In this document: piece after piece, positions 1 to 64,000 of the stretch | Numbering within the stretch: the first letter of the stretch is position 1 | Layout of the letters: every line of letters begins with the position of its first letter | Assembly (NCBI RefSeq): GCF_000720325.1 | Contig: NZ_JOJM01000006.1 | Span: forward strand, 62,001 to 126,000 | DNA from: Streptomyces sp. NRRL B-1347 | Lineage (GTDB): Bacteria; Actinomycetota; Actinomycetes; Streptomycetales; Streptomycetaceae | DNA: 64,000 nucleotides | Reading direction: 5' to 3' | Notes under the pieces: model-generated | What the model saw: the letters and a program-made list of their open reading frames with translations, nothing else | The model's database searches: none | What the model was told of the DNA's origin: nothing | Program-made: the position numbers and the translations under genes

Positions 1-89
1 CAGCCCGCGACGGGTCGTGACGAGGCAGGTACAGAGAGGCGCCATATCGAGCATCATGGAGCCGGTCTGAAATAAGGGAGGGGTCGGGT

Positions 90-332
90 ATGAGCTACCG
101 CTACCGGTGCGACCAGTGCCGCACCACGTCGCCCCCCGTGCTCACCCGCGGAGCGCTCGCCGACGAGCGCAGAGTCCACCGCCGCCAGTTCCACGGCGGA
201 CACATCCCCGACGGCGAGCGCGTCATCGAGCCGGAGCCCTTCCGCTTCACCGACGTCCCCGTGGGGCAGCTGATCGTCGGCACCTTCATGATCGTCATCG
301 TCCTGGCCGGAATCATGGCCCGCATCCTCTGA
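90..332 (+). CDS. Small membrane-anchored protein, unknown function
   Basis: An 80-residue protein. A GGGAGG ribosome binding site lies just before the ATG. The N-terminus has one CxxC pair (C7, C10), possibly a metal knuckle. Residues about 57-78 form a single hydrophobic helix (GQLIVGTFMIVIVLAGIM), so the protein is probably anchored by its C-terminus with the charged region in the cytoplasm. The next gene starts 29 bp downstream and is likely co-transcribed. The 89 bases before it hold open frames entering from outside the window, so the tail of another gene may lie there. I do not recognise the family. Confidence 0.6.
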   Translation: MSYRYRCDQCRTTSPPVLTRGALADERRVHRRQFHGGHIPDGERVIEPEPFRFTDVPVGQLIVGTFMIVIVLAGIMARIL

Positions 333-361
333 CCGCCTGCCCAGCCCTCAAGGAGAGCACC

Positions 362-790
362 ATGACGACGATGTGGCGGGGGCCCGACGGGCACCACTGG
401 GAAGAGGCGGGCCAGGAATTCGACGCGGACGCGAGCGAATGGATCACCCACCTCGCGCCCGCAGCGCAGGACTCTGAGACCGGCCGCTGGGCCAGCACGG
501 AATGCGGCGCGCCTATCCAGGTCCGTGGCGATCTCGGACGGGCCGGATACACCGAGGTGTCCGCTGACCCGCTCGCCGAGCCACGCGTCGCCCGTCTCCA
601 CGCCCTCCTGGCCGAACTCCTCGCCGACTATCACCAGCGCACCGGAGCACCGCACCCGAACGCCACTCAGCTGCGCCTCTCCTTCGAGGACGTGGCCGCC
701 CTCCCCGAGCAGCTCCGGAACATCGGCCGCGCCACGGCCCGGCAGGCGGCCAGCTCTGGTTACAACCGCGGCGCCCGCGGTCGACGCTGA
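362..790 (+). CDS. Hypothetical protein, 142 aa
   Basis: The start follows a good AAGGAGA ribosome binding site. The protein opens MTTMWRGPDGHHWEEAGQE, is acidic in its first half and has a helical middle (about residues 75-125) ending in a basic Arg/Gly-rich tail. No catalytic motif or membrane segment is visible. It lies 29 bp after the small membrane protein and probably shares its transcript. Function unknown. Confidence 0.6.
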   Translation: MTTMWRGPDGHHWEEAGQEFDADASEWITHLAPAAQDSETGRWASTECGAPIQVRGDLGRAGYTEVSADPLAEPRVARLHALLAELLADYHQRTGAPHPNATQLRLSFEDVAALPEQLRNIGRATARQAASSGYNRGARGRR

Positions 791-809
791 ATACTGGCTC
801 ATGGGGAGC

Positions 810-1055
810 GTGAACGATCCCGGCGCTGCCCTGGCGGGCGAGGTGGTCGCCCGCCTCGATACGGCCGGGGATCTCGCCGCGGTGCGGGCGGCATGCCGGC
901 GGTCCGAGCTCGCTATCAGCTCGCCTTGGGCGCAGGCTTCCTTGGCTTCCGGGGCGCGTTCTTCCCGACCGTCGGCTTCCTCTTCAGCGGGACGTCGTGC
1001 GCCCGGGCGATCTGGCGCAGGGTCTCGTCGGTCCACGGCACGTGCCGTGCCATGA
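810..1055 (+). pseudogene. Possible gene remnant overlapped by a convergent gene
   Basis: A GTG with GGGGAG upstream opens a frame whose first 35 or so residues look protein-like (LAGEVVARLDTAGDLAAV). From about position 920 onward the frame is the antisense of the convergent 916-1200 gene and turns into a Ser/Arg/Ala string. The simplest reading is a gene whose 3' end was replaced when the reverse gene arrived, or a short protein with a meaningless tail. Weakly supported. Confidence 0.25.
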
Positions 1056-1200
1056 CGGTCACGCTGACGTCTGGATTGGCCTTGAGGTCGGCGGCGACGG
1101 CGGCGTGCGCCTTCGCGCGGCACTCATCCACCAGCGCCTGCGCCTTTTTGAGGTCGGCCAGTGCGTCCGTCAGGTCCTGGCTCGGCGTGTAGTCGGTCAT
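916..1200 (-). CDS. Small basic protein with HTH-like segment, candidate regulator
   Basis: 94 residues. An N-terminal helix (about residues 8-40) is followed by a segment resembling a helix-turn-helix (VMARHVPWTDETLRQIARAH, roughly residues 50-69) and a Lys/Arg/Pro tail suited to DNA contact. The start is fixed by the promoter: a TAAGAC -10 box sits seven bases before the ATG, so the transcript is probably leaderless, as is common for actinobacterial regulators. A TTGGCCAA site lies in that promoter and recurs in pairs at three forward promoters. Inference: this protein, divergent from the first of them, may bind TTGGCCAA and repress itself and those promoters. No family was recognised, so the DNA-binding role is a hypothesis. 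Confidence 0.6.
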   Translation of the reverse strand: MTDYTPSQDLTDALADLKKAQALVDECRAKAHAAVAADLKANPDVSVTVMARHVPWTDETLRQIARAHDVPLKRKPTVGKNAPRKPRKPAPKAS

Positions 1201-1207
1201 GCCCGCA

Positions 1208-1240
1208 GTCTTACACAAGTGGACTTGGCCAAGGAAGCCT
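1208..1240 (-). promoter_or_regulatory. Leaderless promoter with one TTGGCCAA site
   Basis: On the reverse strand TAAGAC (1208-1213) lies seven bases before the ATG at 1200. TTGGCCAA occupies 1225-1232, between the expected -35 and -10 regions. A repressor bound there would block the promoter, which suggests autoregulation. Confidence 0.55.
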
Positions 1241-1276
1241 GCGCAGTGCGCGCCCGGGCGTGCCGCATCCATGAGG

Positions 1277-1324
1277 CAACACGGTTTGGCCAACTTGACT
1301 TGGCCAAGCCGTGTTGGTTAATGT
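1277..1324 (+). promoter_or_regulatory. Operator-promoter copy 1 (paired TTGGCCAA)
   Basis: Two 17-bp arms, CAACACGGTTTGGCCAA (1277-1293) and its inverted partner (1300-1316, one mismatch), are separated by CTTGAC. The -35 TTGACT (1295-1300) sits between the arms and the -10 TAATGT (1319-1324) follows after 18 bp. The untranslated leader then holds a GCCGGGC/GCCCGGC hairpin (1335-1352) and an AGGAGG site before the gene at 1373. Confidence 0.75.
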
Positions 1325-1372
1325 CTCTGTGTCAGCCGGGCACCAGCCCGGCAAGGGCCACAGGAGGCACGC

Positions 1373-2599
1373 ATGACGCAGTCCCCCGCCACGACCGAGC
1401 AGTCGCAGCCGCCGGTCATTCGTGTCGCGGTCCGCGCGTACAGGAAGCCCCACAGCGGGATCACGGAACTCCGGGCCCTGATTCACGTCGCCTGCGAATG
1501 CCGCGTCGCGGCCACTCTCGTAGGGGCGCACGACACCATCGCCGCCGCCAAGGAGCAGGCGAAGGCCAAGGCTCACGGATACAACTTCTGCAGCAAGTCC
1601 CTGGCGGCCAGCGACGCCGACCTGAAGCGGCTCGGGCTCGCCAGGGAAGAGCCTGCCGCCGCCGCCGAGTCCCCCCTTCCGGATGGGCCGGAGTGGCGCA
1701 CCCTGAAGGGCGTGGCCACCCCCTTCAGGCTGTACGGGGAGGAGGGTGAGGGAGGCGCCTTCCGTCCGGCGGGCGACCGTAAGCAGGTGACCGGGCGGCC
1801 GCTCACCATCACCCGCCTGGAGATGCGCGGCAGCGTCCGCTACGGCACGGACGAGAACGGCCGGGAGGTGTATCTCTGGGGCGCTGCCGCCAAGTTCTGG
1901 GTCCTGCCCGGCGCCCCGGCGGCCGCGCCTGCCGCGACGGCCACGCAGGAACCTGCGGCCGGAGCCGGTCGCCCCCTGGAGGGCGTCGTCGTCACCCATG
2001 ACGGCACCGCTCAGGGCTGCGCACCACGGAACGCCGACCATCCCGACGTCGTTGCCGCCCGCCAGGCCCTCGACGGCCTCGCTGTCGCCACCCTCACCGA
2101 CCGTCACGACCTCGTGGAGCCCGAGGAGGGCGAGCGCCACGTACGCGGCTACGTCGTCGATCCGCGCACGGCCGGGCGCGTGGCCGTGTACTGGCTGGAA
2201 GGGGGCCGGGCCGTGCGATACAGCGAGCCCCTCAGCGGCGTCGCCCTCGACTGCCTGGCGGACCGGCTCCGCTCCCGGGGATGGGTGACGGAGACGATGC
2301 TGCGCTCCTCTCTGTGCGTGTTCGCCCATCGGCCTGAAGAGCAGATGCCTACCTCGGCTCAGGCGCGGGCCCGGCGGGCCGTTCTGCACGTGCACCCGAA
2401 TGCGCACTCCCTCCAGTCCTTCCACTGGCCCGACGGCGTGCGTGCCGGATGGACCTTCCGCGTCAACCGCGGCGCTACGGCACGGTACGGAGTCGTCACC
2501 GCCGACGCCGGTATCGCCCCTGTCGGCCTTCACGAGTACGCCACCACTGCCGAGCGCGCCTTCTGGCAGTCCGTGCGCAGGGCCGACGGCACGGCGTAG
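1373..2599 (+). CDS. Hypothetical protein, 408 aa, under operator control
   Basis: The ATG is preceded by AGGAGG and by the paired-TTGGCCAA promoter. The N-terminal part (residues 15-90) is mixed alpha/beta with three cysteines. A middle segment is rich in charged residues, an Ala/Pro linker lies near residues 185-205, and the C-terminal half (about 210-400) has alternating strands and Trp/Tyr residues typical of a compact domain. No known motif was found. It is the only gene of its transcription unit, since the next operator-promoter begins about 100 bp after its stop. Function unknown; expression early or at derepression is inferred from the promoter. Confidence 0.7.
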   Translation: MTQSPATTEQSQPPVIRVAVRAYRKPHSGITELRALIHVACECRVAATLVGAHDTIAAAKEQAKAKAHGYNFCSKSLAASDADLKRLGLAREEPAAAAESPLPDGPEWRTLKGVATPFRLYGEEGEGGAFRPAGDRKQVTGRPLTITRLEMRGSVRYGTDENGREVYLWGAAAKFWVLPGAPAAAPAATATQEPAAGAGRPLEGVVVTHDGTAQGCAPRNADHPDVVAARQALDGLAVATLTDRHDLVEPEEGERHVRGYVVDPRTAGRVAVYWLEGGRAVRYSEPLSGVALDCLADRLRSRGWVTETMLRSSLCVFAHRPEEQMPTSAQARARRAVLHVHPNAHSLQSFHWPDGVRAGWTFRVNRGATARYGVVTADAGIAPVGLHEYATTAERAFWQSVRRADGTA

Positions 2600-2702
2600 C
2601 GGCCGCCCTCGCTGGCGCCCCGTCCCCGGGTGTGGGGGCGGGGCGCTTCGTCGTTCTGCCCCTCATCTGCGGTCCCTGCCGCGACACGCTAGACCAAATC
2701 TG

Positions 2703-2742
2703 CTTGGCCAAGTTGACTTGGCCAAGTTGAGTTGGTTAACGT
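2703..2742 (+). promoter_or_regulatory. Operator-promoter copy 2 (paired CTTGGCCAAG)
   Basis: Two perfect 10-bp palindromes CTTGGCCAAG (2703-2712 and 2717-2726) flank a TTGACT -35 box (2713-2718). The -10 is TAACGT (2737-2742), again after exactly 18 bp. The leader contains a GACGGGC/GCCCGTC hairpin and a GGAGGG site before the gene at 2795. Confidence 0.75.
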
Positions 2743-2794
2743 GTGGGGTGTCAGGACGGGCGAGGGCCCGTCACTACGACGGAGGGACAGTGCG

Positions 2795-3562
2795 ATGACC
2801 GGCACCATCAAGTCCGCCCGCCTCATGGCTCAGCTCGCCGAGGCCGAGGAGACGGCGGCCGCCGCCCGCCGCGAGGAGTCCCGCACCGCCCGCCAGGCCG
2901 AGCGCGCCGCCGCCCGCACCAAGGCGGCCCGCGCCCGCCTCACGGAGGCCCGCAAGGCGCTGCGCGCCGCCGAGCGCGCCGGGCGCCGCGTGGCAGCCGC
3001 CCGCCGCACCGTCGCCGCCCGCGAGGCCAAGCTGGCCGACCTCGCCGCCACCGCCCGCGCCCTGAAGGGCGAGGCCACCACCGCCCGCCGCGAGACCCGC
3101 CGCGCCGAGCGCCGACTCACCCGCCTGGGCCTGCGCACCGCCGTCGCCGCCTCCCGCACCGTCGAGAAGATCTCCCGCCGCCTCGGCGAGACGTCCCTCA
3201 CCCCGGCCCCGGAGGCCGACCGCGTCCTGGACGCCGACGAGCTCCCCGCCGTCGAAGAGATCGAGGCCCACGCCCTGCGCCACGCCGACATGGACCGGCA
3301 GGCCAAGGACTTCGCGAAGGCCGCCGACGCCGAGAAGACGTGGCTGCGCACCCTCCCCTCCGGCATCTACGGCCGCGTGATCATCACCCGCACCCCCGGC
3401 CGGTCGGTGCTCGACAACACCCAGGTCGCCCTGGACTACGCGGCCCGCGGCCTCGCCGCCCCGCGCAAGTCCACCCGCACCACGTTCAAGGCCGACGCCA
3501 CCCAGCTGGTCGCCGACTTCAACAACGGCCGCGCCGACTTCCCCCGCACCCTCGCCGCCTGA
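2795..3562 (+). CDS. Long coiled-coil protein, 255 aa
   Basis: Residues about 10-135 are almost entirely Ala, Arg, Glu and Lys in heptad-like order, predicting a long coiled coil. The C-terminal 110 residues are mixed and look folded, including an extended stretch YGRVIITRTPGRSVLDNTQV. The ATG at 2795 has GGAGGG upstream; a longer frame from 2732 would start inside the promoter and is rejected. It is first gene of a unit that runs to 5568. A structural or nucleoid-associated role is possible but nothing identifies the family. Confidence 0.65.
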   Translation: MTGTIKSARLMAQLAEAEETAAAARREESRTARQAERAAARTKAARARLTEARKALRAAERAGRRVAAARRTVAAREAKLADLAATARALKGEATTARRETRRAERRLTRLGLRTAVAASRTVEKISRRLGETSLTPAPEADRVLDADELPAVEEIEAHALRHADMDRQAKDFAKAADAEKTWLRTLPSGIYGRVIITRTPGRSVLDNTQVALDYAARGLAAPRKSTRTTFKADATQLVADFNNGRADFPRTLAA

Positions 3563-3577
3563 CCCCTCGCCAGCCCG

Positions 3578-3600
3578 GCCGGGCGCAGCAGGCGCCCGGC
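3578..3600 (+). repeat. Intercistronic hairpin 1
   Basis: A perfect 9-bp stem GCCGGGCGC with a five-base loop. Closely related hairpins recur at 4895-4920 and 5333-5359, each just before the next gene of the same operon. They lack a U-tract, so an RNA-stability or processing role fits better than termination. Confidence 0.6.
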
Positions 3601-3620
3601 CCCGCCCCTCCGGAGAAGCC

Positions 3621-3869
3621 GTGTTCCGCATGCTCCTCATCCGCCCCGGACAGTCCCCGGAGCCCCGCCAGGGCGAGACCTGCGCAGACGTCCGCACCGC
3701 CCTGTGGGACCTGCTCGACTCGCAGGACGTGCAGATCACCGACACGGACACAGGCCGCCTCGTCGCCCTCGTCGTGGCCGCCTGCTCACAGGCCGAGAGG
3801 GACGGCTTCGCCGCCCTCCAACTGGACGGCGGGGCCGCGCTCACGCTGCGCACCACCGCGACCCTCTGA
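3621..3869 (+). CDS. Small protein, first of a tandem paralogue pair
   Basis: 82 residues from a GTG with CGGAGAAG upstream. It begins MFRMLLIRPGQ and continues with GETCADV and a helix ending in a beta-rich C-terminus. The next gene has the same opening (MYRMILIRPGQ, GETPADV) and the same spacing of elements over about 40 residues, so the two arose by tandem duplication and then diverged in their C-terminal halves. No family recognised. Confidence 0.6.
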   Translation: MFRMLLIRPGQSPEPRQGETCADVRTALWDLLDSQDVQITDTDTGRLVALVVAACSQAERDGFAALQLDGGAALTLRTTATL

Positions 3870-3912
3870 CCCGCCGGTTCCCGCCCGCACCGCCACGACC
3901 ACGGAGCCCGCC

Positions 3913-4143
3913 ATGTACCGCATGATCCTCATCCGCCCCGGACAGCCCATGCAGTGCCGCACCGGCGAGACCCCCGCCGACGTCCAGCGTGCCTACGTGG
4001 ACCTCCTCACCTCGCAGGGCATCGGCGTCATCGGCGCCCACACGGTCCGCCTCAAGGCCCTCATGGCCGACTCCCGCGCCCGCGGCTCGGCCGCCCTGAA
4101 GTTCGGCGGCGGCATCTCCCTCGTCCTGCACACCGAACGCTGA
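3913..4143 (+). CDS. Small protein, second of a tandem paralogue pair
   Basis: 76 residues, starting MYRMILIRPGQ. About 40 N-terminal residues align with the 3621-3869 product without gaps, including the GET.ADV block. The C-terminus is short and glycine-rich (KFGGGISLVLHTER). It sits 43 bp after its paralogue in the same operon. The retained N-terminus suggests a shared binding surface. Function unknown. Confidence 0.6.
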   Translation: MYRMILIRPGQPMQCRTGETPADVQRAYVDLLTSQGIGVIGAHTVRLKALMADSRARGSAALKFGGGISLVLHTER

Positions 4144-4184
4144 CTCGCCCCACCCGGCCCCAACATCAAGAAACGGAGCACCTC

Positions 4185-4883
4185 ATGAGCAAGTACATCG
4201 CCACCCCCCACGTCGCCACCGCGCTGAAGGACCGGCTCACCCGGGAGTTCCCCGGCGTCCGCTTCCGGGTCACCACCGCCACAGGGGGCAACTCCGTCAT
4301 CCGCGTCAACTACGAAGACGGCCCCGCTGCCAGCGCCGTCCGCCGGATCACCAGCGAGTACGAGGGCTTGTGCTGGAACGGCGTCCAGCACGAGGCCACC
4401 GGCAGCACCCTCACGGTCACCCTCGACCATGAGGAGGTCACGGGCGAACCCCTCTGTGCCGGAGTCGACATCCAGCGCTTCATCTCACTGAGCGCCATCC
4501 AGGAGGCCCGACACCTCTGGACGGAGGCGACCGGCGAGGACTACGACGAGGCCGGGTTCACCGACCCCCTCGCCATCAAGGGGCGGGACGTTCCGGCTGG
4601 ATACCCCACGCGGCAGATCGCCTTCATCGCACGCGAGATCGTCCTCGTCGACCGCTGGCAGACCTCCCTGCGAGCACGCCGGGAGGACGCTAAGGCCGCC
4701 GACTCCCCCCAGCCCCCTGCCGCTGACAAGGACCTCGTGCCTGCCGAGCAGGGCGCGCCGCAGGCGTACCGCGGGGTCCCCGTCCCCGAGCACCTGGCCG
4801 CTGCGTGGGACACCGCCAGCGCCTCCATCTGGCGCGACGGCGTCGACGCCGCCCTCACCTATGCCGCCCTCGCCAAGTCCTGA
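4185..4883 (+). CDS. LPD29-like domain protein, 232 aa
   Basis: The N-terminal 100 residues resemble the LPD29 domain (large polyvalent-protein-associated domain 29), with the segment KDRLTREFPGVRFRVTT, a following INV-like strand (VIRVNYEDGP) and an FEG-like turn (EYEG). LPD domains are found in proteins of phages and conjugative elements. The C-terminal 35 residues (YRGVPVPEHLAAAWDT, then WRDGVDAAL) recur in the next gene. The ATG follows an AACGGAG site. Probably a cytoplasmic early protein; biochemical role unknown. The domain call is by eye. Confidence 0.6.
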   Translation: MSKYIATPHVATALKDRLTREFPGVRFRVTTATGGNSVIRVNYEDGPAASAVRRITSEYEGLCWNGVQHEATGSTLTVTLDHEEVTGEPLCAGVDIQRFISLSAIQEARHLWTEATGEDYDEAGFTDPLAIKGRDVPAGYPTRQIAFIAREIVLVDRWQTSLRARREDAKAADSPQPPAADKDLVPAEQGAPQAYRGVPVPEHLAAAWDTASASIWRDGVDAALTYAALAKS

Positions 4884-4894
4884 TACCTGCCTCT

Positions 4895-4920
4895 GCCGGG
4901 CGCCCTGCACGGCGCCCGGC
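4895..4920 (+). repeat. Intercistronic hairpin 2
   Basis: Perfect 10-bp stem GCCGGGCGCC/GGCGCCCGGC with loop CTGCAC, just upstream of the gene at 4945. Same family as the hairpins at 3578 and 5333. Confidence 0.6.
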
Positions 4921-4944
4921 CCCGCACCCGCCACTGGAGCCACC

Positions 4945-5313
4945 GTGCCTCTCCTCCCGCACAGCATCCCCGCCGCCGCCCGGGCCGCCCTCGTCGCCGC
5001 ACTGGCCGCCTCCGGCCTGGAGCTGGACCCGCTGAAGCCGGGTGTGCGCATCACGCACACCGTCACCTCCCGCGACGTCACCTGGAGGCTGACCTACCTC
5101 GGCTCCATGGTGTGGGGCCTGACGGGCCCGAACGTCGAGCACGGCCTCGGCGTCTTCGCGGACGAGGCAGCCGCCCACATCGCGGCCTACGGCGCCCGCG
5201 ACCTCACGTACCGGGGTGTCCCCGTACCGCCGGACATCGCCGACGCCTGGCAGGCCTACCCCGCAGAGGCCTGGCGCGGCGACGTCAACGCCACCCTGAC
5301 CGACCCGTCCTGA
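4945..5313 (+). CDS. Small protein sharing a C-terminal module with its neighbour
   Basis: 122 residues from a GTG with TGGAG upstream. The last 33 residues (YRGVPVPPDIADAWQAY, then WRGDVNATLTD) match the C-terminus of the preceding gene's product, showing a shared module of about 33 residues on two otherwise different proteins. The N-terminal part is a short helix and a small beta-rich region. No catalytic motif. Function unknown; joint action with its neighbour is plausible. Confidence 0.6.
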   Translation: MPLLPHSIPAAARAALVAALAASGLELDPLKPGVRITHTVTSRDVTWRLTYLGSMVWGLTGPNVEHGLGVFADEAAAHIAAYGARDLTYRGVPVPPDIADAWQAYPAEAWRGDVNATLTDPS

Positions 5314-5332
5314 CGCCCTGTCACACCCTCTC

Positions 5333-5359
5333 GGCCGGGCGCCCGCGCGACGCCCGGCC
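5333..5359 (+). repeat. Intercistronic hairpin 3
   Basis: 9-bp stem GGCCGGGCG/CGCCCGGCC with a nine-base loop, before the gene at 5380. Third member of the hairpin family in this operon. Confidence 0.55.
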
Positions 5360-5379
5360 CGCACTCCAGGAGGACCCCT

Positions 5380-5568
5380 ATGCCGGCATACGCCATCTAT
5401 GGCATCTGCGCCCGCCGCGTCGAGGACGGGCAGCCGGGCGAGCTCCTCGCCTGCGCCTCGACCGACGACTTCGCCGAGCTCCAGGACCACCTCGCCGAGT
5501 TCGCCAGCGTGTACGCGGACCGCGACGACGTGATGCTCGACATCGACACGACGCTACCTGCCCCGTAG
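5380..5568 (+). CDS. Small acidic protein, 62 aa
   Basis: A strong AGGAGG site lies nine bases before the ATG. The product is acidic (MPAYAIYGICARR, then many Asp/Glu) with a short beta strand followed by a helix. It is the last gene of the unit starting at 2795; the next operator-promoter begins 23 bp after its stop. Small acidic phage early proteins are often inhibitors or DNA mimics, but here that is only a possibility. Confidence 0.6.
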   Translation: MPAYAIYGICARRVEDGQPGELLACASTDDFAELQDHLAEFASVYADRDDVMLDIDTTLPAP

Positions 5569-5590
5569 TTGTTGACCTGCAGAAAAGTGG

Positions 5591-5639
5591 CCAAGTGAGC
5601 TTGGCCAACTTGACTTGGCCAAGCTCACTTGGGTAACGT
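5591..5639 (+). promoter_or_regulatory. Operator-promoter copy 3 (perfect 18-bp arms)
   Basis: CCAAGTGAGCTTGGCCAA (5591-5608) and its exact inverted partner (5615-5632) are separated by CTTGAC. TTGACT (5610-5615) is the -35 and TAACGT (5634-5639) the -10, with an 18-bp spacer. This is the most symmetrical of the three copies and drives the PP2C gene at 5689. Confidence 0.78.
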
Positions 5640-5688
5640 ACGAGGTGTTGGAAGGCACCACGCCCTCTCGGCCACGAAGGAGCACGTC

Positions 5689-6441
5689 ATGCGTACCTAC
5701 GCCACCGCCCAGATGATCGGCACCCGCAGCCACCAGTGCGACGCCACTGCCGTCCGCACCGGCGCCGACGGCGCCCGCGCCTATGTCCTCCTGGACGGCA
5801 TCGGCTCCGACGACGACGTCCGCGACTGGACGCGCGCCGCAGCCCGCCACCTCGCCACGTGGGCCGCTCGCCGTGGTGACGCGGAGCAGGGTCTGCGCGC
5901 CCTCTACGCCGTGTACGCCAACGACCCGCGCCGCAACGAGCTGTTCATGTACCTGCCGTGCGCGGCCGCTGTGGTCGCCGTCGCCGCCCCCGGGAAGCCG
6001 CTCAAGGTCGCCTGGTGCGGCGACTCCCGCGCCTACCTCCTGCACGGCGGCATCGCCCGCCGCCTCACCGAGGACCACAACCTCCGCCGCGTCTACCCGC
6101 CCACCGCGACCCGCCCGGAAGGCGGCAACCGCAACAGGATCACCAGCTACCTGGGAAGCCACCGGTCAGACGAGAACGTGAAGGCCCGGTACGGGCACCC
6201 GGCCATCGAGGCCGCCAGCGTCCCCCTCAACGGGCCGTGCCGCCTTCTCCTCGCCTCCGACGGCGCGTACGAGCCTCACGCGGACGCCGGAAACGACATC
6301 TACGCCGAGGCCGACGAGGACAAGCCCACGACCGCCGCGCGCGGCTTCGTCGCCACCGCCGTGGACGCCGCCCTGAAGGCCGAGCCCCAGTACCCCCACG
6401 CGGACAACGCCACCGTGCTGGTCGCCGACCTGACCCCCTGA
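5689..6441 (+). CDS. PP2C-family protein phosphatase
   Basis: 250 residues, the usual size for a single PP2C/PPM domain. Visible family motifs are LLDGIGS (residues 34-40, with the metal-binding Asp36-Gly37), GDSRAYL (111-117), TEDHN (127-131), ASDGAYE (189-195) and the terminal HADNATV (238-244, Asp239-Asn240). These predict a Mn/Mg-dependent enzyme that removes phosphate from Ser or Thr in the cytoplasm. It follows operator-promoter copy 3 with an AAGGAG site. Streptomyces has many Ser/Thr kinases, so counteracting a host kinase signal is a reasonable inference. An alternative is a role in phage protein turnover. No membrane segment or sensor domain is present. Confidence 0.85.
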   Translation: MRTYATAQMIGTRSHQCDATAVRTGADGARAYVLLDGIGSDDDVRDWTRAAARHLATWAARRGDAEQGLRALYAVYANDPRRNELFMYLPCAAAVVAVAAPGKPLKVAWCGDSRAYLLHGGIARRLTEDHNLRRVYPPTATRPEGGNRNRITSYLGSHRSDENVKARYGHPAIEAASVPLNGPCRLLLASDGAYEPHADAGNDIYAEADEDKPTTAARGFVATAVDAALKAEPQYPHADNATVLVADLTP

Positions 6442-6445
6442 CCTG

Positions 6446-6486
6446 TCCGGGGCCTGCCCGGACACCCCGTCCGGACAGGCCCCGGA
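6446..6486 (+). terminator. Hairpin with GTCCGG repeats
   Basis: An 11-bp inverted repeat TCCGGGGCCTG/CAGGCCCCGGA follows the PP2C gene. The loop holds further CCGGACA/TCCGGAC copies. Likely an attenuating terminator; no U-tract. Confidence 0.5.
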
Positions 6487-6527
6487 TACCGCCCGGACCT
6501 CGATCAACCCGAAGAAAGGCGCCCTGC

Positions 6528-7457
6528 ATGTCCGAGATCAGCATCACGCACACGCCCGCAGATGGCACCCTCGCCGACGGCACCGAGAAGGACGACGGCT
6601 CGGCCCCGATCCTCCACCGGGCGGGCTTCCGCTGGGGCCGGTCCATCGGCTGCTGGTACATCCGCAACAGCCGCGACCGGGCGCCGCGCCTCGTCGCCAT
6701 CGAGAGCGCCGCCGAGGAGCTGCGCGCCGACGGCCACACCGTCACGGTCGAGATCAGCGGCGAGGTACGCGACAACGCCGTGGTGAACGCCGACCAGCAC
6801 GAGCGCCTGGAGGACCGCCGCAGGGCGCTTGCCGCGAAGGGCAAGAAGCTGGCCGCCCAGTCCGACGCCCTGCACCGCGCCAGCGACGCCATGGTCGAGC
6901 ACCTCCCCTTGGGGCAGCCCGTCGCCCCCGGCCGCCGAGGCCAGGCGCACAGGCGCCTGCTGGAGCGGTCCGTGGACACCGCAATCCGCGGCGCGCGGGT
7001 CGCAGACGAAGCGGCGCGTATGCCGGCACGCATCGCCGGATCGCGCCGCGCCGAGGCCTACAAGGAGCGGCCCGACGTCACCGCCCGCCGCGTCGAGCGC
7101 CTGGAGGCGGAACTGCGTTCCCTCGACCGGCGCATGGCCTCCCTGAAGCTGTACCCCCAGACCCGGTCAGGGGCCCTGCTGCGCCAGTACGAGGGAGAGC
7201 GCGCCGTCCTGGTGGAGCGCATCGCCGGTGACCGCGCCGTCTTGGAGCAGGCCAGGGCAGCAGGAACGTTCGGCCGCTACTCCAAGAGCAACGTCCACGC
7301 GGGCGACAGTGCGCTCATCCGGGGCACGTGGCGGTCCGTCATCCGTGCCAGCGCCAAGAGCGTGAGCGTCACGACCGGCTACTCCTGGTCCGACCGCTAC
7401 GGCTACGAGGAGATCCGAGACGTCCGCTGCCTGTGCGAGGACGGCGCGCAGGACTGA
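6528..7457 (+). CDS. DUF3560 family protein
   Basis: 309 residues. The N-terminal part has the GFRW...WYI block (residues about 32-46) and the DUF3560 region follows: a long Arg/Lys/Glu-rich helix (roughly 95-125), then a PLGQPVAPGRRGQAHRRLLE block that corresponds to the family's PxGQPhhxGHHSEkRHRR signature. The two histidines are replaced by Arg here. Another coiled coil runs about 180-240 and a small C-terminal beta domain closes the protein. DUF3560 is frequent on plasmids, conjugative elements and phages; its biochemical role is not known to me. GAAAGG precedes the ATG. Confidence 0.75.
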   Translation: MSEISITHTPADGTLADGTEKDDGSAPILHRAGFRWGRSIGCWYIRNSRDRAPRLVAIESAAEELRADGHTVTVEISGEVRDNAVVNADQHERLEDRRRALAAKGKKLAAQSDALHRASDAMVEHLPLGQPVAPGRRGQAHRRLLERSVDTAIRGARVADEAARMPARIAGSRRAEAYKERPDVTARRVERLEAELRSLDRRMASLKLYPQTRSGALLRQYEGERAVLVERIAGDRAVLEQARAAGTFGRYSKSNVHAGDSALIRGTWRSVIRASAKSVSVTTGYSWSDRYGYEEIRDVRCLCEDGAQD

Positions 7458-7465
7458 CCCATACC

Positions 7466-7529
7466 CCCCGGGGGCGGACTGTGTCCGGACAGGAGGTCCG
7501 GACGTGTCCGGACGCGGTCCGCCCCGGGG
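7466..7529 (+). repeat. Large inverted repeat holding GTCCGGAC copies
   Basis: Outer arms of 13-14 bp (CCCCGGGGGCGGAC with GTCCGCCCCGGGG) enclose three copies of the palindrome GTCCGGAC. It lies between the DUF3560 gene and the gene at 7573. It may end transcription and also act as a protein-binding cluster, since similar clusters occur elsewhere in the window. Confidence 0.5.
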
Positions 7530-7572
7530 CCTCAGCAGCACCCCACTCCACCCGCAGAGATGAGGCACGCAC

Positions 7573-7920
7573 ATGAAGACGTCAGAGCTCCGCATCGGCC
7601 AGCGCCTGGTGATCGTCGACGGCCCGTACACCGGCGCAACCGGCCGGTTCCAGCGCATGCAGCGCCACAACGTGGAGGAGGCGCCGCCGGTGGTCATCAT
7701 GCAGGGCGAGGCCGGGCCCGGCTTCCACGTGGGCGTGACCTGCGTCGAGCCGGTCCCCGAGCACGCCCACCCCCTCCACGTCGTGCCCCTGCCGCGCACG
7801 AACGGCGTGACGTGGGGGCTGCACTGCCCCCACCACGCCCCGGCCTGGATCCGCGCCACGAAATACGACAGGGCCACGGCGCTGCGGGCCTCGGCTGGCC
7901 TGGTGTGCCTGCATCGCTGA
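7573..7920 (+). CDS. Hypothetical protein with KOW-like start
   Basis: 115 residues. The N-terminus (LRIGQRLVIVDGPYTGATGR) resembles the KOW fold seen in NusG and ribosomal proteins, which binds RNA or protein. The rest is beta-rich with several histidines and two cysteines. The ribosome binding site is weak. A strong terminator follows. RNA binding is a guess from the KOW resemblance. Confidence 0.5.
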   Translation: MKTSELRIGQRLVIVDGPYTGATGRFQRMQRHNVEEAPPVVIMQGEAGPGFHVGVTCVEPVPEHAHPLHVVPLPRTNGVTWGLHCPHHAPAWIRATKYDRATALRASAGLVCLHR

Positions 7921-7925
7921 CGGGC

Positions 7926-7982
7926 GCGCAGCAGCGGGGCGGCATCCTGCCAGAGAGCTCTGGAGCCGCCCCGCTCCTGCGC
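7926..7982 (+). terminator. Strong terminator hairpin
   Basis: Eighteen-base arms (7926-7943 and 7965-7982) pair almost completely with a 21-base loop. It ends the unit begun at 5689. Confidence 0.65.
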
Positions 7983-8062
7983 CCAGGTCAAGTTCTGACC
8001 GAACCATGACAAAACCGGTCGAACCGTTCACGCCGGGTAGCCGCTGGGCCAGAATCGCGGGC

Positions 8063-8335
8063 ATGACCTACACCCCGGACAATCCGGTCCCTCGCGGCGT
8101 GCACGAAGTCCTGAGCGCCGACGGGCGGCACTGGTCGCGCCTCGGCCCGCGCTGGTACTCCGGCATGGACTACACCTGGCCCGGCGACTTGGAAGCCCAG
8201 CTCGCACCCCTCGCGCAGGCCCCCGCCCCCGAGCCCGAGGAGGGGCCGCCCGGAGGGAGCCGCGCCAAGTGCCTCGGCGCGACGCTCTGCCCCAAGTGCA
8301 CCCGCGACGCCCAGGTCATCCGCGAAGGGCTGTAG
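8063..8335 (+). CDS. Small protein with C-terminal CxxC
   Basis: 90 residues (MTYTPDNPVPRGVHEVLSAD...). The middle is Trp/Tyr-rich and a Pro/Glu linker leads to a C-terminal LCPKCTRDAQVIREGL segment, a half zinc knuckle. An in-frame ATG at 8006 would add 19 residues; I prefer 8063 because an AGAAT-like -10 lies about seven bases before it, matching the leaderless pattern of other single genes here. It is isolated between two terminators. Unknown function. Confidence 0.5.
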   Translation: MTYTPDNPVPRGVHEVLSADGRHWSRLGPRWYSGMDYTWPGDLEAQLAPLAQAPAPEPEEGPPGGSRAKCLGATLCPKCTRDAQVIREGL

Positions 8336-8339
8336 CCAC

Positions 8340-8394
8340 CTGCACGACGCCGCCCCGCCCGGGCTGTAGTCCTGGGCGGGGCGACGTCGTGCAG
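8340..8394. terminator. Bidirectional terminator between convergent genes
   Basis: CTGCACGACG and CGTCGTGCAG form the outer stem, with a GC-rich inner stem GCCCCGCCCGGG/CCTGGGCGGGGC. It sits between the 8063 gene and the reverse gene ending at 8409 and can serve both strands. Confidence 0.75.
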
Positions 8395-8408
8395 CCAGCA
8401 GGCGGCCG

Positions 8409-9191
8409 TCACCCGCTGCTGAGGGCGTGCTCGTAGCAGGGCGGGCAGAACGGGCGCAGCTTGCGCTCAGGCCTGCCCGACGGCGAGTTGACCACCGTGG
8501 CGTCCACGAGCAGCGCCTCATCAGCTGCGCCCTGACACCCCTCCGGCTCCCGGGGATGGACGGAGGCGCACAGGCACTGGCAGGAGCGCTCTTCGTCCGT
8601 CTCCGGCAGCGGCTCGTCATAGCTGACCTGGGGCGGGCGCGGGGACCTGCGCGCCGACCAGCCGCCGTTGCAGAGGGCGTGGAGGCTCTCGCCGTGCAGC
8701 GCGGCCCAGCGGGCAGCCGTCTGGCGGCTGAGCGGCCGCTGACCGTCTCGTGAGAAGAGCGGGCCGCTGCTCCGGCCGTCGAGGGCGGTACGGACGAGGG
8801 CTGCGGACTGGTCGCTGAGGGGGATGCGTCGCTCGTCCACGGCGGCGTGCTCCTCAGGGTCGACGTCGCGGGCGTCGAGGGCCAGGGCCTCGCCAACCCG
8901 CGCCTGACCCTCCCACAGCATGGCCCACAGGGCCCGGTGTTCGACCGGCACCGTCTCGTCGTCGAGCAGCTGCCGGTAGCGCGCGGGCGCCATGGGCGCG
9001 GTCCGCATGTCGGAGCGGTAGCCCCGGCTGGGCTGTGCGGCGCGGGCGGCGTCCGCCTCCGCCCGCTTGTACTGCTTGGCCCCGGTCTCCTGGTCCCGGC
9101 CGGGGGAGTCCAGTGAGCTGAGGATGCGGCGGGCGTAGGCGTAGCTGACGCCCCATCGGTCGGCGCACTCGCGTGCCGTGGTGAGTTCCAT
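8409..9191 (-). CDS. HTH protein with degenerate tyrosine-recombinase domain and Cys-rich tail
   Basis: 260 residues. Residues 3-28 (TTARECADRWGVSYAYARRI) look like an excisionase/MerR-type helix-turn-helix. Residues about 70-185 resemble the catalytic half of phage-type tyrosine recombinases: LWEGQARVGEALALDARDVD is the box I arginine region and IPLSDQSAALV the following strand and helix. The expected second box (HxxR) and the nucleophile tyrosine are not seen, so recombinase activity is unlikely. The C-terminal 65 residues carry CQCLC, H, C and FCPPC, a probable zinc site. The start is chosen from a TAAGTC -10 seven bases upstream, giving a leaderless mRNA, and a dyad operator overlaps that promoter. 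Inference: a regulator derived from an integrase. Confidence 0.65.
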   Translation of the reverse strand: MELTTARECADRWGVSYAYARRILSSLDSPGRDQETGAKQYKRAEADAARAAQPSRGYRSDMRTAPMAPARYRQLLDDETVPVEHRALWAMLWEGQARVGEALALDARDVDPEEHAAVDERRIPLSDQSAALVRTALDGRSSGPLFSRDGQRPLSRQTAARWAALHGESLHALCNGGWSARRSPRPPQVSYDEPLPETDEERSCQCLCASVHPREPEGCQGAADEALLVDATVVNSPSGRPERKLRPFCPPCYEHALSSG

Positions 9192-9196
9192 GCCTA

Positions 9197-9226
9197 CAGA
9201 CTTATGCACAGGGTGTGCGTAAGACA
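9197..9226. promoter_or_regulatory. Leaderless reverse promoter with dyad operator
   Basis: CTTATGCACA (9201-9210), GGG, TGTGCGTAAG (9214-9223) is a near-perfect dyad. Its left end supplies the TAAGTC -10 of the reverse gene, whose ATG is at 9191. The right end reads TAAGAC on the forward strand. The likely ligand is the HTH protein of that gene. Confidence 0.6.
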
Positions 9227-9350
9227 AGGGTGTGTGCCCCGTGCACCGAAGTGCGCCTCAAGTCCGCGCGCCCCCACGGGAGTTCGCCGCACGCCTTGGT
9301 GCGCGCGTGCACCGGCAAGGCTGCCCGGCGAAGCAGGGCAAACCGGGGCT

Positions 9351-9356
9351 TATCAT
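9351..9356 (+). promoter_or_regulatory. Candidate -10 of the 9397 operon
   Basis: TATCAT lies about 40 bases before the ATG at 9397. No convincing -35 is visible. The leader contains TTGAGGGGATCCCC, in which the ribosome binding site is part of a small palindrome. Confidence 0.35.
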
Positions 9357-9396
9357 TCTGCGCCCCCCTACCGCCGCCTTGAGGGGATCCCCACCC

Positions 9397-10215
9397 ATGT
9401 CCACTGCCACGTACCTACGCACAGCAGACGTCCCCCTCGCCCGCCTGCGCCCCTTCCCGGGCAACGCCAAGCGGGGGAACGTCCCCACCATCCTCGAAAG
9501 CCTCTGCCGCACCGGCCAGTACCGGTCCCTCGTCGTCCGCCAGGGCGACGGCGACGAACTCACCACCCTCGCGGGCAACCACACCGCACAGGCCATCGCA
9601 GCCCACGGTCCCGGCGACTGCGGACTCAACGTCACCGTCGACGGCGAGCAACGCCCCTGCGGCCTCTGCCTGAACGCACCGTGGGAGCCCGTCGCCCGCT
9701 GCGAGATCGTCACCTGCGACGACGCCACCGCCAAGCGCATCAACCTCGTGGACAACCGGGCCGCCGACCAAGGCGACTACGACGAGCGCGCCCTGGCAGC
9801 CCTCATTGCCGGCATGGACGGCGACCTCGCAGGCACCGGCTACAGCGACGCCGACCTCCAGGACCTCCTCGCGCCCGTCGACCTCGACGCCGACGTGGAC
9901 GCCTACGAGCCGCCCGCCCGCCCCGCGGCCGCCACGCGCCCGCCCGCGGACCTGCCACCCGGGCCCGCGCCCGGCGAACCCGCCCCGCCCGCCCCGGACG
10001 GGCACGCCACCGTGCTCCTCACGTACACCACCGCCGAGCACGACGAGGTCGCCGCCCACATGGCGGCCGCCCGCAACGCCCTGCCGACGGCGGGCACCCC
10101 GGTCGTCGTCCTCCACGCCCTGCGCACCCTCACCGCCACCCTGAACGCCCGCGACGCCGCACGGGACAACCTCGCCGTCGACGAACTCCTGGCCGTCGCG
10201 GGAGTCGCCGCGTGA
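9397..10215 (+). CDS. ParB-like nuclease-fold protein A
   Basis: 272 residues. The first 140 have the ParB/Srx fold pattern: LARLRPFPGNAKRGN, ILESLCRTGQYRSLVVR, LAGNHTAQAIAAHG and, after a Cys pair (CGLC), the ATAKRINLVDNRAAD block typical of phage ParB-like proteins. A Pro-rich linker (about 175-200) leads to a C-terminal alpha/beta tail. The gene at 11051 is a clear paralogue. The stop overlaps the GTG of the next gene. ParB-like folds in phages act as nucleases, ATP/CTP-dependent switches or partners of PAPS-reductase-like proteins. Here it opens a block of modification-type enzymes, so a DNA-targeting role is inferred. Confidence 0.75.
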   Translation: MSTATYLRTADVPLARLRPFPGNAKRGNVPTILESLCRTGQYRSLVVRQGDGDELTTLAGNHTAQAIAAHGPGDCGLNVTVDGEQRPCGLCLNAPWEPVARCEIVTCDDATAKRINLVDNRAADQGDYDERALAALIAGMDGDLAGTGYSDADLQDLLAPVDLDADVDAYEPPARPAAATRPPADLPPGPAPGEPAPPAPDGHATVLLTYTTAEHDEVAAHMAAARNALPTAGTPVVVLHALRTLTATLNARDAARDNLAVDELLAVAGVAA

Positions 10216-10970
10216 CCGGCGCGCCCGTCGAGCTGCCCGCCCCCGTACGGCGGCGGCCACGACGGCCCGAGCGGCTCCTCGGCCAGAACAGCGAGCTCCG
10301 CGAAGACGGCGTCTGGGGGTGGACCCTCCCGGCCCTGGCCGCCCGCCTCCCCGACGGCACCACCGTCAAGACCTGCCCGGCAGCTGGGGTCTGCGCATCC
10401 GCCTGTTACGCCAGGAACGGCAGCTACCTCATCCCCAGCGTGGCGGCCCGCCACGTCGAGAACCTCCGGTACGTCGTCGAGGACCTGCCCGGCTGGACGC
10501 GGCAGATGAGCGCAGAGCTGGCCCACCAGCGGTATCGCGGCGGCTGGATCCGTATCCACGACAGCGGGGACTTCTTCAGCCCGGCGTACCTCGCCGCCTG
10601 GCTGCGCATCATGGCCTTCCGGCCCTGGGTGTCCTTCTACTGCTACACCAAGGAGCTGACACTTTTTCGCGAGATGGTGGAACCGGCCCCGCCCCGCAAC
10701 TTCCGGTGGGTGTACTCCTACGGCGGCCGCGAGGACCACCTCCTCGACCCCGCCCGGGACCGCGTGGCCGATGTCTTCCCCGACGAGGCATCGATCACCG
10801 GCGCCGGGTGGCACTCGCAGGACCGCAGCGACCTCCTGGCCGTCCTCGGCCCTGCCCCGGTCGGCATCCCCGCGAACAACATCCCGCGCTTCCGCAACCG
10901 CATGGCGGGCCGCACCTTCCGCCAGTGGCAGGCCGAGCGCGACGGCCGTCGTGCCGCCCCAGGCAGCTGA
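10212..10970 (+). CDS. GP88-like protein
   Basis: 252 residues. The signature of the phage gene-product-88 family is clear: LLGQNSEL (22-29), TCPAAGVCASACYARNGSYL (54-73, cysteines 55, 61 and 65) and WIRIHDSGDFFSPAYLAAW (112-130), followed by FYCYTKELTLF. The Cys cluster suggests an iron-sulfur or zinc site; enzymatic activity is unknown. It overlaps the upstream ParB-like gene by four bases and is followed 80 bp later by a second ParB-like gene. GP88 proteins often travel with ParB-like genes in actinophages, which fits a common complex or pathway. Confidence 0.8.
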   Translation: MTGAPVELPAPVRRRPRRPERLLGQNSELREDGVWGWTLPALAARLPDGTTVKTCPAAGVCASACYARNGSYLIPSVAARHVENLRYVVEDLPGWTRQMSAELAHQRYRGGWIRIHDSGDFFSPAYLAAWLRIMAFRPWVSFYCYTKELTLFREMVEPAPPRNFRWVYSYGGREDHLLDPARDRVADVFPDEASITGAGWHSQDRSDLLAVLGPAPVGIPANNIPRFRNRMAGRTFRQWQAERDGRRAAPGS

Positions 10971-11050
10971 CCCGCGCACGCCCGGTCCGCTCCCGCCTGC
11001 CCGCTCTACCCTTCTCCGCCCCGACCCCCCCACGAGTAGGGAATCGCCCG

Positions 11051-12019
11051 ATGACACAGGCCACTTACGTAGCGACCGAGGACGTCCCGGCCGACAAGCT
11101 GATCCCCTTCCCCGGCAACGCCAAGCGGGGGGACGTCAGCGCCATCCTCGACAGCCTCCGCCGCAACGCCCAGTACCGCGCCGTCGTCGCCCGCCGCCTG
11201 CCCGGCGGCGAACTGGTCACCCTCACCGGCAACCACACCGTGGCCGCCTTCCGCGAGCACGGTCCCGGCGACTGCGGCGTCCACACCAAGAGGACCGTGC
11301 TCAAGTACGGCAAGAGGACCGTGCCCTGCGGGGTCTGCGGCAACAAGGCCGGGTGGAAGCCGACCGTCCGCACCGAGATCATCACCTGCGACGACGACAC
11401 CGCCCGCCGCATCAACCTGGCCGACAACCGGACGGCCGACCTCGGCAGCTACGACGACCGCGCCCTCCATGAACTCCTCGCCGCTCTCGACGGGGACCTG
11501 ACCGGCACCGCCTACACCGACAGCGACGTCGACGACCTCCTCAAGACCAGCGGCGCCCTCGCCGAATCGGCCAGCGCTTTCCTGGAGGACTTCGCCGCCC
11601 CGGCACCCGGCGCCCCGTCGACACACCCCTTCTCCGACACCGCCCCGCCCACCGGCGCCGCCCAGACCCCGCAGCCCCCTGAAGGCACCCAGGAGCGCCC
11701 GGCAGACAGCGAGGCGGCCGCCGCCCCGCCCCCGCACTCCGAAGGCGTCCACACCGGCCCCGCGCCGTACACCGGGCCCGGCGCGCGGCAGCCCGCGGGC
11801 GACGGAATCCCCCTGCCCACCTCTCCCCAGATGGCCCCCCTTCAGTGGGTGTTCACCCTGGAGCAGCGCGACACCGTCCGCGCCGCCATCAAGGCCGAGC
11901 AGATCCAGGGCGGCCACGACACTGCGGCGCAGGCACTCACCGCGATCTGCAGCCACTACCTCGCCGCCGCCCCCGAGCAGGCCAGTAGCGACGCGGAGGG
12001 AGCGGCCGCGCGTGTCTGA
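11051..12019 (+). CDS. ParB-like nuclease-fold protein B (paralogue of A)
   Basis: 322 residues. The N-terminal 150 align with the 9397 product: PADKLIPFPGNAKRGD, ILDSLRRNAQYRAVVARR, LTGNHTVAAFREHG, a CGVC pair and ARRINLADNRTADLGSYDD. An insertion with Lys/Arg (HTKRTVLKYGKRTV) before CGVC distinguishes it. A long Pro/Ala/Ser linker (about 180-265) joins a helical C-terminus. A TACCCT box lies about 40 bases upstream and may be an internal promoter. It overlaps the following aminotransferase gene by eight bases. Confidence 0.75.
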   Translation: MTQATYVATEDVPADKLIPFPGNAKRGDVSAILDSLRRNAQYRAVVARRLPGGELVTLTGNHTVAAFREHGPGDCGVHTKRTVLKYGKRTVPCGVCGNKAGWKPTVRTEIITCDDDTARRINLADNRTADLGSYDDRALHELLAALDGDLTGTAYTDSDVDDLLKTSGALAESASAFLEDFAAPAPGAPSTHPFSDTAPPTGAAQTPQPPEGTQERPADSEAAAAPPPHSEGVHTGPAPYTGPGARQPAGDGIPLPTSPQMAPLQWVFTLEQRDTVRAAIKAEQIQGGHDTAAQALTAICSHYLAAAPEQASSDAEGAAARV

Positions 12020-13106
12020 CCTCCTCGCCCTGCACGACGTGCGCTGGCCGCCCGCCCCGACCGCGGCCGCGCGCCACGCCGTCAGCAGCGCCCTCGACTC
12101 CCGCTCATGGACGGCGCGCCGCTACACCCGCCTCGCCGAACAGGCCATGAGCGACCTCACCGGCGCCCCGCACGCGGTGGCGTTCCAGTCCTGCACGGCC
12201 GCCATCCACGCCACCCTCCTCGCCCACGGTGCGCAGCGCGGCACGCCCGTGCACACCCCTGCCTTCGGCTTCGCCGGAACCCTCACCGGCGCCGCCCACA
12301 TCGGCGCCACGCTGCTCTACCACGACGTCGACCTCGGCACCGGCAACAGCGTCGAGCCCGGGCACACGCCGGGGCAGCTCGTCCTCACCCCCGACCTCCA
12401 CGGCGTCCCCCACAACCTGCCGCGCGCCGAGGTCATCACCGACGCCTGCCAGTCCCTCGGCACCCTCACCGACGGCCGCCACGGCGGCGCCACCGGCACG
12501 CACTGCTGGAGCTTCTCGTCGACCAAGCTCGTCGCCGCCCCGGACGGGGGAGCGGTCACCACCGACGACGAGGCCCTGGCCGCCGAGCTCCGCCAGCTCC
12601 GCGACTACGGCGCCGAACCGTGGGAGTCCCGCGCCAACGCCTTGATCACCCGGCCCGGTCACAACTGGCGGCCCAGCGAGCTGTCCATGGCCCTCGTCGT
12701 CGAACAGCTCTACACCCTCACCGAGACCGCGGCCCGCGCGCGGGAGGTCGGCGCCCGCGTCCAGCAGACCCTCGTCGACTGCGGCCTGTGGCACCAGCGC
12801 ACCCGCCCCATGGTCGAACCCGCCTGGCACAAACTCCGCACCGGCCTCCCTGGCTCCGGGCACCGGCGGCTGCCCGCGGCCCTCACCGAGGCCGGGATGC
12901 CCCTCCACCGATGGGGCCACCACCCACTGCCCGACCACCCCTTCTTCGCCCCAGCCGAGGGCCGCCGGCATGCCACCCCGCACGCCGAACGCCTCGCCGC
13001 TCAGACCTTCTGCCTCGGCACCGAGGCCTGCCCGCCCTGGACGTGGTCGCCCGGCGAGACCGAACTCGTCTGCACCACCCTCGAAATGATCACGGAGGAC
13101 CTGTGA
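12012..13106 (+). CDS. DegT/DnrJ/EryC1/StrS-type PLP aminotransferase
   Basis: 364 residues, normal for the family. Seen motifs: AFQSCTAAIHATLLAHG (58-73, phosphate-binding turn), PAFGFAGTLTGAAHIGAT (83-100), ITDACQSLG (142-150, Asp144 for the pyridine nitrogen) and CWSFSSTKLVAAPDGGAVTT (165-184, Lys172 as the PLP-lysine). All key residues are present, so it is probably active. The family transfers an amino group from Glu or Gln to keto-sugars or keto-cyclitols; StsC-type members aminate scyllo-inosose. Its neighbour is a myo-inositol-1-phosphate synthase, so an amino-cyclitol product is conceivable. Its GTG overlaps the previous gene and its stop overlaps the next start. Confidence 0.85.
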   Translation: MSDLLALHDVRWPPAPTAAARHAVSSALDSRSWTARRYTRLAEQAMSDLTGAPHAVAFQSCTAAIHATLLAHGAQRGTPVHTPAFGFAGTLTGAAHIGATLLYHDVDLGTGNSVEPGHTPGQLVLTPDLHGVPHNLPRAEVITDACQSLGTLTDGRHGGATGTHCWSFSSTKLVAAPDGGAVTTDDEALAAELRQLRDYGAEPWESRANALITRPGHNWRPSELSMALVVEQLYTLTETAARAREVGARVQQTLVDCGLWHQRTRPMVEPAWHKLRTGLPGSGHRRLPAALTEAGMPLHRWGHHPLPDHPFFAPAEGRRHATPHAERLAAQTFCLGTEACPPWTWSPGETELVCTTLEMITEDL

Positions 13107-14215
13107 CCCACACCCCGCTCCACCCAGTCCGCGTCGGCATCATCGGCGTCGGCAACTGCGCCCGCGCCCTCATCGAGGGCATCGCCTACTACCGGCAGGA
13201 GCCCGACGACGACACCGGCCTGTGCCACCCGACCATCGGTGGCTACACCCCCGCCGACGTCGAGCCCGTCGCCGCCTGGGACGTCGACACCGACAAGGTC
13301 GGCCGCTCCCTGTGGGACGCGCGCGCCGCGGGCCAGAACCTCGACGTCGGCCTCCCACAGGACCTGAAGCCGATCGCCGACGACGTCACCGTCAGCCGTG
13401 CCCCCGTCCTCGACGGCGCGGGCCACAAGTACCGCGAGCGGATCACCGTCGACGAGGGCGAGCACAACACGTGCGACGACGCGCACCGCATCTGCGAGGA
13501 GATCCAAGCCGCCGGGGTCCTCGTCCTGATCAACTACCTGCCCGTCGGCTCCCAGCAGGCCACGGAGTGGTGGGCGCGGATCGCCCTGGAGACCGGCTGC
13601 GCCTTCGTCAACTGCATCCCCGTCTTCATCGCCCGCAACGAGGAGTGGCGCCAGCGCTTCCGCGCCGCCAGGACGCCCCTCATCGGCGACGACATCAAGA
13701 GCCAGCTCGGCGCGACGTACGTGCACCGCGTCCTCGCCCGCGCCTTCCGGGACCGGGGCATCACCCTGGAACAGACGTACCAGCTGAACGTCGGCGGCAA
13801 CATGGACTTCTACAACATGCTGGAGGCCGACCGACTGGCCACCAAGCGGGAGTCCAAGAGCGGCGCCGTCACCGATGCGTACGGCCCCATCTGCCCCGGC
13901 AACGTGCACATCGGCCCCTCCGACTACGTGCCGTGGCTCGGCGACACGAAGAAGGCCTTCATCCGCTGTGAGGGCCGTGGCTTCGCCGGGGCGCCCATCG
14001 AGCTGGAGATGCAGCTCACCGTCCCCGACTCCCCGAACTCCGCCGGGATCGTGATCGACGCCGCCCGCATCGCGCAGACCGCCCTCGACCGCGGGGACCC
14101 CGACGTCGACGCGTGGGCGTCCGCATGGCTCTTCAAGGCCCCGCCGCGCTCCGTCGCGGAGCAGGACGACACAGAAGCCCGTCACCGCCTCGACGCGTGG
14201 CTCGAAGAGGCCTGA
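13103..14215 (+). CDS. ino1: myo-Inositol-1-phosphate synthase
   Basis: 370 residues, the length of the mycobacterial/Streptomyces enzyme. Landmarks: VGIIGVGNCARALIEG (11-26, NAD-binding), INYLPVGSQQATEWW (143-157), GDDIKSQLGAT (195-205), QLNVGGNMDFYNML (227-240) and TKRESKS (247-253). It should convert glucose-6-phosphate to inositol-1-phosphate using NAD+ as catalyst in the cytoplasm. Hosts already possess this enzyme, so a phage copy in an operon with an aminotransferase and PP-loop proteins suggests a dedicated precursor for modification. The GTG overlaps the upstream stop (GTGA), giving translational coupling. Identity is certain by motif; the pathway is inferred. Confidence 0.9.
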   Translation: MTHTPLHPVRVGIIGVGNCARALIEGIAYYRQEPDDDTGLCHPTIGGYTPADVEPVAAWDVDTDKVGRSLWDARAAGQNLDVGLPQDLKPIADDVTVSRAPVLDGAGHKYRERITVDEGEHNTCDDAHRICEEIQAAGVLVLINYLPVGSQQATEWWARIALETGCAFVNCIPVFIARNEEWRQRFRAARTPLIGDDIKSQLGATYVHRVLARAFRDRGITLEQTYQLNVGGNMDFYNMLEADRLATKRESKSGAVTDAYGPICPGNVHIGPSDYVPWLGDTKKAFIRCEGRGFAGAPIELEMQLTVPDSPNSAGIVIDAARIAQTALDRGDPDVDAWASAWLFKAPPRSVAEQDDTEARHRLDAWLEEA

Positions 14216-14216
14216 C

Positions 14217-15029
14217 GTGCACACCGTCCTCAAGTCCAAGACGGCGTACAGCAACGACGACGTCGCCCGCGTGTGGGCCAGCATCACCGACCACGTCACC
14301 GAGGACGAGGCCGAACGCGCCGTCGAGGAGGCCGCCCGCGAGACCCGGGCGGTCCTCGACGGCCGCCCCGACACCGCGGTGTACGGCTGGTCCGGCGGCA
14401 AGGACAGCGTCGCCCTCCAGGTCGTCATGGAACGCGCCGGTGTCCACCGCGCCCTCCTCGGCACCATCCCCCACCTCGAGTTCCGCAGCTATCTCGCCTG
14501 GTGCGACGAGCACCGGCCCGACGGCCTCACCGTCATCGGCAACCCGCACATCACCCCGGCCTGGCTCGCCCGCCCCGGCAACGACCGCTACCTCTTCCCC
14601 ACCACAAGCACCGACGGCTACAAGTGGACGATGCTCGGCACCCGCCGCGCCCAGCACCTCTACCAGCAGCAGATGCACCCCCGCCTTCAGATCTACGGGC
14701 GCCGCACCGCCGACGGCAACTACATCCCCCCGACCGAGCACGGCATCCACCGCACCCGCCGCCTCACCACCTACAGCCCCATCCGGCACTGGCCGCACGA
14801 ACTCGTCCTCGCCGTCGTCCACTACAACCGGCGCCCCCTGCCGCCCGTCTACGACTGGCCGGACGGGTGGAAGACCGGCACCGGCTCCTGGCCCGGCCGC
14901 CGCGTCGGCGACCGCGACACCGCCTTCGCGCAGACGTACGCGATCGAACCTGAGCGCCTCCTCGAGGCCGCCCCGGATCTGCCCGCGGCTGCCGACTGGC
15001 TGCGCCGGCATACCGACGGGAGCACCTGA
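14217..15029 (+). CDS. PAPS-reductase-like PP-loop protein 1
   Basis: 270 residues. The PP-loop SGGKDS is at 59-64, after an N-terminal helical region, and marks the adenine-nucleotide alpha-hydrolase fold used by PAPS reductases, DndC and IbrA. Later HLEFRSYLAWCDEH and YSPIRHWPHELV correspond to substrate and lid regions. It is shorter than the neighbour at 15029 and lacks a Cys cluster typical of iron-sulfur DndC. It starts one base after the inositol-phosphate synthase stop and overlaps the next ATG by one base. Likely ATP-dependent activation of a substrate; which one cannot be read from the sequence. Confidence 0.8.
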   Translation: MHTVLKSKTAYSNDDVARVWASITDHVTEDEAERAVEEAARETRAVLDGRPDTAVYGWSGGKDSVALQVVMERAGVHRALLGTIPHLEFRSYLAWCDEHRPDGLTVIGNPHITPAWLARPGNDRYLFPTTSTDGYKWTMLGTRRAQHLYQQQMHPRLQIYGRRTADGNYIPPTEHGIHRTRRLTTYSPIRHWPHELVLAVVHYNRRPLPPVYDWPDGWKTGTGSWPGRRVGDRDTAFAQTYAIEPERLLEAAPDLPAAADWLRRHTDGST

Positions 15030-16435
15030 TGACCGACATGCCCGACGGTTGGGCCCCGGTCGGCGCCTGCATCGACAAGCACGTAATGGGCTACGTGGCC
15101 AAGCACAACCGGCCGCGCCTTGCCGCCGGGGCCGACGTCTACACGCTGGCCTGCGAGCGCACCGAGTACGTCCTGGACACCCACGACCGGGCCACGGTCG
15201 CGTTCTCCGGCGGCAAGGACTCCACCGCGGTCCTCAACGTCGCCCTGGAGGTCCTCGCCCGGGAGAAGCGCCTGCACCGGCATCTGCCGCTGCGCGTCTA
15301 CTTCTTCGACGAGGAGGCCATCCCGTACGAGACCGAGGAGTACGTGCGCCGCGTCGCCCAGCGCGACGACATCGACCTCGTCTGGCTGTGCCTGCCCGTG
15401 CAGCACCGCAACGCCTGCTCCCGCCGCTCCCCGTACTGGTGGCCTTGGGCGCCAGAGGACGAGGCGAAGTGGTGCAGGCCGCTGCCCCCCGAGGCGGTCA
15501 CGACGTGGCCCGGCTTCCCGATCTGGCCGCCCGAGGAACGCCTGTCCGTCCCCAACACGAACGGCCTCCTCGCCCCGCCCCCACACACCACCGCGACCTT
15601 CATGGGCATCCGCGCGCAAGAGTCCCTGATCCGCGCACACGCCGTACGCCTGCGGTCCGTCGACAACTACATCGTCCCCTACCGGCCGAAGTCGAACGCG
15701 CGGCAGGCCGCGGCCGTCTTCCACGGCAACCTGTGGAAGGCCTACCCGATCTACGACTGGCTCACCGAGGACGTGTGGGCCGCGGTCCGCCTCAAGGGCT
15801 GGGACTACAACCGGGCGTACGACGTGATGGAGATGGCCGGTATCGGACCCGCAGGGCAGCGCTGCTCACCCGCCTTCGGCGAGGAGCCCCTGCAGAAGAT
15901 CCACACCTACGCGCAGTGCTTCCCCGACGTGTGGGCCCGCATGGCCGAGCGCGTGCCGGGCATCGGCGCCGCCTACCGGTACGCCCGCACCGAGCTGTAC
16001 GGCTACGGCAGCAAGCCCGACAAGCCCGCCGGTATGCCCTGGCCGGACTTCATCCGCCACTACCTCAGCAAGCACGGACAGAAGGTCCAGCCGCAGATCG
16101 CCGCGCGCATCCAGGAGATCGTCACCCGGCACTACAGCAAGGTCACGCACCCGATCCTCCCCGCGACCCCGCACCCGGTGACCGGGGTGAGCTGGGCCTT
16201 CCTCCTCACGATCGCGATGCGCGGCGACTTCAAGCAGCGCCGCCAGGAGGCGCACCAGCTGCTGAAGAAGGACCCCACGGCCCTGTGGCACCGCTACGCC
16301 CAGGAGCTCACCGACCTCACCGCGGCCGGGCCCGAGGGCCGGACGGAGATCGGCTACCCGCAGGCGCTGCCCGCCGACCCGCGGACCCTCATCCCCGACG
16401 AGTACAAGACCCCGCCCACGGAGGCCACACCGTGA
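15029..16435 (+). CDS. IbrA-like PAPS-reductase-family protein
   Basis: 468 residues. SGGKDST is at 60-66, followed by YFFDEEAIPYETEEYV, a central GIRAQESLIRAHAVRL block and YPIYDWLTEDVW, the arrangement of IbrA-type phosphoadenosine-phosphosulfate-reductase-like proteins. In enterobacteria IbrA works with IbrB, a ParB-like protein, as co-activators of eib genes; here the IbrB-like gene follows directly with a GTGA overlap. It differs from true PAPS reductases in length and in lacking the C-terminal ECGLH motif. Role inferred as nucleotide-dependent partner of the ParB-like protein. Confidence 0.8.
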   Translation: MTDMPDGWAPVGACIDKHVMGYVAKHNRPRLAAGADVYTLACERTEYVLDTHDRATVAFSGGKDSTAVLNVALEVLAREKRLHRHLPLRVYFFDEEAIPYETEEYVRRVAQRDDIDLVWLCLPVQHRNACSRRSPYWWPWAPEDEAKWCRPLPPEAVTTWPGFPIWPPEERLSVPNTNGLLAPPPHTTATFMGIRAQESLIRAHAVRLRSVDNYIVPYRPKSNARQAAAVFHGNLWKAYPIYDWLTEDVWAAVRLKGWDYNRAYDVMEMAGIGPAGQRCSPAFGEEPLQKIHTYAQCFPDVWARMAERVPGIGAAYRYARTELYGYGSKPDKPAGMPWPDFIRHYLSKHGQKVQPQIAARIQEIVTRHYSKVTHPILPATPHPVTGVSWAFLLTIAMRGDFKQRRQEAHQLLKKDPTALWHRYAQELTDLTAAGPEGRTEIGYPQALPADPRTLIPDEYKTPPTEATP

Positions 16436-16983
16436 CCGACCACACCCCCGTGCCCGAGCCGTTGAGGGCACCGACAGGAACGGAGCTCCAGCCCGTGAGC
16501 ACGGTCACCTGGCTGCCCCGCGACGCCCTCGCCGCGAACTCCTACAACCCGAACAAGCAGGCACCCCCGGAGTACCGCCTCCTCAAGACCTCCATCCTGG
16601 AGAACGGGTGGACGCAGCCCATCGTGGCCCGGGAAGTCGACGACCGGCTGGAGGTCGTCGACGGCTACCACCGGTGGAAGGTCTCCACCGACGCGGAGCT
16701 GGCCGCGCTCACCGGCGGCCTGGTCCCCGTCGTCGTCCTCCCTCCGACGGACCCCGCCTCAGCGCGCATGGCCACCATCCGCCACAACCGCGCCCGGGGC
16801 ACGCATCACGTCCTGGCCATGGCCGACATCGTCTCCGACCTCAAGCGCCTCGGCATCCCCGAGGACGAGATCAGCCGCCGCCTGGAGATGGACCCCGAAG
16901 AGGTCGACCGCCTCGCCGACCGCGGCGACATGATCGCCCGCCACGCCCCTGACACCTTCAACCAGGGATGGACCGTCGGCTAG
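16432..16983 (+). CDS. IbrB-like ParB-family protein
   Basis: 183 residues. The pattern SYNPNKQ (residues about 38-44), LLKTSILENGWTQPIVAR, LEVVDGYHRWKVS and IRHNRARGTHHVLAMADIV is the ParB/IbrB nuclease-fold signature, with the VDGYHR catalytic or nucleotide-contact turn intact. A C-terminal segment (IPEDEISRRLEMDPEEVDRL) resembles a helix-turn-helix. The start overlaps the IbrA-like gene, the same gene order as the enterobacterial ibrA-ibrB pair. It is a third, clearly different ParB-like protein in this block. Confidence 0.82.
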   Translation: MTDHTPVPEPLRAPTGTELQPVSTVTWLPRDALAANSYNPNKQAPPEYRLLKTSILENGWTQPIVAREVDDRLEVVDGYHRWKVSTDAELAALTGGLVPVVVLPPTDPASARMATIRHNRARGTHHVLAMADIVSDLKRLGIPEDEISRRLEMDPEEVDRLADRGDMIARHAPDTFNQGWTVG

Positions 16984-17021
16984 CCCCGCCCCACCAGCCC
17001 GCCCGCACAAGGAGCCGCAGC

Positions 17022-17747
17022 ATGCCCGCCGCCATGAAGCGCAGCCCTGACGACGAGAACGAGATCCACGACCTCACCGCGCACACCGACCCCGGGAACT
17101 GCGTCGTCACCCCCGTCGCCCACTTCCCGGCCCGCGTCGCCCGCACCGTCACCGACGCCCTCCGCCACCTGGTCCAGGCCGCCCACCGCTCCCCGGCCGC
17201 CACCACCCCCAACGAGGACGGCATCACCCGTGCCCAGACCTTCGAGGAGGGGGAGGTCTACATGCTCGGCGCGCCCTTCACCGGCTACCCCGCCGACCGG
17301 TACCTCATGGACTTCTACGACGTCGTCGAGCGCGACATCTGCTCACGCATGCACCTGCACACCGGGCTCCGCTACGTCCGCATGATGACCGGCCCCGGCA
17401 CCCGCATCCGCGTCGCCTCCCTCGCCCCCATCCACATCACCCACGTCCCCGGCGTCACCGCGTTCCTGCCCGAGACCTTCGAAGACGACTACCCCGACGC
17501 CCCCGAAGACCAGCCACGCACCCGCCACAACCTGGTCATCCCCCCGAACTCCTGGGCCGACATGCAGATCCCCCGCGGCGTCAGCCACCAGTTCAACGCC
17601 CACGGCCCCCACGCCGTCATCGACTCCGTCCACCCCGAGGAGTCCATCGAGACCCTCCGCGAGCACATGACCGGCTACCGCATGATGGCCCAAACGATCT
17701 TCCTCGCCGACGAGCAGCCCCCCGCCCACTCCTGTCGACTCACCTGA
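17022..17747 (+). CDS. Cupin-like protein, last gene of the block
   Basis: 241 residues with AAGGAG upstream; an ATG at 17034 is an alternative start. A double-stranded beta-helix is suggested by SRMHLHTGLRYVRMMTGPGT with an HxH pair, the strand run IHITHVPG, and IPRGVSHQFNAHGPHAVIDSVHPEES with further histidines. These could bind Fe(II) or another metal as in cupin dioxygenases, isomerases and epimerases. It follows the IbrB-like gene by 38 bp. Cupins also act as sugar-nucleotide epimerases, which would fit an aminated-cyclitol or sugar pathway; this is inference. Confidence 0.6.
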   Translation: MPAAMKRSPDDENEIHDLTAHTDPGNCVVTPVAHFPARVARTVTDALRHLVQAAHRSPAATTPNEDGITRAQTFEEGEVYMLGAPFTGYPADRYLMDFYDVVERDICSRMHLHTGLRYVRMMTGPGTRIRVASLAPIHITHVPGVTAFLPETFEDDYPDAPEDQPRTRHNLVIPPNSWADMQIPRGVSHQFNAHGPHAVIDSVHPEESIETLREHMTGYRMMAQTIFLADEQPPAHSCRLT

Positions 17748-17972
17748 CAGCACAGGCGTCACGCACAGGCCCGCCCAGTAACCCAGGCGGCGGGCCACAG
17801 CGCCCCGTGCACAACGCGGACAGACACACCCGGCCACCCGCACCGACGCGCCTCGGGCTAGCCGTCCCGCGTACCGTCGCAACCCGGAGTCGTGCAAATC
17901 CACATCACGCCCTTGCCGTTAGGCACGGGATGCATCTGTCCATAGCACTTTGGACAAGGCATGGAGAGCCTC

Positions 17973-18143
17973 TCAGGAGTGGATGCGGTACCCGCACTCG
18001 CACGACCAGCGGACAAGCGGCCCGTCCTTGGTGCCCTCCATGTAGCGCCCGCAGCTCCGCGGGCACGTCATGTGCACCGTACCGGTGTTCAGATCCTTCA
18101 CCGTGGCCAGATACGCCTGACGGACTTCCTGCTGCTGGTCCAT
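17973..18143 (-). CDS. Small zinc-ribbon-like protein
   Basis: 56 residues: MDQQQEVRQAYLATVKD, then TCPRSC and SCECGYRIHS. Cysteines 27, 31, 48 and 50 can bind one zinc. On its strand a TAGACT -10 lies six bases before the ATG, so the message is probably leaderless. The coding signal is convincing although the gene is short. A TGTCCA/TGGACA hairpin lies just beyond its stop. It is transcribed against the packaging genes. Possible adaptor or DNA-binding peptide; no family recognised. Confidence 0.6.
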   Translation of the reverse strand: MDQQQEVRQAYLATVKDLNTGTVHMTCPRSCGRYMEGTKDGPLVRWSCECGYRIHS

Positions 18144-18326
18144 GCCTGGAGTCTAGGACTCCCGCCAGGCCCCGTCATCCACGCCCGCACGGACGACCCC
18201 CGCCCCTCCCCACAGCTATCCTCATGCGCCCCTCACCTGCACACACCCAGGGAAGCCACCCACATGACCCGCTAGTTGAAGAGCAAACCTGGACACATTC
18301 CGGTCCCCGCACCCCCGAGGAGACCC

Positions 18327-18749
18327 ATGGGCGCCTCAGGCCGACAGCGACTCTCCGCCGTGGAGCGACGCAAGAACGCCCTCCAGCTCCAGCTCGCAGG
18401 CGTCGACCTCCGCACCATCGCCGAACAGGTCGGGTACGCGGACGCCTCCGCCGCGAAGAAGGCCATCGACCGGGCCATCGCCGACAGCATCAGCCGGGAC
18501 AAGGAGGACATCGACAGCCTCCGCCGCGACGAGATCATGCGCTACAACCGGCTGCAGGCCGCCTTCTGGTCACGGGCCGTCACGGACAAGAACCCGAAGG
18601 CCGCGGACATCGTGCTGAAGTGCATCGCCGGACGCGAGCGCCTCCGCGGCCTCCAGGCCCCCACGCAGATCAACGTCGACGCGCAGAAACTCGGCAACGA
18701 GATCCTCGCTCTCCTCGATGGCGGAGACGACGATGCCGGCAGCGTCTGA
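18327..18749 (+). CDS. terS: Terminase small subunit
   Basis: 140 residues. The ATG has CGAGGAGA upstream; a TTG at 18276 would add 17 residues without a site. An N-terminal helix-turn-helix (RRKNALQLQLAGVDLRTIAE, about 12-31, then YADASAAKKAIDRAI) is followed by a helical oligomerisation region (EDIDSLRRDEIMRYNRLQAA). This is the layout of phage TerS, which recognises the packaging site and hands DNA to TerL. It overlaps the large subunit gene by 32 bp. Confidence 0.8.
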   Translation: MGASGRQRLSAVERRKNALQLQLAGVDLRTIAEQVGYADASAAKKAIDRAIADSISRDKEDIDSLRRDEIMRYNRLQAAFWSRAVTDKNPKAADIVLKCIAGRERLRGLQAPTQINVDAQKLGNEILALLDGGDDDAGSV

Positions 18750-20388
18750 CCCGGAGCGGGCGCTGATCGAGCGGCAGGTCCTGGAGCTCGTCCGCGCCGG
18801 GGACGTCAAGACCCTGCGCCTGCTCCGCGACCGGGCGCAGCGCAAGCGGGACGAGAAGACCGCCCGCCGCATCATCAAGTACATGTACGACCCGGCCGGG
18901 TGGGCGCGGGACTGTATCGACTGGGGCGACGACGGCGGCACCACCGCGTATCAGGCGGAGATCCTCTCCGCCCTCGCCGAGCACCACCGCGCGGCCGTAC
19001 GCGGCCCGCACGGCCTCGGCAAGACCGGCCTCGCCTCGTGGGCCGTCCTCTGGTTCGCGACGACGCGGGAGGCCGCGGGCATCGACTGGAAGGTCCTCGT
19101 CACGGCCTCGGCGTGGCGGCACCTGTCGGTCTACCTGTGGCCCGAGATCCACAAGTGGGCGCGGCGCATCCGCTGGGACGTCCTGGGGCGGCAGCCCTTC
19201 AGCGAACTGCGAGAGCTCCTCACCCTGAACCTGAAGCTGGTGCACGGCGCGGCCACGCCCGTCGCCTCGCACAAGCCGGAGCTGATCGAGGGCGCGCACG
19301 CCGAGTCCCTGCTGTACATGATCGACGAGGCGAAGGTCGTCGTGGACGGCACCTGGGACGCCATCGAGGGCGCCTTCTCCGGTGGCCGCACCGACCGGAC
19401 GCTCCCGGAGGCTTTCGCCCTCGCGATCAGCACCCCGGGCCCGCCCGCGGGCCGCTTCTACGACATCCACCGCCGCGCCCCCGGCCTTGAGGACTGGTGG
19501 GTCCGCCACGTCACCCTCGCCGAAGCCGTCGCTGCCGGGCGCATCAGCCCGCAGTGGGCGGAGCAGCGCGCCCGCCAGTGGGGCCGCGACTCCGCGATGT
19601 TCGCCAACCGCGTCCTGGGGGAGTTCCACGCCAGCGACGAGGACTCCGTCATCCCCCTCGCCTGGGTGGAGGCAGCCATCGAACGCTGGCATGCCTGGGA
19701 CGGCGCCGGACGACCGGCCCTCGAGGGCCGCCGCATCCTCGGGGTCGACGTCGCCCGCTCCGGCGGCGACTCCACCGTGTTCGCGCACCGCCAGGGCCAC
19801 GCGATCACAGAGCTGGAGATCCACGACCGCGAGGACACCATGCAGACCACCGCCCGCGTACAGGCCGCCGTCGGCCAGGGCGAGCAGGAGCGGGTGCCGG
19901 TGGTCGACTCCATGGGCGTGGGCGGCGGCGTCGTCGACCGGCTCCGCGAACTCAACGTGCCCGTCCTGGCGTACACCGGCGCAGCCAAGTCGCGCAGCCG
20001 CACGCGTGACGGCGAGTGGGGGTTCACCAACCTGCGCAGCGCCGCCTACTGGCGCGTGCGCGAGCTCCTCGATCCCGCCTTCGACGCCGAGCTGCTGCTC
20101 CCCCCGGACGACCTCCTCATCAGCGACCTGACTGCGCCGACGTGGAAGACCCTCACGGGCATCCCGCCCAAGATCCAGATCGAGCCGAAGGAGCAGCTGG
20201 TCGAGCGCCTGGGACGCTCACCCGACCGCGGCGACGCAGTGGTGATGGCGCTCGCCTCCGAGTTGCTCGCCTCGTCCACCGTGCACGTCCCCGTCCGCCG
20301 CGAGACAGACCGGCAGTTGCCGCGGGCCGCCGCACGGTACGGGCGCTCGCTCGGGCATGGCGGGGGCGCAGCAGGGCCCGGCCGCTGA
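18718..20388 (+). CDS. terL: Terminase large subunit
   Basis: 556 residues. Walker A is RGPHGLGKT (95-103), Walker B LLYMIDEA (198-205), followed by a coupling region. The C-terminal nuclease domain has ILGVDVARSGGDST with the metal-binding Asp, VVDSMGVGGGVVDRL, and SPDRGDAVVMAL near the end. It packages DNA into the prohead by ATP hydrolysis and cuts concatemers. The start could also be the ATG at 18733, which has GGAG at a better distance; 18718 is the longer option. Confidence 0.93.
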   Translation: MAETTMPAASDPERALIERQVLELVRAGDVKTLRLLRDRAQRKRDEKTARRIIKYMYDPAGWARDCIDWGDDGGTTAYQAEILSALAEHHRAAVRGPHGLGKTGLASWAVLWFATTREAAGIDWKVLVTASAWRHLSVYLWPEIHKWARRIRWDVLGRQPFSELRELLTLNLKLVHGAATPVASHKPELIEGAHAESLLYMIDEAKVVVDGTWDAIEGAFSGGRTDRTLPEAFALAISTPGPPAGRFYDIHRRAPGLEDWWVRHVTLAEAVAAGRISPQWAEQRARQWGRDSAMFANRVLGEFHASDEDSVIPLAWVEAAIERWHAWDGAGRPALEGRRILGVDVARSGGDSTVFAHRQGHAITELEIHDREDTMQTTARVQAAVGQGEQERVPVVDSMGVGGGVVDRLRELNVPVLAYTGAAKSRSRTRDGEWGFTNLRSAAYWRVRELLDPAFDAELLLPPDDLLISDLTAPTWKTLTGIPPKIQIEPKEQLVERLGRSPDRGDAVVMALASELLASSTVHVPVRRETDRQLPRAAARYGRSLGHGGGAAGPGR

Positions 20389-20424
20389 CCGGCGGCGGTG
20401 CGCATGCCGGCAGCCGCTGGTCCG

Positions 20425-20610
20425 TCAGTCGGGCAGAGTGACAGCGAGGGTGATGTTGTACGCGAGCTCGCGGCCCTCGCTGCCGTCCGGACCGCGGTCA
20501 CGGAGGCTGAAGTGAACCGTCGGCCCCACATCGTCCGCCTGGCTGCGTACAACCTTCTCGGCGATCTCCTGCGTATCGGCCCGGATATTGACGATCGCTT
20601 CCCTGGGCAT
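20425..20610 (-). CDS. Small reverse-strand protein, 61 aa
   Basis: MPREAIVNIRADTQEIAEKV begins a helix; the C-terminal half is beta-like (GRELAYNITLAVTLPD). A GGAG site lies before the ATG. It converges on the terminase gene, leaving 36 bp between stops. Because it opposes the late operon it may be expressed in the prophage state. Unknown family. Confidence 0.5.
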   Translation of the reverse strand: MPREAIVNIRADTQEIAEKVVRSQADDVGPTVHFSLRDRGPDGSEGRELAYNITLAVTLPD

Positions 20611-20705
20611 AGTGGGTCTCCATCCTGGCTTCATTGTCCCGCCGTCCCGCTGGCGGTGCATGTCCTGTGCCACTGAATCTTGACCGTTTGCCACTGAACT
20701 TTGAC

Positions 20706-20760
20706 CAGTTGCGCCGAGCATCTCCGCGTACTTCGGGCACCGACCTACTCTGTGGTGCCA
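20706..20760 (+). promoter_or_regulatory. Promoter carried by the inserted element
   Basis: A TACTCT -10 lies about ten bases before the passenger ATG. The tandem repeat at the left tip carries TTGACC -35-like boxes facing inward. The passenger gene therefore brings its own promoter. Confidence 0.4.
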
Positions 20761-21197
20761 TGGATGACGAGCTGACCAACGACGACCATCTCCGGGCCCT
20801 GGCCGCGCTGGAGGCCGTCGTCCAGAACAACGACAGCGCCCTGGAGGTCTTGGCGGGCGGCGCGCACGAGCGCCCGCTGGCGGCCCTGCTCGCCGCGTAC
20901 GGACAGCACACGCTTCACCGCGTCCTGCTCGCCGCGTTCGGCATCGAGGCCGCCATGACCCATGACGAGACCGGCCAGCGCGTCGCGGAGCTCAACGGCG
21001 ATCCCATGGCGCGCATCGTCTTCCTCCTGACCGACTCCCTCCACCACCAGGCTGCCCTCGCTGGCGACGACCTCGTCACCGCCAAACGGATTGGCGGATC
21101 CATCCTGCTCGCGATCCACGTCTTCACCGACGCGGACAACCAGGACGCGTTGACCCTGCTGCGCGCCCTGCGCAACGAGGCCCTCCGAGCTGGCTGA
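20760..21197 (+). CDS. Passenger gene of the inserted element, helical protein
   Basis: 145 residues, nearly all alpha-helical, with LRALAALEAVVQNNDSALEV, ERPLAALLAAYGQHTLHRVL and a C-terminal helix. No catalytic motif. It lies wholly between the two 46-bp inverted repeats and is the only gene there, so the element moved it into the phage. Cargo of this kind is often of defensive or fitness value, but nothing in the sequence proves it. Confidence 0.6.
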   Translation: MDDELTNDDHLRALAALEAVVQNNDSALEVLAGGAHERPLAALLAAYGQHTLHRVLLAAFGIEAAMTHDETGQRVAELNGDPMARIVFLLTDSLHHQAALAGDDLVTAKRIGGSILLAIHVFTDADNQDALTLLRALRNEALRAG

Positions 21198-21299
21198 CGA
21201 CGCCGGTCAAAGTTCGGTGGCAAACGGTCAAGATTCAGTGGCACAGGACAGTGCACGCCAGTGCTGCCCAGCGAGCAGCACCCGCCTACTATCGAAAGC

Positions 21300-21638
21300 G
21301 TGATCGAAGAGCCGGAGCAGGCGCCGCCCTGGCGCCCCGAGCACGGGCCCGCCCCGCAGGTCCACACATGGCCGTGCGGCGGCCGCCCGGCCTTGGAGGT
21401 GTACGCCAACGGCCGGTGGCGCTACGCCCCCGTCGGTGCCCGGCACGACTACGCGGACGGCCGTGTCGCCTACCTCGTCGAGGTCGACCTCGACGGCTCC
21501 ACGAGCGTCAGTCACCGCGCGTACTGGTGGCCTCAGCCCGGCCTCAGGAAGGCCCACGGGCCGGTGGGTGCGGCGGACGCCGCCATGCCCCGCCCTCACG
21601 TGCGCCGCTCCCGCCCGCCCGCGCAGGGGCAGGCGTAG
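21300..21638 (+). CDS. Small beta-rich protein, probably leaderless
   Basis: 112 residues from a GTG. A TACTAT -10 (21287-21292) ends seven bases before the start. The product has VHTWPCGGRPALEVYANGRW and RVAYLVEVDLDGSTSVSHRA, a strand-rich core with a basic Pro-rich tail. Its promoter begins about 12 bp beyond the end of the inserted element, so its regulation may have been changed by the insertion. Function unknown. Confidence 0.5.
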   Translation: MIEEPEQAPPWRPEHGPAPQVHTWPCGGRPALEVYANGRWRYAPVGARHDYADGRVAYLVEVDLDGSTSVSHRAYWWPQPGLRKAHGPVGAADAAMPRPHVRRSRPPAQGQA

Positions 21639-21641
21639 CGC

Positions 21642-22010
21642 CTAGGTCATGCCGGCCGCACCGGCCCTCTCCGGCAGCGGCGCGTACTTCAGCGCGATCC
21701 GCGCCTTCACGACGTCCGCCCCGCTGAGCTGCCCCCAGTACGGGTGCGTGATCACAGCCGCGGCCTTCTCTCGCAGCGCTTCCCGGAGCTCCTCCAGCTC
21801 CGCCGCGTCGGCAGGTTCATACCCCTTGCTGGCAGCGCGCGACGACCGCAGCCACCGGTGATCGGCGCCGCTGTCGTCCCAGCCCTCATGCGGCTCGGCT
21901 GCCCACGGCAGCCGGGCGCACAGTGCCGTGTACCTCGCGCTGAGGTCGGCGAGCACGTGCTGTTCCTCGATGAGGTCACGGGGGAAGTCAAAAGCGGGGG
22001 CGTCGGGCAT
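21642..22010 (-). CDS. Reverse-strand helical protein, 122 aa
   Basis: MPDAPAFDFPRDLIEEQHVL leads into helices with many acidic residues and several tryptophans. On its strand TAAAAT lies seven bases before the ATG, one of the best -10 matches in the window, again implying a leaderless message. It converges tightly with the gene ending at 21638. No known motif. As with the other reverse single genes, expression in the lysogen is plausible. Confidence 0.55.
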   Translation of the reverse strand: MPDAPAFDFPRDLIEEQHVLADLSARYTALCARLPWAAEPHEGWDDSGADHRWLRSSRAASKGYEPADAAELEELREALREKAAAVITHPYWGQLSGADVVKARIALKYAPLPERAGAAGMT

Positions 22011-22171
22011 GTGCTCGATTTTATGGCCGCGGTGACTGAATCCGTCGCCCGCGGCCCGACGCGGACCCGAGTGCACCCCGCCTGGCGGCCGAAGGGGGAG
22101 TGGCGGCAGGTGCTGCCTGGTTGCCCTACTCTGTCCGCCCCCGTCGCCCCCTTCTTCGACTGGAGACGCCC

Positions 22172-22369
22172 GTGAGCTCCCCGTTGAACCTGACTGCCGA
22201 GCAGCTCCGGAAGATCAGCTCGGCGCTCGACGACATGGCCGATATCACTCGGGCCCATGGTGTCAGCCTCTGCCCCTACGGCCGACAGCAGCTCGGCCTC
22301 GAGGACAACGTGCTCGCGTTCTCATGGGACGGCAGCGCGTACGTCATCGATGACAGCAACGGTGACTGA
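22172..22369 (+). CDS. Small protein, 65 aa
   Basis: GTG start with CTGGAGA upstream; a TACTCT -10 is about 40 bases before it. The product begins MSSPLNLTAEQLRKISSALD (helical) and ends with a short beta hairpin (VLAFSWDGSAYVIDDS). Unknown. It is separated from the next gene by an operator-like region. Confidence 0.5.
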   Translation: MSSPLNLTAEQLRKISSALDDMADITRAHGVSLCPYGRQQLGLEDNVLAFSWDGSAYVIDDSNGD

Positions 22370-22400
22370 GCGGAGACCCGGGACCGCACGCCCGAGCCAC

Positions 22401-22479
22401 AGATCTTCCGGCTGAAGATCAGAGCAACCGGAGATCTTCCGGCCCTGGCTTATAGTGTCCGCCCGCAACCGGAAGATCT
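22401..22479 (+). promoter_or_regulatory. Promoter flanked by three GATCTTCCGG sites
   Basis: AGATCTTCCGG (22401-22411), the palindrome CCGGAGATCTTCCGG (22428-22442) and CCGGAAGATCT (22469-22479) surround a TATAGT -10 (22451-22456). The three related half-sites in both orientations look like an operator array controlling the portal operon. The binding protein is not identified. Confidence 0.6.
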
Positions 22480-22499
22480 CCCGCGCAAGGGGGCGCCCC

Positions 22500-22838
22500 A
22501 TGATCGGCCCAGCGGAGTTCGCCCTGCTCGCCGCCGCCAGCTACCGCGGCACGCAGCTCGTCGTCCACGACAGCATCCTCGACCCCCTCCGAGACCGCGT
22601 CGCCGCCTGGGAGGACCGCGCCGACAGCCGCGCCCGCACGGCGCTCCTGACCCTCATCTCCTGCATCTACTGCAGCGGCTGGTGGGTATCCGGCGCCGTC
22701 CTCGCCACCTGGCTTCTCGCCACCGGCCAGTGGCACGGCGTGGCCCCGGCCGTGCACGCCGTCGAGTGGTTCGCCGTCGCCGGGGTGCAGGCCCTCCTCA
22801 ACCGCTGGGACGACAGCCGCGATACGGCGGAGTCCTGA
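22500..22838 (+). CDS. DUF1360-family membrane protein
   Basis: 112 residues. The family pattern is seen: SYRGTQLVVHDSILDPLRDR, a LISCIYCSGWWVSGAVLATWLL membrane segment with the CxxC-type pair, a second membrane segment near the C-terminus (VEWFAVAGVQALL) and RWDD. DUF1360 proteins are common next to phage portal genes; their role is unsettled. The stop overlaps the portal ATG, so the two are coupled. Confidence 0.75.
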   Translation: MIGPAEFALLAAASYRGTQLVVHDSILDPLRDRVAAWEDRADSRARTALLTLISCIYCSGWWVSGAVLATWLLATGQWHGVAPAVHAVEWFAVAGVQALLNRWDDSRDTAES

Positions 22839-24577
22839 TGGCCAACCTCACCGCCGCCGCCCAGCGCTTCATCGACCGCCGCCTCAGGCGCGGCAGGAAC
22901 GCCACCCCGGACAAGGCGTGGCAGCTCGCCGCCTGGGGCTTCTACCGGCGCGTGCCCGAGGTGTACTTCTCCGCCGCCTACAACGGCCACGCCATGGCCC
23001 GCGCCCGCCTCTTCGCCGGACGCCGCGCCGACGACGGCACGATCGAACCGGCCCCCGACGACCACCCCGCCACAGAGATCGTCTCTCAGATCGCGGGCGG
23101 CCCCGACGGACAGTCCAAGCTCCTCGGAGCGTTCGGCAAGCACCTCACCATCGCGGGCGAGGGCTGGGTCGTCGTCCGCCCCAACTCCGAGGTGAGAAAC
23201 CCCGACGTCCCCGAGGACGGCCACGACTGGCTGACCCTGTCCGTCCGCGAGGTCGAGCAGCAGAACGGCAAGCTGTCCGTCCAGATCGACGGCGAAGACA
23301 TCGAGATCCCCGCAGGCGACCCCGACACCCTCGACCCCCAGGCGCCCGTGGCGCTCCGCGTATGGACGGCCGACCCCGAGCGCGCCATCGAGGCCGACAG
23401 CCCCGTCCGCTCCAGTCTCGGCCTCCTCGAAGAGCTGGAACTCCTGAACGCCGCCGTCAAGGCCATCGCCAGGAGCAGGCTCACGGGCCGCGGCATCCTC
23501 CTCGTCCCCAAGGGCGTGCGTTTCCCCACCAAGCCCGGCCAGTCAGACGCCGAGGACGACCTGATCGAGATGCTGATGACCGTCGCCGAGACGGCCATTC
23601 GCGAGCCCGACAGCGCCGCCGCCACCATCCCCATCGTCCTCGAAGTCCCGTCCGACTCGATCGCGAGCTTCAAGCTGATCACCTTCGAGTCCGAATTCGA
23701 CGAGCTCGCGATCAAGCTCCGCGAGGAGGCGATCCGCCGCTACGCCACCGGCCTGGAGATGCCCGCCGAGATCCTCCTCGGCATGGGCGACATCAACCAC
23801 TGGGGCGCGTGGCAGCTCACCGAGGAGGCGATCAGCCTCGGCATCGAGCCCAAGCTCGCCACGGTCGCCCACGCCCTCACCCTGCAGTGGCTGCGCCCCC
23901 TCCTCCAGGCCGAGCGCGTCCCCGACTGGCACCGGTGGCTCGTCTGGTACGACACCGCCCCCCTGCGCGTACGCAGCAACCGCAGCCAGGTCGCCCTGGA
24001 GACATGGGACCGGGGCCTGATCTCCGACACGGCGGCCCGGCGCGAGACCGGCTTCGACGACGCCGACGCCCCCGACACGCCCCCGAAGCGCCCGAAGGCA
24101 CGCACCGAACCCCAGGACGACGACACCAGCACGCCGGAGGTGGACCTGCCCGTGGACGAGACGAACAGCGAACCCGACACCCTGCCCGCATCCCTCGCCT
24201 ACGCCCCGCCCATCGACCCGGCGCTCCTGGCCGCAGCGGACGGCCTGATCTGGGCCGCCCTGTCCGCCGCAGGGGAGAAGCTGCGCCGCACGCCGGCATG
24301 CCCGCGCTCCGAACGCGCCCGCGCCCGCGAGCTCCAGCCCGCGCAGCTCCACACGATCCTCATCATCGAGCAGGACGAGGTCGACCGGTGGCGTCTCCTC
24401 GACGGCGCATGGGCGCGCCTGCCCGAGGTCGCCGACCGCTACGGCGTCGACCCGGACTGTCTCACCGCAGCCCTGGACACCTACGCCCGGGAGCTCATCA
24501 CCGCCGGGGTCGAGCACTCCTACGACCTGGTCCCCAGCGCCCTCCACCCCTGCACGGCCGCGCGGGAGGCCGCATGA
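22838..24577 (+). CDS. Portal protein
   Basis: 579 residues, typical for a siphovirus portal. Characteristic segments are FRRVPEVYFSA-like YRRVPEVYFSAAYNGHAMAR, SDSIASFKLITFESEFDELA and MPAEILLGMGDINHWGAWQL. It forms the dodecameric ring at one capsid vertex through which DNA enters and leaves. The C-terminal third (about 410-579) is linker followed by a helical domain absent from minimal portals. It overlaps the following small gene by four bases. Confidence 0.9.
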   Translation: MANLTAAAQRFIDRRLRRGRNATPDKAWQLAAWGFYRRVPEVYFSAAYNGHAMARARLFAGRRADDGTIEPAPDDHPATEIVSQIAGGPDGQSKLLGAFGKHLTIAGEGWVVVRPNSEVRNPDVPEDGHDWLTLSVREVEQQNGKLSVQIDGEDIEIPAGDPDTLDPQAPVALRVWTADPERAIEADSPVRSSLGLLEELELLNAAVKAIARSRLTGRGILLVPKGVRFPTKPGQSDAEDDLIEMLMTVAETAIREPDSAAATIPIVLEVPSDSIASFKLITFESEFDELAIKLREEAIRRYATGLEMPAEILLGMGDINHWGAWQLTEEAISLGIEPKLATVAHALTLQWLRPLLQAERVPDWHRWLVWYDTAPLRVRSNRSQVALETWDRGLISDTAARRETGFDDADAPDTPPKRPKARTEPQDDDTSTPEVDLPVDETNSEPDTLPASLAYAPPIDPALLAAADGLIWAALSAAGEKLRRTPACPRSERARARELQPAQLHTILIIEQDEVDRWRLLDGAWARLPEVADRYGVDPDCLTAALDTYARELITAGVEHSYDLVPSALHPCTAAREAA

Positions 24578-24777
24578 GCCGCCCCGATCCGCCCGACGAC
24601 TTCACCGTGCAGATCGGCGGCGTGCGCGCCGAGTGGTGCGCCACATGCAAGGCGTGGACCAAGACCACCGGTGACGCGCAGCTCCTCACCCCGGACGGCG
24701 TCACCGCCCTCGGCACCTGGGGCGTCTGCCAGATCTGCGAAGACCCCGAGGTTCGCCAGGAGGGACGACGTGCCTGA
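24574..24777 (+). CDS. Small CxxC protein after portal
   Basis: 67 residues with WCATCKAW and VCQICED, a four-cysteine zinc site. ATGA overlap with the portal gene and eight-base overlap with the next. Probably a small structural or assembly factor; family unknown. Confidence 0.55.
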   Translation: MSRPDPPDDFTVQIGGVRAEWCATCKAWTKTTGDAQLLTPDGVTALGTWGVCQICEDPEVRQEGRRA

Positions 24778-24970
24778 CAGTCGCCATCACGCCAGCCTCT
24801 GCACCGAGTGCGGCGGCCTCGTCGCTGTCGAGCTGCTGAGACTCCATCCCGCCAGCCTCACCCTCACTGCGGAGGACGGACAGGTGATCTCGTACGACAA
24901 CCCGCGCGTCTACGTCGGCCCCGTCGTGAAGTGCACCGCCCGTCCCAGCGCCACCGGAGGCAGCCCGTGA
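24770..24970 (+). CDS. Small protein with CTEC motif
   Basis: 66 residues from a GTG with AGGAGGG upstream. It starts MPDSRHHASLCTECGGLVAV, followed by beta-rich sequence. Overlaps both neighbours, indicating a packed late operon. Function unknown. Confidence 0.5.
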   Translation: MPDSRHHASLCTECGGLVAVELLRLHPASLTLTAEDGQVISYDNPRVYVGPVVKCTARPSATGGSP

Positions 24971-25371
24971 GCTGCTTCCCTGACGAGTACTACAGGGCCC
25001 TGTTCGCCGCCGCCGGGGACATCCCCGCCGAAATCCTCTTCAGCACGGACGACTCCAGCCACTGGGAGGCGTGGCGGCTCCCTCACGAGTCCCAGGCGCC
25101 CGGCACAGTACCGGCACCCAGGAGGGAAGCCCCCGTGCCCGACACCCCCGATGACGAAGAGCCCGCACCCGAGGGACCGCCCAAGGAGTACGTGGCACCG
25201 CCTGGCCACTCCCGCGCCGGGCACCGCGTGCACGGCTGGTGCTCGCGCTGCCCGGGCCGCGAAGTGTGGGAGGAGCTCCTCGCCTGGCGGCTGCGCGACA
25301 ACGAGGCCAACGACGAGTCCCCGGCGCCCGACCGGGCACCGGCACCGAGCAGGGAGGCCGCTCGTGGCTGA
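24967..25371 (+). CDS. Small protein carrying a portal-like peptide
   Basis: 134 residues from a GTG. Residues about 18-38, IPAEILFSTDDSSHWEAWRL, copy the portal segment MPAEILLGMGDINHWGAWQL at 11 or more positions. The rest is a Pro/Glu linker, then HGWCSRCPG (zinc knuckle) and a helix. The shared peptide could be a duplicated portal fragment or a mimic that competes for the same partner. It overlaps the next gene by eight bases. Confidence 0.5.
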   Translation: MSCFPDEYYRALFAAAGDIPAEILFSTDDSSHWEAWRLPHESQAPGTVPAPRREAPVPDTPDDEEPAPEGPPKEYVAPPGHSRAGHRVHGWCSRCPGREVWEELLAWRLRDNEANDESPAPDRAPAPSREAARG

Positions 25372-28300
25372 CGACCTGGAGGGCGCGCTCGCCGCCGCCG
25401 AGGAGGACGTCGCCGCCGAGGTGCGCGCGATCCTCGACGACGTCGCCGCCGAGTTCGCCGCCGAGCTGGCTGACGCGACCGAGCTGGTGGCCGCACGCTT
25501 CTCCGTGTCCCGTATCGCCGGCATGTGGTCCCGCCACGTCCCCCGCCTGATGCGGCGTCTCTTCGGCGCGGGCGAGACTGCCGCGCGCACCGCTGCCGAC
25601 AGCGTCGACGCGCAGCTGCCCGACGACTTCGAGGACCTCCCCGCCCGCTACGACGACGGCACCCTGCCCACCGGCCTCGGCGAGTACGCCGAGAGCACCG
25701 AGCACCTGCTGCGCGCTGTCGGGGACCGGCTCGCCGAGACCGCGGTCCGGGAGCTCGCGACCGGCCTCGACGCGGGCGAGGACATCGACGCCCTCCGCGC
25801 CCGCCTGCGCGCCGTCTTCGACGCAGAGGGCGCGCAGTTGGGGGAGACCCGGGAGGAGCGCATCGCGCGCACCGAGGCGGCCCGCGTGTGGAACGCCGCC
25901 ACCCTCGCGGCGGCGGACGCGCTCGACGGCCTTGAGCGGCCCCTGGTGAAGCAGTGGGTCACCCGCCGCGACTCCCGCGTCCGTGACGCTCACGATGCCG
26001 TCGACGGCTTCGTGCGGCTCCTCGACGACACGTTCACCGTCGCCGGTGTCCCCATGGCCTACCCAGGCGACCCCACCGCCCCCGCCGCCCTCACCGTCAA
26101 CTGCCGGTGCATCCTGCGACTTCAAACCGCCCACCGGGCTGCCGCCTTGGAATCTCAGGATCGCCTCGGGGGCGGACTTATCAAAGCGCGGCCCGCGGAC
26201 GCCGAGCACACCGCGGCCGCCGACGGGAGCCACCGCAGCGGCGCCATGATCGCCCTCATGCCCACCGAGGACGACGCCCGGCGCCTGGCCATCGAGGGCG
26301 GCGAGCCCGCCGAGGAGCTGCACCTCACCCTGTACTTCCTCGGCGAGGGCGCCGACTGGACCGAGGACCAGCGCAACGAGCTGATCGGGAACCTCCACGC
26401 GTCCGCCGCCGAACTCGGCGCACCGCTGCACGCCTTCGCCTTCGGAGCCGCCCACTGGAACCCCGCCAGCGACACCCCGTCGTGGGTGTGGAACGTCGGC
26501 GACGACCGCGACCGGCCGCTCGACACACCCACTCTGGCCTACGCCCACGCCCTCGCCACCTACGCGCTGGACACCCACGAGCGGCCCGAGCTTCCCGTCC
26601 AGCACTCCCCGTGGGCGGCCCACGTCTGCGCCGCCTACAGCGACGACCCGGCCCTCCTGGGCGAACTCGTCGCCCGCACCGGCCCGATCACCTTCGACCG
26701 CCTGCGCGTGGCTTTCGCGGGCGAGCACACCGACATCCCCCTCGCGCCCCGGGAGGAGCCCATGCCCGACACCACAGCGGCCGCCACACCGGTCCGCGCC
26801 TGGTCCACGCCCGACGAAACCGCCATCGCCTACGAAGACGAGGAGACCGGCGACGGCCGGATCTTCGCTCGGGACAGCCTCTACTGGGACGCGCCCGGCC
26901 CCTGGCCCCTTCAGTACGCCGACGAGATGCTCATGGGCCACGAGGGCGCCGAGCTCGCCGGGCAGATCGACACCATGGGCCGGGAGGGCGGCCGCATCCC
27001 CGCCACCGGCGTTCTCTACGCCACCCGGCCCGCCGGACAGGACGCGATCCACCTCCTCGAAGAGGGCGCTCCCCTGGGCGTCAGCGTCGACCTCGACGAC
27101 GTCGACATGGAGGTCATCGACCGCACCAAGACCGACGACGACGGTGACGTGCTCGTCCTCGCCGCGTCGCTGCCCTCCGCCAGCGTGCTGCGCCTGGCCG
27201 ACGGCGCGTACATGCTCTCGGCTGCCACGGCCGGGGAGTGGACCGCGGACGGCGGCACCCTCACCCGCGCTCGCCACAACGTCCAGCTCTTCACCGGCCC
27301 CGACGGCCGGATCAGCTCAGCCGCGTTCGCCGCCGCGTTCGCCGGGACGGGCGTCCTCACCGCGGCCGCCGGGGACCGCGACGACCCCGAGCAGGGCACG
27401 GTCGTCCACACCCAGCACGCCGGGGACGTCCTGATGAGGATCACCCGGGCGCGCGTGCGCGGCGCCACCCTCGTCGCCATGCCCGCCTACAGCAGGGCCC
27501 GCATCGTCCTCGACGCCGCCGAGGAGACCGCGGCCGCCGCCGCGCCACCCGCCCTGTCCGCGTCGGGCGACGACCACGAGCGCGTCATCAGCTACGTGCG
27601 GACCTCGCCCGTCGCCGTCGGCGCCCGCGAGACGTCAGGCGCGGTCGGCATCGGCATGAACAGTGCCCGCGCCCACCTCGCCCGCGCGGCCAAGGCGGGC
27701 CGCCTGGTCCGCCTTGCCCCCGGCCTCTACGCCGGACCCTGCACCACCATGAGCGACGAGCAGCAAGCCGCCTGCCGGGGCCTGTCGGCCGCCGCGTCGG
27801 GTGACCTGGACCTGCCCGTCCACGAGGACCCTGATGCCGCCTGGGATGGCGACCAGGCCGCTTCCCGCATCCTCGCCTGGGCCACCGGCGAGGATGGCAC
27901 GGTGGACGCGGACCGGCTCGGCGCCGCCTTCCTCTACCGCGACCCCGACAAGGACGCGACGACCCTCGCCGCCTACAAGCTGCCCTTCGCTGACCTCTTC
28001 CCGTCCGGGGACGGCGAGCGCCTGGAGGTCGTGGCCCGAGCCGTGTTCGCCGTCGCCGGGGTCCTGCAGGGCGCCATGGGCGGCGTCGACCTCCCCGAGG
28101 ACGAGCGGGACAGCATCCGGGCCCGCGTCGAACAGCTCTATGCCCGGCTCGCTGAGGCGTACGACGACCCGTCGCTCACCGCCCCCTGGGACGACGGCCA
28201 GGACGATGACGATGAGGGCATGGCGGCCTCGCTCGCCGAGCTGGAGGCGTCGGCCTGGTCCGCGATGCGCGACCTGCCCCCGATGCCCGCGCGCTGGTTC

Positions 28301-29200
28301 GCCGCACCGACTGCCGAGGAACTCCCGCCGGGATCAGGCGGCGTGCACTACAAGGACGGCCGCGTCTTCGGCTGGGTCGCCCAGGCCGGTGTTCCTCACG
28401 CGGGCTACCCGGGGAAGAACCTGACGATCGAGAAGCTGGTGAGGGAAGGGCTGGACACCACTCACTTCCTGCGGCAGAAGTTCGTCCTCGACGACGGCAC
28501 CGCGGTTCGCGCGGGCGCCTTCACGATGAACGTGCCCCACCGGCGGGACGGCGCCGAGTGCGAGGACGCCGCCTGCCAGTTCGACGACACGCGCACCGTG
28601 GCCGGGGTCGTGACGTGCGGCCTGTCCGAGGGCGGCCTGTGGTTCACCGGTGCAGCCGCCCCGTGGCTGAGCGAGTGGGACATGCGTGTGTTCCTGGCCT
28701 GTCAGCCGTCCTACCACCTGATGCAGGCGGAACGCGGCAAGGGCTGGGAGCTGCGCGCCGTCCTGACCGTGCCGGTGCCCGGTCACTCGTCGGCCCTCGT
28801 GGCCGCCGCCGTCGACCGCGCGAACCTCGCCCTCGCAGCTTCTGCGGCCGCCGAGCAGGACGACGTCCGGACCGTGTCCGCAGACGCGTCCGTACTGAGT
28901 CCGGATGCTGTCCGGACGACATCCACGGCCACCCCCGGCATGGCCGATGAGCAGGGCGGACACAGTCCGGACGCGGAGTACGGACAGTTTCCGGACGCGC
29001 GTGAGGTAGCCGATGCGGTGGTCGCCGCGATGCTCACCGACGGCGAGTTCCTGGACTACCTGAGCGCCGCCCTGGAGGAACGGGAGGCGGCGCGCGCGGA
29101 GATGGACGCGGAGATCGAGCGCCTCGCCGCACAGATCGACCCCGACACACAGCACGTCGCCGCCGCGCTCGTCGGCGGCCCGGCAGAGGGAGGCCAGTGA
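25364..29200 (+). CDS. Fusion of MuF head protein, 2H phosphoesterase and prohead protease
   Basis: 1278 residues from a GTG inside the preceding gene. Domains in order: MuF/SPP1-gp7 head morphogenesis (1-252; RTEAARVWNAATLAAADALD, then LTVNCRCIL); a 2H-phosphoesterase (292-460) with HLTLYFLG (His320, Thr322) and HVCAAY (His420, Cys422 where Thr/Ser is usual); a prohead maturation protease (480-717) with MGHEGAE (His526) and LGVSVDLDD (Ser574), ending ATLVAMPAYSRARIVL; a winged-helix-like stretch (about 733-788); a helical domain (WDGDQAASRILAW to about 915); a domain starting GSGGVHYKDGRVFGWVAQAG; and a coiled coil. MuF and protease genes are normally separate. The protease probably cuts the chain during assembly, and MuF parts can be packaged, so the 2H domain could enter the host with the DNA. 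Confidence 0.8.
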   Translation: MADDLEGALAAAEEDVAAEVRAILDDVAAEFAAELADATELVAARFSVSRIAGMWSRHVPRLMRRLFGAGETAARTAADSVDAQLPDDFEDLPARYDDGTLPTGLGEYAESTEHLLRAVGDRLAETAVRELATGLDAGEDIDALRARLRAVFDAEGAQLGETREERIARTEAARVWNAATLAAADALDGLERPLVKQWVTRRDSRVRDAHDAVDGFVRLLDDTFTVAGVPMAYPGDPTAPAALTVNCRCILRLQTAHRAAALESQDRLGGGLIKARPADAEHTAAADGSHRSGAMIALMPTEDDARRLAIEGGEPAEELHLTLYFLGEGADWTEDQRNELIGNLHASAAELGAPLHAFAFGAAHWNPASDTPSWVWNVGDDRDRPLDTPTLAYAHALATYALDTHERPELPVQHSPWAAHVCAAYSDDPALLGELVARTGPITFDRLRVAFAGEHTDIPLAPREEPMPDTTAAATPVRAWSTPDETAIAYEDEETGDGRIFARDSLYWDAPGPWPLQYADEMLMGHEGAELAGQIDTMGREGGRIPATGVLYATRPAGQDAIHLLEEGAPLGVSVDLDDVDMEVIDRTKTDDDGDVLVLAASLPSASVLRLADGAYMLSAATAGEWTADGGTLTRARHNVQLFTGPDGRISSAAFAAAFAGTGVLTAAAGDRDDPEQGTVVHTQHAGDVLMRITRARVRGATLVAMPAYSRARIVLDAAEETAAAAAPPALSASGDDHERVISYVRTSPVAVGARETSGAVGIGMNSARAHLARAAKAGRLVRLAPGLYAGPCTTMSDEQQAACRGLSAAASGDLDLPVHEDPDAAWDGDQAASRILAWATGEDGTVDADRLGAAFLYRDPDKDATTLAAYKLPFADLFPSGDGERLEVVARAVFAVAGVLQGAMGGVDLPEDERDSIRARVEQLYARLAEAYDDPSLTAPWDDGQDDDDEGMAASLAELEASAWSAMRDLPPMPARWFAAPTAEELPPGSGGVHYKDGRVFGWVAQAGVPHAGYPGKNLTIEKLVREGLDTTHFLRQKFVLDDGTAVRAGAFTMNVPHRRDGAECEDAACQFDDTRTVAGVVTCGLSEGGLWFTGAAAPWLSEWDMRVFLACQPSYHLMQAERGKGWELRAVLTVPVPGHSSALVAAAVDRANLALAASAAAEQDDVRTVSADASVLSPDAVRTTSTATPGMADEQGGHSPDAEYGQFPDAREVADAVVAAMLTDGEFLDYLSAALEEREAARAEMDAEIERLAAQIDPDTQHVAAALVGGPAEGGQ

Positions 29201-29397
29201 TGGGATGCGGCTGCAACAAGAACAAGCGCGAGCAGTTCCAGGTGGTCACCGCGCAGGGAAGCGGGCGCGCCGTCTACACCTCCACCGCCCAGCAGACCGC
29301 GGTCAGCGTCAGCAGGCGCTACCCGGGCAGTGTCGTGAAGTCCACCAAGAGCGGCGACATCGTCCACCGCAACACCACACCGGCCGCCAAGACCTGA
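29200..29397 (+). CDS. Small MGCGC protein next to the capsid gene
   Basis: 65 residues opening MGCGCNKNKREQFQVVTAQG, like the small Cys-Gly-Cys proteins often found beside actinophage capsid genes. The second half is strand-rich (GRAVYTSTAQQTAVSVSRRY). ATG overlaps the upstream stop by one base. Probably a minor head component. Confidence 0.6.
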   Translation: MGCGCNKNKREQFQVVTAQGSGRAVYTSTAQQTAVSVSRRYPGSVVKSTKSGDIVHRNTTPAAKT

Positions 29398-29424
29398 CGG
29401 CCGGTACCCTGTCCGATGCTCCGT

Positions 29425-29448
29425 CCCGCCGCAGGTCAACGCGGCGGG
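29425..29448 (+). terminator. Terminator before the capsid unit
   Basis: CCCGCCGC and GCGGCGGG (8-bp perfect stem, 8-base loop) end the packaging/portal unit directly upstream of the capsid promoter. Confidence 0.55.
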
Positions 29449-29449
29449 C

Positions 29450-29485
29450 TAACATCATCTCGACGCCGCTGGTTCTGGGCCGGGC
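29450..29485 (+). promoter_or_regulatory. Late promoter with leader element, copy A (capsid)
   Basis: TAACAT (29450-29455), nine bases, then the conserved leader element at 29465-29485 (core GCTGGTTCTGGGCCGGGC). Downstream CTCCA...TGGAG can pair, ending close to the ATG at 29515. First of nine copies. Confidence 0.7.
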
Positions 29486-29514
29486 CTCCACGTACACCGC
29501 CTGGAGACCCGCTC

Positions 29515-31206
29515 ATGACCGAGCCGAACGAGAGCACCGAGCACACCGAGTTCACCGTCCCCGAGGACTTCAGCGGCCTCCGCAACGAGCAGCTCGACGA
29601 ACTCCTCACCACCGCCCGCGCCGAGTTCGGCACCCTGCGCGCCCAGACCTCCATCACGGACGGCGACCTGGAGCGCATGCGCTCCCTCGCCGCCGGTGTC
29701 CAGCGCATCCAGGTGGAGCAGGAGACCCGCGTCAGCGCCGCTCGCGAAGCGGCCGCTGAAATCGACTCCCTGGCCGCACAGGTCAACGGGGAGGAGGCGA
29801 ACGCCCCGGAAGACGACGGCGCCAGCGGCGGCGAGGAGGAGGCCGCCGAGGTCACCGCAGCCGCCCCGGACGACGCCAGTACCGCCGCCGGTGAAGGCGA
29901 TGCCAGGCCGGAGAGCGCCACGGCGGCGGCCGCGCCCTCGCGCACCTATGACCTGTCCATGGTCCGTCAGCGGCAGCCGCGTGTCCTCCCGCCCGAGCGC
30001 ACCGTTGCCATCCCGCGGATCACCGCAGCTGTCGACGTCCCGGGCTACCGCGCCGGGGACGACATGACGCTCCAGGACCTGGTCCCGGGCACCATCCGCC
30101 GGGCCTCCTCGATCGTGAAGTCCGGGCACAAGTCGGGCCTGGTGGCGTCGTACCACCATCCGTTCCCCGAGGAACTGGTCGTCAACGACCCCGGCTCGGC
30201 GCCGGAGGGCTCCACCGTCGCCCTCCACGCCGCGCAGCAGGCCCGCCTGCCCAAGGGCGACCTCGTCGCCTCGGGCGGCTGGTGCGCCCCCTCCGAGACG
30301 CTGTACACCTTCCTGGAGGTGTCCTGCCCCGACATGCTCTGGGACGCCCCCGAGATCCAGCTCGCCCGTGGTGGCCTCAGGTACTTCAAGACGCCGTCCC
30401 TCGACGTCGCCGCGATGACGTGGGTGCACACCGAGGCCGACGACATCGCCGGGAACGAGAAGCCCTGCTACAAGATCCCGTGTGAGGAGCCGATCGAGTC
30501 CCGCTGTGACGCCGTCGGCATCTGTGTCGAGGCCGGCATCCTCACCCAGCGGCACTTCCCGGAGCTCGTCAGCTTCTACCTGAACCTGACGATGGTGGCC
30601 CACGAGATCCGCGTGAGGCAGCACCTCCTCGCGCAGGTCGCCGCCTCCGCCACCCCCGTGGTCATGCCGACGACCTTCGGCGCGCTCTCCGCCGTCTTCG
30701 ACGCCGTCGCCCTCCAGGCCGCCGACATGATCGAGCGCCACAGCCTGTGCGACAACATCGCCCTCGAGGTGGTCTTCCCCTGGTGGTCGCGCAATCTCTT
30801 CCTGGCGGACCTGGCGCGCCGTAACGGCGTCAGGGTCGACGAGGTCACCGTCGCCGACGTACAGGCCCTCTTCACCCCGCTCGGCGTCCGCATCCAGTGG
30901 GCGCGCGGCATCGGCCCTGCGGTGCCCGGCGACATCGGCGGCCAGACCCCCGTCACCGCCTGGCCCACCGAGATCGAGTTCCTCATCTACCCGGCAGGCC
31001 AGATCCAGATCGGCCGCGGCGCCGAGGTCAGCCTGGGCGTCGTCCACAGCCCGGAGCTGTTCCGGACCAACGACTACACCGCGGCGTTCTCGGAGGAATG
31101 CGTCACGATCATCGACCGGTCCGTGGACACCCGCCTCGTCACCGTCCCCGTCTGCCCGAGCGGCGAGACCGGCGCGCAGACCCTCCTCACCTGCGCCGCC
31201 TCCTGA
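29515..31206 (+). CDS. Major capsid protein with N-terminal scaffold-like region
   Basis: 563 residues. Residues 1-125 are acidic, helical and Ala/Glu-rich, like the delta or scaffold region removed from HK97-type capsid proteins. A basic junction (SMVRQRQPRV, about 147-156) precedes the folded part, a plausible cleavage area for the upstream protease. The core contains YHHPFPEELV, CPDMLWDAPEIQLARGG and WARGIGPAVPGDIGG, with paired cysteines (YKIPCEEPIESRC) unusual for this class. Strong leader element A precedes it, in keeping with the highest late expression. Assignment rests on position and architecture. Confidence 0.8.
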   Translation: MTEPNESTEHTEFTVPEDFSGLRNEQLDELLTTARAEFGTLRAQTSITDGDLERMRSLAAGVQRIQVEQETRVSAAREAAAEIDSLAAQVNGEEANAPEDDGASGGEEEAAEVTAAAPDDASTAAGEGDARPESATAAAAPSRTYDLSMVRQRQPRVLPPERTVAIPRITAAVDVPGYRAGDDMTLQDLVPGTIRRASSIVKSGHKSGLVASYHHPFPEELVVNDPGSAPEGSTVALHAAQQARLPKGDLVASGGWCAPSETLYTFLEVSCPDMLWDAPEIQLARGGLRYFKTPSLDVAAMTWVHTEADDIAGNEKPCYKIPCEEPIESRCDAVGICVEAGILTQRHFPELVSFYLNLTMVAHEIRVRQHLLAQVAASATPVVMPTTFGALSAVFDAVALQAADMIERHSLCDNIALEVVFPWWSRNLFLADLARRNGVRVDEVTVADVQALFTPLGVRIQWARGIGPAVPGDIGGQTPVTAWPTEIEFLIYPAGQIQIGRGAEVSLGVVHSPELFRTNDYTAAFSEECVTIIDRSVDTRLVTVPVCPSGETGAQTLLTCAAS

Positions 31207-31226
31207 CCCCGCCTCAACCCCCGCAC

Positions 31227-31260
31227 GCGGCGGGCCCGAGTACCTGACCGGGCCCGCCGC
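31227..31260 (+). terminator. Perfect 12-bp hairpin after the capsid gene
   Basis: GCGGCGGGCCCG and its complement with a ten-base loop. It probably lowers read-through from the capsid gene. Confidence 0.65.
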
Positions 31261-31283
31261 ACCCCAATCCGAGAGGTGAGGTC

Positions 31284-32117
31284 ATGCCAAGCGTCGGACT
31301 CCGCCGCTACGTCGAGGCCGTCCCCGGCGACCCGCTGCCCCACGGCCTCCTCGGCGGCTGCACGCAGATCATCGACGTCACCGACCCCCACGAACTCCTC
31401 GGCACCGAGTGGCGGCCCCTGTCCTGCGCGGACGCCCACACCACCACGTGGTGCCCCGGCGGCGACGAATCGCCCGGCCTGCCCGCGGAGAAGACGTTCG
31501 ACCGGCCCGGGTTCTGCACGGCGCCGCCCATCACCGTCTACGCGGGCGCCGAGTGTTCCACCATCGGCTGGTCGTACGACGAGGCCGTGGAGCACGCGCG
31601 CGAGACGCTGCGCATGGGCGAGCAGCGCGCCCTCGAAGAGTGGCTGATGAGCGAAGTCCTGTGCTCCATCGGCGACGACCTCACCCCGGCCGCGGGCGCC
31701 GTGTCCATCTCACAGGGTGTGGGCGCGCTGGAGAACTGGCTTGGCACCGAGTACGGCGGCCGCGGCGTGCTCCACATCCCCGTGGGCGCTGGCGCCCTGC
31801 TGGGCTGCTGCAACATCGTGCACCTGGTCGACGGCACCCCCGAGACCCTCGCGGGCAACTGCGTTGTCCTGGGCGCCGGATACGCCGTCAACGTCGGCCC
31901 ACCCGACTGCACCGTGGCCGAGCCGGGCGAGACCTGGCTGTACGCGACGAGCCCCGTCCGCGTACGCCGCGAGGCCGTCGCACAGGTGCCGGACAGCGAC
32001 GCGCAGAGCGTGCTCACGCGCACTAACGACCGCCTGGCCCTGGCCGAGCGCACCTTCGTCGTCGAGATCGCGTGCTGCCGGGCCGCCGCCATCCGCGTCC
32101 GGATCTGCCCGGAATGA
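31284..32117 (+). CDS. Cys-rich capsid-associated protein, unknown
   Basis: 277 residues with GAGAGG upstream. It has many cysteines (LGGCTQ, SCADAHTTTWC, ECST, LLGCCNIV, IACCRAA). The stretch RGVLHIPVGAGALLGCCNIV, then GNCVVLGAGYAVNVGPPDC and TWLYATSPVRVRR, resembles the second half of some phage coat-type proteins, so it may be an additional shell or decoration protein. Position directly after the major capsid gene supports a head role. Confidence 0.5.
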   Translation: MPSVGLRRYVEAVPGDPLPHGLLGGCTQIIDVTDPHELLGTEWRPLSCADAHTTTWCPGGDESPGLPAEKTFDRPGFCTAPPITVYAGAECSTIGWSYDEAVEHARETLRMGEQRALEEWLMSEVLCSIGDDLTPAAGAVSISQGVGALENWLGTEYGGRGVLHIPVGAGALLGCCNIVHLVDGTPETLAGNCVVLGAGYAVNVGPPDCTVAEPGETWLYATSPVRVRREAVAQVPDSDAQSVLTRTNDRLALAERTFVVEIACCRAAAIRVRICPE

Positions 32118-32131
32118 GAGGGAGGCAGCAC

Positions 32132-32644
32132 GTGAAGGACACCATCCGGGTCCAGCCCGCGGCGCGCCGCCGCCGCGAGTTCGCCGCGTGGGCCACGGCC
32201 CAGACGCCGAAGATCCGCACCGTCTCCCCGAACACCTTCGCCGTCCCCGCCGCGCTGTTCGCGCAGGCGGACGAGGAACTCCTCATCGGCGCCCTCGTCG
32301 ACGGCCAGCGGTACGTGTCGCCCGCCGAGGACCAGGAGCAGGGCGTCACGCCCCCGGCCGCCCCTGCCTGGCAGCCGCCCGAACTGCCGGCACTGACCGG
32401 GAAGCGCGGGCAGCCGCTCCCCGCCGTCCCGGACGAGGCGTACGGGCCCGATGCGGTCCCGCTGCCCCCGCCGGACTTCGCCCCGCTGGAGGACGCTCCC
32501 GTGGACGAGACGCCCCCGGCCAGCGACTCAAGCGACCCAAGCCCTGACCCCGGCGCGCCCTGGTGCGGAGACTGCGGGCGCGCGTTCACCACCACCCGCG
32601 GCCTGGCCATGCACAGACGACTGAAGCATGCCGAAGGAGACTGA
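32132..32644 (+). CDS. Head-region protein ending in a C2H2 zinc finger
   Basis: 170 residues from a GTG with GAGGGAGG upstream. The N-terminus is basic (RVQPAARRRREFAAWA), the middle is a long Pro-rich linker, and the C-terminus PWCGDCGRAFTTTRGLAMHR continues to RLKH: CxxC, 12 residues, H, four residues, H, with the Phe and Leu of the classic C2H2 fold. Such fingers bind DNA or proteins. Possibly a head completion or genome-bound factor. Confidence 0.6.
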   Translation: MKDTIRVQPAARRRREFAAWATAQTPKIRTVSPNTFAVPAALFAQADEELLIGALVDGQRYVSPAEDQEQGVTPPAAPAWQPPELPALTGKRGQPLPAVPDEAYGPDAVPLPPPDFAPLEDAPVDETPPASDSSDPSPDPGAPWCGDCGRAFTTTRGLAMHRRLKHAEGD

Positions 32645-32646
32645 CC

Positions 32647-35600
32647 GTGCCATCCCCGAACGGCTACCTGAGCGGCTTCAGTTACCTGGTCCACGACCGG
32701 CAGTCTTTCCGGACCACGCTCACCCACGACATCAACAGCCCGCCCTGGCTCCCCGGACAGGCGGGAAGCTACACGCTCGTCTGGGAGACCGGCCCGACAG
32801 CGGTAGGCCCCTGGACGGCAGCTCCGCTCACCGACCTCGGCGTGGGCTGTACCCCGCAGCCGGACAACGAGACCACCGTGGGCGGCGTCACGAGCACGGT
32901 CGTCCGCATCGGCGACCCGACCCCGGGCACCGGCACGACCGCGGACACCGACTACTTCGTGCGCGTCACCATCCTCGACCCCACCGACGTCCAGGTCGAC
33001 CAATGGGTCCTGGACAGCCCCGCGCACACCGAGGCCTACCCGGCCTTCGTCTGCGGCGGCGGGGCCACCGGAGAGACCAGCGCTGACGTCTTCCTCGGCG
33101 CCACGGCAGGCCAGGTGAACATCTCCGCGCCCTGCAACGAGGACACCATCGTCTGGGAGCTCGCGACCACCCCGGGCGGCCCCTACACCGCCTCGCCGTC
33201 CGAGCCTGTGGACGGCCTGAGCCCAGGGCACACGTTCACCGGGCTGGCCGCGGGCACGACCTACTACTGGCGGGGGCGTCTCACCGAGCAGGCGGAGAGC
33301 GGCGGTGAGTACCTCGTCTCGCAGGAGTGCACGTTCACCACCGAGGCCGCCACCGCCTTCACCCCCGAGTGCAGCGCGGTCGGCCCGTTCACGACCACCA
33401 GCGGCCGCGTTGCCAGCACTGCCGACGGCGTGCCCGCGGACCACACGATCCTCCTCGCGCTCGGCACGGCCCCCGGCGGCCCGTACACCACCCTCTCCCC
33501 GGCCGCAGCGGGCACGGGCGCCACGAACCAGCCAGTGATCCACACGTACACGGGGTTGGCCCCGGCGACGACGTACTACTTCCGCACCGAGGTCCGTGAC
33601 GCCGGGGACACGGTCGTCGAGTCGTCCACGGAGTGCTCGTTCACCACCGCCGCGCTGCCCGGCCCGTCGCCCTTCGACCCGCAGCCCTGCGACGCGGGCG
33701 CCGGGGCGGACGCGGTCGACGTCGAGCAGTTCGTGCTGTGCGACCTCGACGCGGAGGGCAACCTCCTCGGCACCGCCCTGGCGGTGTACGAGTACGACAG
33801 CGAGGGCAACCCGACCGGTGCGCCCACGTTCGTGGACCCAACGACCGGTGCCCCGTATGTGGCGCAGGGCACCCTCCAGCCGTGCCCGGACGCGGCGTGC
33901 CTGCCGCCCATGCAGTTCTGCCAGACGTCGACCACCACGGGCCCGGTCGACCACCCGGGCCGCCAGTACGACATCACCCTGCCGATCAACCCTGGCTTCG
34001 CGGTGCAGTCCCTCCAGGTCGACGCCGTCAGCCACGCGGCCGGGATCACCTGGGAGGTCGACGACCCGGACGGTGAGACTTTCCGGCAGAACCTGACCAC
34101 CTTCATGGAGGGGCGGGTTCCTGCGGCGGCCACGGTCACCATCACGAACCCGAACGCGGGCGTACCCCAGGTGTGCGGTGCGGCTCAGCCGATGACCGTG
34201 CATATCGAGTGCATCCGGCTGGACGAGGATCCCCCGGACCTGATCGAACTCGTCTACAACGGCGGCCAGGACCTCATCCAGAACCCCGCCTACAACGAGT
34301 TCCCCCCGCTCAATCCGCCCGTGTCCCAGGGCAACTATGGCTTCCATCTCCTGTCGCGGCAGGACGACCCCGGGCCGTTCCCCGGGAACCCGCCCGCCGG
34401 TGACGTCCTCTGTACGAGCGTCGCGAACCGCGGCTGGGAGACCAATGACGTCGGGCGTACCTTCGAGATCTGGGGTCAGGACGTCTCGAACGCCCAGAAC
34501 ACTACGCCGACCCCGCGTGGAACTCCGGTGCAGGAGATCACTTCGGACGGCCCGCCGCCCGGTGGCCGCTCCACCATCTGGCAGACCTTCGTTGCGCCCG
34601 CGTCGGGCAACTTCATCATCCGCGTTGTCCACGGCGCCCGCGACAACGGCGAGCAGCACCGGATCACGCTGGACAACGGCGACACGAACGACGCCCAGAA
34701 CGGCGACCTGATCGATGACATCAGCAACCCGCCGTCGGTCACGTCCTCGGGCGGCCCGAACCCGTGGACCCAGTTCTCCCAGACGATCCCGCTGAACGGC
34801 GGCAGCACCTACACGCTGGCCCTGTCCACGAACAACCCTGCGGGTGGCGCCCGCGGCGGCCTGTTCACTGACATGAGGGCTTTCATCGACAGGCCGGATC
34901 TGCGCGCGACCGCGACCACGGATGACGACACCTGCGTGGTCACGGTCGACGAGACGACCACGAACACCACGTGCTCGTACTGGCAGCCGCAGTGTGCGGG
35001 CGGGACGGTCGTCGGCTGGCAGAAGACGGACACGGGCGAGTCGCTGACGAACGCCGAGTTCTGGGCGCAGGTCCCGTCGCCGTCTTGCTGTCTCCCGGAC
35101 AGCGGTGGCGACGGCGGGGCCAGCTCCACGCTGTCCAACATGCTGACCTCGGACATCGTCTGTGCGACGGTCGGCGGGATCCCGCAGAACGCGATCCGGG
35201 TCATGGTCACCGACCCGTCCGGCGGCACCCTCCAAACGCTGTTCGTGGGCACTGACGGCGCTCCGATCGCCCCCGACACCTGGACCCCCGGCGCGTGCAC
35301 CACGAGCCGCTACCTGGCCGATGAGATCCTCTGTGACGACAACGGGCCGTTCCTACGGAAGTACGTCCAGAGCCTCGACGCGACCAACCAGGCGCAGGTC
35401 AACTCCTTCCGTGATTTCACGCTCGCCGGAGTTTCGTACACGCCAGTCGGCACCGTCGGCACCTGCGCCCCGCTCGACCGGGACCGGGAGGTCGTCTGCT
35501 GGACGCAGAACAGCACTGGCGACCAGGTCCACACCGGCACCATCCGGCACGATGACTCCCTGCCTGCGCCCGGCTGGATCTTGTTCGACCAGCATCAGAC

Positions 35601-36411
35601 GCCGGTCAACCCCGCCGAGCCCGGCCTCACCTTCGTGCCGTGCGAGGGGCGTGACAGCGAGTCGGTCATCCTGTGTGACTCGGCTGCCGTCCCGAACCGG
35701 TTCATCCGCACCTACACGTACACCACGGCGGGCGCGGTCGCCGGGTTCACGGACACCACCCTCGCGGGCGCCCCGTTCGTGCCCACGGGGGCGGTAGGGG
35801 TCTGCGCTCAGACCGTCCAGTCGGACACCGACTTTGTGGAGGAGGTGCTCTGCGACAGCAACGGCACCGCCTTCATCAGGCTGTTCCGGTTCAACTCGGC
35901 TACCGGGGCGCTGATCTCCACCACGAACACGACTCTCGCGGGCGCCGCGTTCGCCCCCGTCGGGACGGTCGGGGTGTGCTCCGACTGCTGCCCCAACGTC
36001 GTCGGGGAGGGCTGCACCAACACCGGCAGCGGCCGGTACACGGCGATCCGGGCCGTCAACGGCACCATCACCCTGATCGACTCCGTGTCCGGCGCCACGG
36101 TCCTCGCGGCGAACATCGTGCCGTGCTCGGACGACGACACCGTGCGGACGCTGACCGCTCAGGCCCGCGTCCTGACCAACGGCACGCCGTGGACGCCGGG
36201 CGGGGACGTGACGGGGACGCTGACTAGCCTCACCGTCACCGGCACGCTCGGCCTGTGGGATCTGGTCGACGCCGACGGCACGGTCGTGACGGGCCTCCCA
36301 GCCGGGCTCACGCTCACCTGGAACGCGGAAGACGACAACCAGCTGACCGGCCCCCAGAGCGTCACGCCACAGGTCGGCTCAACGGTCGTCGCCAACTGGA
36401 CCCAGCGCTAG
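32647..36411 (+). CDS. Large fibre or head-decoration protein with repeated modules
   Basis: 1254 residues, beta-rich. Residues 130-340 contain two or three fibronectin-type-III-like modules (YTASPSEPVDGLSPGHTFTG, then LAAGTTYYWRGRL; YTGLAPATTYYFRTEVRDAG). Residues about 890-1130 hold three repeats of a 60-residue unit with EVLCD...FIR at the start and TTLAG..F.P.G.VGVC at the end. No signal peptide. Placed between head genes and other fibre-like genes, it is probably a virion surface protein that binds host or matrix carbohydrate. Whether it sits on head or tail is not clear. Confidence 0.7.
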   Translation: MPSPNGYLSGFSYLVHDRQSFRTTLTHDINSPPWLPGQAGSYTLVWETGPTAVGPWTAAPLTDLGVGCTPQPDNETTVGGVTSTVVRIGDPTPGTGTTADTDYFVRVTILDPTDVQVDQWVLDSPAHTEAYPAFVCGGGATGETSADVFLGATAGQVNISAPCNEDTIVWELATTPGGPYTASPSEPVDGLSPGHTFTGLAAGTTYYWRGRLTEQAESGGEYLVSQECTFTTEAATAFTPECSAVGPFTTTSGRVASTADGVPADHTILLALGTAPGGPYTTLSPAAAGTGATNQPVIHTYTGLAPATTYYFRTEVRDAGDTVVESSTECSFTTAALPGPSPFDPQPCDAGAGADAVDVEQFVLCDLDAEGNLLGTALAVYEYDSEGNPTGAPTFVDPTTGAPYVAQGTLQPCPDAACLPPMQFCQTSTTTGPVDHPGRQYDITLPINPGFAVQSLQVDAVSHAAGITWEVDDPDGETFRQNLTTFMEGRVPAAATVTITNPNAGVPQVCGAAQPMTVHIECIRLDEDPPDLIELVYNGGQDLIQNPAYNEFPPLNPPVSQGNYGFHLLSRQDDPGPFPGNPPAGDVLCTSVANRGWETNDVGRTFEIWGQDVSNAQNTTPTPRGTPVQEITSDGPPPGGRSTIWQTFVAPASGNFIIRVVHGARDNGEQHRITLDNGDTNDAQNGDLIDDISNPPSVTSSGGPNPWTQFSQTIPLNGGSTYTLALSTNNPAGGARGGLFTDMRAFIDRPDLRATATTDDDTCVVTVDETTTNTTCSYWQPQCAGGTVVGWQKTDTGESLTNAEFWAQVPSPSCCLPDSGGDGGASSTLSNMLTSDIVCATVGGIPQNAIRVMVTDPSGGTLQTLFVGTDGAPIAPDTWTPGACTTSRYLADEILCDDNGPFLRKYVQSLDATNQAQVNSFRDFTLAGVSYTPVGTVGTCAPLDRDREVVCWTQNSTGDQVHTGTIRHDDSLPAPGWILFDQHQTPVNPAEPGLTFVPCEGRDSESVILCDSAAVPNRFIRTYTYTTAGAVAGFTDTTLAGAPFVPTGAVGVCAQTVQSDTDFVEEVLCDSNGTAFIRLFRFNSATGALISTTNTTLAGAAFAPVGTVGVCSDCCPNVVGEGCTNTGSGRYTAIRAVNGTITLIDSVSGATVLAANIVPCSDDDTVRTLTAQARVLTNGTPWTPGGDVTGTLTSLTVTGTLGLWDLVDADGTVVTGLPAGLTLTWNAEDDNQLTGPQSVTPQVGSTVVANWTQR

Positions 36412-36417
36412 CACGGT

Positions 36418-36453
36418 GCACAGGCGGGGCGCATGCGGGCGCCCCGCCTGTGC
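36418..36453 (+). terminator. Perfect 15-bp hairpin
   Basis: GCACAGGCGGGGCGC pairs fully with 36439-36453 around a six-base loop, seven bases after the large fibre gene. Strong intrinsic-type structure without a U-tract. Confidence 0.7.
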
Positions 36454-36465
36454 GGAAGGAGAGCC

Positions 36466-37587
36466 ATGCCCGTACCGTGCAACTGCTGTCCGATCGCCGG
36501 GCCCACGCGCTGCGCGCCCGGGGAGGTGCCGTTCTCCGCCGTCCAGATCTCGGCGAACCCGGCTGGCCTGCCCATCACCAACCTCGCGTCCACCATCGAC
36601 GGGACAGCGGGCGCCGATCTGTCCGGGTTCTCCCCGCCGGTCACCGAAGCACAGCTCGTCGCCAACCCCACGACCGGCTTCGACTACCTGTTCGCGGCCC
36701 CCGTCGACAACCTCGTCCGACTCCGCTGGCACAACGGCGGCGGCGGCGTCCTGACCGATCAGGACGGCTTCGGCCTGATCACCGTCACGCTCCTCGACGC
36801 CGGACTTGCGCCGCTCTACACCACGCCGTGGGACCTCACCGCGCCGATCACTAACAATGCCGTCGTCCGCGAGCTGAACTTCCCCCCGGTGTCCGGCGTG
36901 GCCCGGGTCCGGTTCGACGGCTTCCACAAGCAGAACGTCGGGGTGATGGGCACAGGGTCACCGCTGCTGCGCCAGGTCGAGGCATTCACCAACGGGCCGG
37001 TGTTCCCCTGCCGGCGCAGGAACGGAACGCTGGAGTGGTACGACGAGGCGGGCAACCTCGTCCCCAACAGTGAGGTCGTGAGCTGCGACGGCCCTCAGCC
37101 GTTCATCCTCCCTGATCTGCACCTGGTGGGCGCGGCCTTCGGCGACGATCCGGGCGGCCTCGGCGAGAACCTGTGCAACGTCGTCCCGGCACCGTCCGCC
37201 TTCACCGGCTGGACGTTCAACGGGACCTGCTACGACCCGACCACGGGCGCCCCCACGATGGACTGGGCCCCGACCTCCAGCGTCGTCATGGAGTACGACG
37301 AGCCGGTCGGCGCCCAGTCCGGCGGCGTCTTCATGCAGTTCTCCTCCCCGACGTTCGGCACCATCACCTGGCCGACGAACAACACGGACATGGCAGTCGG
37401 GGACGTCCGTGTCTCCAACGCGTTCGGAGGCGGCCACCGTGCCGTCCTGACGTACCTGTCCGGCCCGGCCGCCGGGAGCGCAGCAGGGACGATCCGCATG
37501 ACCGGCGGGGCCAACCTGGGCGTCCACTTCGGCAACGTCTCCAACGCCGCGCCCATCCGCTTCCGGCTCGACTTCCAGACCGTCTAG
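36466..37587 (+). CDS. Beta-rich virion protein, 373 aa
   Basis: Begins MPVPCNCCPIAGPTRCAPGE after an AAGGAGAG site. Strands with Gly/Asn/Thr turns dominate and the middle carries FPCRRRNGTLEWYDEAGNLV. The C-terminal half (SGGVFMQFSSPTFGTITWP onward) resembles carbohydrate-binding jelly rolls. No catalytic motif. Likely a fibre or spike component encoded with its neighbours. Confidence 0.6.
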   Translation: MPVPCNCCPIAGPTRCAPGEVPFSAVQISANPAGLPITNLASTIDGTAGADLSGFSPPVTEAQLVANPTTGFDYLFAAPVDNLVRLRWHNGGGGVLTDQDGFGLITVTLLDAGLAPLYTTPWDLTAPITNNAVVRELNFPPVSGVARVRFDGFHKQNVGVMGTGSPLLRQVEAFTNGPVFPCRRRNGTLEWYDEAGNLVPNSEVVSCDGPQPFILPDLHLVGAAFGDDPGGLGENLCNVVPAPSAFTGWTFNGTCYDPTTGAPTMDWAPTSSVVMEYDEPVGAQSGGVFMQFSSPTFGTITWPTNNTDMAVGDVRVSNAFGGGHRAVLTYLSGPAAGSAAGTIRMTGGANLGVHFGNVSNAAPIRFRLDFQTV

Positions 37588-37599
37588 GAGGACGCGACA

Positions 37600-39189
37600 A
37601 TGTCCACTTCGGGGGCATACACCCCGCCCGCTGCTCCTCCGTGCCCGTACCCGACGAGGATGACCCGGGCGCAGGCACTGGCACTCCGGGCGGCCGGGAC
37701 GCTCGACGAGGATTGCGTCATCGTCATCACCGACGGCCCGACGATCGGCACGGCCGGGAACACGTCGGCGACTGAGATCGAGCTGAACCCGACCGGCCCG
37801 TCCGAGTTCGGCACGGCGGCGCGGGTGCACACCGCCTTCGATGACTCCGCGTGGGTGGGGACTTTCGACATCGACCTCGGTACGGCCGGGTCCATCACCC
37901 GCCTGACGGACGCCTTCGGCAACACGGCCGTGGACACCGACGCGGACGCGCCGACCGTTCACACCCAGTGGCCCTGGCACCGGGGCTCGACCACCTTCCG
38001 GGACAACCGAGCCGAGAACGTCACGCTACCCGGGTGGGACGTGGCCACCGCCCCGGCGCTGAACAACACTCTGCGCCGGACCACGCTGGACAACTCCGGC
38101 AACTGGACGATCTCCGGCAACACGATCGACGGCGGGTCCACGGTCAACACCGTCACCCTCGGGTCCTCGGCCGGGGCAGCCCGGTCCATGACCAACAACA
38201 CGATCGTCGGCGGCGCCGTGATCCGGGACAACGCGGGCGGGGCGGGTACCCGGTTCATCAGTACCTCGACGTTCCGCGACGGGTACGTCCTGGACATCGC
38301 GGCTACGAACACCTCCAACGTCTCCATCAGCGGTTCCACATTCGAGGGCCATAGCACCCAGCCGACCGATGCGGAGTTCGACGGGGCAGGCACCCGGACC
38401 ATCGACAACTGCCGCGTGACCGCGAACCGCACGGCGCAGCAGTTCACCCTGCACGGGACTGGGGGAGTCGTCGCCCTCAACGATTCGGAGTTCCCCGGGG
38501 GCAGGGTCGTCCGCGATCCGGCGGCCACGGCGAACCTCAGTATTGCCGCGGGCACCACGTTGAACGGGGTGGTCACCCAGGCGGCCGGGGCGACCTCGGG
38601 CGCGCTCTCCGTCTCGAACTCCGTCCTCCAGTCTATCGGCACCGTGCTCACGCAGAACGGGCCCGGGGCAGTCACCGTGCAGGACAGTTACCTGATCGGA
38701 GGGTCCGCCGCCAACTCGGCCTCCGCGACCCGTGGACTCACGGTCCAGTCGTCCACGCTCCAGAGCGGCACCGTGCAGCAGAACCGCACCGGGGGCACAG
38801 GGGCGGACAGCGTCCTGAACAGCTACGTCGAGGGGCAGGGGAACTGTGTCACCTTCAACGGGGCGGCGGACCCGGGCGGGTCGCAGACGCTGATGAACTC
38901 CGTACGGGTCACCGGACTGTCCTCGCTGGCACTGACCGACCCGGTCGGGTCCGGAGGGCCGGGGGCCGTGGTCATGCAGGCGACGGAGATCACCGCAGGT
39001 ACCGACGTGACCGGCCCGGCGGGCGTCGCCCTGGTGACGGACTGCCGCTTCTCCGGCGGGGCGGTCGTCAACCTCGGCGCGTTCGGCCATCAGAACACGA
39101 TCATCGAGGGCGCGTTCACCCGAACCCTCAACGCCGCCAACGTAAACCGGCTGCTCAACAAGGCGTTCGACGACGTCCTAGGCGTCTGA
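37600..39189 (+). CDS. Parallel beta-helix fibre protein
   Basis: 529 residues. From about residue 145 to 500 the sequence shows repeated short rungs with Asn/Ser/Thr/Gly turns (SGNTIDGGSTVNTVTLG, MTNNTIVGGAVIRDNAG, VSISGSTFEGH and so on), the hallmark of right-handed beta-helices in phage tailspikes. No clear lyase active site was seen. It starts 12 bp after the previous gene (GAGGACG site). Probably a receptor-binding or polysaccharide-binding spike. Confidence 0.7.
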   Translation: MSTSGAYTPPAAPPCPYPTRMTRAQALALRAAGTLDEDCVIVITDGPTIGTAGNTSATEIELNPTGPSEFGTAARVHTAFDDSAWVGTFDIDLGTAGSITRLTDAFGNTAVDTDADAPTVHTQWPWHRGSTTFRDNRAENVTLPGWDVATAPALNNTLRRTTLDNSGNWTISGNTIDGGSTVNTVTLGSSAGAARSMTNNTIVGGAVIRDNAGGAGTRFISTSTFRDGYVLDIAATNTSNVSISGSTFEGHSTQPTDAEFDGAGTRTIDNCRVTANRTAQQFTLHGTGGVVALNDSEFPGGRVVRDPAATANLSIAAGTTLNGVVTQAAGATSGALSVSNSVLQSIGTVLTQNGPGAVTVQDSYLIGGSAANSASATRGLTVQSSTLQSGTVQQNRTGGTGADSVLNSYVEGQGNCVTFNGAADPGGSQTLMNSVRVTGLSSLALTDPVGSGGPGAVVMQATEITAGTDVTGPAGVALVTDCRFSGGAVVNLGAFGHQNTIIEGAFTRTLNAANVNRLLNKAFDDVLGV

Positions 39190-39226
39190 TCAACATCTGT
39201 CACTGATCTCGTTTCGGGGAAACACG

Positions 39227-39769
39227 ATGCCGCTCCACAGCACAGACTCGCTCGCCATCGAGACGGCCTCCGTTGCCGAGTCCCTCCCGGACCCGGCAAC
39301 GGTCCCGTTCCGCACGCACGACCTGACGAACACAGGCAGCGCCACGGCCGTATGGACGGCCTCCGGGCCAGCGAGCCCCTTCACCATCGACGGTGTCCTC
39401 GCCGCCTCCCTCAGCATCCTGCGCGGCCGCTCGCGCCGCGTGCAGTCGGACGGGTCGACATGGATCGTCGCGCCGACCGCAGCCCGCCGGGTGTTCGCCG
39501 CCACGGCCGTCTCCGACGCGTCCGGGAACGCCGCGTTCACCTTCAGCCCGGCGTTCGCGGCGGTTCCGGTCGTAAGCGTCGGCCTGGCCACGACGAACAC
39601 CAACGCCACGGAGGCCCGGGTCACGGCGCTGTCGGCGTCGTCGTGCACGGTGAACGTCCGCCAGTCCCCGGGCGTCGTGCTCCTCGGCGTCAGCGTGCTC
39701 CAGGTCCCACAGCCCCTCGCGGGGGCGACCGTCCACCTGCTCGCGATCGAGCCCGGCCAGGGGGTGTGA
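39227..39769 (+). CDS. Fibre-tip-like protein, 180 aa
   Basis: Residues 85-175 contain FAATAVSDASGNAAFTFSPA, then VPVVSVGLATTNTNATEARV and a terminal VHLLAIEPGQ strand, similar to the small C-terminal beta domains on actinophage tail fibres. GGGGAAA upstream of the ATG is a weak site. Likely works with the beta-helix protein. Confidence 0.55.
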   Translation: MPLHSTDSLAIETASVAESLPDPATVPFRTHDLTNTGSATAVWTASGPASPFTIDGVLAASLSILRGRSRRVQSDGSTWIVAPTAARRVFAATAVSDASGNAAFTFSPAFAAVPVVSVGLATTNTNATEARVTALSASSCTVNVRQSPGVVLLGVSVLQVPQPLAGATVHLLAIEPGQGV

Positions 39770-39776
39770 GCGGCCC

Positions 39777-40430
39777 GTGACGGCGGCCATCCCGCGCCTC
39801 ATCCACTGGATCTGGATCGGCTCACCGGTCCCGGCCCGGTTCGAGGCCTACCGGGACACCTGGGCCAGCGCGCATCCCGACTGGGAGATGCGGGTGTGGA
39901 CCGACGACAACCTTCCGCCCATGTACAACCAGCACCTCTACGACCAGGCCGCCGACTACGCGCCCGCGTCCATGGTCGGCCAGTTCCGCGCTGACGTCCT
40001 GCGCTACGAGCTGCTGTGGCAGTACGGCGGCGTCTACGTCGACGCGGACTTCGAGTGCCTGCAGCCCATCACACCGCTCCTGGACGGCATCGACGCGTTC
40101 GCGGCGTGGGAGACCGACGGCAGGCGCATCGCCAACGGCCTGATGGGCGCCGCCCGGAGCCATCGGTTCATCGGCCGGTTGATCACCGACCTGGAGGCGT
40201 CCGCGGCCCGGCACAAGGGCGCACGGCCCGCCATCTCCACCGGCCCCGCCTACCTCACCACCGCGTACCGCGAGCACCCCGGGGAGCTGGCCGTGCTCCC
40301 GTCCCGCCTCTTCTACCCATACCTGTGGAGCGAGCTCGACAGCCTGAAGGCGCGGCCGCCGTGGCCCGCGCACTGCTACGCCGTCCATCACTGGCACAAC
40401 CGCCGCAAGCACCGTGGAGAGGCGCCATGA
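39777..40430 (+). CDS. Glycosyltransferase with DXD motif (GT32-like)
   Basis: 217 residues. IPRLIHWIWIGSPVPARFEA (5-24), HPDWEMRVWTDDN and FRADVLRYELLWQYGGVYVD followed by ADFE give the classic sugar-binding and DXD metal site of Gly_transf_sug/GT32 enzymes. It would move a sugar from a nucleotide donor to an acceptor in the cytoplasm. Set among fibre genes, it probably decorates virion proteins. Its stop overlaps the next start. Confidence 0.82.
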   Translation: MTAAIPRLIHWIWIGSPVPARFEAYRDTWASAHPDWEMRVWTDDNLPPMYNQHLYDQAADYAPASMVGQFRADVLRYELLWQYGGVYVDADFECLQPITPLLDGIDAFAAWETDGRRIANGLMGAARSHRFIGRLITDLEASAARHKGARPAISTGPAYLTTAYREHPGELAVLPSRLFYPYLWSELDSLKARPPWPAHCYAVHHWHNRRKHRGEAP

Positions 40431-41845
40431 TCCGTGTCCCGCTGGCCGCGCACGGAGCCACCGTGCAGCTCGACGTCGACCCGGGCGACCACATCGGCGC
40501 CCGCATCGCCCGCGGCCGCGACTGGTACGAGCGCGACCTCCTGGAGGACCTGCGCCACCGCGTACGCCGCGGCCGGACCGCGGTCGACGTCGGCGCCCAC
40601 ATCGGCAACCACACCTCGTGGCTCGCCGCTGTCTGCGGGCTGCACGTGGTCGCCCTCGAACCCAGCCCGCAGGCGCGCGCGCAGCTGCTCCGCAACGTCT
40701 TCCTGTCGCGGCTCGGCGAGCAGGTCGACGTGATCTGCGCCGCTGCCGGAGCCGAGAACGGCAGAGCCGTCATGCAGGCAGGCCCTGCCGGCAACACGGG
40801 GATGGCCCGCGCAGCCGCCGACCCGTCCGGGGACGTACGGGTCCTCACCATCGACAGCCTCGGCCTGACGGACGTAGGCCTGATCAAGATCGACGTGGAA
40901 GGCGGAGAGCTCGACGTCCTCCGCGGCGCCCTCAATACGATCCGCCGCGACCGGCCCGTCCTGTACGTCGAGACCGCAGCCGACCGGCTCCCTGACGTCG
41001 ATGCGCTCCTCGCCCCGCTCCGCTACGCCCGGTTCGGCCGGTACGCGATCACCCCTACCTACGGCTACGCCCCCACCGAGCATGGCCAGGTGCGCCTCAG
41101 TGCCGCGATCATGGCGCACCCCTCGCGGCAGCACTTCGTGCACCAGCTGGAGGACGACCTCGACGGCCCCGCCCGGGTGGTGTGGGACCGGCACAACGAC
41201 CGCTGGGACACGGGCCGCCGCGCGCTCCTCGCGCACGACCCCGAGGCCACCCACCACCTCGTCATCCAGGACGACGTACAGCCCTGCCGCGACCTGCTCG
41301 CCGGGTGCACGGAGCTCCTGGCCCACGTGCCTGCCGGGCACCCCGTGGCGCTCTACATGGGCCGCACCCGCACCGCCCCCAGGTTCTCCATGGGGCACGT
41401 GGTCGAGGCCGCCCAGCGCAAGGCGGCGTTCGCCGCCTTCGAGGGCCCGTGGTGGGGGCAGGCCGTGATCCTGCCGACCAGCACTGTCCCGGCCGTGGTG
41501 GCTTTCGGCGACACTCACCCGCAGATCACCAACTACGACCACCGCATCGCCTGGTACTTCAACAGCATCCGCATGGCCTGCTACTACACGATGCCCTCGC
41601 TGGTCGAGCACCGTACCGGTCCCGAGAACCCCTCGCTCTTGGACCACGGCAACGGCGAGGGGCGGCGCGCGGCGTGGCGGATCGGAGACGGTGAGGCGGC
41701 CACGGGCATCGACTGGGGGCGGGGCGTGGTGACGCCCGCTGACCTGCCGCCCCGGCTGCGCGGCGCCTTCCCCAGCACACCCAGCTACCCCGGGCTGCGC
41801 GGCTATGCTGGTCGGCAGCCGCTGGTTGTGGGCCGGGCCTCCTGA
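40427..41845 (+). CDS. FkbM-type methyltransferase fused to a glycosyltransferase-like domain
   Basis: 472 residues. Residues 1-205 are an FkbM-family SAM methyltransferase: AVDVGAHIGNHTSWLAAV (52-69), VVALEPSPQARAQLLRN (74-90) and LIKIDVEGGELDVLRGA (about 151-167). Residues about 225-420 look like a sugar transferase (HHLVIQDDVQPCRDLLAG with an acidic metal site; PVALYMGRT; WGQAVILP). The last ten residues, ...PLVVGRAS, are translated from late leader element B, so promoter and coding sequence overlap. The fusion suggests a sugar added and O-methylated in one protein, acting on virion glycans. Confidence 0.72.
   Translation: MIRVPLAAHGATVQLDVDPGDHIGARIARGRDWYERDLLEDLRHRVRRGRTAVDVGAHIGNHTSWLAAVCGLHVVALEPSPQARAQLLRNVFLSRLGEQVDVICAAAGAENGRAVMQAGPAGNTGMARAAADPSGDVRVLTIDSLGLTDVGLIKIDVEGGELDVLRGALNTIRRDRPVLYVETAADRLPDVDALLAPLRYARFGRYAITPTYGYAPTEHGQVRLSAAIMAHPSRQHFVHQLEDDLDGPARVVWDRHNDRWDTGRRALLAHDPEATHHLVIQDDVQPCRDLLAGCTELLAHVPAGHPVALYMGRTRTAPRFSMGHVVEAAQRKAAFAAFEGPWWGQAVILPTSTVPAVVAFGDTHPQITNYDHRIAWYFNSIRMACYYTMPSLVEHRTGPENPSLLDHGNGEGRRAAWRIGDGEAATGIDWGRGVVTPADLPPRLRGAFPSTPSYPGLRGYAGRQPLVVGRAS
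41804..41838 (+). promoter_or_regulatory. Late promoter with leader element, copy B (major tail protein)
   Basis: TATGCT (41804-41809), eight bases, then the element at 41818-41838. GCCTCC...GGAGGT pairs immediately afterwards and ends near the ATG at 41865. It lies inside the 3' end of the preceding gene. Confidence 0.7.
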
Positions 41846-41864
41846 TCAAAGGGAGGTACCCGGC

Positions 41865-42569
41865 ATGAGCTGCCCGCTCATCTCCAACGTCGAGAACATC
41901 CGCGTCACCCGCGTTGACTCCTGCGGTCGCCCCGTCTGCGGTGCCGACAACGCGTTCGTCCTCGAATGCCTTGCCAGCGTCTCCATGTCGCCCGACGTGG
42001 AGGAGGGCGAGGACATCGAGTACAAGGCAGCCAACGGCAAGGTCTGCGGCTTCAAGAGGGGCTGCCCGTCCTTCCGCGGCTACGAGGTCGAGGTCAACTT
42101 CTTCTCCGTCAGCCCGGAGTTCGTGGAGATCACCACGGGCAACCCGGTCGTCTTCGGCTTCGACGGACAGCCGATCGGACACGACGACTGCTCCGTACAG
42201 TGCAACATCGGCTTCGCGCTGGAGCTGTGGGCGCCGATCCTGGGCGACGACATCTGTGACGCCAGCGGCCTGAACGAGGGCAAGTGGATCTACATGCTGC
42301 TGCCGTGGATCACCAACGGCGTTCTGGGTGACCTGGAGGCAGGCTCCGAGGCCGTGACGCTCGTCCTCCAGGGCGCCACACGCAGCGGCGGCGGCTGGGG
42401 CATCGGCCCCTACGACGTCCTGGAGCAGGACGCCGCGCTGACGCCGGGGCCGCTCCTGACGCCGCTGGGAAACACCTGCCACCGGCGGGTCATCCAGACG
42501 CAGATCGCCCCACCGACACCGGGCTGCGACTACGTGGACGTCACGGGCGGCGTCTGCCTGGCGTCCTGA
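41865..42569 (+). CDS. Major tail protein
   Basis: 234 residues. The opening MSCPLISNVENIRVTRVDSC, then GRPVCGADNAFV, SVSMSPDVEEGEDIEYKAAN and CSVQCNIGFALELWAPILG follow the pattern of Streptomyces siphovirus major tail proteins that polymerise into the tube. Its own leader element fits high expression. Cysteines occur in pairs. Tail-tube role is inferred from the pattern and position before the head-tail genes. Confidence 0.7.
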   Translation: MSCPLISNVENIRVTRVDSCGRPVCGADNAFVLECLASVSMSPDVEEGEDIEYKAANGKVCGFKRGCPSFRGYEVEVNFFSVSPEFVEITTGNPVVFGFDGQPIGHDDCSVQCNIGFALELWAPILGDDICDASGLNEGKWIYMLLPWITNGVLGDLEAGSEAVTLVLQGATRSGGGWGIGPYDVLEQDAALTPGPLLTPLGNTCHRRVIQTQIAPPTPGCDYVDVTGGVCLAS

Positions 42570-43288
42570 TGGGCCACCAGGAGCTGCCCGACATCGTCGT
42601 GCCGGTGCGGCCGGGCGCTGTGAACCAGCAGCTTCGGTTTGCGCTGCGCTCCTGGTCCTCGAACCTGCCTCACCGGCAGGTGTGGATCGTCGGCCACCTC
42701 CCCCACTGGGTGGCCGACGTCCGCCACATCCCGCTGGAGCAGCGAGGCACGAAGTACGCGAACACCACGGCGGCCGTTCGGGCGGCCTGCGAGCACCCGG
42801 ACGTCGCGGAGAACTTCCTGCTGTGCAACGACGACTTCTTCGTCATGCAGCCGCTGCCCGCCGGCATGCCCGCCCTGCACCGCGGCCCGGTCCGGGAGGT
42901 GGAGCAGCACTACGTGGCCCGCGGCTCCGGCCCGTACCTGCGGGGGATGCGCGAGACGCGCGACCTGCTGCGCGAACACGGGCACGACGACCCGGTCAGC
43001 TACGAGCTCCACGTGCCGCTGCCGGTGACGAAGACGGGGATGCTCAAGGCCCTCGACATCGGCCACCACCTGGACGTGCTCCACAAGCGCACGGCCTACG
43101 GCGTCCTCGCCGGGATCGGCGGCGAGCAGATCGAGGACGTCAAGATCCTCCACCGGGGCCCGCGCGGCTTCGGCGAGGAGAGCGCGTTCCTGTCGACCAT
43201 GCCCGACAGCTTCGCCAACGGCCGCGTCGGCAACCTCATCCGGGCCGCCTTCCCCCTGGCCTGCCGGTACGAACGAGGCGGACGCTGA
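42569..43288 (+). CDS. Stealth-like sugar-phosphate or glycosyl transferase
   Basis: 239 residues. LRFALRSWSSNLPHRQVWIV followed by GHLPHWV and FLLCNDDFFVMQPLP (about 85-99) match the NDD-type motif of Stealth-family and related transferases; IGGEQIEDVKILHRGPRG and EESAFLSTMPDSF near the end fit the later conserved regions. ATG overlaps the tail-protein stop by one base. It is a third sugar-transfer-type enzyme among structural genes, supporting virion glycosylation. Confidence 0.62.
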   Translation: MGHQELPDIVVPVRPGAVNQQLRFALRSWSSNLPHRQVWIVGHLPHWVADVRHIPLEQRGTKYANTTAAVRAACEHPDVAENFLLCNDDFFVMQPLPAGMPALHRGPVREVEQHYVARGSGPYLRGMRETRDLLREHGHDDPVSYELHVPLPVTKTGMLKALDIGHHLDVLHKRTAYGVLAGIGGEQIEDVKILHRGPRGFGEESAFLSTMPDSFANGRVGNLIRAAFPLACRYERGGR

Positions 43289-44088
43289 TGCCCCTACAGA
43301 CCGATGTGTGCGACCCGTGGCCCATCGACCTCACCTGCTGCGACCTGTCCGACGACACGAGCCCGGAGACCATCGAGCGCTGGCAGAAGGTGGCCTCGAT
43401 CCTCCTGTTCCGGCTGTCCGGCAGGCGGCTCGGCCCGTCGTGCCCCGTGACCGTCCGGCCGTGCCGCAGACAGTGCCTGGAGGCCCTGCCGTGGCTCACC
43501 CCGTACTGGGGCGCGGTCGGCCCGTGGATCCCGTACCTGAGCGACGGCGTGTGGCGGAACGCGTCGGTGTGCGGGTGCCGGGGCGACTGCTCCTGTGAGG
43601 AGCTGTGCGAGATCCGGCTCGACGGGCCGGTGTACGACATCGTGTCGGTGCAGGAGGGGCCCGAGACGCTGCCCGACACCGCGTACCGCGTCGACGGCTC
43701 GGGGACGCTGCTGCGCACTGACGGTGAATGCTGGCCGGACTGCCAGGACATGGCCGCGGCCGAGGGCGAGGAGGACACCCTCACGGTCACCTACCGCACC
43801 GGCCTGCCCCTCGACGAGGCCGCGGTCGCCGCCGTCAGCGCGCTCACCTGCCACCTCATCAAGGGCTGCGGCACAGGCGCCTGCGGCTGCAAGGCCAACC
43901 GGAACCTGACCCGCCTCAACCGGCAGGGCACGGAGTACGAGTTCGCCGACCCCACCCTGGTCTACAGCGAGGGCCGGACCGGCATCCCTGACGTCGACCT
44001 GTGGCTGGTCACCGTCAACCCGCACCGGCTCGCGTCGCCCTCGCGCGTCTACTCGCCCGACTTCCCCCGGCCCCGGCTGGTGCGCTGA
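43288..44088 (+). CDS. Head-to-tail adaptor
   Basis: 266 residues with an unusual number of cysteines (LTCCDLSDD, CGCRGDCSCEELC, TGACGCKANR). Helices near the N-terminus and the long central beta region (IRLDGPVYDIVSVQEGPETL) match the gp6-like adaptor proteins of actinophages that sit under the portal. Coupled to both neighbours by one-base ATGA overlaps. Confidence 0.6.
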   Translation: MPLQTDVCDPWPIDLTCCDLSDDTSPETIERWQKVASILLFRLSGRRLGPSCPVTVRPCRRQCLEALPWLTPYWGAVGPWIPYLSDGVWRNASVCGCRGDCSCEELCEIRLDGPVYDIVSVQEGPETLPDTAYRVDGSGTLLRTDGECWPDCQDMAAAEGEEDTLTVTYRTGLPLDEAAVAAVSALTCHLIKGCGTGACGCKANRNLTRLNRQGTEYEFADPTLVYSEGRTGIPDVDLWLVTVNPHRLASPSRVYSPDFPRPRLVR

Positions 44089-44672
44089 TGGCCCTCCCGC
44101 CCCTGGCCATCGACGCCCTCGCCGAGACCCTCCTCGGCTGTGTCTGCCAGACCCTCAACGACACCGCGGCGCTCGTCGAGGGGCAGCCGGGCTGTCCCTG
44201 CCGCGCCTGCCTCGTTCCCGGCACCCCGGCCTGGGACTCCTGTGAGGACCCGTGCGGCAATCCCCAGGACGGGGCCGGTGGACAGCTCACCGTGTCCCTC
44301 GCCCGCATCCTGACGGCGCCCGACCTCGGCGGCGCCCGCACCCCGACCATCCTCGGCGCCCGCTCCTGCCCGGCGCCGACGATGTCCGCCGAGCTGGTCG
44401 TCACCCTGCTGCGCTGCGCCCCGTCCTCCGACGAGGAGGGATGTCCGCCCACCTGCGAGCAGCTGGCCGCCGCAGCGCGCGTGCTGCACGTGGACGCCAC
44501 CAGCGTGCACAACGCCCTCGTGTGCTGCTTCCCGCAGACCGGGCCGCCGTCCCGCCGCTACCGGTACACCCTCGGCCAGCTGACCGTCCTGGGGCCGGAA
44601 GGCCAGTGCGTCGGTGTCGAGCAGCGTGTCACCATCGCCCTCCCGAACTGCGCATGCCCGGAGGAATCATGA
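44088..44672 (+). CDS. Head-tail joining (neck) protein
   Basis: 194 residues, Cys-rich (LLGCVCQTLNDTAAL, GCPCRACLVPG, CAPSSDEEGCPPTC, VCCFPQTG). The layout, LVVTLLRCAP and YRYTLGQLTVLGPEGQCVGV, is that of the small stopper or completion proteins after adaptors. Overlaps the following ATG. Assignment by position. Confidence 0.55.
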   Translation: MALPPLAIDALAETLLGCVCQTLNDTAALVEGQPGCPCRACLVPGTPAWDSCEDPCGNPQDGAGGQLTVSLARILTAPDLGGARTPTILGARSCPAPTMSAELVVTLLRCAPSSDEEGCPPTCEQLAAAARVLHVDATSVHNALVCCFPQTGPPSRRYRYTLGQLTVLGPEGQCVGVEQRVTIALPNCACPEES

Positions 44673-44839
44673 GGATCAGCGAGCTCGTGTCCACCCTCAC
44701 CGAGATCCAGACCGAGTGGGGCGACCTGAAGGTGATGGTGGCCAGGAGCCATAACGGCCACTTCGAAGCCAGGAGGGTCGAATTGGGAGAGGTGCGCGAC
44801 CCGCACGACCCGCAGCTGCTCGCCCTCATCGAGATGTAG
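44669..44839 (+). CDS. Small protein in the neck cluster, 56 aa
   Basis: MRISELVSTLTEIQTEWGDL, then KVMVARSHNGHFEARRVELG. AGGAATC site and ATGA overlap with the previous gene. It looks like a real small gene of helix-strand-helix form. Function unknown. Confidence 0.55.
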   Translation: MRISELVSTLTEIQTEWGDLKVMVARSHNGHFEARRVELGEVRDPHDPQLLALIEM

Positions 44840-44849
44840 AGGGGCTGGG

Positions 44850-45233
44850 ATGCACGTCGAGGTGCAGGTCGACCCGTCACGCCTTCAGAGGATGTTGAGG
44901 CGGCGAGGCGGCCTTGCAGAGCGCAGGCTGCGGGCCCGCACGGAACGGGTGGCCGCCCTCGCCCGCCAGGAGGCCGCCCCTCACGGCAGCGTCGCCTCCC
45001 GCATCACCACCGACGTCCGCGAGGGCCCTAGCGGCCTGGTCGGGTTCGTGATCTCCAACCATCCGGCGAGCCGGTACATCCTCGACGGGACGCGGCCGCA
45101 CCTCATCCGGCCGCGCAGGCGGAAGGCTCTGCGGTTCGACGTCGGCGGGGAGATCGTCTTCGCCAAGCTCGTACGCCACCCCGGCACCCGGGCGCACAAC
45201 TTCCTCGGGATCGCCCTGCGGCTCGGCCGGTGA
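44850..45233 (+). CDS. HK97 gp10-like tail completion protein
   Basis: 127 residues. The N-terminal helix is strongly basic (RLQRMLRRRGGLAERRLRAR). YILDGTRPHLIRPRRRKALR, then FAKLVRHPGTRAHNFL is the characteristic region of HK97-gp10-type and related minor tail proteins. It completes the head-tail gene block before the tail chaperones. Confidence 0.7.
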   Translation: MHVEVQVDPSRLQRMLRRRGGLAERRLRARTERVAALARQEAAPHGSVASRITTDVREGPSGLVGFVISNHPASRYILDGTRPHLIRPRRRKALRFDVGGEIVFAKLVRHPGTRAHNFLGIALRLGR

Positions 45234-45247
45234 CCGGCAGGTAGCCC

Positions 45248-45275
45248 AGAGCCCCGGAGGCTGCCGCGGGGCTCT
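45248..45275 (+). terminator. Hairpin before the chaperone unit
   Basis: AGAGCCCC/GGGGCTCT with a 12-base loop, following the neck genes. Confidence 0.45.
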
Positions 45276-45307
45276 CATGCCGGCAGGAGGTCGGTAGCCG
45301 CCGCCGC

Positions 45308-45346
45308 TACTCTGTTCCCTCGCACGCTGCTGGTTGTGGGCCGGGC
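45308..45346 (+). promoter_or_regulatory. Late promoter with leader element, copy C (tail chaperones)
   Basis: TACTCT (45308-45313), 12 bases, then the element at 45326-45346 (GCTGCTGG variant). GGGCG and CGCCC flank a CCCCTGAAGGGG inner stem ending at the ATG at 45380. Confidence 0.65.
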
Positions 45347-45379
45347 GTTTGCGCAACCCCTGAAGGGGGCGACTCGCCC

Positions 45380-45817
45380 ATGGCCACCAGAACGTTTTCC
45401 GTGAACACCGAGCCTCACGTCGCGGTCATCGGTGACATCGAACTCCGCTTCCAGCCCGAGGTCGCAGGCTCTGAGTTCCTCGACGTGTACGAGCGGCTGG
45501 TCTCGACGCAGAAGCAGGTCGGGACGGACCTGGCGAAAGCGGATCCGCGTCAGATGCGGGAGGTCCTGGCAGCGCTCCGAGGCTTCATCAAGGAGCTGAT
45601 GCTGCCCGAGTCGGTCCCCGTCTTCGACAAGATGCCGCTCCCTGACCGCATCATGATCGAACTCGTTGAGTTCCTGATGGAGGTCTACGGGGGCGGGGTG
45701 AACAAGAAGCGCCCTACTACACGGTCCAGCGGCTCCTCGCCAGCATCGCCGAGTCCTGGGACACGTGGACCGGCCACCTCGCCCTCCAAGGCGTCGACCC
45801 GCGCACGTGGTCGCTGA
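45380..45817 (+). CDS. Tail assembly chaperone (gpG analogue)
   Basis: 145 residues. Residues 1-105 are the folded part (VIGDIELRFQPEVAGSEFLD, LPDRIMIELVEFLMEVYGGG). The final 35 residues are low-complexity Ser/Pro/Arg and arise after the frameshift region. As in lambda gpG/gpGT, most ribosomes make this product and a minority shift frame to make the longer form. Confidence 0.72.
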   Translation: MATRTFSVNTEPHVAVIGDIELRFQPEVAGSEFLDVYERLVSTQKQVGTDLAKADPRQMREVLAALRGFIKELMLPESVPVFDKMPLPDRIMIELVEFLMEVYGGGVNKKRPTTRSSGSSPASPSPGTRGPATSPSKASTRARGR

Positions 45818-46035
45818 ACACCATGCTGTCGGCCGCCGAGGCCGCCCTGGACCAGTCCGCCGAGGACGACAAGGCGCGGGAGCGCAACCGGGCGCGCCTG
45901 TACGCCCCGCCGAAGGGCGAGCGCGCCCGCCAAGGGCGTACCGCGGCCGGGGCCATGGCGCCTCATGAGGCGCAGCAGCTGATCTCCATGGCGGCGGCGG
46001 AGGACGCCAAGCTCCGTCGGGCGGCCAGCGGATAA
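45380..46035 (+). CDS. Tail assembly chaperone by -1 frameshift (gpGT analogue)
   Basis: The frame one base back opens at 45670, and after the shift region reads APYYTVQRLLASIAESWDTW, then ALQGVDPRTWSLNTMLSAAE, continuing to LRRAASG at 46035. This is clear protein sequence with no start of its own before 45823. A -1 slip fits best near GGG GGC at 45689-45694 in the gpG frame. The exact site cannot be fixed by eye. gpGT helps wrap the tape measure during tube assembly. Confidence 0.7.
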
Positions 46036-46065
46036 CCTGAGATCGCCGCTGGTTCTGGGCCGGGC
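46033..46065 (+). promoter_or_regulatory. Late promoter with leader element, copy D (tape measure)
   Basis: TAACCT (46033-46038), six bases, then the element at 46045-46065. CGGGCAACC and GGTTGCCCG form a perfect 9-bp stem ending one base before the ATG at 46092, the clearest example of the downstream stem. Confidence 0.75.
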
Positions 46066-46091
46066 AACCGAACGCTTCGTGAGGTTGCCCG

Positions 46092-49000
46092 ATGGCCGAG
46101 GAAGAGGACTACGGGACCGGCCGCGTACGGATCGTCCTCGACGACAGCGCCGTAGACGGCGAGGCGCGCGCGATCGGGCGGCGCATCCAGCGGTCGCTTG
46201 AGCGGGCGACCCGCAACCTCGGACAGCAGCTACGCCGGAACATCACCCGGGCCCTGCGCGGGGACTTCTCCGTCCGCGTCAGCCCGGACACCGCGGACTT
46301 CCGCACCCGGCTGGCCAGCCAGCTGCGGGAGCTGGAGGCCGTCGCGGTCCCGGTCGTCCCGGACCTGGACCGTTTCGAGAGTGACCTCGTCACCGGCCTG
46401 CGGGGCCTGGGCGCCGTTGAGGTGCCGGTCCTGCCGGACCTCGACCGTTTCGAGAGCGCTCTCCGCGCTGAGCTGCAGGGCTTCGGCGACGTCGAGGTGC
46501 CGGTAGTCCCGGACTTCGACCGTTTCGAGAGCGCTCTCGCACTCGGGCTGCTGGGCTTGGGCTCGGTCGAGGTGCCGGTGGTCCCGGACCTGGACCGTTT
46601 CGAGGTCGCTCTCCGGGCGGGGCTGCCGGACCTGCGCTCGGTCGAGGTGCCGGTGGTCCCGGATCTCGACCGTTTCGAGAGCGCCCTCCTGGTCGGGTTG
46701 CGGGGCCTCGGCGAGATCGAGGTCCGGGTCGTCCCCAACCTGGACCGTTTCGAGAGCGCCCTCCTGGTTGGGCTGCGGGGCCTCGGCGAGATCGAGGTCC
46801 GGGTCGTCCCCAACCTGGACCGTTTCGACAGCGCCCTCCTCGCCGGGCTTCGAAGCCTGGACAGCATCGACGTCCCGGTCGTCCCGGACCTGGAAGGCTT
46901 CGTGGAGCGGCTCCGCGCCGCACTCGCCGGGGTCGAGCTCTCCGTCCGTGTCGTCCCGGACCTGGACGGCTTCGACGCCCGGATCCGCGCGCACCGCCCG
47001 CCCGACGTCACGGTCAACGTCAACCCCAACGTCGACGCCAACCGGCTCACCCGCTCGCTGTCGCGGGTCAAGAGCGTCGCCGGTGGCGTCGTGAAGGCGC
47101 TGGGCGGGCTGCTCGCCTTCGGGGCCGTCGGTATCGCAGCTGCGAACGCCGCAGCCGGGGTCGGCGCGTTCATCGCCGCCGTCACCCCCGCGGCCGGGAT
47201 CGTCGCCGCCTTTCCCGCGGCGATCCTGACGACCGTCGCCGCGATGGGCGCGCTGAAGCTCGCGCTGTCGGGCGTCAGCGAGGCCTTCTCCGCCGCGCTC
47301 ACGGGGAGCGCGAAGGCGTTCGAGAAGAGCCTCGAAGGGCTCTCGCCCAAGGCCCGAGCAGCGGCGCGGGAGCTCCGGGGGCTGAAGCCGGCATTCGAGG
47401 ACCTGCGCAACTCGGTGCAGGACAGCTTCTTCGGCAAGATCGAGGGGCAGATCACAGACCTTGCGAGTGCCCTTGGCGGCCCGCTGGAAAAGGGCCTGTC
47501 GAAGATCGCAGCCAACTTCGGCACGGCCGCGGCCCGCGTCGGGAACTTCCTGCAGTCCGCGCGGGGCGTCGCCGCGGTCAAGAACATCCTCACCGGCACC
47601 GAGGAGGCAACGAAGGGCCTGGCCGCCGCCCTGCGGCCCGTGGTGGGGGGCTTCGTGCGCGTGGCTGGCAGCGTCAGCGAGGCCTTCGGTGAGCAGCTGG
47701 GCAGCAAGATCGAAGACGTGGGTAAGCGGCTCGGCCGCTTCCTCGAGAACGCAGCGAAGTCCGGGCGGGCGGTGGCCGCCGTCGGCGCCGCGGTGGGCGT
47801 CTTCCGGCAGCTCGGCGCGATCATCTCCAACGTCCGCTCCATCATCAGCGGCGTCTTCGAGGCCGGGGAGCAAGCAGGGGCTGGATTCCTCGCCCGCCTG
47901 GAGAAGATCACCCAGAAGTTCGACAAGTTCGTCAACTCCGACCGCGGGCAGAAGACGCTCGGGAACCTCTTCGCGACGGTCGGCACGATCGCCGCGCAGC
48001 TCGGCCCGATCCTGGCCGCGCTGCTCACACAGATCGGTGCGATCGCCCCCGCCCTCGCGCCGATCTTCACCGCGCTCGGCCCGGCCCTGACCAACCTGAT
48101 CAATGCGTTGGGCCCGGCTCTGGCGTCGATCGCCCCGGCTCTGGCGACGGTCGGTACGGTGCTGGCCGACGCCTTCGAGGAACTTGCCTCTGGTGATGTG
48201 CTGACCGCGGTCGGCGCGGTGATCGGGAGACTGCTGACCGGGCTGGCGCCGCTGCTGCCGCTGGTCGGCGCGCTGGCGAACACCGTGCTGGCGGCCCTGG
48301 CACCCGCCTTCCAGGCCGTCCTGGAAGTCCTGAACCCGGTCATCGCCACTCTTGTCGGCGCGCTCATGCCGGTGCTGCCGCAGCTGACCACGGCGCTCCA
48401 GTCGATCCTCAAGGCGGTCATCCCACTGGGGACCGCGCTCGGCGAGGCACTCGGTACGGCCATCGTGGGTCTGGGCCCGCTCCTGCTCATCCTCGCGCAG
48501 GCCATCGCTCAAGTCGTCGCCGCCCTCGTCCCCTTTGTCACGGCGCTCGTCGACGCCCTGATCCCCGTCCTGCCGCCGCTGGTCACTGCCTTCCAGGCGG
48601 TCGTGGACGCTGTGATCCCCTTGGTGCCGCCGCTCGCGGAGCTCCTCGCGTCGCTCGCCCCGCTGGCGGTCCTGATCGTGAAGATCGCGGCGCCGCTGCT
48701 CCAGGCCGCTGCGGCCCTCACCGGCTGGCTCGTTATCGAGGGCGTCGTGCCGCTCATCGAGGGCATCGTGTCCGCGCTGACCGGCTTGGCCAAGGTCCTG
48801 ACGTTCATCGTCACTGCGGTGACGAGCTTCGTGCAACTGATCATCGACGGGTTTCAGTTCCTGTTTGACACGCTCGTGGGCGGGTCGATCGTCCCAGACC
48901 TGGTGAACGCGATCGTCACGCTGTTCACCAACCTCCCGCTCCTCATCCTCAGCGCGATCAGTGGCCTCGTGTCGACCGTGGTCGGCGTCTTCAGGAGCCT

Positions 49001-50453
49001 CGCGTCCGCGGCGCTGAGCGTGGTGAGCAGCGCCGTGAGCAACGTCGTGCGGTTCTTCTCCCAGCTGCCCGGCCGCGCCGCATCGGTCCTGGGGGCGCTC
49101 CCCGGCCGGGTGTCGGAGCTGTTCAACCGGGCCCGGTCCGCAGCCGTGTCCGCGGTCCGGGATCTGCTCGGTGCCGTCCTCGACCTCCTGCGGAGCCTGC
49201 CGGGCCGGGCGGCGTCCGCCCTGTCCGGGGCCGCCTCGGCGCTCGTCGGCGCGGGGCGTGACCTCATCCAGGGCATGATCGGCGGCATCAAGTCGGTGGC
49301 TGGCAGCCTGGCCTCAGCCGCAAAGGATGTCGTGAGCGGTGCCATCAGCGGGGCGAAGAGCGTGCTGGGCATCAGCAGCCCCTCGAAGGTCTTCGCGGAG
49401 ATCGGCCGGGACACCGGCCTCGGCTTCATCAAGGGCCTGACGGGGACGGCCTCGGAGATCGAGCAGACCACCAAGAAGCTCGCCGACGCCATCACCCGCG
49501 CGTTCCGGGGCCGCAAGACGACCGTGGACGACCGGCTCGTCAGCCTCCTGGAGAGCGGCAACCGGCGGCTCCAGCGCCTGGCGTCGCAACGTGAGGCACT
49601 GCTCAAGAAGATCGCGGACGCGCAGAAGTTCGCGGCGGACACCACGGCCGCGGCTCTCCAGTCCGGTGCGCTGCAGAACTTCGCACGCGACGGCCAGGTG
49701 AACGCGGACAACATCATCGACGGCCTGCGCAACGCCGTCTCCCAGATCGAGGGCTTCACCCGCCGCGTCAACGCACTCGCGCGCCGCGGTGTCCGTAAGG
49801 ACTTGCTCCGGCAGATCATCGGCCTCGGCCCCGAGCAGGGCGACGCCTTCGCGCGCGCCCTGGCCTCCGCCGACAAGCGCACCCTCCAGCGCATCAACAG
49901 CCTCCAGGGCGACCTCGCCGAGGCGTCGACCCGTCTCGGCCGCCGCAGTGCCGACATTCTCTTCGATGCCGGCAAGGAGGCCGGGCGCGGGTTCCTTGAG
50001 GGTCTGAAGGGGCAGCGGGAGCAGATCGAGGACCTCATGCTCGACATCGCCCGCGGGATCCAGCGGGCGATTCGCGGGGCGCTGCGCATCAAGTCGCCGT
50101 CGAGAGTGTTCGCCGACATCGGTGACCAGACCGGTGCGGGCCTGGAGCAAGGACTGCTGCGCCGCGTCGCCGTGCTTGAGGAGGCGCTGCGCGGCGCCGC
50201 CCGGGGCCTGGCCGACACGGTGGCGGGGGAACTCGTGCGCAGCCCTGCAGTGAGCGGGCTGGCCGCCACGCCTCAGGCCTCGCTGGTACGCACGCCCACG
50301 AGCACGCAGGTGCCGGGGCCGACGGCGAGCAGCGACCGCCAGAAGGCGAGGCCGCAGGAGGTCACCAACACCTTCTACATCACGGAGGTTGGCGACGCCC
50401 GGACGACCGCGCATCAGGTCGTGACGCGCCTGACCCTCGCGTCAGGGATCTGA
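46092..50453 (+). CDS. Tape measure protein
   Basis: 1453 residues, the longest gene of the tail cluster and directly after the chaperones. The N-terminus carries nine tandem units of 23-25 residues, followed by hydrophobic helical stretches (about 325-420 and 620-1020) typical of tape measures. GAAKDVV-like repeats (IQGMIGGIKSVAGSLASAAK and KSPSRVFADIGDQTGAG) near 1060-1110 and 1335-1360 resemble the common C-terminal motif. It sets tail length and is threaded through the tube at infection. Confidence 0.9.
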   Translation: MAEEEDYGTGRVRIVLDDSAVDGEARAIGRRIQRSLERATRNLGQQLRRNITRALRGDFSVRVSPDTADFRTRLASQLRELEAVAVPVVPDLDRFESDLVTGLRGLGAVEVPVLPDLDRFESALRAELQGFGDVEVPVVPDFDRFESALALGLLGLGSVEVPVVPDLDRFEVALRAGLPDLRSVEVPVVPDLDRFESALLVGLRGLGEIEVRVVPNLDRFESALLVGLRGLGEIEVRVVPNLDRFDSALLAGLRSLDSIDVPVVPDLEGFVERLRAALAGVELSVRVVPDLDGFDARIRAHRPPDVTVNVNPNVDANRLTRSLSRVKSVAGGVVKALGGLLAFGAVGIAAANAAAGVGAFIAAVTPAAGIVAAFPAAILTTVAAMGALKLALSGVSEAFSAALTGSAKAFEKSLEGLSPKARAAARELRGLKPAFEDLRNSVQDSFFGKIEGQITDLASALGGPLEKGLSKIAANFGTAAARVGNFLQSARGVAAVKNILTGTEEATKGLAAALRPVVGGFVRVAGSVSEAFGEQLGSKIEDVGKRLGRFLENAAKSGRAVAAVGAAVGVFRQLGAIISNVRSIISGVFEAGEQAGAGFLARLEKITQKFDKFVNSDRGQKTLGNLFATVGTIAAQLGPILAALLTQIGAIAPALAPIFTALGPALTNLINALGPALASIAPALATVGTVLADAFEELASGDVLTAVGAVIGRLLTGLAPLLPLVGALANTVLAALAPAFQAVLEVLNPVIATLVGALMPVLPQLTTALQSILKAVIPLGTALGEALGTAIVGLGPLLLILAQAIAQVVAALVPFVTALVDALIPVLPPLVTAFQAVVDAVIPLVPPLAELLASLAPLAVLIVKIAAPLLQAAAALTGWLVIEGVVPLIEGIVSALTGLAKVLTFIVTAVTSFVQLIIDGFQFLFDTLVGGSIVPDLVNAIVTLFTNLPLLILSAISGLVSTVVGVFRSLASAALSVVSSAVSNVVRFFSQLPGRAASVLGALPGRVSELFNRARSAAVSAVRDLLGAVLDLLRSLPGRAASALSGAASALVGAGRDLIQGMIGGIKSVAGSLASAAKDVVSGAISGAKSVLGISSPSKVFAEIGRDTGLGFIKGLTGTASEIEQTTKKLADAITRAFRGRKTTVDDRLVSLLESGNRRLQRLASQREALLKKIADAQKFAADTTAAALQSGALQNFARDGQVNADNIIDGLRNAVSQIEGFTRRVNALARRGVRKDLLRQIIGLGPEQGDAFARALASADKRTLQRINSLQGDLAEASTRLGRRSADILFDAGKEAGRGFLEGLKGQREQIEDLMLDIARGIQRAIRGALRIKSPSRVFADIGDQTGAGLEQGLLRRVAVLEEALRGAARGLADTVAGELVRSPAVSGLAATPQASLVRTPTSTQVPGPTASSDRQKARPQEVTNTFYITEVGDARTTAHQVVTRLTLASGI
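46336..46990 (+). repeat. Nine tandem 72-75 bp units in the tape measure
   Basis: Consensus VEVPVVPDLDRFESALLVGL plus RGLG. The fifth to seventh units are most alike; the eighth and ninth are degenerate. The DNA units are also similar, so the array grew by duplication and may change copy number, altering tape length by about 24 residues each time. Confidence 0.8.
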
Positions 50454-50488
50454 CCGGCGGATCTTAGGAGGCCGCCCGGGCGGCGTCT

Positions 50489-50734
50489 TCACTTCGCAGG
50501 ACGAGGCGGGCGGCCGGTCGACGTTCTGGAGGCGATGACGGCGCGGCCTGTCTTCGCCGCGCACTCGGTGCCGACCCCGGCCCGGACGGCGCGCTCCGAC
50601 TTCAGCGGCCGACCGCACTCCGAGCAGGTGACGGCCGTCTGCCGCTGGCGGCGCCGCACCGGCGTCCGCTGCTCGGGGACGTCGAACAGCAGGGGCTGGC
50701 TGGCTTCGGGTACCTCGCTGCCGCGTGTACGCAT
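50489..50734 (-). CDS. DUF6011-like zinc-ribbon protein
   Basis: 81 residues. AVTCSECGRPLKSERAVRAG, then VGTECAAKTGR follows the CxxCGRxL...GxGxxC pattern of DUF6011 proteins. It runs against the tail operon and ends 36 bp after the tape measure stop. A CATCCT box lies six bases before the ATG, suggesting another leaderless message. Possibly a lysogen-expressed or regulatory protein. Confidence 0.6.
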   Translation of the reverse strand: MRTRGSEVPEASQPLLFDVPEQRTPVRRRQRQTAVTCSECGRPLKSERAVRAGVGTECAAKTGRAVIASRTSTGRPPRPAK

Positions 50735-50805
50735 ACGTCCAGGATGCCCGACTGGCGGTGGGTGTCGCAGGGGATTGGCCGACGGCCGCAGCGGGCGGCG
50801 CCTCC

Positions 50806-50841
50806 TAGACTGGCCGGTGCGCCGCTGGTTGTGGGCCGGGC
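50806..50841 (+). promoter_or_regulatory. Late promoter with leader element, copy E (distal tail)
   Basis: TAGACT (50806-50811), nine bases, element at 50821-50841. GGCCGCC and GGTGGCC pair (one G-T) before the start at 50870. Confidence 0.68.
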
Positions 50842-50869
50842 CGCCAACGCTGTTGCGGGAGGTGGCCTC

Positions 50870-52306
50870 TTGGCGCTCTTGGACTACATCACGCTGGGCG
50901 GCGTCGAGATCGCGAACGCGGCCCGGCTCGCGGCCTACCTGGACGCGGAGTCGGTTGGCTCGCCGCTGAGCAGCTTCACGCCCTGCTCCTGCCCCACGAT
51001 CACGGCGGAGTCCCTGGGCGACCTGCCGTACACCACGCCCGCCGAGGACGAGGCGCCCTGGTACGACCCCGACCTGCCCGTGAGCGAGGACTTCGCGGGC
51101 CTGCTGGTCCTGTCCATCGAGGGCCTCGACGAGTACCCGGTGCGGCGGGCGGTGACGAACGCGGTCACGGGCGGCGGCGTCCTGGGCCCGGCACGTGTTC
51201 TGCCGCGCACCATGGTCGTGACCGGCATCCTCCTGGGCCGGACCTGCTGCGGCGTCGAGTACGGCCTGCACTGGCTCTCCGAAGCCCTCCAGGGCTGCGC
51301 GGGCAACGAGTGTGACGGCGACTGCATGGAACTCCTCTCGTGCTGCCCGGACGAGGAGCTCAGCGAGGAGTGTCTGAACGAGGCGCACCGGCGCACGCTG
51401 CGTCGTGTCGCGCTCGTCGACGGGCCGCGTGTCGTCTCCCGCGCGGGCGACGGCTGTTCGGCGGGGGAGTGCGCGGCGAGCGGTGCCGATGTCGTCACCG
51501 TCGAGTTCACCCTCGTCGCGGCCACGCCGTGGCTGTGGACGGACCCGGTGCCGTTGATCGAGGTCGCGCCGCCGCTCGATGACAGCACCGAGTGCGTGAC
51601 CTGGTGCCTGGACGGCGGCACCGAAGACCCCACCCTGTGCCTCGAGCTCACCGAGACCTGCCCGCCCGGCTCGTTCGGGGTGGAGGAGACCACGGAGGCC
51701 TGCGACCTGGCGTGGCCGGTGAACGAGGACGACGGGCCCTGTGACGGCACCTGTCGCCTCGCCGCGTGCGCGGACCCCACGGCGCTGTGCCCGGACCCGC
51801 TCTGCAAGACGCCGACGCCACCGACAGTGGAGGCGCCTCAGGAGACGTGCTTCTGCCTGCCGCTGGCCGTGGAGCGCCGGTGCTGTGACGTCGACCTGTC
51901 CGCCTGCCCGGCCTGGGCCGTCGACGTGCCGATCATCATCGTCCGCGCGGGCAGCAAGGACCTGCGCAACCTCACGATCACCTTCTTCGAGCGCTCGCCG
52001 AACCACGAGGACATGACGTGTGAGGAGATCGCCGACGCGGAGCGCTGCAACACGGTGGCGGTCTTCCACATCGCGTACGTGCCCGCGGGCGGGGCGCTCA
52101 CCCTGGACGGCCAGACGGGCCGCCCGATCGTCGAGTGCGGCGGCGTCTGCGAGTCGAGCCCCGACGTGTACGGCCTCGACGGAGGCCCGCTCAAGTTCCC
52201 GACGCTGACCTGCGCCAGCTACGTGATCTGCATGGAGTCCGACCTCCTGCACCCCCCGTCCGGCGACGCGGTGGTCACGGTCAGCGTCACGGGCCGCGGC
52301 TTCTGA
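50870..52306 (+). CDS. Distal tail / minor tail protein, very Cys-rich
   Basis: 478 residues from a TTG with GGGAGG upstream; a longer frame would read through the leader element and is rejected. The N-terminal region (LDYITLGGVEIANAARLAAY) and the insertion-rich body fit actinophage distal tail proteins, which carry two domains. Around 35 cysteines occur, many as CC or CxC (SCCPDEELSEEC, ECDGDCME), implying metal sites or disulfides in the virion. Position right after the tape measure supports the role. Confidence 0.6.
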   Translation: MALLDYITLGGVEIANAARLAAYLDAESVGSPLSSFTPCSCPTITAESLGDLPYTTPAEDEAPWYDPDLPVSEDFAGLLVLSIEGLDEYPVRRAVTNAVTGGGVLGPARVLPRTMVVTGILLGRTCCGVEYGLHWLSEALQGCAGNECDGDCMELLSCCPDEELSEECLNEAHRRTLRRVALVDGPRVVSRAGDGCSAGECAASGADVVTVEFTLVAATPWLWTDPVPLIEVAPPLDDSTECVTWCLDGGTEDPTLCLELTETCPPGSFGVEETTEACDLAWPVNEDDGPCDGTCRLAACADPTALCPDPLCKTPTPPTVEAPQETCFCLPLAVERRCCDVDLSACPAWAVDVPIIIVRAGSKDLRNLTITFFERSPNHEDMTCEEIADAERCNTVAVFHIAYVPAGGALTLDGQTGRPIVECGGVCESSPDVYGLDGGPLKFPTLTCASYVICMESDLLHPPSGDAVVTVSVTGRGF

Positions 52307-52320
52307 CCTGCACTCCCGGC

Positions 52321-52356
52321 TACCCTGGCCGGTGCGCCGCTGGTTGTGGGCCGGGC
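52321..52356 (+). promoter_or_regulatory. Late promoter with leader element, copy F
   Basis: TACCCT (52321-52326), nine bases, element at 52336-52356. GGCCGA/TCGGCC pairs across the leader and ends at the GTG at 52385. Confidence 0.7.
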
Positions 52357-52384
52357 CGACACCTCCCTGAGAGGCGGTTCGGCC

Positions 52385-53431
52385 GTGGCTGTAGCCGGAT
52401 GCGGGACACACTCCTGCCGGATCGTGGACCGTGACGGCGCCACGGTCAGCAACGCCGACGTCCTCACGTCGGTGGAGTGGAGCCGCGTCCTGGACGACAC
52501 CTCGGCGGCGAGCGTGGTCGTGTCCCCGGAGGGCGACTGCTGCGAGCGCCTCGGCCTGGTCCGCGCCTGGCGCCACAGCCTGCTGATCTACCGCGACGAC
52601 AGCGCGCCGGTGTGGAGCGGGCCCGTCGTCGACGTCCGATGGCATCTGGGGCGCGTGGAGATCTCGGCGCTGGACGTGTCGGCGTGGCTGGCCCGGCGCG
52701 TGCCGCACGAGACGATCGCGTTCACCAACACCGACCTGGCCGAGATCGCCGACTGGCTGATCACGGACGCGTTCGCCCCCGACGACCCCGGGCACAGCAT
52801 CGTGACCGTGGCGCCCACGCGCGTACGCGGCGCCCGCAACTACACCAAGAACGTGGGCCAGGCCCTCGACCACCTCACCGACCTCGCCGACACCGGCCTC
52901 GACTGGACCGTCCTCGGCCGGACCTTCCTTCTCCTCCCCGAGACCCACCGGGAGAGCGTGGGCAGGCTCAGCGACGTCGACTTCCCCGAGGGCCTGGTCG
53001 TCGCCGAGGACGGCACCGCGCTCACGACCCGCTGGATTGTGGCCGGTGACGAGGAGGGCGAGGTCCTCGGCGAAGCGGGCGGCGTGCACCCCTACTACGG
53101 GCTGCTGGAGCGCTACTTCGAGCAGACCTCCATCCCGGACGACGCGTCGGCCACCGCGGCCGCCGAGGCCAAGCTCCGCGCGAGTCAGCCGGTGCCGGTC
53201 TTCATCGACTCCCAGCAGGTGACGATCAGCCCCCAGGCGGCGGTCGACGTCGCCCACCTGGTGCCCGGCTGGTGCCTGGACGTCACCAGCGCCGAGACCT
53301 GCCGCACCGTGTCGCAGCGGCTGAAGATCACGGGGGTGACCGTGACCGAGGAGGGCGGCAGCGGCGACGACCCGGGCAGCGAGAGCGTCCAGGTCCAGGT
53401 AGCGGCCACGGGAACGGAGGCGAGCAGCTGA
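52385..53431 (+). CDS. Tail-tip protein (Gp37/Tal-like)
   Basis: 348 residues. Patterns such as DDTSAASVVVSPEGDCCERL, then RAWRHSLLIYRDDSAPVWSG, WLARRVPHETIAF and LTDLADTGLDWTVLGRTFLL match the siphovirus ReqiPepy6 Gp37-like and Tal-type tail-associated proteins that form the tip base. The GTG has GAGAGG upstream. It overlaps the following ATG by one base. Confidence 0.65.
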   Translation: MAVAGCGTHSCRIVDRDGATVSNADVLTSVEWSRVLDDTSAASVVVSPEGDCCERLGLVRAWRHSLLIYRDDSAPVWSGPVVDVRWHLGRVEISALDVSAWLARRVPHETIAFTNTDLAEIADWLITDAFAPDDPGHSIVTVAPTRVRGARNYTKNVGQALDHLTDLADTGLDWTVLGRTFLLLPETHRESVGRLSDVDFPEGLVVAEDGTALTTRWIVAGDEEGEVLGEAGGVHPYYGLLERYFEQTSIPDDASATAAAEAKLRASQPVPVFIDSQQVTISPQAAVDVAHLVPGWCLDVTSAETCRTVSQRLKITGVTVTEEGGSGDDPGSESVQVQVAATGTEASS

Positions 53432-53883
53432 TGGCGCTGCGAGGAAGCCCCGCCCGGCGGCTCCAGGGCAACGCGCTCGGCAGCATCCTGCGGGACCTGG
53501 ACCGCAAGACGAGGTCGACGACCAGACGGCGAGGCAAGGCCGCCCCCGCAGCGCCCCAGAATGCGCCTCAGGAGGGCGCGCAGGGGCGCACCGGCCCCCG
53601 AGGGCCCCGGGGCCCTCAAGGGGCGCCAGGAGTGGCGGGAGTGGCCGCCATGGTGGCGGTGACCGGTGAGGACGGCCGGGCCCGGGCCGACTTCCCCACG
53701 GCCTTCGAGCAGCCGCCGGTGGTGACCGCGATGGCCGCGGGTACCGAGCTGCTGCTTGCGGTCCTCGAGGAGGTCGGGCCCGGGCACGCGCTCGTGCGCG
53801 TGTGGATGCCGCACGGCATGCCGGCCCCGGCGGGGACCGCGGTTCACCTGCTGGCCGCGGCCTCCTCGATCCCGTCCTCGTAG
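53431..53883 (+). CDS. Short tail protein with collagen-like repeat
   Basis: 150 residues. After a basic N-terminus, residues 48-70 are Gly-X-Y triplets (GAQGRTGPRGPRGPQGAPGV) that form a collagen triple helix, then a beta-rich head (MVAVTGEDGRARADFPTAFE) suitable for trimer binding. Typical for a short fibre. Its 3' end overlaps a reverse gene by 40 bp. Confidence 0.65.
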   Translation: MALRGSPARRLQGNALGSILRDLDRKTRSTTRRRGKAAPAAPQNAPQEGAQGRTGPRGPRGPQGAPGVAGVAAMVAVTGEDGRARADFPTAFEQPPVVTAMAAGTELLLAVLEEVGPGHALVRVWMPHGMPAPAGTAVHLLAAASSIPSS

Positions 53884-54095
53884 AAGGGGTTGAAGACGTA
53901 GCCCGAGATGTCGCGGTACAGGTCGCTCTGGATGCGGGCTCCGCCGGTCATGACCTGCTCGGCGTCAGCGGGACTCCGCGAGCCAAGGAGCAGTCCCAGG
54001 TACAGGAGTTCGTGCTGCGTCAGCTCGGCGGTGACCGTGGCCGGACGGCCCGGCTCCTCGAAGGTGATCGCCTTGATCTCCACGGGGGCTCCCAT
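53844..54095 (-). CDS. Reverse-strand protein, 83 aa
   Basis: MGAPVEIKAITFEEPGRPAT, then VTAELTQHELLYLGLLLGSR. The composition is that of a real folded protein, with helices and an acidic C-terminus. It is transcribed against the tail genes from a promoter whose -10 is the same palindrome as the forward leader promoter G. Function unknown. Confidence 0.55.
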   Translation of the reverse strand: MGAPVEIKAITFEEPGRPATVTAELTQHELLYLGLLLGSRSPADAEQVMTGGARIQSDLYRDISGYVFNPFYEDGIEEAAASR

Positions 54096-54117
54096 CAGGT
54101 AGAGGCAGGGGCAGCGC

Positions 54118-54156
54118 ACAGTACTGTTTCTGGAAGCCGCTGGTTGTGGGCCGGGC
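54118..54156. promoter_or_regulatory. Late promoter with leader element, copy G, sharing a palindromic -10
   Basis: ACAGTACTGT (54118-54127) contains TACTGT on both strands. Forward: eight bases then the element at 54136-54156 for the gene at 54186. Reverse: 21-22 bases to the ATG at 54095. One polymerase cannot serve both at once, so the two directions are probably mutually exclusive. Confidence 0.6.
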
Positions 54157-54185
54157 TGCCGCTGCCTCATGAAGGGTGAGCCAGG

Positions 54186-54905
54186 GTGGCCGATGTCTGT
54201 GTGTGCAGTGACTACTTCACGGTCGACAATGACGGCCGACTCTGCCTTGTGCCGGGCACGATGGGCCTCCGCGAGATCCTGGAGTTCAAGGAGGCGGGCA
54301 CCTTCGCCTTCGAGAAGGCCGACTATCCGTGGCTCGCGCGGGTCTTCGTCCGTGTGCAGGGCGCAGGGGGCGGCTCGGCGGGTGCGAACGCCGCGGCCAA
54401 CGAAACGATCGTGCGTCCCGGTGGCGCGGGGGGCGGCTACTCGGAGCGGCTGATCCTGGCCTCGACGCTCGGGGCGTCGGAGTCCGTCGTCGTGGGCGCG
54501 GGCGGGGCGGGCGGGACGGGCAACAACGCGGGCAGCGCCGGGGGCTCGTCGTCCTTCGGCGGTCTGGTGACGGCGAACGGGGGTGCGGGCGGGACAGCAG
54601 CGCAGTCCTCGGGCACGGTCGCGGACGCTGTGCAGGGCCCTGCGGGTCCGCTCGCCGGTACAGGTGACTGGGCGATGGGCGGCGGCGCCGGGGGCGGCGG
54701 CGTACGCCTGAGCTCGTCCAACGGCCTGTCAGGGATCGGCGGACAGAGCCACCTTGGGCACGGCGGTGTCGCGCGCTCCCAGGAGGGGGCGGGGACGTCC
54801 TCGCGCGGCTACGGGGGCGGCGCGGGCGGCGCCCTGTCCTATGGCGGGTCGTACGACGGCGGCGACGGCGGGAACGGCATCGTGATCGTGGAGCTCCACG
54901 GCTGA
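54186..54905 (+). CDS. Glycine-rich receptor-tip protein
   Basis: 239 residues. After MADVCVCSDYFTVDNDGRLC, residues from about 55 form a Gly-rich domain (VRVQGAGGGSAGANAAANET, GGAGGGYSERL, VVGAGGAGGTGNNAGSAGGS) ending DGGNGIVIVELHG, the standard form of glycine-rich fibre tips that fold as polyglycine helices. Likely receptor binding, so it should vary between relatives. Confidence 0.7.
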   Translation: MADVCVCSDYFTVDNDGRLCLVPGTMGLREILEFKEAGTFAFEKADYPWLARVFVRVQGAGGGSAGANAAANETIVRPGGAGGGYSERLILASTLGASESVVVGAGGAGGTGNNAGSAGGSSSFGGLVTANGGAGGTAAQSSGTVADAVQGPAGPLAGTGDWAMGGGAGGGGVRLSSSNGLSGIGGQSHLGHGGVARSQEGAGTSSRGYGGGAGGALSYGGSYDGGDGGNGIVIVELHG

Positions 54906-54914
54906 CCCCCGCAG

Positions 54915-55060
54915 CTGCGTCCGGACACGCTGTCCGCGCCCGTGTCCGGACGCTGTCCAGCCTGGCCACAGGGCTACCCTCGGCGCCATCCGGACGCGGG
55001 CGCGGCGTCGTCCGGACGGCATCGGCTGGCTGTCCGGACGGCGGGCGGCGGGGGTGTCCG
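54915..55060 (+). repeat. Cluster of GTCCGGAC-type sites
   Basis: The untranslated stretch between the glycine-rich gene and promoter H holds five TCCGGAC copies, four as full GTCCGGAC, plus truncated forms. There is no gene here. Similar clusters lie at 6446-6486 and 7466-7529 and inside the gene at 28870-28996. They could be binding sites or recombination hot spots. Confidence 0.55.
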
Positions 55061-55063
55061 GCG

Positions 55064-55099
55064 TAGACTCGGGGCGCTGCCGCTGGTTCTGGGCCGGGC
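55064..55099 (+). promoter_or_regulatory. Late promoter with leader element, copy H
   Basis: TAGACT (55064-55069), nine bases, element at 55079-55099. GGCG...CGCC pairs across the leader before the GTG at 55126. Confidence 0.68.
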
Positions 55100-55125
55100 G
55101 ATCCACCCATCAAGGGGAGGACGCC

Positions 55126-56106
55126 GTGGCCAGGTGCGGATGCGGCGGGGGCAGTTGCAACTGCTCCATCGAGGCCGGAGAGAACGTCACCGTCGATGGC
55201 AGCGGAACCATCGCGAACCCGTATGTGATCTCCGCCGGGGACCCCGACTGTTCCGTGGTCCGCCCCTGTATCTCCGCCGGGGACGGCGCCTCGTACAACT
55301 CCGGCACCGGTGTCGTGACTGCCCGCCTGTCCGGGGACGCCGGGAACCTGATGGAGTTCGGCGCCGACGGCGGACTGTACGTCGAAACCGACTGCCCTAC
55401 CGTCCGGCAGTGCTTCAGCGCGGGCGACGGCGCCGAATACGACGCGTCCACAGGCGTGTTCTCGGCGCGACTGTCGACGGACGCTGGGAACAACATCATC
55501 TTCGGCGGAGACAGCGGCCTCTACGTGCCAACCGGGGCAGCGACGGTGAGCGTGGACTGCGGCCTCACCGGCAACGGCTCGGCGGGCAACCCGCTCACGG
55601 CCGCCGTCGGCACCTGGCCCTACCCCTGCAACCTGGACGCCGAGGCCGGACAGGTCTACTGCGACAGCACCGGGGTACTGCGCGGCGAGCCCCGGCCGGT
55701 CGCCGCATTCCAGCAGAACCAGCAGATCCTCAACCCCGCCAACCTGGCGGTCCCCGCAGCGCAGGACACCGAGGTTGCGACCCACACCCTGAACATCCTG
55801 AACCCCGACTCCTGCCGCGACGCCTTCGTGATGCTCGAGGCGGAGGTGGACGCGGACTTCGACCTTCCCTCAGGCAACAGCAGTGCCGCCCTTGGCATCA
55901 CGACGGACGAGATGTCGTTCGTCTTCAACAAGGGCGCCACGGCAGCCCTCGACGTCCATATCCAGGGCACCAAGGTGATCAACCAGACCATTCCAGCAGG
56001 CGGCAACCTCAACTTCGTCCTCTCCATCACCATGGGCCGCGGCAGCGGTGGCGCTACCTACAACCGCATCCAGTCCTTCCTCCGCGCGTTCGTCTTCGTC
56101 CTGTAA
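55126..56106 (+). CDS. Tail fibre with repeated modules
   Basis: 326 residues beginning MARCGCGGGSCNCSIEAGEN. Two copies of a 50-residue module (C.SAGDGA.Y...TGV..ARLS.DAGN...FG.D.GLYV) occupy residues about 48-140, followed by a beta-rich C-terminal domain (MLEAEVDADFDLPSGNSSAA to FLRAFVFVL). This is the usual build of fibres in Streptomyces siphoviruses. Confidence 0.68.
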   Translation: MARCGCGGGSCNCSIEAGENVTVDGSGTIANPYVISAGDPDCSVVRPCISAGDGASYNSGTGVVTARLSGDAGNLMEFGADGGLYVETDCPTVRQCFSAGDGAEYDASTGVFSARLSTDAGNNIIFGGDSGLYVPTGAATVSVDCGLTGNGSAGNPLTAAVGTWPYPCNLDAEAGQVYCDSTGVLRGEPRPVAAFQQNQQILNPANLAVPAAQDTEVATHTLNILNPDSCRDAFVMLEAEVDADFDLPSGNSSAALGITTDEMSFVFNKGATAALDVHIQGTKVINQTIPAGGNLNFVLSITMGRGSGGATYNRIQSFLRAFVFVL

Positions 56107-56117
56107 GGGGCCCGATC

Positions 56118-56414
56118 GTGGAATCAGCAACGGTGTACTACCGGCGCGCCGACGGCGTACTGGTTGAACAGACCGCCTCAGACGGCGCCCTGCCTGAACT
56201 CCCCGAGGGCGCGGCCCGGCTGACGGCTAAGGAGTACAAGGGGGCGCTGAAGGAGGTGGAGGCTGCGCGCAGGGAGCACGCCGCCGCGCTCACTGCCCAG
56301 GACGAGGAGCGGGCCCGCGGCGACTACGAGGCGCTGCGGGCCGCCGGCATTCCGGAGGGCACCGCGCGGCGCCTGACCGGCTACGCAGGGGCGGACGGAG
56401 AGGGCGATGGCTGA
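56118..56414 (+). CDS. Small helical protein of the fibre cluster
   Basis: 98 residues from a GTG with AAGGGG upstream. A short beta hairpin (VYYRRADGVLVEQTA) is followed by a long charged helix (YKGALKEVEAARREHAAALT). It may be a fibre chaperone or base; unknown family. Confidence 0.5.
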   Translation: MESATVYYRRADGVLVEQTASDGALPELPEGAARLTAKEYKGALKEVEAARREHAAALTAQDEERARGDYEALRAAGIPEGTARRLTGYAGADGEGDG

Positions 56415-56429
56415 TCGGCCCGGGGGACG

Positions 56430-56466
56430 TACACTCACTCGCCACGCCGCTGGTTGTGGGCCGGGC
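56430..56466 (+). promoter_or_regulatory. Late promoter with leader element, copy I
   Basis: TACACT (56430-56435), ten bases, element at 56446-56466. The leader then has CCCCCAGGGGAGGGG before the ATG at 56500. Last copy in the window. Confidence 0.66.
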
Positions 56467-56499
56467 TGACGAACTTCCCCCAGGGGAGGGGCCTTGACC

Positions 56500-57009
56500 A
56501 TGTGCGGCTGCATCCATCCTGGTGTGCTGGTGTGCTCCCTCAAGCGGGACATCCCGCAGGAGATCGAGCCCGGCGGGTATCACATCGTCCGCTTCCCCTT
56601 CAGCGATGACGAGTCGTACGACGCGCACGCCATGCACCAGTCCATCCAGCCCGACGCCTTCGTGATCAATGACGACGGATGGGATGACGACGACCGGTCG
56701 GGCCTGATCTGGCCGACCCGGTCAGGGTGGGGCACCCTGCACGCCCTGATTCAGTGGGGGAGCCCGGCGGCCACGGCGACCGAGTACCGGGACCAGTTCG
56801 TACGTGACCCCCTGGGGCTGTTCGCTCCTCCCGACACCACGGCGACCGACCACCGGGCGCCGAGTCCGGGCGGGCAGTACTGGAGCAAGACGCACGGGAT
56901 CTTCGTGCATCCGGGCGTGCCCCTGGCGCTGCGCGTCGCGCACAACGCGCCGATCCCGCTGGCCCTCACGCTCGCCGAGTTCAAGCTCGCGATCCACCCG
57001 GCCGCCTGA
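56500..57009 (+). CDS. Tail-associated protein, 169 aa
   Basis: MCGCIHPGVLVCSLKRDIPQ opens a beta-rich protein with acidic WDDDDRSG and many aromatic residues, ending in IPLALTLAEFKLAIHPAA. It follows copy I of the leader element, so it is highly expressed. A TTG six bases upstream is an alternative start. Probably a virion protein; no family recognised. Confidence 0.5.
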   Translation: MCGCIHPGVLVCSLKRDIPQEIEPGGYHIVRFPFSDDESYDAHAMHQSIQPDAFVINDDGWDDDDRSGLIWPTRSGWGTLHALIQWGSPAATATEYRDQFVRDPLGLFAPPDTTATDHRAPSPGGQYWSKTHGIFVHPGVPLALRVAHNAPIPLALTLAEFKLAIHPAA

Positions 57010-57035
57010 CCGCTCTACCCGTCTGGAGGTACTCC

Positions 57036-57311
57036 ATGAGCTCGTGCGATTCCAAGGACCTGACCCCGCGTGTGGGCTTCACTGTCCACTACGTCAGCCA
57101 CGGGACGCCCGTGCGCGAGGACGGTACGCAGGCCTTCACGCCCGCGTGCCGGGCCGCGATCGTCACCGAGGTGGACGAGGACGACCCGTTCCACCTCGGC
57201 CTGTGCGTGCTGAACCCGACTGGCCAGTTCTTCCACCCGCTCGCTGCGGGCGGATGCCACTTCTCCGATGAGCCCCGGGAGGGCGGCACGTGGCACTGGA
57301 TTGACGACTAG
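57036..57311 (+). CDS. Small protein before the endolysin, 91 aa
   Basis: CTGGAGG precedes the ATG. The sequence (VGFTVHYVSHGTPVREDGTQ, then GLCVLNPTGQFFHPLAAGGC) is a small beta barrel-like protein with three or four cysteines and ends in GGTWHWIDD. Such small proteins between tail and lysin genes are common in Streptomyces phages. Function unknown. Confidence 0.55.
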   Translation: MSSCDSKDLTPRVGFTVHYVSHGTPVREDGTQAFTPACRAAIVTEVDEDDPFHLGLCVLNPTGQFFHPLAAGGCHFSDEPREGGTWHWIDD

Positions 57312-57314
57312 GCC

Positions 57315-58247
57315 ATGAGGTTCGTCGAGCGTGAGGAGTGGGGCGCCCCGGCGGCGTCCCCGGCCGCGTACCTGGCGAAGGCCCGCGGGGTGAAGGTCCA
57401 CTACCTGGGGACGGAGTACACGAGCCGGGCGCACCCGCTGTGCGATGACGTCGTGCGCTCCATCCGCGCCTCGCACCTGGCCAACGTGGCGGAGGGGTAC
57501 GTCGATATCGCGTACACCGCGCTGGTCTGCGAGCACGGCGCGGTGTTCGAGGGGCGCGGCACGCACAAGCGGCCCGGCGCGAACGGGAGCGCCGTCCTCA
57601 ACACCACGGACTACGCGGTCTGTGCGCTGCTGGGCAGTGAGGGCATGACGGTGCCCACGGACCCGATGCTCAACGGCCTGGTCGACGCCGTCGAGTGGCT
57701 GCGCCGCAGCGGCGACGCGGGGGACTGGGTGGGTGGCCACCGCGACGGCTACGCCACCGAGTGCCCGGGCGATGCGCTGTACGCGTGGATCGAGCGCGGG
57801 GCGGGGCGTCCGGAGGTGGCGCGGCCGCGGCCGGTGCCTCCGGGCGCGTACGCGGTGCGGCTGCACGACACCCTGGCGGCGGTCGCCCGGCGCCTCGACG
57901 TCGACTGGCGTGACCTGGCCGCCGTGAACGGGCTGCGTCCCCCGTACACGATCTATCCGGGGCAGATCCTGCACCTGCCCCGCACCCCTGACCGGGTGGC
58001 GGTGCCGTTTCCCGGGAGCGGTGCGTTCCTCCTCGGCCGGGCGCATCCGGCGGTCCTGACGCTGGACGAGGGTCTGATCGAGAAGGGCTTCACCCGGCAC
58101 CACGACGGCAACGGCTACCAGCGTGGCCCGGTGTTCTCCGAGTTCACGCGCCGCAACGTCGCGGACTTCCAGCGCTCGCACGCTGCGCTGCGCGGCAACC
58201 CGGACGGCATTCCGGGGCCGGTCACCTGGCAGCTCCTCCTCACCTGA
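57315..58247 (+). CDS. Endolysin: amidase, LysM and peptidoglycan-binding domains
   Basis: 310 residues. Residues 1-150 resemble PGRP/amidase_2 enzymes (VHYLGTEYTSRAHPLCDDVV, then DIAYTALVCEHGAVFEGRGT, then GGHRDGYATECPGDAL with zinc-type His and Cys). A LysM-like domain follows at about 180-220 (YAVRLHDTLAAVARRLDVDW, then TIYPGQILHLP), and a peptidoglycan-binding domain ends the chain (VADFQRSHAALRGNPDGIPG). It would cut the stem peptide from the glycan in the cell wall. There is no signal peptide, so release needs a holin; the next gene fits. Confidence 0.82.
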   Translation: MRFVEREEWGAPAASPAAYLAKARGVKVHYLGTEYTSRAHPLCDDVVRSIRASHLANVAEGYVDIAYTALVCEHGAVFEGRGTHKRPGANGSAVLNTTDYAVCALLGSEGMTVPTDPMLNGLVDAVEWLRRSGDAGDWVGGHRDGYATECPGDALYAWIERGAGRPEVARPRPVPPGAYAVRLHDTLAAVARRLDVDWRDLAAVNGLRPPYTIYPGQILHLPRTPDRVAVPFPGSGAFLLGRAHPAVLTLDEGLIEKGFTRHHDGNGYQRGPVFSEFTRRNVADFQRSHAALRGNPDGIPGPVTWQLLLT

Positions 58248-58257
58248 TGGGAGATCA

Positions 58258-58665
58258 ATGATCCCCGAGCCGACGGGCATTCACGGCCTGGACCAAGTGC
58301 TGATCTGGGGTGGGGCACTGTCGCTGCTCCTCGGACTGGGCGCGGGAGCGTGGCGGCTGGTGCGTGCCGGCATGCGGTTCGCTGGCCGCGTCGACCACCT
58401 CATCGACGACTGGTGCGGAGAGCCCGCCCGGCCCGGCGTCCCGGCCAGGCCCGGGGTGATGGAGCGCGTGGCGGGTATCGAGGCGCAGATGAGTGACCTC
58501 CACGGGAGGGTGCAGGGCATGGAGCACGAACTCCACCCCAACGACGGTGACTCCTTGCGTGATGCCGTCGACCTGGCGAACTGCCGCCTCGCGCGGCTGG
58601 CTCAGCTCTTCCCGGACGCCGATGGGAACTGCCCGCCTTCAGGGCCGCCGACCGGCGCGCCCTGA
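58258..58665 (+). CDS. Holin-like membrane protein
   Basis: 135 residues. One N-terminal membrane helix (LIWGGALSLLLGLGAGAWRL, about 15-34), an acidic loop, then a coiled coil (RVAGIEAQMSDLHGRVQGME) and a Pro-rich tail. It resembles the DUF2746-type single-helix proteins next to actinophage endolysins. Placed ten bases after the endolysin gene. It would control membrane opening at lysis. Confidence 0.65.
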   Translation: MIPEPTGIHGLDQVLIWGGALSLLLGLGAGAWRLVRAGMRFAGRVDHLIDDWCGEPARPGVPARPGVMERVAGIEAQMSDLHGRVQGMEHELHPNDGDSLRDAVDLANCRLARLAQLFPDADGNCPPSGPPTGAP

Positions 58666-58772
58666 GCGACGGTGCGGGCCAAGTGGCCTCGCGTGAGCCT
58701 TAGTTCCCAGGTCAGCGGCGGCGTGTCCGGTATCGTCTGCCGTGTCCATTGCTGGTGCATAACTCGGGGTCG

Positions 58773-58807
58773 CGTCCCGCTCTCCCTCATCCCCGGAGAG
58801 CGGGACG
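58773..58807. terminator. Bidirectional terminator after lysis genes
   Basis: CGTCCCGCTCTCC and its exact complement with a nine-base loop. It separates the lysis operon from the reverse gene ending at 58816. Confidence 0.75.
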
Positions 58808-58815
58808 CTCGCGTT

Positions 58816-58989
58816 TCAGGCAGCCTTGACGATCTCGCCGCGTGACGTCTTCACCCACAGCCAGAGCAGGCGCCTGTACTCCTCCGCGCGCTGGTCACTG
58901 ACTGGTTGCTCCATGAGGCGGCGGATCGCCGTGTTGATGTCGTCGAGGGCGGGCGGCATCTGGCCGCCGGGCCCGGAGCGGGGGGACAT
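58816..58989 (-). CDS. Small reverse-strand protein, 57 aa
   Basis: MSPRSGPGGQMPPALDDINT, then a helix with AEEYRRLLWLWVKTSRGE. A TACGGT -10 lies seven bases before the ATG, so the message is likely leaderless. It is divergent from the XRE regulator gene and close to the lysogeny-type region, so it may be part of a control pair. Unknown family. Confidence 0.5.
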   Translation of the reverse strand: MSPRSGPGGQMPPALDDINTAIRRLMEQPVSDQRAEEYRRLLWLWVKTSRGEIVKAA

Positions 58990-59040
58990 GCCCACCACCG
59001 TATGCGGAGGCACTGACAGCCCGCCCGGCCGATTACAGGC

Positions 59041-59112
59041 CAGTGCCCCTACAACTCCCGGGAGCGGTAGGGGCACTGTCGGAGTACCGTTCTGAATTGT
59101 CGAGGTCAGAAC
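59041..59112 (+). promoter_or_regulatory. Two inverted repeats before the XRE gene
   Basis: CAGTGCCCCTAC (59041-59052) and its exact inverse (59067-59078) form a 12-bp repeat; GTTCTGA and TCAGAAC (59089-59095, 59106-59112) form another. An ATG follows at 59125 with GAGGAG. These are candidate operators for the XRE protein itself. The first shares its CCCCTAC/GTAGGGG core with the hairpin after that gene. Confidence 0.55.
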
Positions 59113-59124
59113 GAGGAGACCAGT

Positions 59125-60369
59125 ATGCCCCTCAGCAGCGACGAACACATTGGAACGCGCGTACGTATCGCGCGGAATGCCGCGGGCCTGACTCAAGCGG
59201 AACTCGCGGGCCTCCTGGGCCGGACAGAGTGCTGGCTCGCACACGTGGAGAGCGGCCGTCGGCCGCTGGAGCGTTTCTCAGTGATCACAGCCATCGCCCA
59301 CGAATGCGACGTCGACGTCGTATGGCTCTTGGGGATGCCTTACCGGCTGGCCGGAGACAAGGGGGCGGTGGGCCACGCGTACATCCCGGCCCTGCGCACA
59401 GGACTCAGGCGCGCCGGGCTGATCCTCTCCGGACATCCCGGCCTCACCGCCCAGGGGATGCCGGTCGACCTGGCAGCGGCAGGCGCCACGTTGAAGAAGG
59501 CGAACATCGCGCGGCAGGCCGCGAACCTGCCGCGGGTCGCGCAGCTGCTCGCGCCGGTCGTGGAGGACCTGAACACGGCCCTGCTCACTGCCGACGGCCG
59601 TGCGCGCGAGCAGGCGCTGCGGCTCATTGCGGACGCGGGCCGTACGGCCCGGATGTGCCTGAACCAGCTCGGATACCCCGACCTCGCGTGGAGCGCGGCG
59701 GAGGTGGCCGCGGGCGCGGCGGCACAGCTTCAGGACCCGGTGCTCCAGGCGGCTGTGGCATGGGACCGCTGCGGTGCGCTTCTGCACCAGGCGTCGACAC
59801 GGGAGACGGTCGCCGTGGCCGATGCGGCGCTGAGGGACCTGGAGTCCTACACGGTGGGCGCCGGGGCGCTGAAGGCGGCAGTGAGCCTGCGCGGGGCCTT
59901 GCACCTGCGCTGCGCGGTCGCTCACGCGCGGGGCGGTCAGCAGGCGGGCGCGTGGGAGCGCATCGACGAGGCACTGATCGACGCTGACCGACTGGGCTCG
60001 GAGTGGTGCGACCTAGAGCTGCACACCGTCTTCTCCCGGGGCAACGTCCTGGTCCACGCGACCGAGGTGGGCGTCGAGGTCGAGGAGCCCGAGGAGGGCC
60101 TCCAGCGGGTGCGCGGCGTCGTCCTCGACGACCTGCCGAGCCGCGAGCGCCGGACGCACTACATGATCGACCGGGCGCGGGCGCTGCACTTCATGGGCCG
60201 GAGCCCGGCGGCGGTCGTGCAGCTGAGGAAGGCGGCCGGTGACGCCCCGTACTACGTGTTCGCGCACGCCATGGCGCGGGCCCTCGTGTCGGACCTGGCC
60301 CGGGTCGGAGTGCCCTCGCAGGCGACGGCCCTGTCCTCACTGATCAGGGATATGGAACTAGTGTCCTGA
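59125..60369 (+). CDS. XRE-family regulator with TPR-like C-terminal region
   Basis: 414 residues. The N-terminal HTH is clear: RVRIARNAAGLTQAELAGLL, then WLAHVESGRRPLERFSVITA (about 12-60). The remainder is all helical with repeat-like spacing (LAAAGATLKKANIARQAANL, AAAQLQDPVLQAAVAWDRCG, ALSSLIRDMEL), the form of many Streptomyces XRE/TPR regulators that sense a peptide or small ligand. Two inverted repeats stand in its promoter. It could be the phage repressor or a Streptomyces-type regulator carried by the phage. Confidence 0.8.
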   Translation: MPLSSDEHIGTRVRIARNAAGLTQAELAGLLGRTECWLAHVESGRRPLERFSVITAIAHECDVDVVWLLGMPYRLAGDKGAVGHAYIPALRTGLRRAGLILSGHPGLTAQGMPVDLAAAGATLKKANIARQAANLPRVAQLLAPVVEDLNTALLTADGRAREQALRLIADAGRTARMCLNQLGYPDLAWSAAEVAAGAAAQLQDPVLQAAVAWDRCGALLHQASTRETVAVADAALRDLESYTVGAGALKAAVSLRGALHLRCAVAHARGGQQAGAWERIDEALIDADRLGSEWCDLELHTVFSRGNVLVHATEVGVEVEEPEEGLQRVRGVVLDDLPSRERRTHYMIDRARALHFMGRSPAAVVQLRKAAGDAPYYVFAHAMARALVSDLARVGVPSQATALSSLIRDMELVS

Positions 60370-60390
60370 GGGTAACTCCCGTGGGAACAA

Positions 60391-60415
60391 CGCCCCCTAC
60401 TTTTTGTAGGGGGCG
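60391..60415 (+). terminator. Hairpin after the XRE gene
   Basis: CGCCCCCTAC TTTTT GTAGGGGGCG, a perfect 10-bp stem. It repeats the CCCCTAC/GTAGGGG core found upstream of the same gene, so it might also be an operator for the next gene. Confidence 0.6.
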
Positions 60416-60485
60416 CGCCCCCGCGCATGCACAAGGCTTCAGGTGTCACGTTCCGTATCTGAGTGATCACCTCGGGAGTCGTGCC

Positions 60486-61064
60486 GTGCAGCCGATGAAC
60501 AACGACCCTGGAGCCTGGGCCCGCGCCTACATGGGGCTGGGCTGGCCTGTCGCCTTAGGGCATCGCTACCGCCCCCGCCAGGGGTGCACCTGCAACGACC
60601 CGACGTGCGAGCGCCCGGGGGCTCATCCCGGGCCCGGAGGGCCCCAGTACCTGACGGAGCACGAGCTCGACGAGCACCTCGAAAAGGCACCGGCGCCGTC
60701 GCTGATCGTCCCTATGGCCGACTTCGACGCTGTGACCGTGGAGCGCTATGCCGGCACGTACGTGATGGTGCATCTGGAGTCTTCAGCGCCGGTGCCGTGC
60801 GTGATGACGCACGAGACCGCGACGTTCCTCGTCCGGCAGGGAACAGGCGCCATGGCCAAGACTCATCCGGCCGTCCACGTGACCGCAGGCGCGCGGGGCT
60901 GGCTGGCTCTCCCGCCCAGCCACGGCACCTACTGGGACACGCCGCCCTGGGACGAGGCGACGGGGGAGCCGCGCGACTTCGTCGACGGCGAGCGTGTCGG
61001 CGCGGTGCTCACGGGCATGCGTACCTGGCTCGACGGGACGGAGAGAGTGGGAGCGGTCCGGTGA
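60486..61064 (+). CDS. Prim-pol-like N-terminal domain protein
   Basis: 192 residues from a GTG with GGGAG upstream; an ATG nine bases later is possible. WARAYMGLGWPVALGHRYRP, then GCTCNDPTCERPGAHP resembles the opening of bifunctional primase-polymerase proteins of Streptomyces, with the CxC...C zinc-type block. Catalytic acidic residues of a full prim-pol were not identified, and length is short. In Streptomyces, related genes often stand beside XRE/TPR regulators. Confidence 0.5.
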   Translation: MQPMNNDPGAWARAYMGLGWPVALGHRYRPRQGCTCNDPTCERPGAHPGPGGPQYLTEHELDEHLEKAPAPSLIVPMADFDAVTVERYAGTYVMVHLESSAPVPCVMTHETATFLVRQGTGAMAKTHPAVHVTAGARGWLALPPSHGTYWDTPPWDEATGEPRDFVDGERVGAVLTGMRTWLDGTERVGAVR

Positions 61065-61573
61065 TCGGGGCGGCGGCCGGGGCCAACGCGCAGTCGGCGG
61101 AGACCTGGCTGTTGCGGAGCGCGCCAGAGGCCGACAGGGCCATGCTGGAATGGCACAGGGGCGGGATCGCCCTGCTGCGCTGCGGGCAGGAGTTCGCGGC
61201 CGTGCGCATGGCGGGCGCCCTGGTGGAGGCTGCCGTAGGGAGCAAGGACCTGGCCCAGGCCGCCGCGTACCTGTGCGGCGCCCTGCGCGGCCCTGTGTTC
61301 ATGGACCTCTACCCACCCCGCTACTACGCCCTCGTCCCCCCGTCGACGGCGCCGCGCCCCGAGTGGCGTGTGGGCCGTCAGTTCGTCGAGTTGCTCGGGG
61401 GCGACACCTTCCTCGGCGTGCCCCGCGTGGACCGGGTGCAGCCGGAGGGAGTCCACAGCTACTGGTGCGTGCCGGTCGACCGGAGCCGGGGCCTGTGCTC
61501 CGTGACCGGCCTGGACCAGCTCGTCGCCCGCGGCCGCTGTCGGCTGCCGACGAGGGAGGTCACCGGTGAGTAG
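61061..61573 (+). CDS. Hypothetical protein, 170 aa
   Basis: GTGA overlap with the preceding gene. Helical N-terminal half (ALLRCGQEFAAVRMAGALVE), aromatic-rich C-terminal half (FMDLYPPRYYALVPPSTAP; EGVHSYWCVPVDRSRGLCSV). No motif recognised. It belongs to the operon 60486-62060. Confidence 0.55.
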   Translation: MIGAAAGANAQSAETWLLRSAPEADRAMLEWHRGGIALLRCGQEFAAVRMAGALVEAAVGSKDLAQAAAYLCGALRGPVFMDLYPPRYYALVPPSTAPRPEWRVGRQFVELLGGDTFLGVPRVDRVQPEGVHSYWCVPVDRSRGLCSVTGLDQLVARGRCRLPTREVTGE

Positions 61574-62060
61574 CGCGGCAGTGATGGACACCGGCAAGGT
61601 CAAGGCGGACTGCTACACGGGCCTGACCCTGTGGGCCCGCGGCCTCCCGGACTCCGAGGTGAAGGCGCTCCAGGGGCGCCTGACGACGTACATGTCGACG
61701 CTGCTCCCTGAGGTCGAGGACCTGGCCGTGCGGATGACCGGCGAGACGCGGAAGGTTGCGGTGCTCGTCGTCGCCCGCGCGAGCGTCGTAGCGGTGCAGA
61801 GCCTGTACGAGCCCGACGTCGCTCCCTGGTACGTCGAGGACGCGGCCGAGGTGTGCCGGTCGCTGCTGACCCTGCGCGAGCGGCCCGGGCGGCTCGTCGA
61901 GCCGTGGGGCCTGGACGAGGCCGTGGCTGCGGGGCGCTGCCGCCTCTGCCGGGAGTGCGCGCAGCCCATAAGGCTCGGCGAGCGCTGGATAGCCCGCGAG
62001 CCCGGCACCTCCAGCCAGAGCGGCGGCCTGCTTCACGCAGGCTGCGCGCCCGGCCTCTAA
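61566..62060 (+). CDS. DUF6415-like protein
   Basis: 164 residues from a GTG inside the previous gene. An N-terminal helix (LPDSEVKALQGRLTTYMSTL, LPEVEDLAVRM) and VLVVARASVVAVQSLYEP correspond to the DUF6415 pattern; the C-terminus adds CRLCRECAQPIRLGERW, a zinc knuckle, and a final HAGC. These proteins are widespread in Streptomyces beside XRE regulators. Function not known. Confidence 0.5.
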   Translation: MSSAAVMDTGKVKADCYTGLTLWARGLPDSEVKALQGRLTTYMSTLLPEVEDLAVRMTGETRKVAVLVVARASVVAVQSLYEPDVAPWYVEDAAEVCRSLLTLRERPGRLVEPWGLDEAVAAGRCRLCRECAQPIRLGERWIAREPGTSSQSGGLLHAGCAPGL

Positions 62061-62064
62061 GGCT

Positions 62065-62144
62065 CCCCTCCAGGGCGAGACGGGTGTGGTGACCCTGGAG
62101 GGGCAGAGGGGCTCCGGTCAGCCGCGGCGGTTTGCCGGAGCCCC
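62065..62144 (+). terminator. Two tandem terminator hairpins
   Basis: CCCCTCCAGGG (62065-62075) pairs with 62093-62103; GGGGCTCCGG (62108-62117) pairs with 62135-62144. They close the last prophage operon. Confidence 0.7.
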
Positions 62145-62506
62145 GCACGGATTCAGCCACATATGGTGAGAGACTCGCCGCTTTCCTCCCGTAACTCGGA
62201 AGCGGCGACGCGGCTCCAATCCTTGCTCCGCAAGGCCGGGGTAGGAGCCGCAGGAAGGGCCCGGCCTGGACTAGCCGGGCCCTTCCGCATGCCGCCCGAC
62301 GCGCGCCGAGCGGTTGTGGGCGGCGGACGCGCCCCCTGCTGGGCGGGGCAGCCCGACGGTGCGGCGATACGTTTCAGCCACGCTGCGCCTGCGGTGAGCG
62401 GCCGGGGCCGCTTCGGTGTTCAGATGCCCGGAACCGCAGGTGGCAGTGCCGGCATGCGGCTGCTGCTCCCGCGTGCTCCCGTGGGAGCACCAGCCCGGGG
62501 TCGACG
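62145..62506. other. Non-coding stretch near the prophage end
   Basis: No convincing gene on either strand. It holds a 13-bp hairpin GGAAGGGCCCGGC (62253-62265 with 62274-62286), likely another terminator, and a short palindrome GTGCTCCCGTGGGAGCAC (62473-62490). Open frames across it have no start signals or protein-like composition. Confidence 0.55.
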
Positions 62507-62605
62507 GGGCTGAGACGGGCTGAGGCGGGCTGAGGCGGGGAGATCTTGCCTGGTCAGCGCTCTGACCTGCGGAACCGCTACGGTTCAAGTCCGGTTCCGG
62601 GCACC
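62507..62605. other. Candidate attachment site with leucyl-tRNA 3' fragment
   Basis: Three tandem 10-bp repeats GGGCTGAGRC (62507-62536), the inverted repeat GGTCAG/CTGACC (62552-62567), and then 62581-62605, CGGTTCAAGTCCGGTTCC followed by GGGCACC. The last matches a tRNA T-loop (TTCAAGT) with CCGG stem and an acceptor strand TCCGGGC plus A. The 5' T-stem bases do not pair fully, and no anticodon arm precedes it, so only the 3' end of a tRNA is here. Such fragments mark prophage junctions. The implied acceptor partner GCCCGGA agrees with my memory of the tRNA-Leu(UUA) gene bldA; this needs checking. Confidence 0.6.
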
Positions 62606-62685
62606 TCCGCCACCCTCGACAGGGCGCGATCTTCAGGGAGTACCCGCAGGTCAGGAACCCCTACGGCACCCCTACTGACAAGTCG

Positions 62686-63155
62686 TCAACTCCCGTCGGG
62701 CACCGCACTCTTGATCACCCCGAACGGCGCTCCCGCCGGGTCGGGGAACATCACGAACCGGCCGATGCCTCGGCGTCGGCCGCCGGGACGACCACCGTGG
62801 CCCCGGCCTCCGCGGCCCGCGCGAGCGAGGCGTCGACGTCGGCCACTTCGAAGTGCGGATGCCGCTCCGGCGTCGAGCCCGCGTCCGGATTCTCCCGCGG
62901 CAGCTGCATAAGCCCGCCGTGGCTGTTCTCCTCGGAACCGCCCGCCGGGGTCAGGACGGTGTACGTCAGCTCCGGACTCATCTGAACGCCATTCGTCTGC
63001 CAGGAGAACACCGAGCCGTGGAAAGCCTTCGCCGCCGCCTCCTCCTCAAACGCCGGACGGGCTGGATTTTCAGCCTCTCCGGCGTTTGCGGAGCGGGGTC
63101 TGGGGCGGAGCCCCGGTTCGGGAAGGGGCGCCACCCACGAGGGCACCGTTGACAC
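62686..63155 (-). pseudogene. Decayed VOC (glyoxalase-like) gene
   Basis: The frame contains AAAKAFHGSVFSWQTNGVQM, then HPHFEVADVDASLARAAEAG and ATVVVPAADAE, the second domain of a CFP32-type VOC protein. At about 62762 one base appears lost: the expected GIGRFVMFPDPAGAPFGVIK continues in the next frame and ends at 62686. Upstream, the N-terminal half is replaced by an intergenic Streptomyces repeat. Both defects mark a non-functional host gene. Confidence 0.65.
63040..63118. repeat. Streptomyces intergenic palindromic repeat
   Basis: CAAACGCCGGA (63047-63057) pairs with TCCGGCGTTTG (63078-63088), followed by GGGGC-GGA-GCCCC. This sequence, familiar between Streptomyces genes, here interrupts the VOC gene remnant. 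It supports a Streptomyces host. Confidence 0.6.
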
Positions 63156-63184
63156 CCCGCCGGAGGCGGCCGGAGACTCCCCGG

Positions 63185-64000
63185 ATGCGGACGCAGGTGG
63201 GGATCATCGGGGCGGGCCCCGCGGGCCTGGTGCTCGCCCGGCTGCTGCACGGCGCGGGCATCGAGTCGGTCGTCGTCGAGGCCCGCGACCGGGCCTACGT
63301 GGAGGGCCGCCAGCGAGCCGGAATCCTGGAGCACGGCACCGCCGAGGTCCTGCGCGCGGCGGGCGCGGGGGAGCGCATGGACCGCGAGGGCCTGCGGCAC
63401 GACGGCATCGAGCTGCGCTTCGACCGCCGCAGGCACCGCGTCGACTTCCCGTCCCTGACCGGCGGCCGCTCCGTGATGGTGTACGCGCAGACCGAGGTGT
63501 GCAAGGACCTCATCGCCCTCCGGCTCCGGGACGGCGGCCCGCTGCTCTTCGGCGCCGAGGCCCTCGCCGTGGAGGGCGCGGACACCGACCGGCCGCGCGT
63601 CCGCTACCGCCACGAGGGCCGCGAGCGGACCCTGGAGTGCGCGTACGTCGCCGGGTGCGACGGCTTCTGGGGCGTGGCCCGCGCCGCCGTACCGGCCGCG
63701 GTCTCGCGGACGTACGAGCGCGCCTACCCCTACGGCTGGCTCGGCGTCCTCGCCGACGCGCCGCCGTCGCACGACGAGCTGGTCTACGCCCGCCACGACC
63801 GCGGCTTCGCGCTCCTCAGCCACCGCTCGCCCACGGTCTCCCGGCTCTACCTCCAGGTGCCCGCGGACACCGACCCCGCCGCCTGGAGCGACACGGAGGT
63901 CTGGGACGAGCTGGAGCGCCGCTGCGAGACCGACGACGGCCCGCGGCTCACCCGCGGGCCCCTCACCGCGAAGTCCGTCACGCCCATGCGCTCCTACGTG
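63185..64000 (+). CDS. pobA: 4-Hydroxybenzoate 3-monooxygenase (partial)
   Basis: Starts MRTQVGIIGAGPAGLVLARL with the FAD-binding GxGxxG (residues 8-13), then ESVVVEARDRAYVEGRQRAG (ribose-contact Glu/Arg) and YVAGCDGFWGVAR, the GD-type motif, near residue 160. VGIIGAGPAGL, RAGILEHGT and the Tyr/Arg pattern are those of PobA rather than other class A monooxygenases. It oxidises 4-hydroxybenzoate to protocatechuate with NADPH. The frame is still open at the window edge after 272 codons of about 390. No phage features follow, so this is host chromosome. Confidence 0.85.
   Translation, partial: MRTQVGIIGAGPAGLVLARLLHGAGIESVVVEARDRAYVEGRQRAGILEHGTAEVLRAAGAGERMDREGLRHDGIELRFDRRRHRVDFPSLTGGRSVMVYAQTEVCKDLIALRLRDGGPLLFGAEALAVEGADTDRPRVRYRHEGRERTLECAYVAGCDGFWGVARAAVPAAVSRTYERAYPYGWLGVLADAPPSHDELVYARHDRGFALLSHRSPTVSRLYLQVPADTDPAAWSDTEVWDELERRCETDDGPRLTRGPLTAKSVTPMRSYV

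Follow-up and report, generated by a model that had tools for sequence, protein, structure and literature searches.

A prophage cassette of PP-loop, ParB-like and Ino1-DegT genes as a candidate DNA hypermodification system

The names IbrA and IbrB, given in E. coli, denote regulators of immunoglobulin-binding proteins, and genes of the same two families also stand side by side in phages, for example as gp4 and gp5 of Mycobacterium phage Athena, where they precede the terminase gene gp6. For such phage pairs no established function was found in the literature searched. Aminocyclitol biosynthesis, as in the hygromycin A or streptomycin routes, uses an Ino1 together with a DegT-type aminotransferase. 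Lysidine-like PP-loop systems in phages were reportedly predicted already by Iyer et al. 2013, and part of the idea developed below may have priority there. CmoX/CmoY (5cxmC-glycine), which are of the amino-acid:DNA ligase type, provide a demonstrated case in which an amine is coupled to a base of phage DNA at the expense of ATP (PMC12783734). In Dnd systems, DndC is accompanied by DndB, a member of the ParB superfamily (PMC10853773), and phage PAPS reductases are treated as metabolic genes in the available text of two papers (PMC10434257, PMC11318856). Serratia phage eta was considered as a link between ParB-like proteins and hypermodified DNA and was dropped, since the available text on it reports no modified bases (PMC3918226).

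The prophage cassette described here has the two Ibr families in the same order as Athena, whose gp4-gp6 stretch, unlike the window (the whole 64,000-nucleotide stretch of Streptomyces sp. NRRL B-1347 that was analysed), contains no annotated F, DegT or Ino1. It resembles Dnd in pairing a PAPS-reductase-type PP-loop enzyme with a member of the ParB superfamily, close to a PLP enzyme, but this PLP enzyme is an aminotransferase and not a desulfurase, DndD and DndE are missing, and there is no conserved cysteine set. The Ino1-aminotransferase pair is shared with the aminocyclitol routes and with clusters in Actinomadura chromosomes, whose Ino1 proteins form one clade with those of the phages; however, the phage pair is accompanied by PP-loop and ParB genes rather than polyketide genes, with no dehydrogenase recognised. 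Like the 5-hmdU kinase/ADDT and 7-deazaguanine clusters (Cr30, Moby, IMG/VR contigs), the window contains a phage Ino1, but the prophage lacks their modification genes and its Ino1 is of another lineage and stands with a DegT. CmoX/CmoY and the cassette would have in common an ATP-dependent joining of amine and base, which for the cassette is our proposal, by different enzymes. An earlier note on this DNA knew of no system that combines Ino1, DegT, GP88 and IbrAB, and no described match for the cassette came up in the literature searched, which included few subscription papers.

Layout and prophage context

The cassette comprises nine plus-strand genes, A-I (9397-17747 of the window), inside a prophage and shortly upstream of the terminase large subunit gene (Table 1). 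The open frames confirm the run of same-strand, mostly overlapping genes that the earlier note had described: overlaps of 1-8 nt are found at five of the eight junctions, as calculated from the coordinates (4 nt at G/H), and gaps of 1, 80 and 50 nt separate E/F, B/C and H/I, respectively. The accompanying family assignments hold for the ParB, GP88, DegT, Ino1, PP-loop and IbrB proteins on Pfam, PHROG or fold evidence. Pfam matches of B, D, E, G and H all exceed the Pfam cut-offs; for A and C, which Pfam does not match, the ParB-like assignment comes from PHROG families. The cupin assignment of I fared less well: the protein has neither a Pfam nor an NCBIfam match, and its low-confidence model (pLDDT 62.5), with cupin sugar isomerases as the best fold matches (E 3.8e-4) and other cupins next, weakly supports a cupin-like protein. 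The start codon of I was set from the alignment with its relatives, which are 61-77% identical.

Table 1 Genes of the cassette and the downstream landmark, with window coordinates
Feature	Coordinates	Strand	Evidence
A, ParB-like protein, 272 aa	9397..10215	+	phrog_723 1.3e-46; homologues in L035, L036
B, GP88 family protein, 252 aa, accessory	10212..10970	+	PF17338 182.7 bits
C, second ParB-like protein, 322 aa, family belongs to the core	11051..12019	+	phrog_723 8.1e-40
D, DegT-type PLP aminotransferase, 364 aa, supply module	12012..13106	+	PF01041 152 bits
E, Ino1-type inositol-phosphate synthase, 370 aa, supply module	13103..14215	+	PF01658 110.7 bits
F, PP-loop ATP pyrophosphatase, PAPS-reductase/CysD fold, 270 aa, core	14217..15029	+	phrog_424, fold
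G, IbrA-like PP-loop protein with DUF3440, 468 aa, core	15029..16435	+	PF01507 38.7, PF11922 29.7 bits
H, IbrB-like ParB protein, 183 aa, core	16432..16983	+	ParB_N PF02195 35.3 bits
I, probable cupin-like protein, 237 aa, accessory	17034..17747	+	phrog_28683 1.3e-114
Terminase large subunit, landmark outside the cassette, directly downstream	18718..20388	+	phrog_2 129.9 bits

The coordinates covered by its IMG/VR copy (89,769 bp) put the prophage at ~33.8-123.6 kb of the contig, with an integrase gene (phrog_1, L281) at its left end. The small gene J (18276-18749) was considered as the small terminase and dropped, its sole match being phrog_645, labelled Rnase E.

A conserved core with exchangeable neighbours

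No near-identical cassette was found among 50,697 phage records, and relatives were therefore sought by protein. F occurs in 85 viral loci from widely differing phages, accompanied by H in 81, by G in 78 and by the ParB cluster c2, to which C belongs, in 65, with c2 directly after F in 60; when the F sequences are reduced at 90% identity, G and H are both present in 61 of 69. Viral contigs show the same gene order with proteins that are about 30-80% identical, which places the arrangement beyond chance. GP88 and the cupin-like I, on the other hand, occur in only 5 and 9 of the 85 loci, and searches of the phage records with the D and I proteins gave distant or single matches only. The earlier note had treated the nine genes as one unit, which does not stand: the cassette is a four-gene core (F-ParB-G-H) with an exchangeable supply module, DegT-Ino1 being one alternative and GP88 and I being accessory. 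The co-occurrence that it had proposed as a check is nevertheless found for part of the set, D, E, F, G and H being together in all five viral contigs that carry the Ino1 lineage of E, one of which is this prophage.

The neighbours of the core elsewhere are often transporters. A sodium:solute symporter is present in 47 of the 85 F loci, directly upstream in 39, and in others the place beside F is taken by a different membrane protein or by a cupin; two related cassettes (L037 and L038) enclose glycosyltransferase-like genes. These symporters have 9-12 hydrophobic segments in the full-length members listed; among proteins of solved structure they come closest to the urea symporter DUR3 (59.8 bits) and a choline transporter (48 bits), and NCBIfam places them in the superfamily only, below cut-off. 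No family assignment was obtained for the c78 proteins near symporters, nor for the membrane proteins of c37. A terminase large gene resembling that of the window follows in 29 of the 85 loci, and in other loci the clusters at +4/+5, c6 and c18, match the terminase small and large subunits (one representative each).

The PP-loop motifs of the core are intact, SGGKD of F being present in all 74 aligned rows. F has nothing above the Pfam cut-off and matches phrog_424 (PAPS reductase) at 1e-10. Its predicted structure (AF2, pLDDT 95.2) has the fold of PAPS/APS-reductase, CysD and FAD-synthase, with tied scores for other PP-loop families (GMP synthetase, TtuA, LarE and TilS), none of which is favoured or disfavoured. 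A true PAPS reductase has a conserved C-terminal catalytic cysteine, and no such residue was found in the 74-row alignment of F, in which no column exceeds 72% cysteine; at the three columns with at least 50% cysteine, F of the window carries M, A and T. In G, only C121 is strongly conserved as cysteine (94% of 78 rows), the next-best columns reaching 56% and 62%, and at both of these G of the window has no cysteine. G and H form an IbrAB-like pair, with PAPS_reduct and DUF3440 in G adjoining ParB_N in H, all above cut-off, and the DGxHR motif of H is invariant (D77, G78, H80 and R81 in 100% of 74 rows).

These alignments bear on a phosphorothioate-type system, in which G would be DndC-like, H DndB-like and sulfur would enter the DNA backbone. 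Both G and DndC are PAPS-reductase-type PP-loop proteins, DndB belongs to the ParB superfamily (PMC10853773), and G has weak DndC matches (18.3 and 22.3 bits). However, the first of these, against TIGR03183, falls far below the equivalog cut-off of 290.4, and the second comes from a PADLOC scan of the nine proteins that gave, besides it, only a weak MTase_II match (19.9 bits) and no DndA/B/D/E. The iron-sulfur cysteine set expected of a Dnd PP-loop protein was not found in G (78 rows) or F (74 rows), the cassette has no cysteine desulfurase, and the Ino1-DegT pair would be left unexplained. Since F and G keep the PP-loop and lack a conserved cysteine set, sulfur transfer by them is unlikely as judged from the alignments, and we regard the phosphorothioate reading as very improbable. 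An anti-phage defence or superinfection-exclusion cassette of the prophage appears the least credible of all: PP-loop and ParB-like proteins are indeed known in defence systems (Dnd; PMC10853773), but the PADLOC matches are the two weak ones just given, and in many phages the core sits among the late genes, not at prophage edges.

Supply enzymes and Ino1 in other phages

The aminotransferase D has its PLP lysine, K172 aligning with the lysine that is replaced by alanine in the ArnB entry 4oca. Among solved structures, ArnB-type proteins come closest (86.7 bits), and the scyllo-inositol transaminase 7b0d scores 47.7 bits. E, with its Inos-1-P_synth domain, scores 321.8 bits against Mycobacterium tuberculosis (Mtb) Ino1 (1gr0), and D197, K284, D310 and K346, which we take to be the catalytic residues of the latter, align with columns that are invariant, E included. 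It is not the housekeeping mycothiol Ino1 equivalog (TIGR03450, 354.9 bits versus a cut-off of 638), and in the tree its lineage is separate from the host's own Ino1 (L002, 49%), far from other viral Ino1s, and in a clade (100/100) with the Ino1 of seven Actinomadura chromosomes. There, the DegT-Ino1 pair lies amid polyketide-type genes, and F, G and H are absent from the fetched flanks, which indicates that the D-E product is useful outside DNA modification too.

Such observations might favour a regulatory or lysogenic-conversion cassette, with IbrA-IbrB regulators and DegT-Ino1 as metabolic cargo that alters the host. The regulatory naming of IbrA and IbrB would fit, as would the Actinomadura pairs, and extra inositol might serve the metabolism of a host that has its own Ino1; moreover, phages often carry genes of the ParB-like and PAPS-reductase-like kinds (G is matched by 215 of the 50,697 records), and these could be regulatory. 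Within the host's family, F was found in just 2 of 394 genomes, the host included. Nevertheless, D-E accompany F-G-H in 5/5 of the viral contigs recovered, the tight position of the core before the terminase in many phages is atypical of cargo, and regulators do not need transporters alongside. We consider this explanation rather improbable.

A different context is found for the Ino1 genes of other phages. In Stenotrophomonas phage Moby, Ino1 lies between GTP cyclohydrolase and QueC/TGT/QueE (QueC, 40.5 bits); in Caulobacter phage Cr30 it follows ADDT (179.3 bits), and elsewhere it stands beside 5-hmdU kinase, TET/JBP and thymidylate-synthase genes. Clusters of these kinds with an Ino1 occur in many IMG/VR contigs as well; one of the HMM sets applied was itself trained on Ino1 neighbourhoods. 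PF18723 or PF18724, which mark known DNA-hypermodification genes, was found above cut-off by whole-record Pfam searches in 16 of 25 chosen Ino1 records versus none of 25 F records, the latter being a hand-picked control. The que genes and Ino1 of phage Ps15 are mentioned separately, Ino1 as being of bacterial origin, in the available text on that phage (PMC9025141). The use of an Ino1-made cyclitol on DNA gains support, by analogy, because these Ino1 genes sit in DNA-hypermodification clusters.

The analogy does not extend to the genes of the prophage itself. Custom HMMs recognised no pyrimidine hypermodification genes (5-hmdU kinase, ADDT, TET/JBP) in the window and L281-L283, nor, with few training sequences, QueC, QueE or TGT-like genes at E 1e-3 in the same sequences; PF18723 has no match in the IMG/VR record of the prophage, with the positive control (G399) matched. 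As none of the recognised pyrimidine or deazaguanine hypermodification genes is carried by the prophage, the link from the Ino1 of other phages is one of analogy. It is possible, and we put it forward tentatively, that phages decorate DNA with inositol-derived groups and that Ino1 has been recruited into base-modification chemistries that are unrelated to one another (7-deazaguanine, 5-hmdU/ADDT and TET/JBP-associated) and into a fourth, undescribed one based on PP-loop and ParB proteins, whose exchangeable supply would be phage-made or imported by symporters.

Proposed mechanism and target

We propose, with slightly more confidence than doubt, that the cassette makes a hypermodification and installs it on phage DNA in the lytic cycle. 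The best reading is an ATP-dependent DNA hypermodification in which an aminocyclitol made by Ino1 and DegT would be attached to the DNA; we infer the target, the product and each chemical step. E would convert glucose 6-phosphate into inositol phosphate or would release the ketone (inosose) intermediate, and D would place an amino group on the keto-cyclitol. F and G would then spend ATP on adenylating either a base carbonyl in the DNA or the small molecule, and the adenylated intermediate would let the amine join the base, as with TilS or GMP synthetase elsewhere. C and H, and perhaps A, may bind DNA or a nucleotide and direct the reaction. In other phages, the F-ParB-G-H core would be fed by a compound imported through the sodium:solute symporter or by small enzymes such as cupins. 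The position of the cassette shortly before the terminase suggests that the modification may take place just before packaging, and it would shield virion DNA from host restriction. It counts against this reading that no C5-methylase or hydroxymethylase that could make a base handle was found, and that the cassette has neither a recognisable cyclitol dehydrogenase nor a recognisable phosphatase.

Alternatively, the core may act on something besides DNA (tRNA, a protein of the virion or the pool of nucleotides), and the cyclitol, together with glycosyltransferases, would then serve to decorate the virus particle or the surface of the host. Glycosyltransferase-family-25-like genes lie within two of the related cassettes (L037 and L038, the latter also with a symporter), and two glycosyltransferase-like genes are found in the structural region of the prophage (39.8-43.3 kb), one of which has a relative in G394 and G395; for the gene at 39777-40430, a search of four related records, made without a positive control, gave no match. 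Symporter companions would also suit any consumer of small molecules. The three ParB-like proteins and the adjacent terminase nevertheless point to DNA, and the cassettes of the window, L035 and L036 contain no glycosyltransferases; a target other than DNA seems unlikely to us.

If DNA hypermodification by the cassette is correct, it would give a function to phage IbrA/IbrB (PAPS-reductase- and ParB-like) genes, which many phage annotations now list under sulfur metabolism or partition, and would introduce a further way of modifying DNA, one that relies on PP-loop enzymes. The symporters next to the core would then bring in from outside a component of the viral DNA, a dedicated nutrient uptake. 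The presence of Ino1 beside known hypermodification enzymes predicts inositol-type groups on phage DNA, for example in Moby and Cr30. Lastly, this reading draws support from an independent arrangement (L164), which brings together a ParB-like protein, a C5-cytosine methylase, an asparagine-synthase-type PP-loop protein, DegT, Ino1 and terminase, its DegT being 29% identical to D and its Ino1 47% identical to E.

The cassette and its prophage

The window, C6:62001-126000 of the 10.2-Mb host genome, lies within a prophage whose IMG/VR copy measures 89,769 bp. The earlier note had described nine genes, A-I, encoding two ParB-like proteins (A and C), GP88 (B), a DegT aminotransferase (D), the inositol-phosphate synthase Ino1 (E), a PP-loop protein (F), IbrA-like G, IbrB-like H and a probable cupin-like protein (I), a description that is borne out here. 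Their junctions are tight, with the exceptions of B/C and H/I.

The individual parts of the cassette are already known. A literature search, with most subscription papers beyond reach, found no published account of the gene combination or of an inositol group on phage DNA. We presume that the cassette is a DNA hypermodification cluster that would install an Ino1/DegT-made aminocyclitol, with DNA as the target being the weakest link of this reading. The small gene J is kept in five other fetched loci (L005, L006, L010, L011 and L013), and the Stealth-like protein of the structural gene region has relatives in the records G394 and G395.

Features of the prophage (window coordinates unless a locus is named)
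Feature	Coordinates	Location	Match
Integrase gene	L281:1806-3629	left of window	phrog_1, 163 bits
Genes A-I	9397-17747
Gene J	18276-18749	between I and terminase	sole match phrog_645 (labelled Rnase E)
Terminase large subunit	18718-20388	right of cassette	129.9 bits
Portal gene	22838-24577	right of cassette	557 bits
Glycosyltransferase	within 39777-43288	structural gene region	Gly_transf_sug, 55.3 bits
FkbM methyltransferase	within 39777-43288	structural gene region	59.7 bits
Stealth-like protein	within 39777-43288	structural gene region	24.8 bits (below cut-off)

A core around F and its variable supply genes

When the nine proteins were compared by tblastn with the first 38 loci, G and H nearly always followed F. 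A wider viral scan took 18 aligned F proteins (A2) as its query, and the best 80 of 159 loci were kept; neighbours were counted in the 85 loci with F called, from six genes before to seven after it. Within this reach H is present in 81 loci and G in 78, with G or H missing in nine, some of which lie at contig ends. A ParB-like protein (cluster c2) occurs in 65, directly after F in 60, and a TerL resembling that of the window in 29. The neighbour cluster c6 occupies position +4 from F in 31 loci; one representative each of c6 and c18 matched the terminase small and large subunits, respectively. Removal of loci whose F is more than 90% identical left 69, of which 63 hold G, 65 H, 61 both and 62 some ParB; at 60% identity 33 were left, 28 of them with G and H. 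Two loci, L035 and L036, carry G duplicated in tandem, and the window has a single copy.

The genes beside F that would supply a small molecule vary. A sodium:solute symporter is found in 47 of the 85 loci, directly before F in 39 (L206-L280 set). Among the 69 dereplicated loci, 36 hold the symporter, 8 the c37 membrane protein, 12 a cupin of any of three families and 5 Ino1; 57 have one or more of these supply or cupin genes, as do 28 of the 33 loci at 60%. Near F in L208, L209 and L214, the symporter is adjoined by a protein of about 200 aa with a signal-peptide-like start (c78), whose L214 member gave no family match when searched. An NMT1/SsuA-like ABC binding protein adjoins F at L033:6487-7476 (PF09084, 94.4 bits) and L030:8810-9718. 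G373, of the same genus, has a run of ParB-like, cupin (Cupin_2, 58.1 bits), F and G genes at L286:7752-11622, with H undetected; the cupin occupies the slot held by DegT-Ino1 in the window.

The DegT-Ino1 pair inside and outside phages

Searching viral contigs with E turned up five (L034-L038), the window's prophage among them, and all five keep the order D, E, F, G, H. L035 and L036 additionally hold both ParB genes, GP88 and I. In L037 and L038, GP88 and I are missing, and a pair of glycosyltransferase-like genes separates E from F. Both L038 genes exceed the Glyco_transf_25 cut-off. In L037 neither gene has a Pfam match, but one shares 27% identity with an L038 copy (E 4e-15), and the two L037 genes are 48% identical to each other. 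L038 also places a symporter (PF00474, 73.4 bits) ahead of DegT and has one extra gene, nucleotidyltransferase-like by eye alone, with no Pfam or NCBIfam match. L164 is an independent version of the arrangement: its DegT and Ino1 are 29% and 47% identical to D and E, and they accompany a ParB-like protein, a C5 cytosine methylase (182.5 bits), a PP-loop protein of asparagine-synthase type (42.7 bits) and terminase.

A search of genome contigs with the L038 Ino1 found 360 relatives; the best 80 include eight Actinomadura loci, one of which (L043) is the L037 prophage. In the seven chromosomal ones (L044-L050) Ino1 is directly preceded by DegT, and F, G and H are absent from the fetched flanks. 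Neighbours vary among four inspected loci and include an acyl-carrier protein, an aromatic amino acid lyase, a Gfo/Idh/MocA oxidoreductase and a PAPS_reduct protein. A tree of 42 Ino1 proteins places the five sequences from phages and the seven from Actinomadura together in a single group (100/100, stem 0.81) that excludes the host's own Ino1. The pair is thus a specialised module that also has a use other than phage DNA, which favours a diffusible aminocyclitol but lends no support to DNA as the target.

Ino1 in the modification clusters of other phages

The link between Ino1 and DNA is by analogy with other phages. A viral scan with an Ino1 alignment yielded 214 loci; 75 of the best 80 were analysed together with phages Cr30 and Moby (77 loci). 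Clusters that recur nearby represent 5-hmdU kinase domains (143.2 and 41.9 bits), TET/JBP (80.6), thymidylate synthase (71.4), dual-specificity phosphatase (34.2), P-loop kinases and ADDT-like proteins, one representative of which scored 22.7 bits, below the cut-off of 26.2. With HMMs trained on these same Ino1 loci, a hallmark gene was found in 67 of the 77, versus 0 of the 85 F loci; after dereplication at 90%, 34 of 50 Ino1 loci retain one counting the stronger clusters only, and 46 including the ADDT-like c7. Because of this shared training set, the test was repeated with Pfam over whole, hand-chosen records: PF18723 exceeded its cut-off in 14 of 25 Ino1 records, PF18724 in 10 and either in 16, and neither did so in any of the 25 F records.

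In Stenotrophomonas phage Moby (L042, 20981-38081), Ino1 (8001-9251 of L042) lies within a 7-deazaguanine cluster, with GTP cyclohydrolase 1 (FolE) to one side and QueC, TGT-like and QueE genes to the other; 16 Stenotrophomonas records match this Ino1. Three consecutive genes of Caulobacter phage Cr30 (L041, 5732-9179) are ADDT (179.3 bits), one that weakly matches a TET-associated glycosyltransferase (19.7 bits, under its cut-off) and Ino1. Such neighbourhoods tie the Ino1 of phages to DNA modification generally; none of these associated genes was found in the window's prophage. One stretch, L170:4741-12847, bridges the deazaguanine and ParB-terminase contexts, with QueE, QueD-like (by eye), QueC-like, Ino1, TGT-like, ParB-like and terminase genes.
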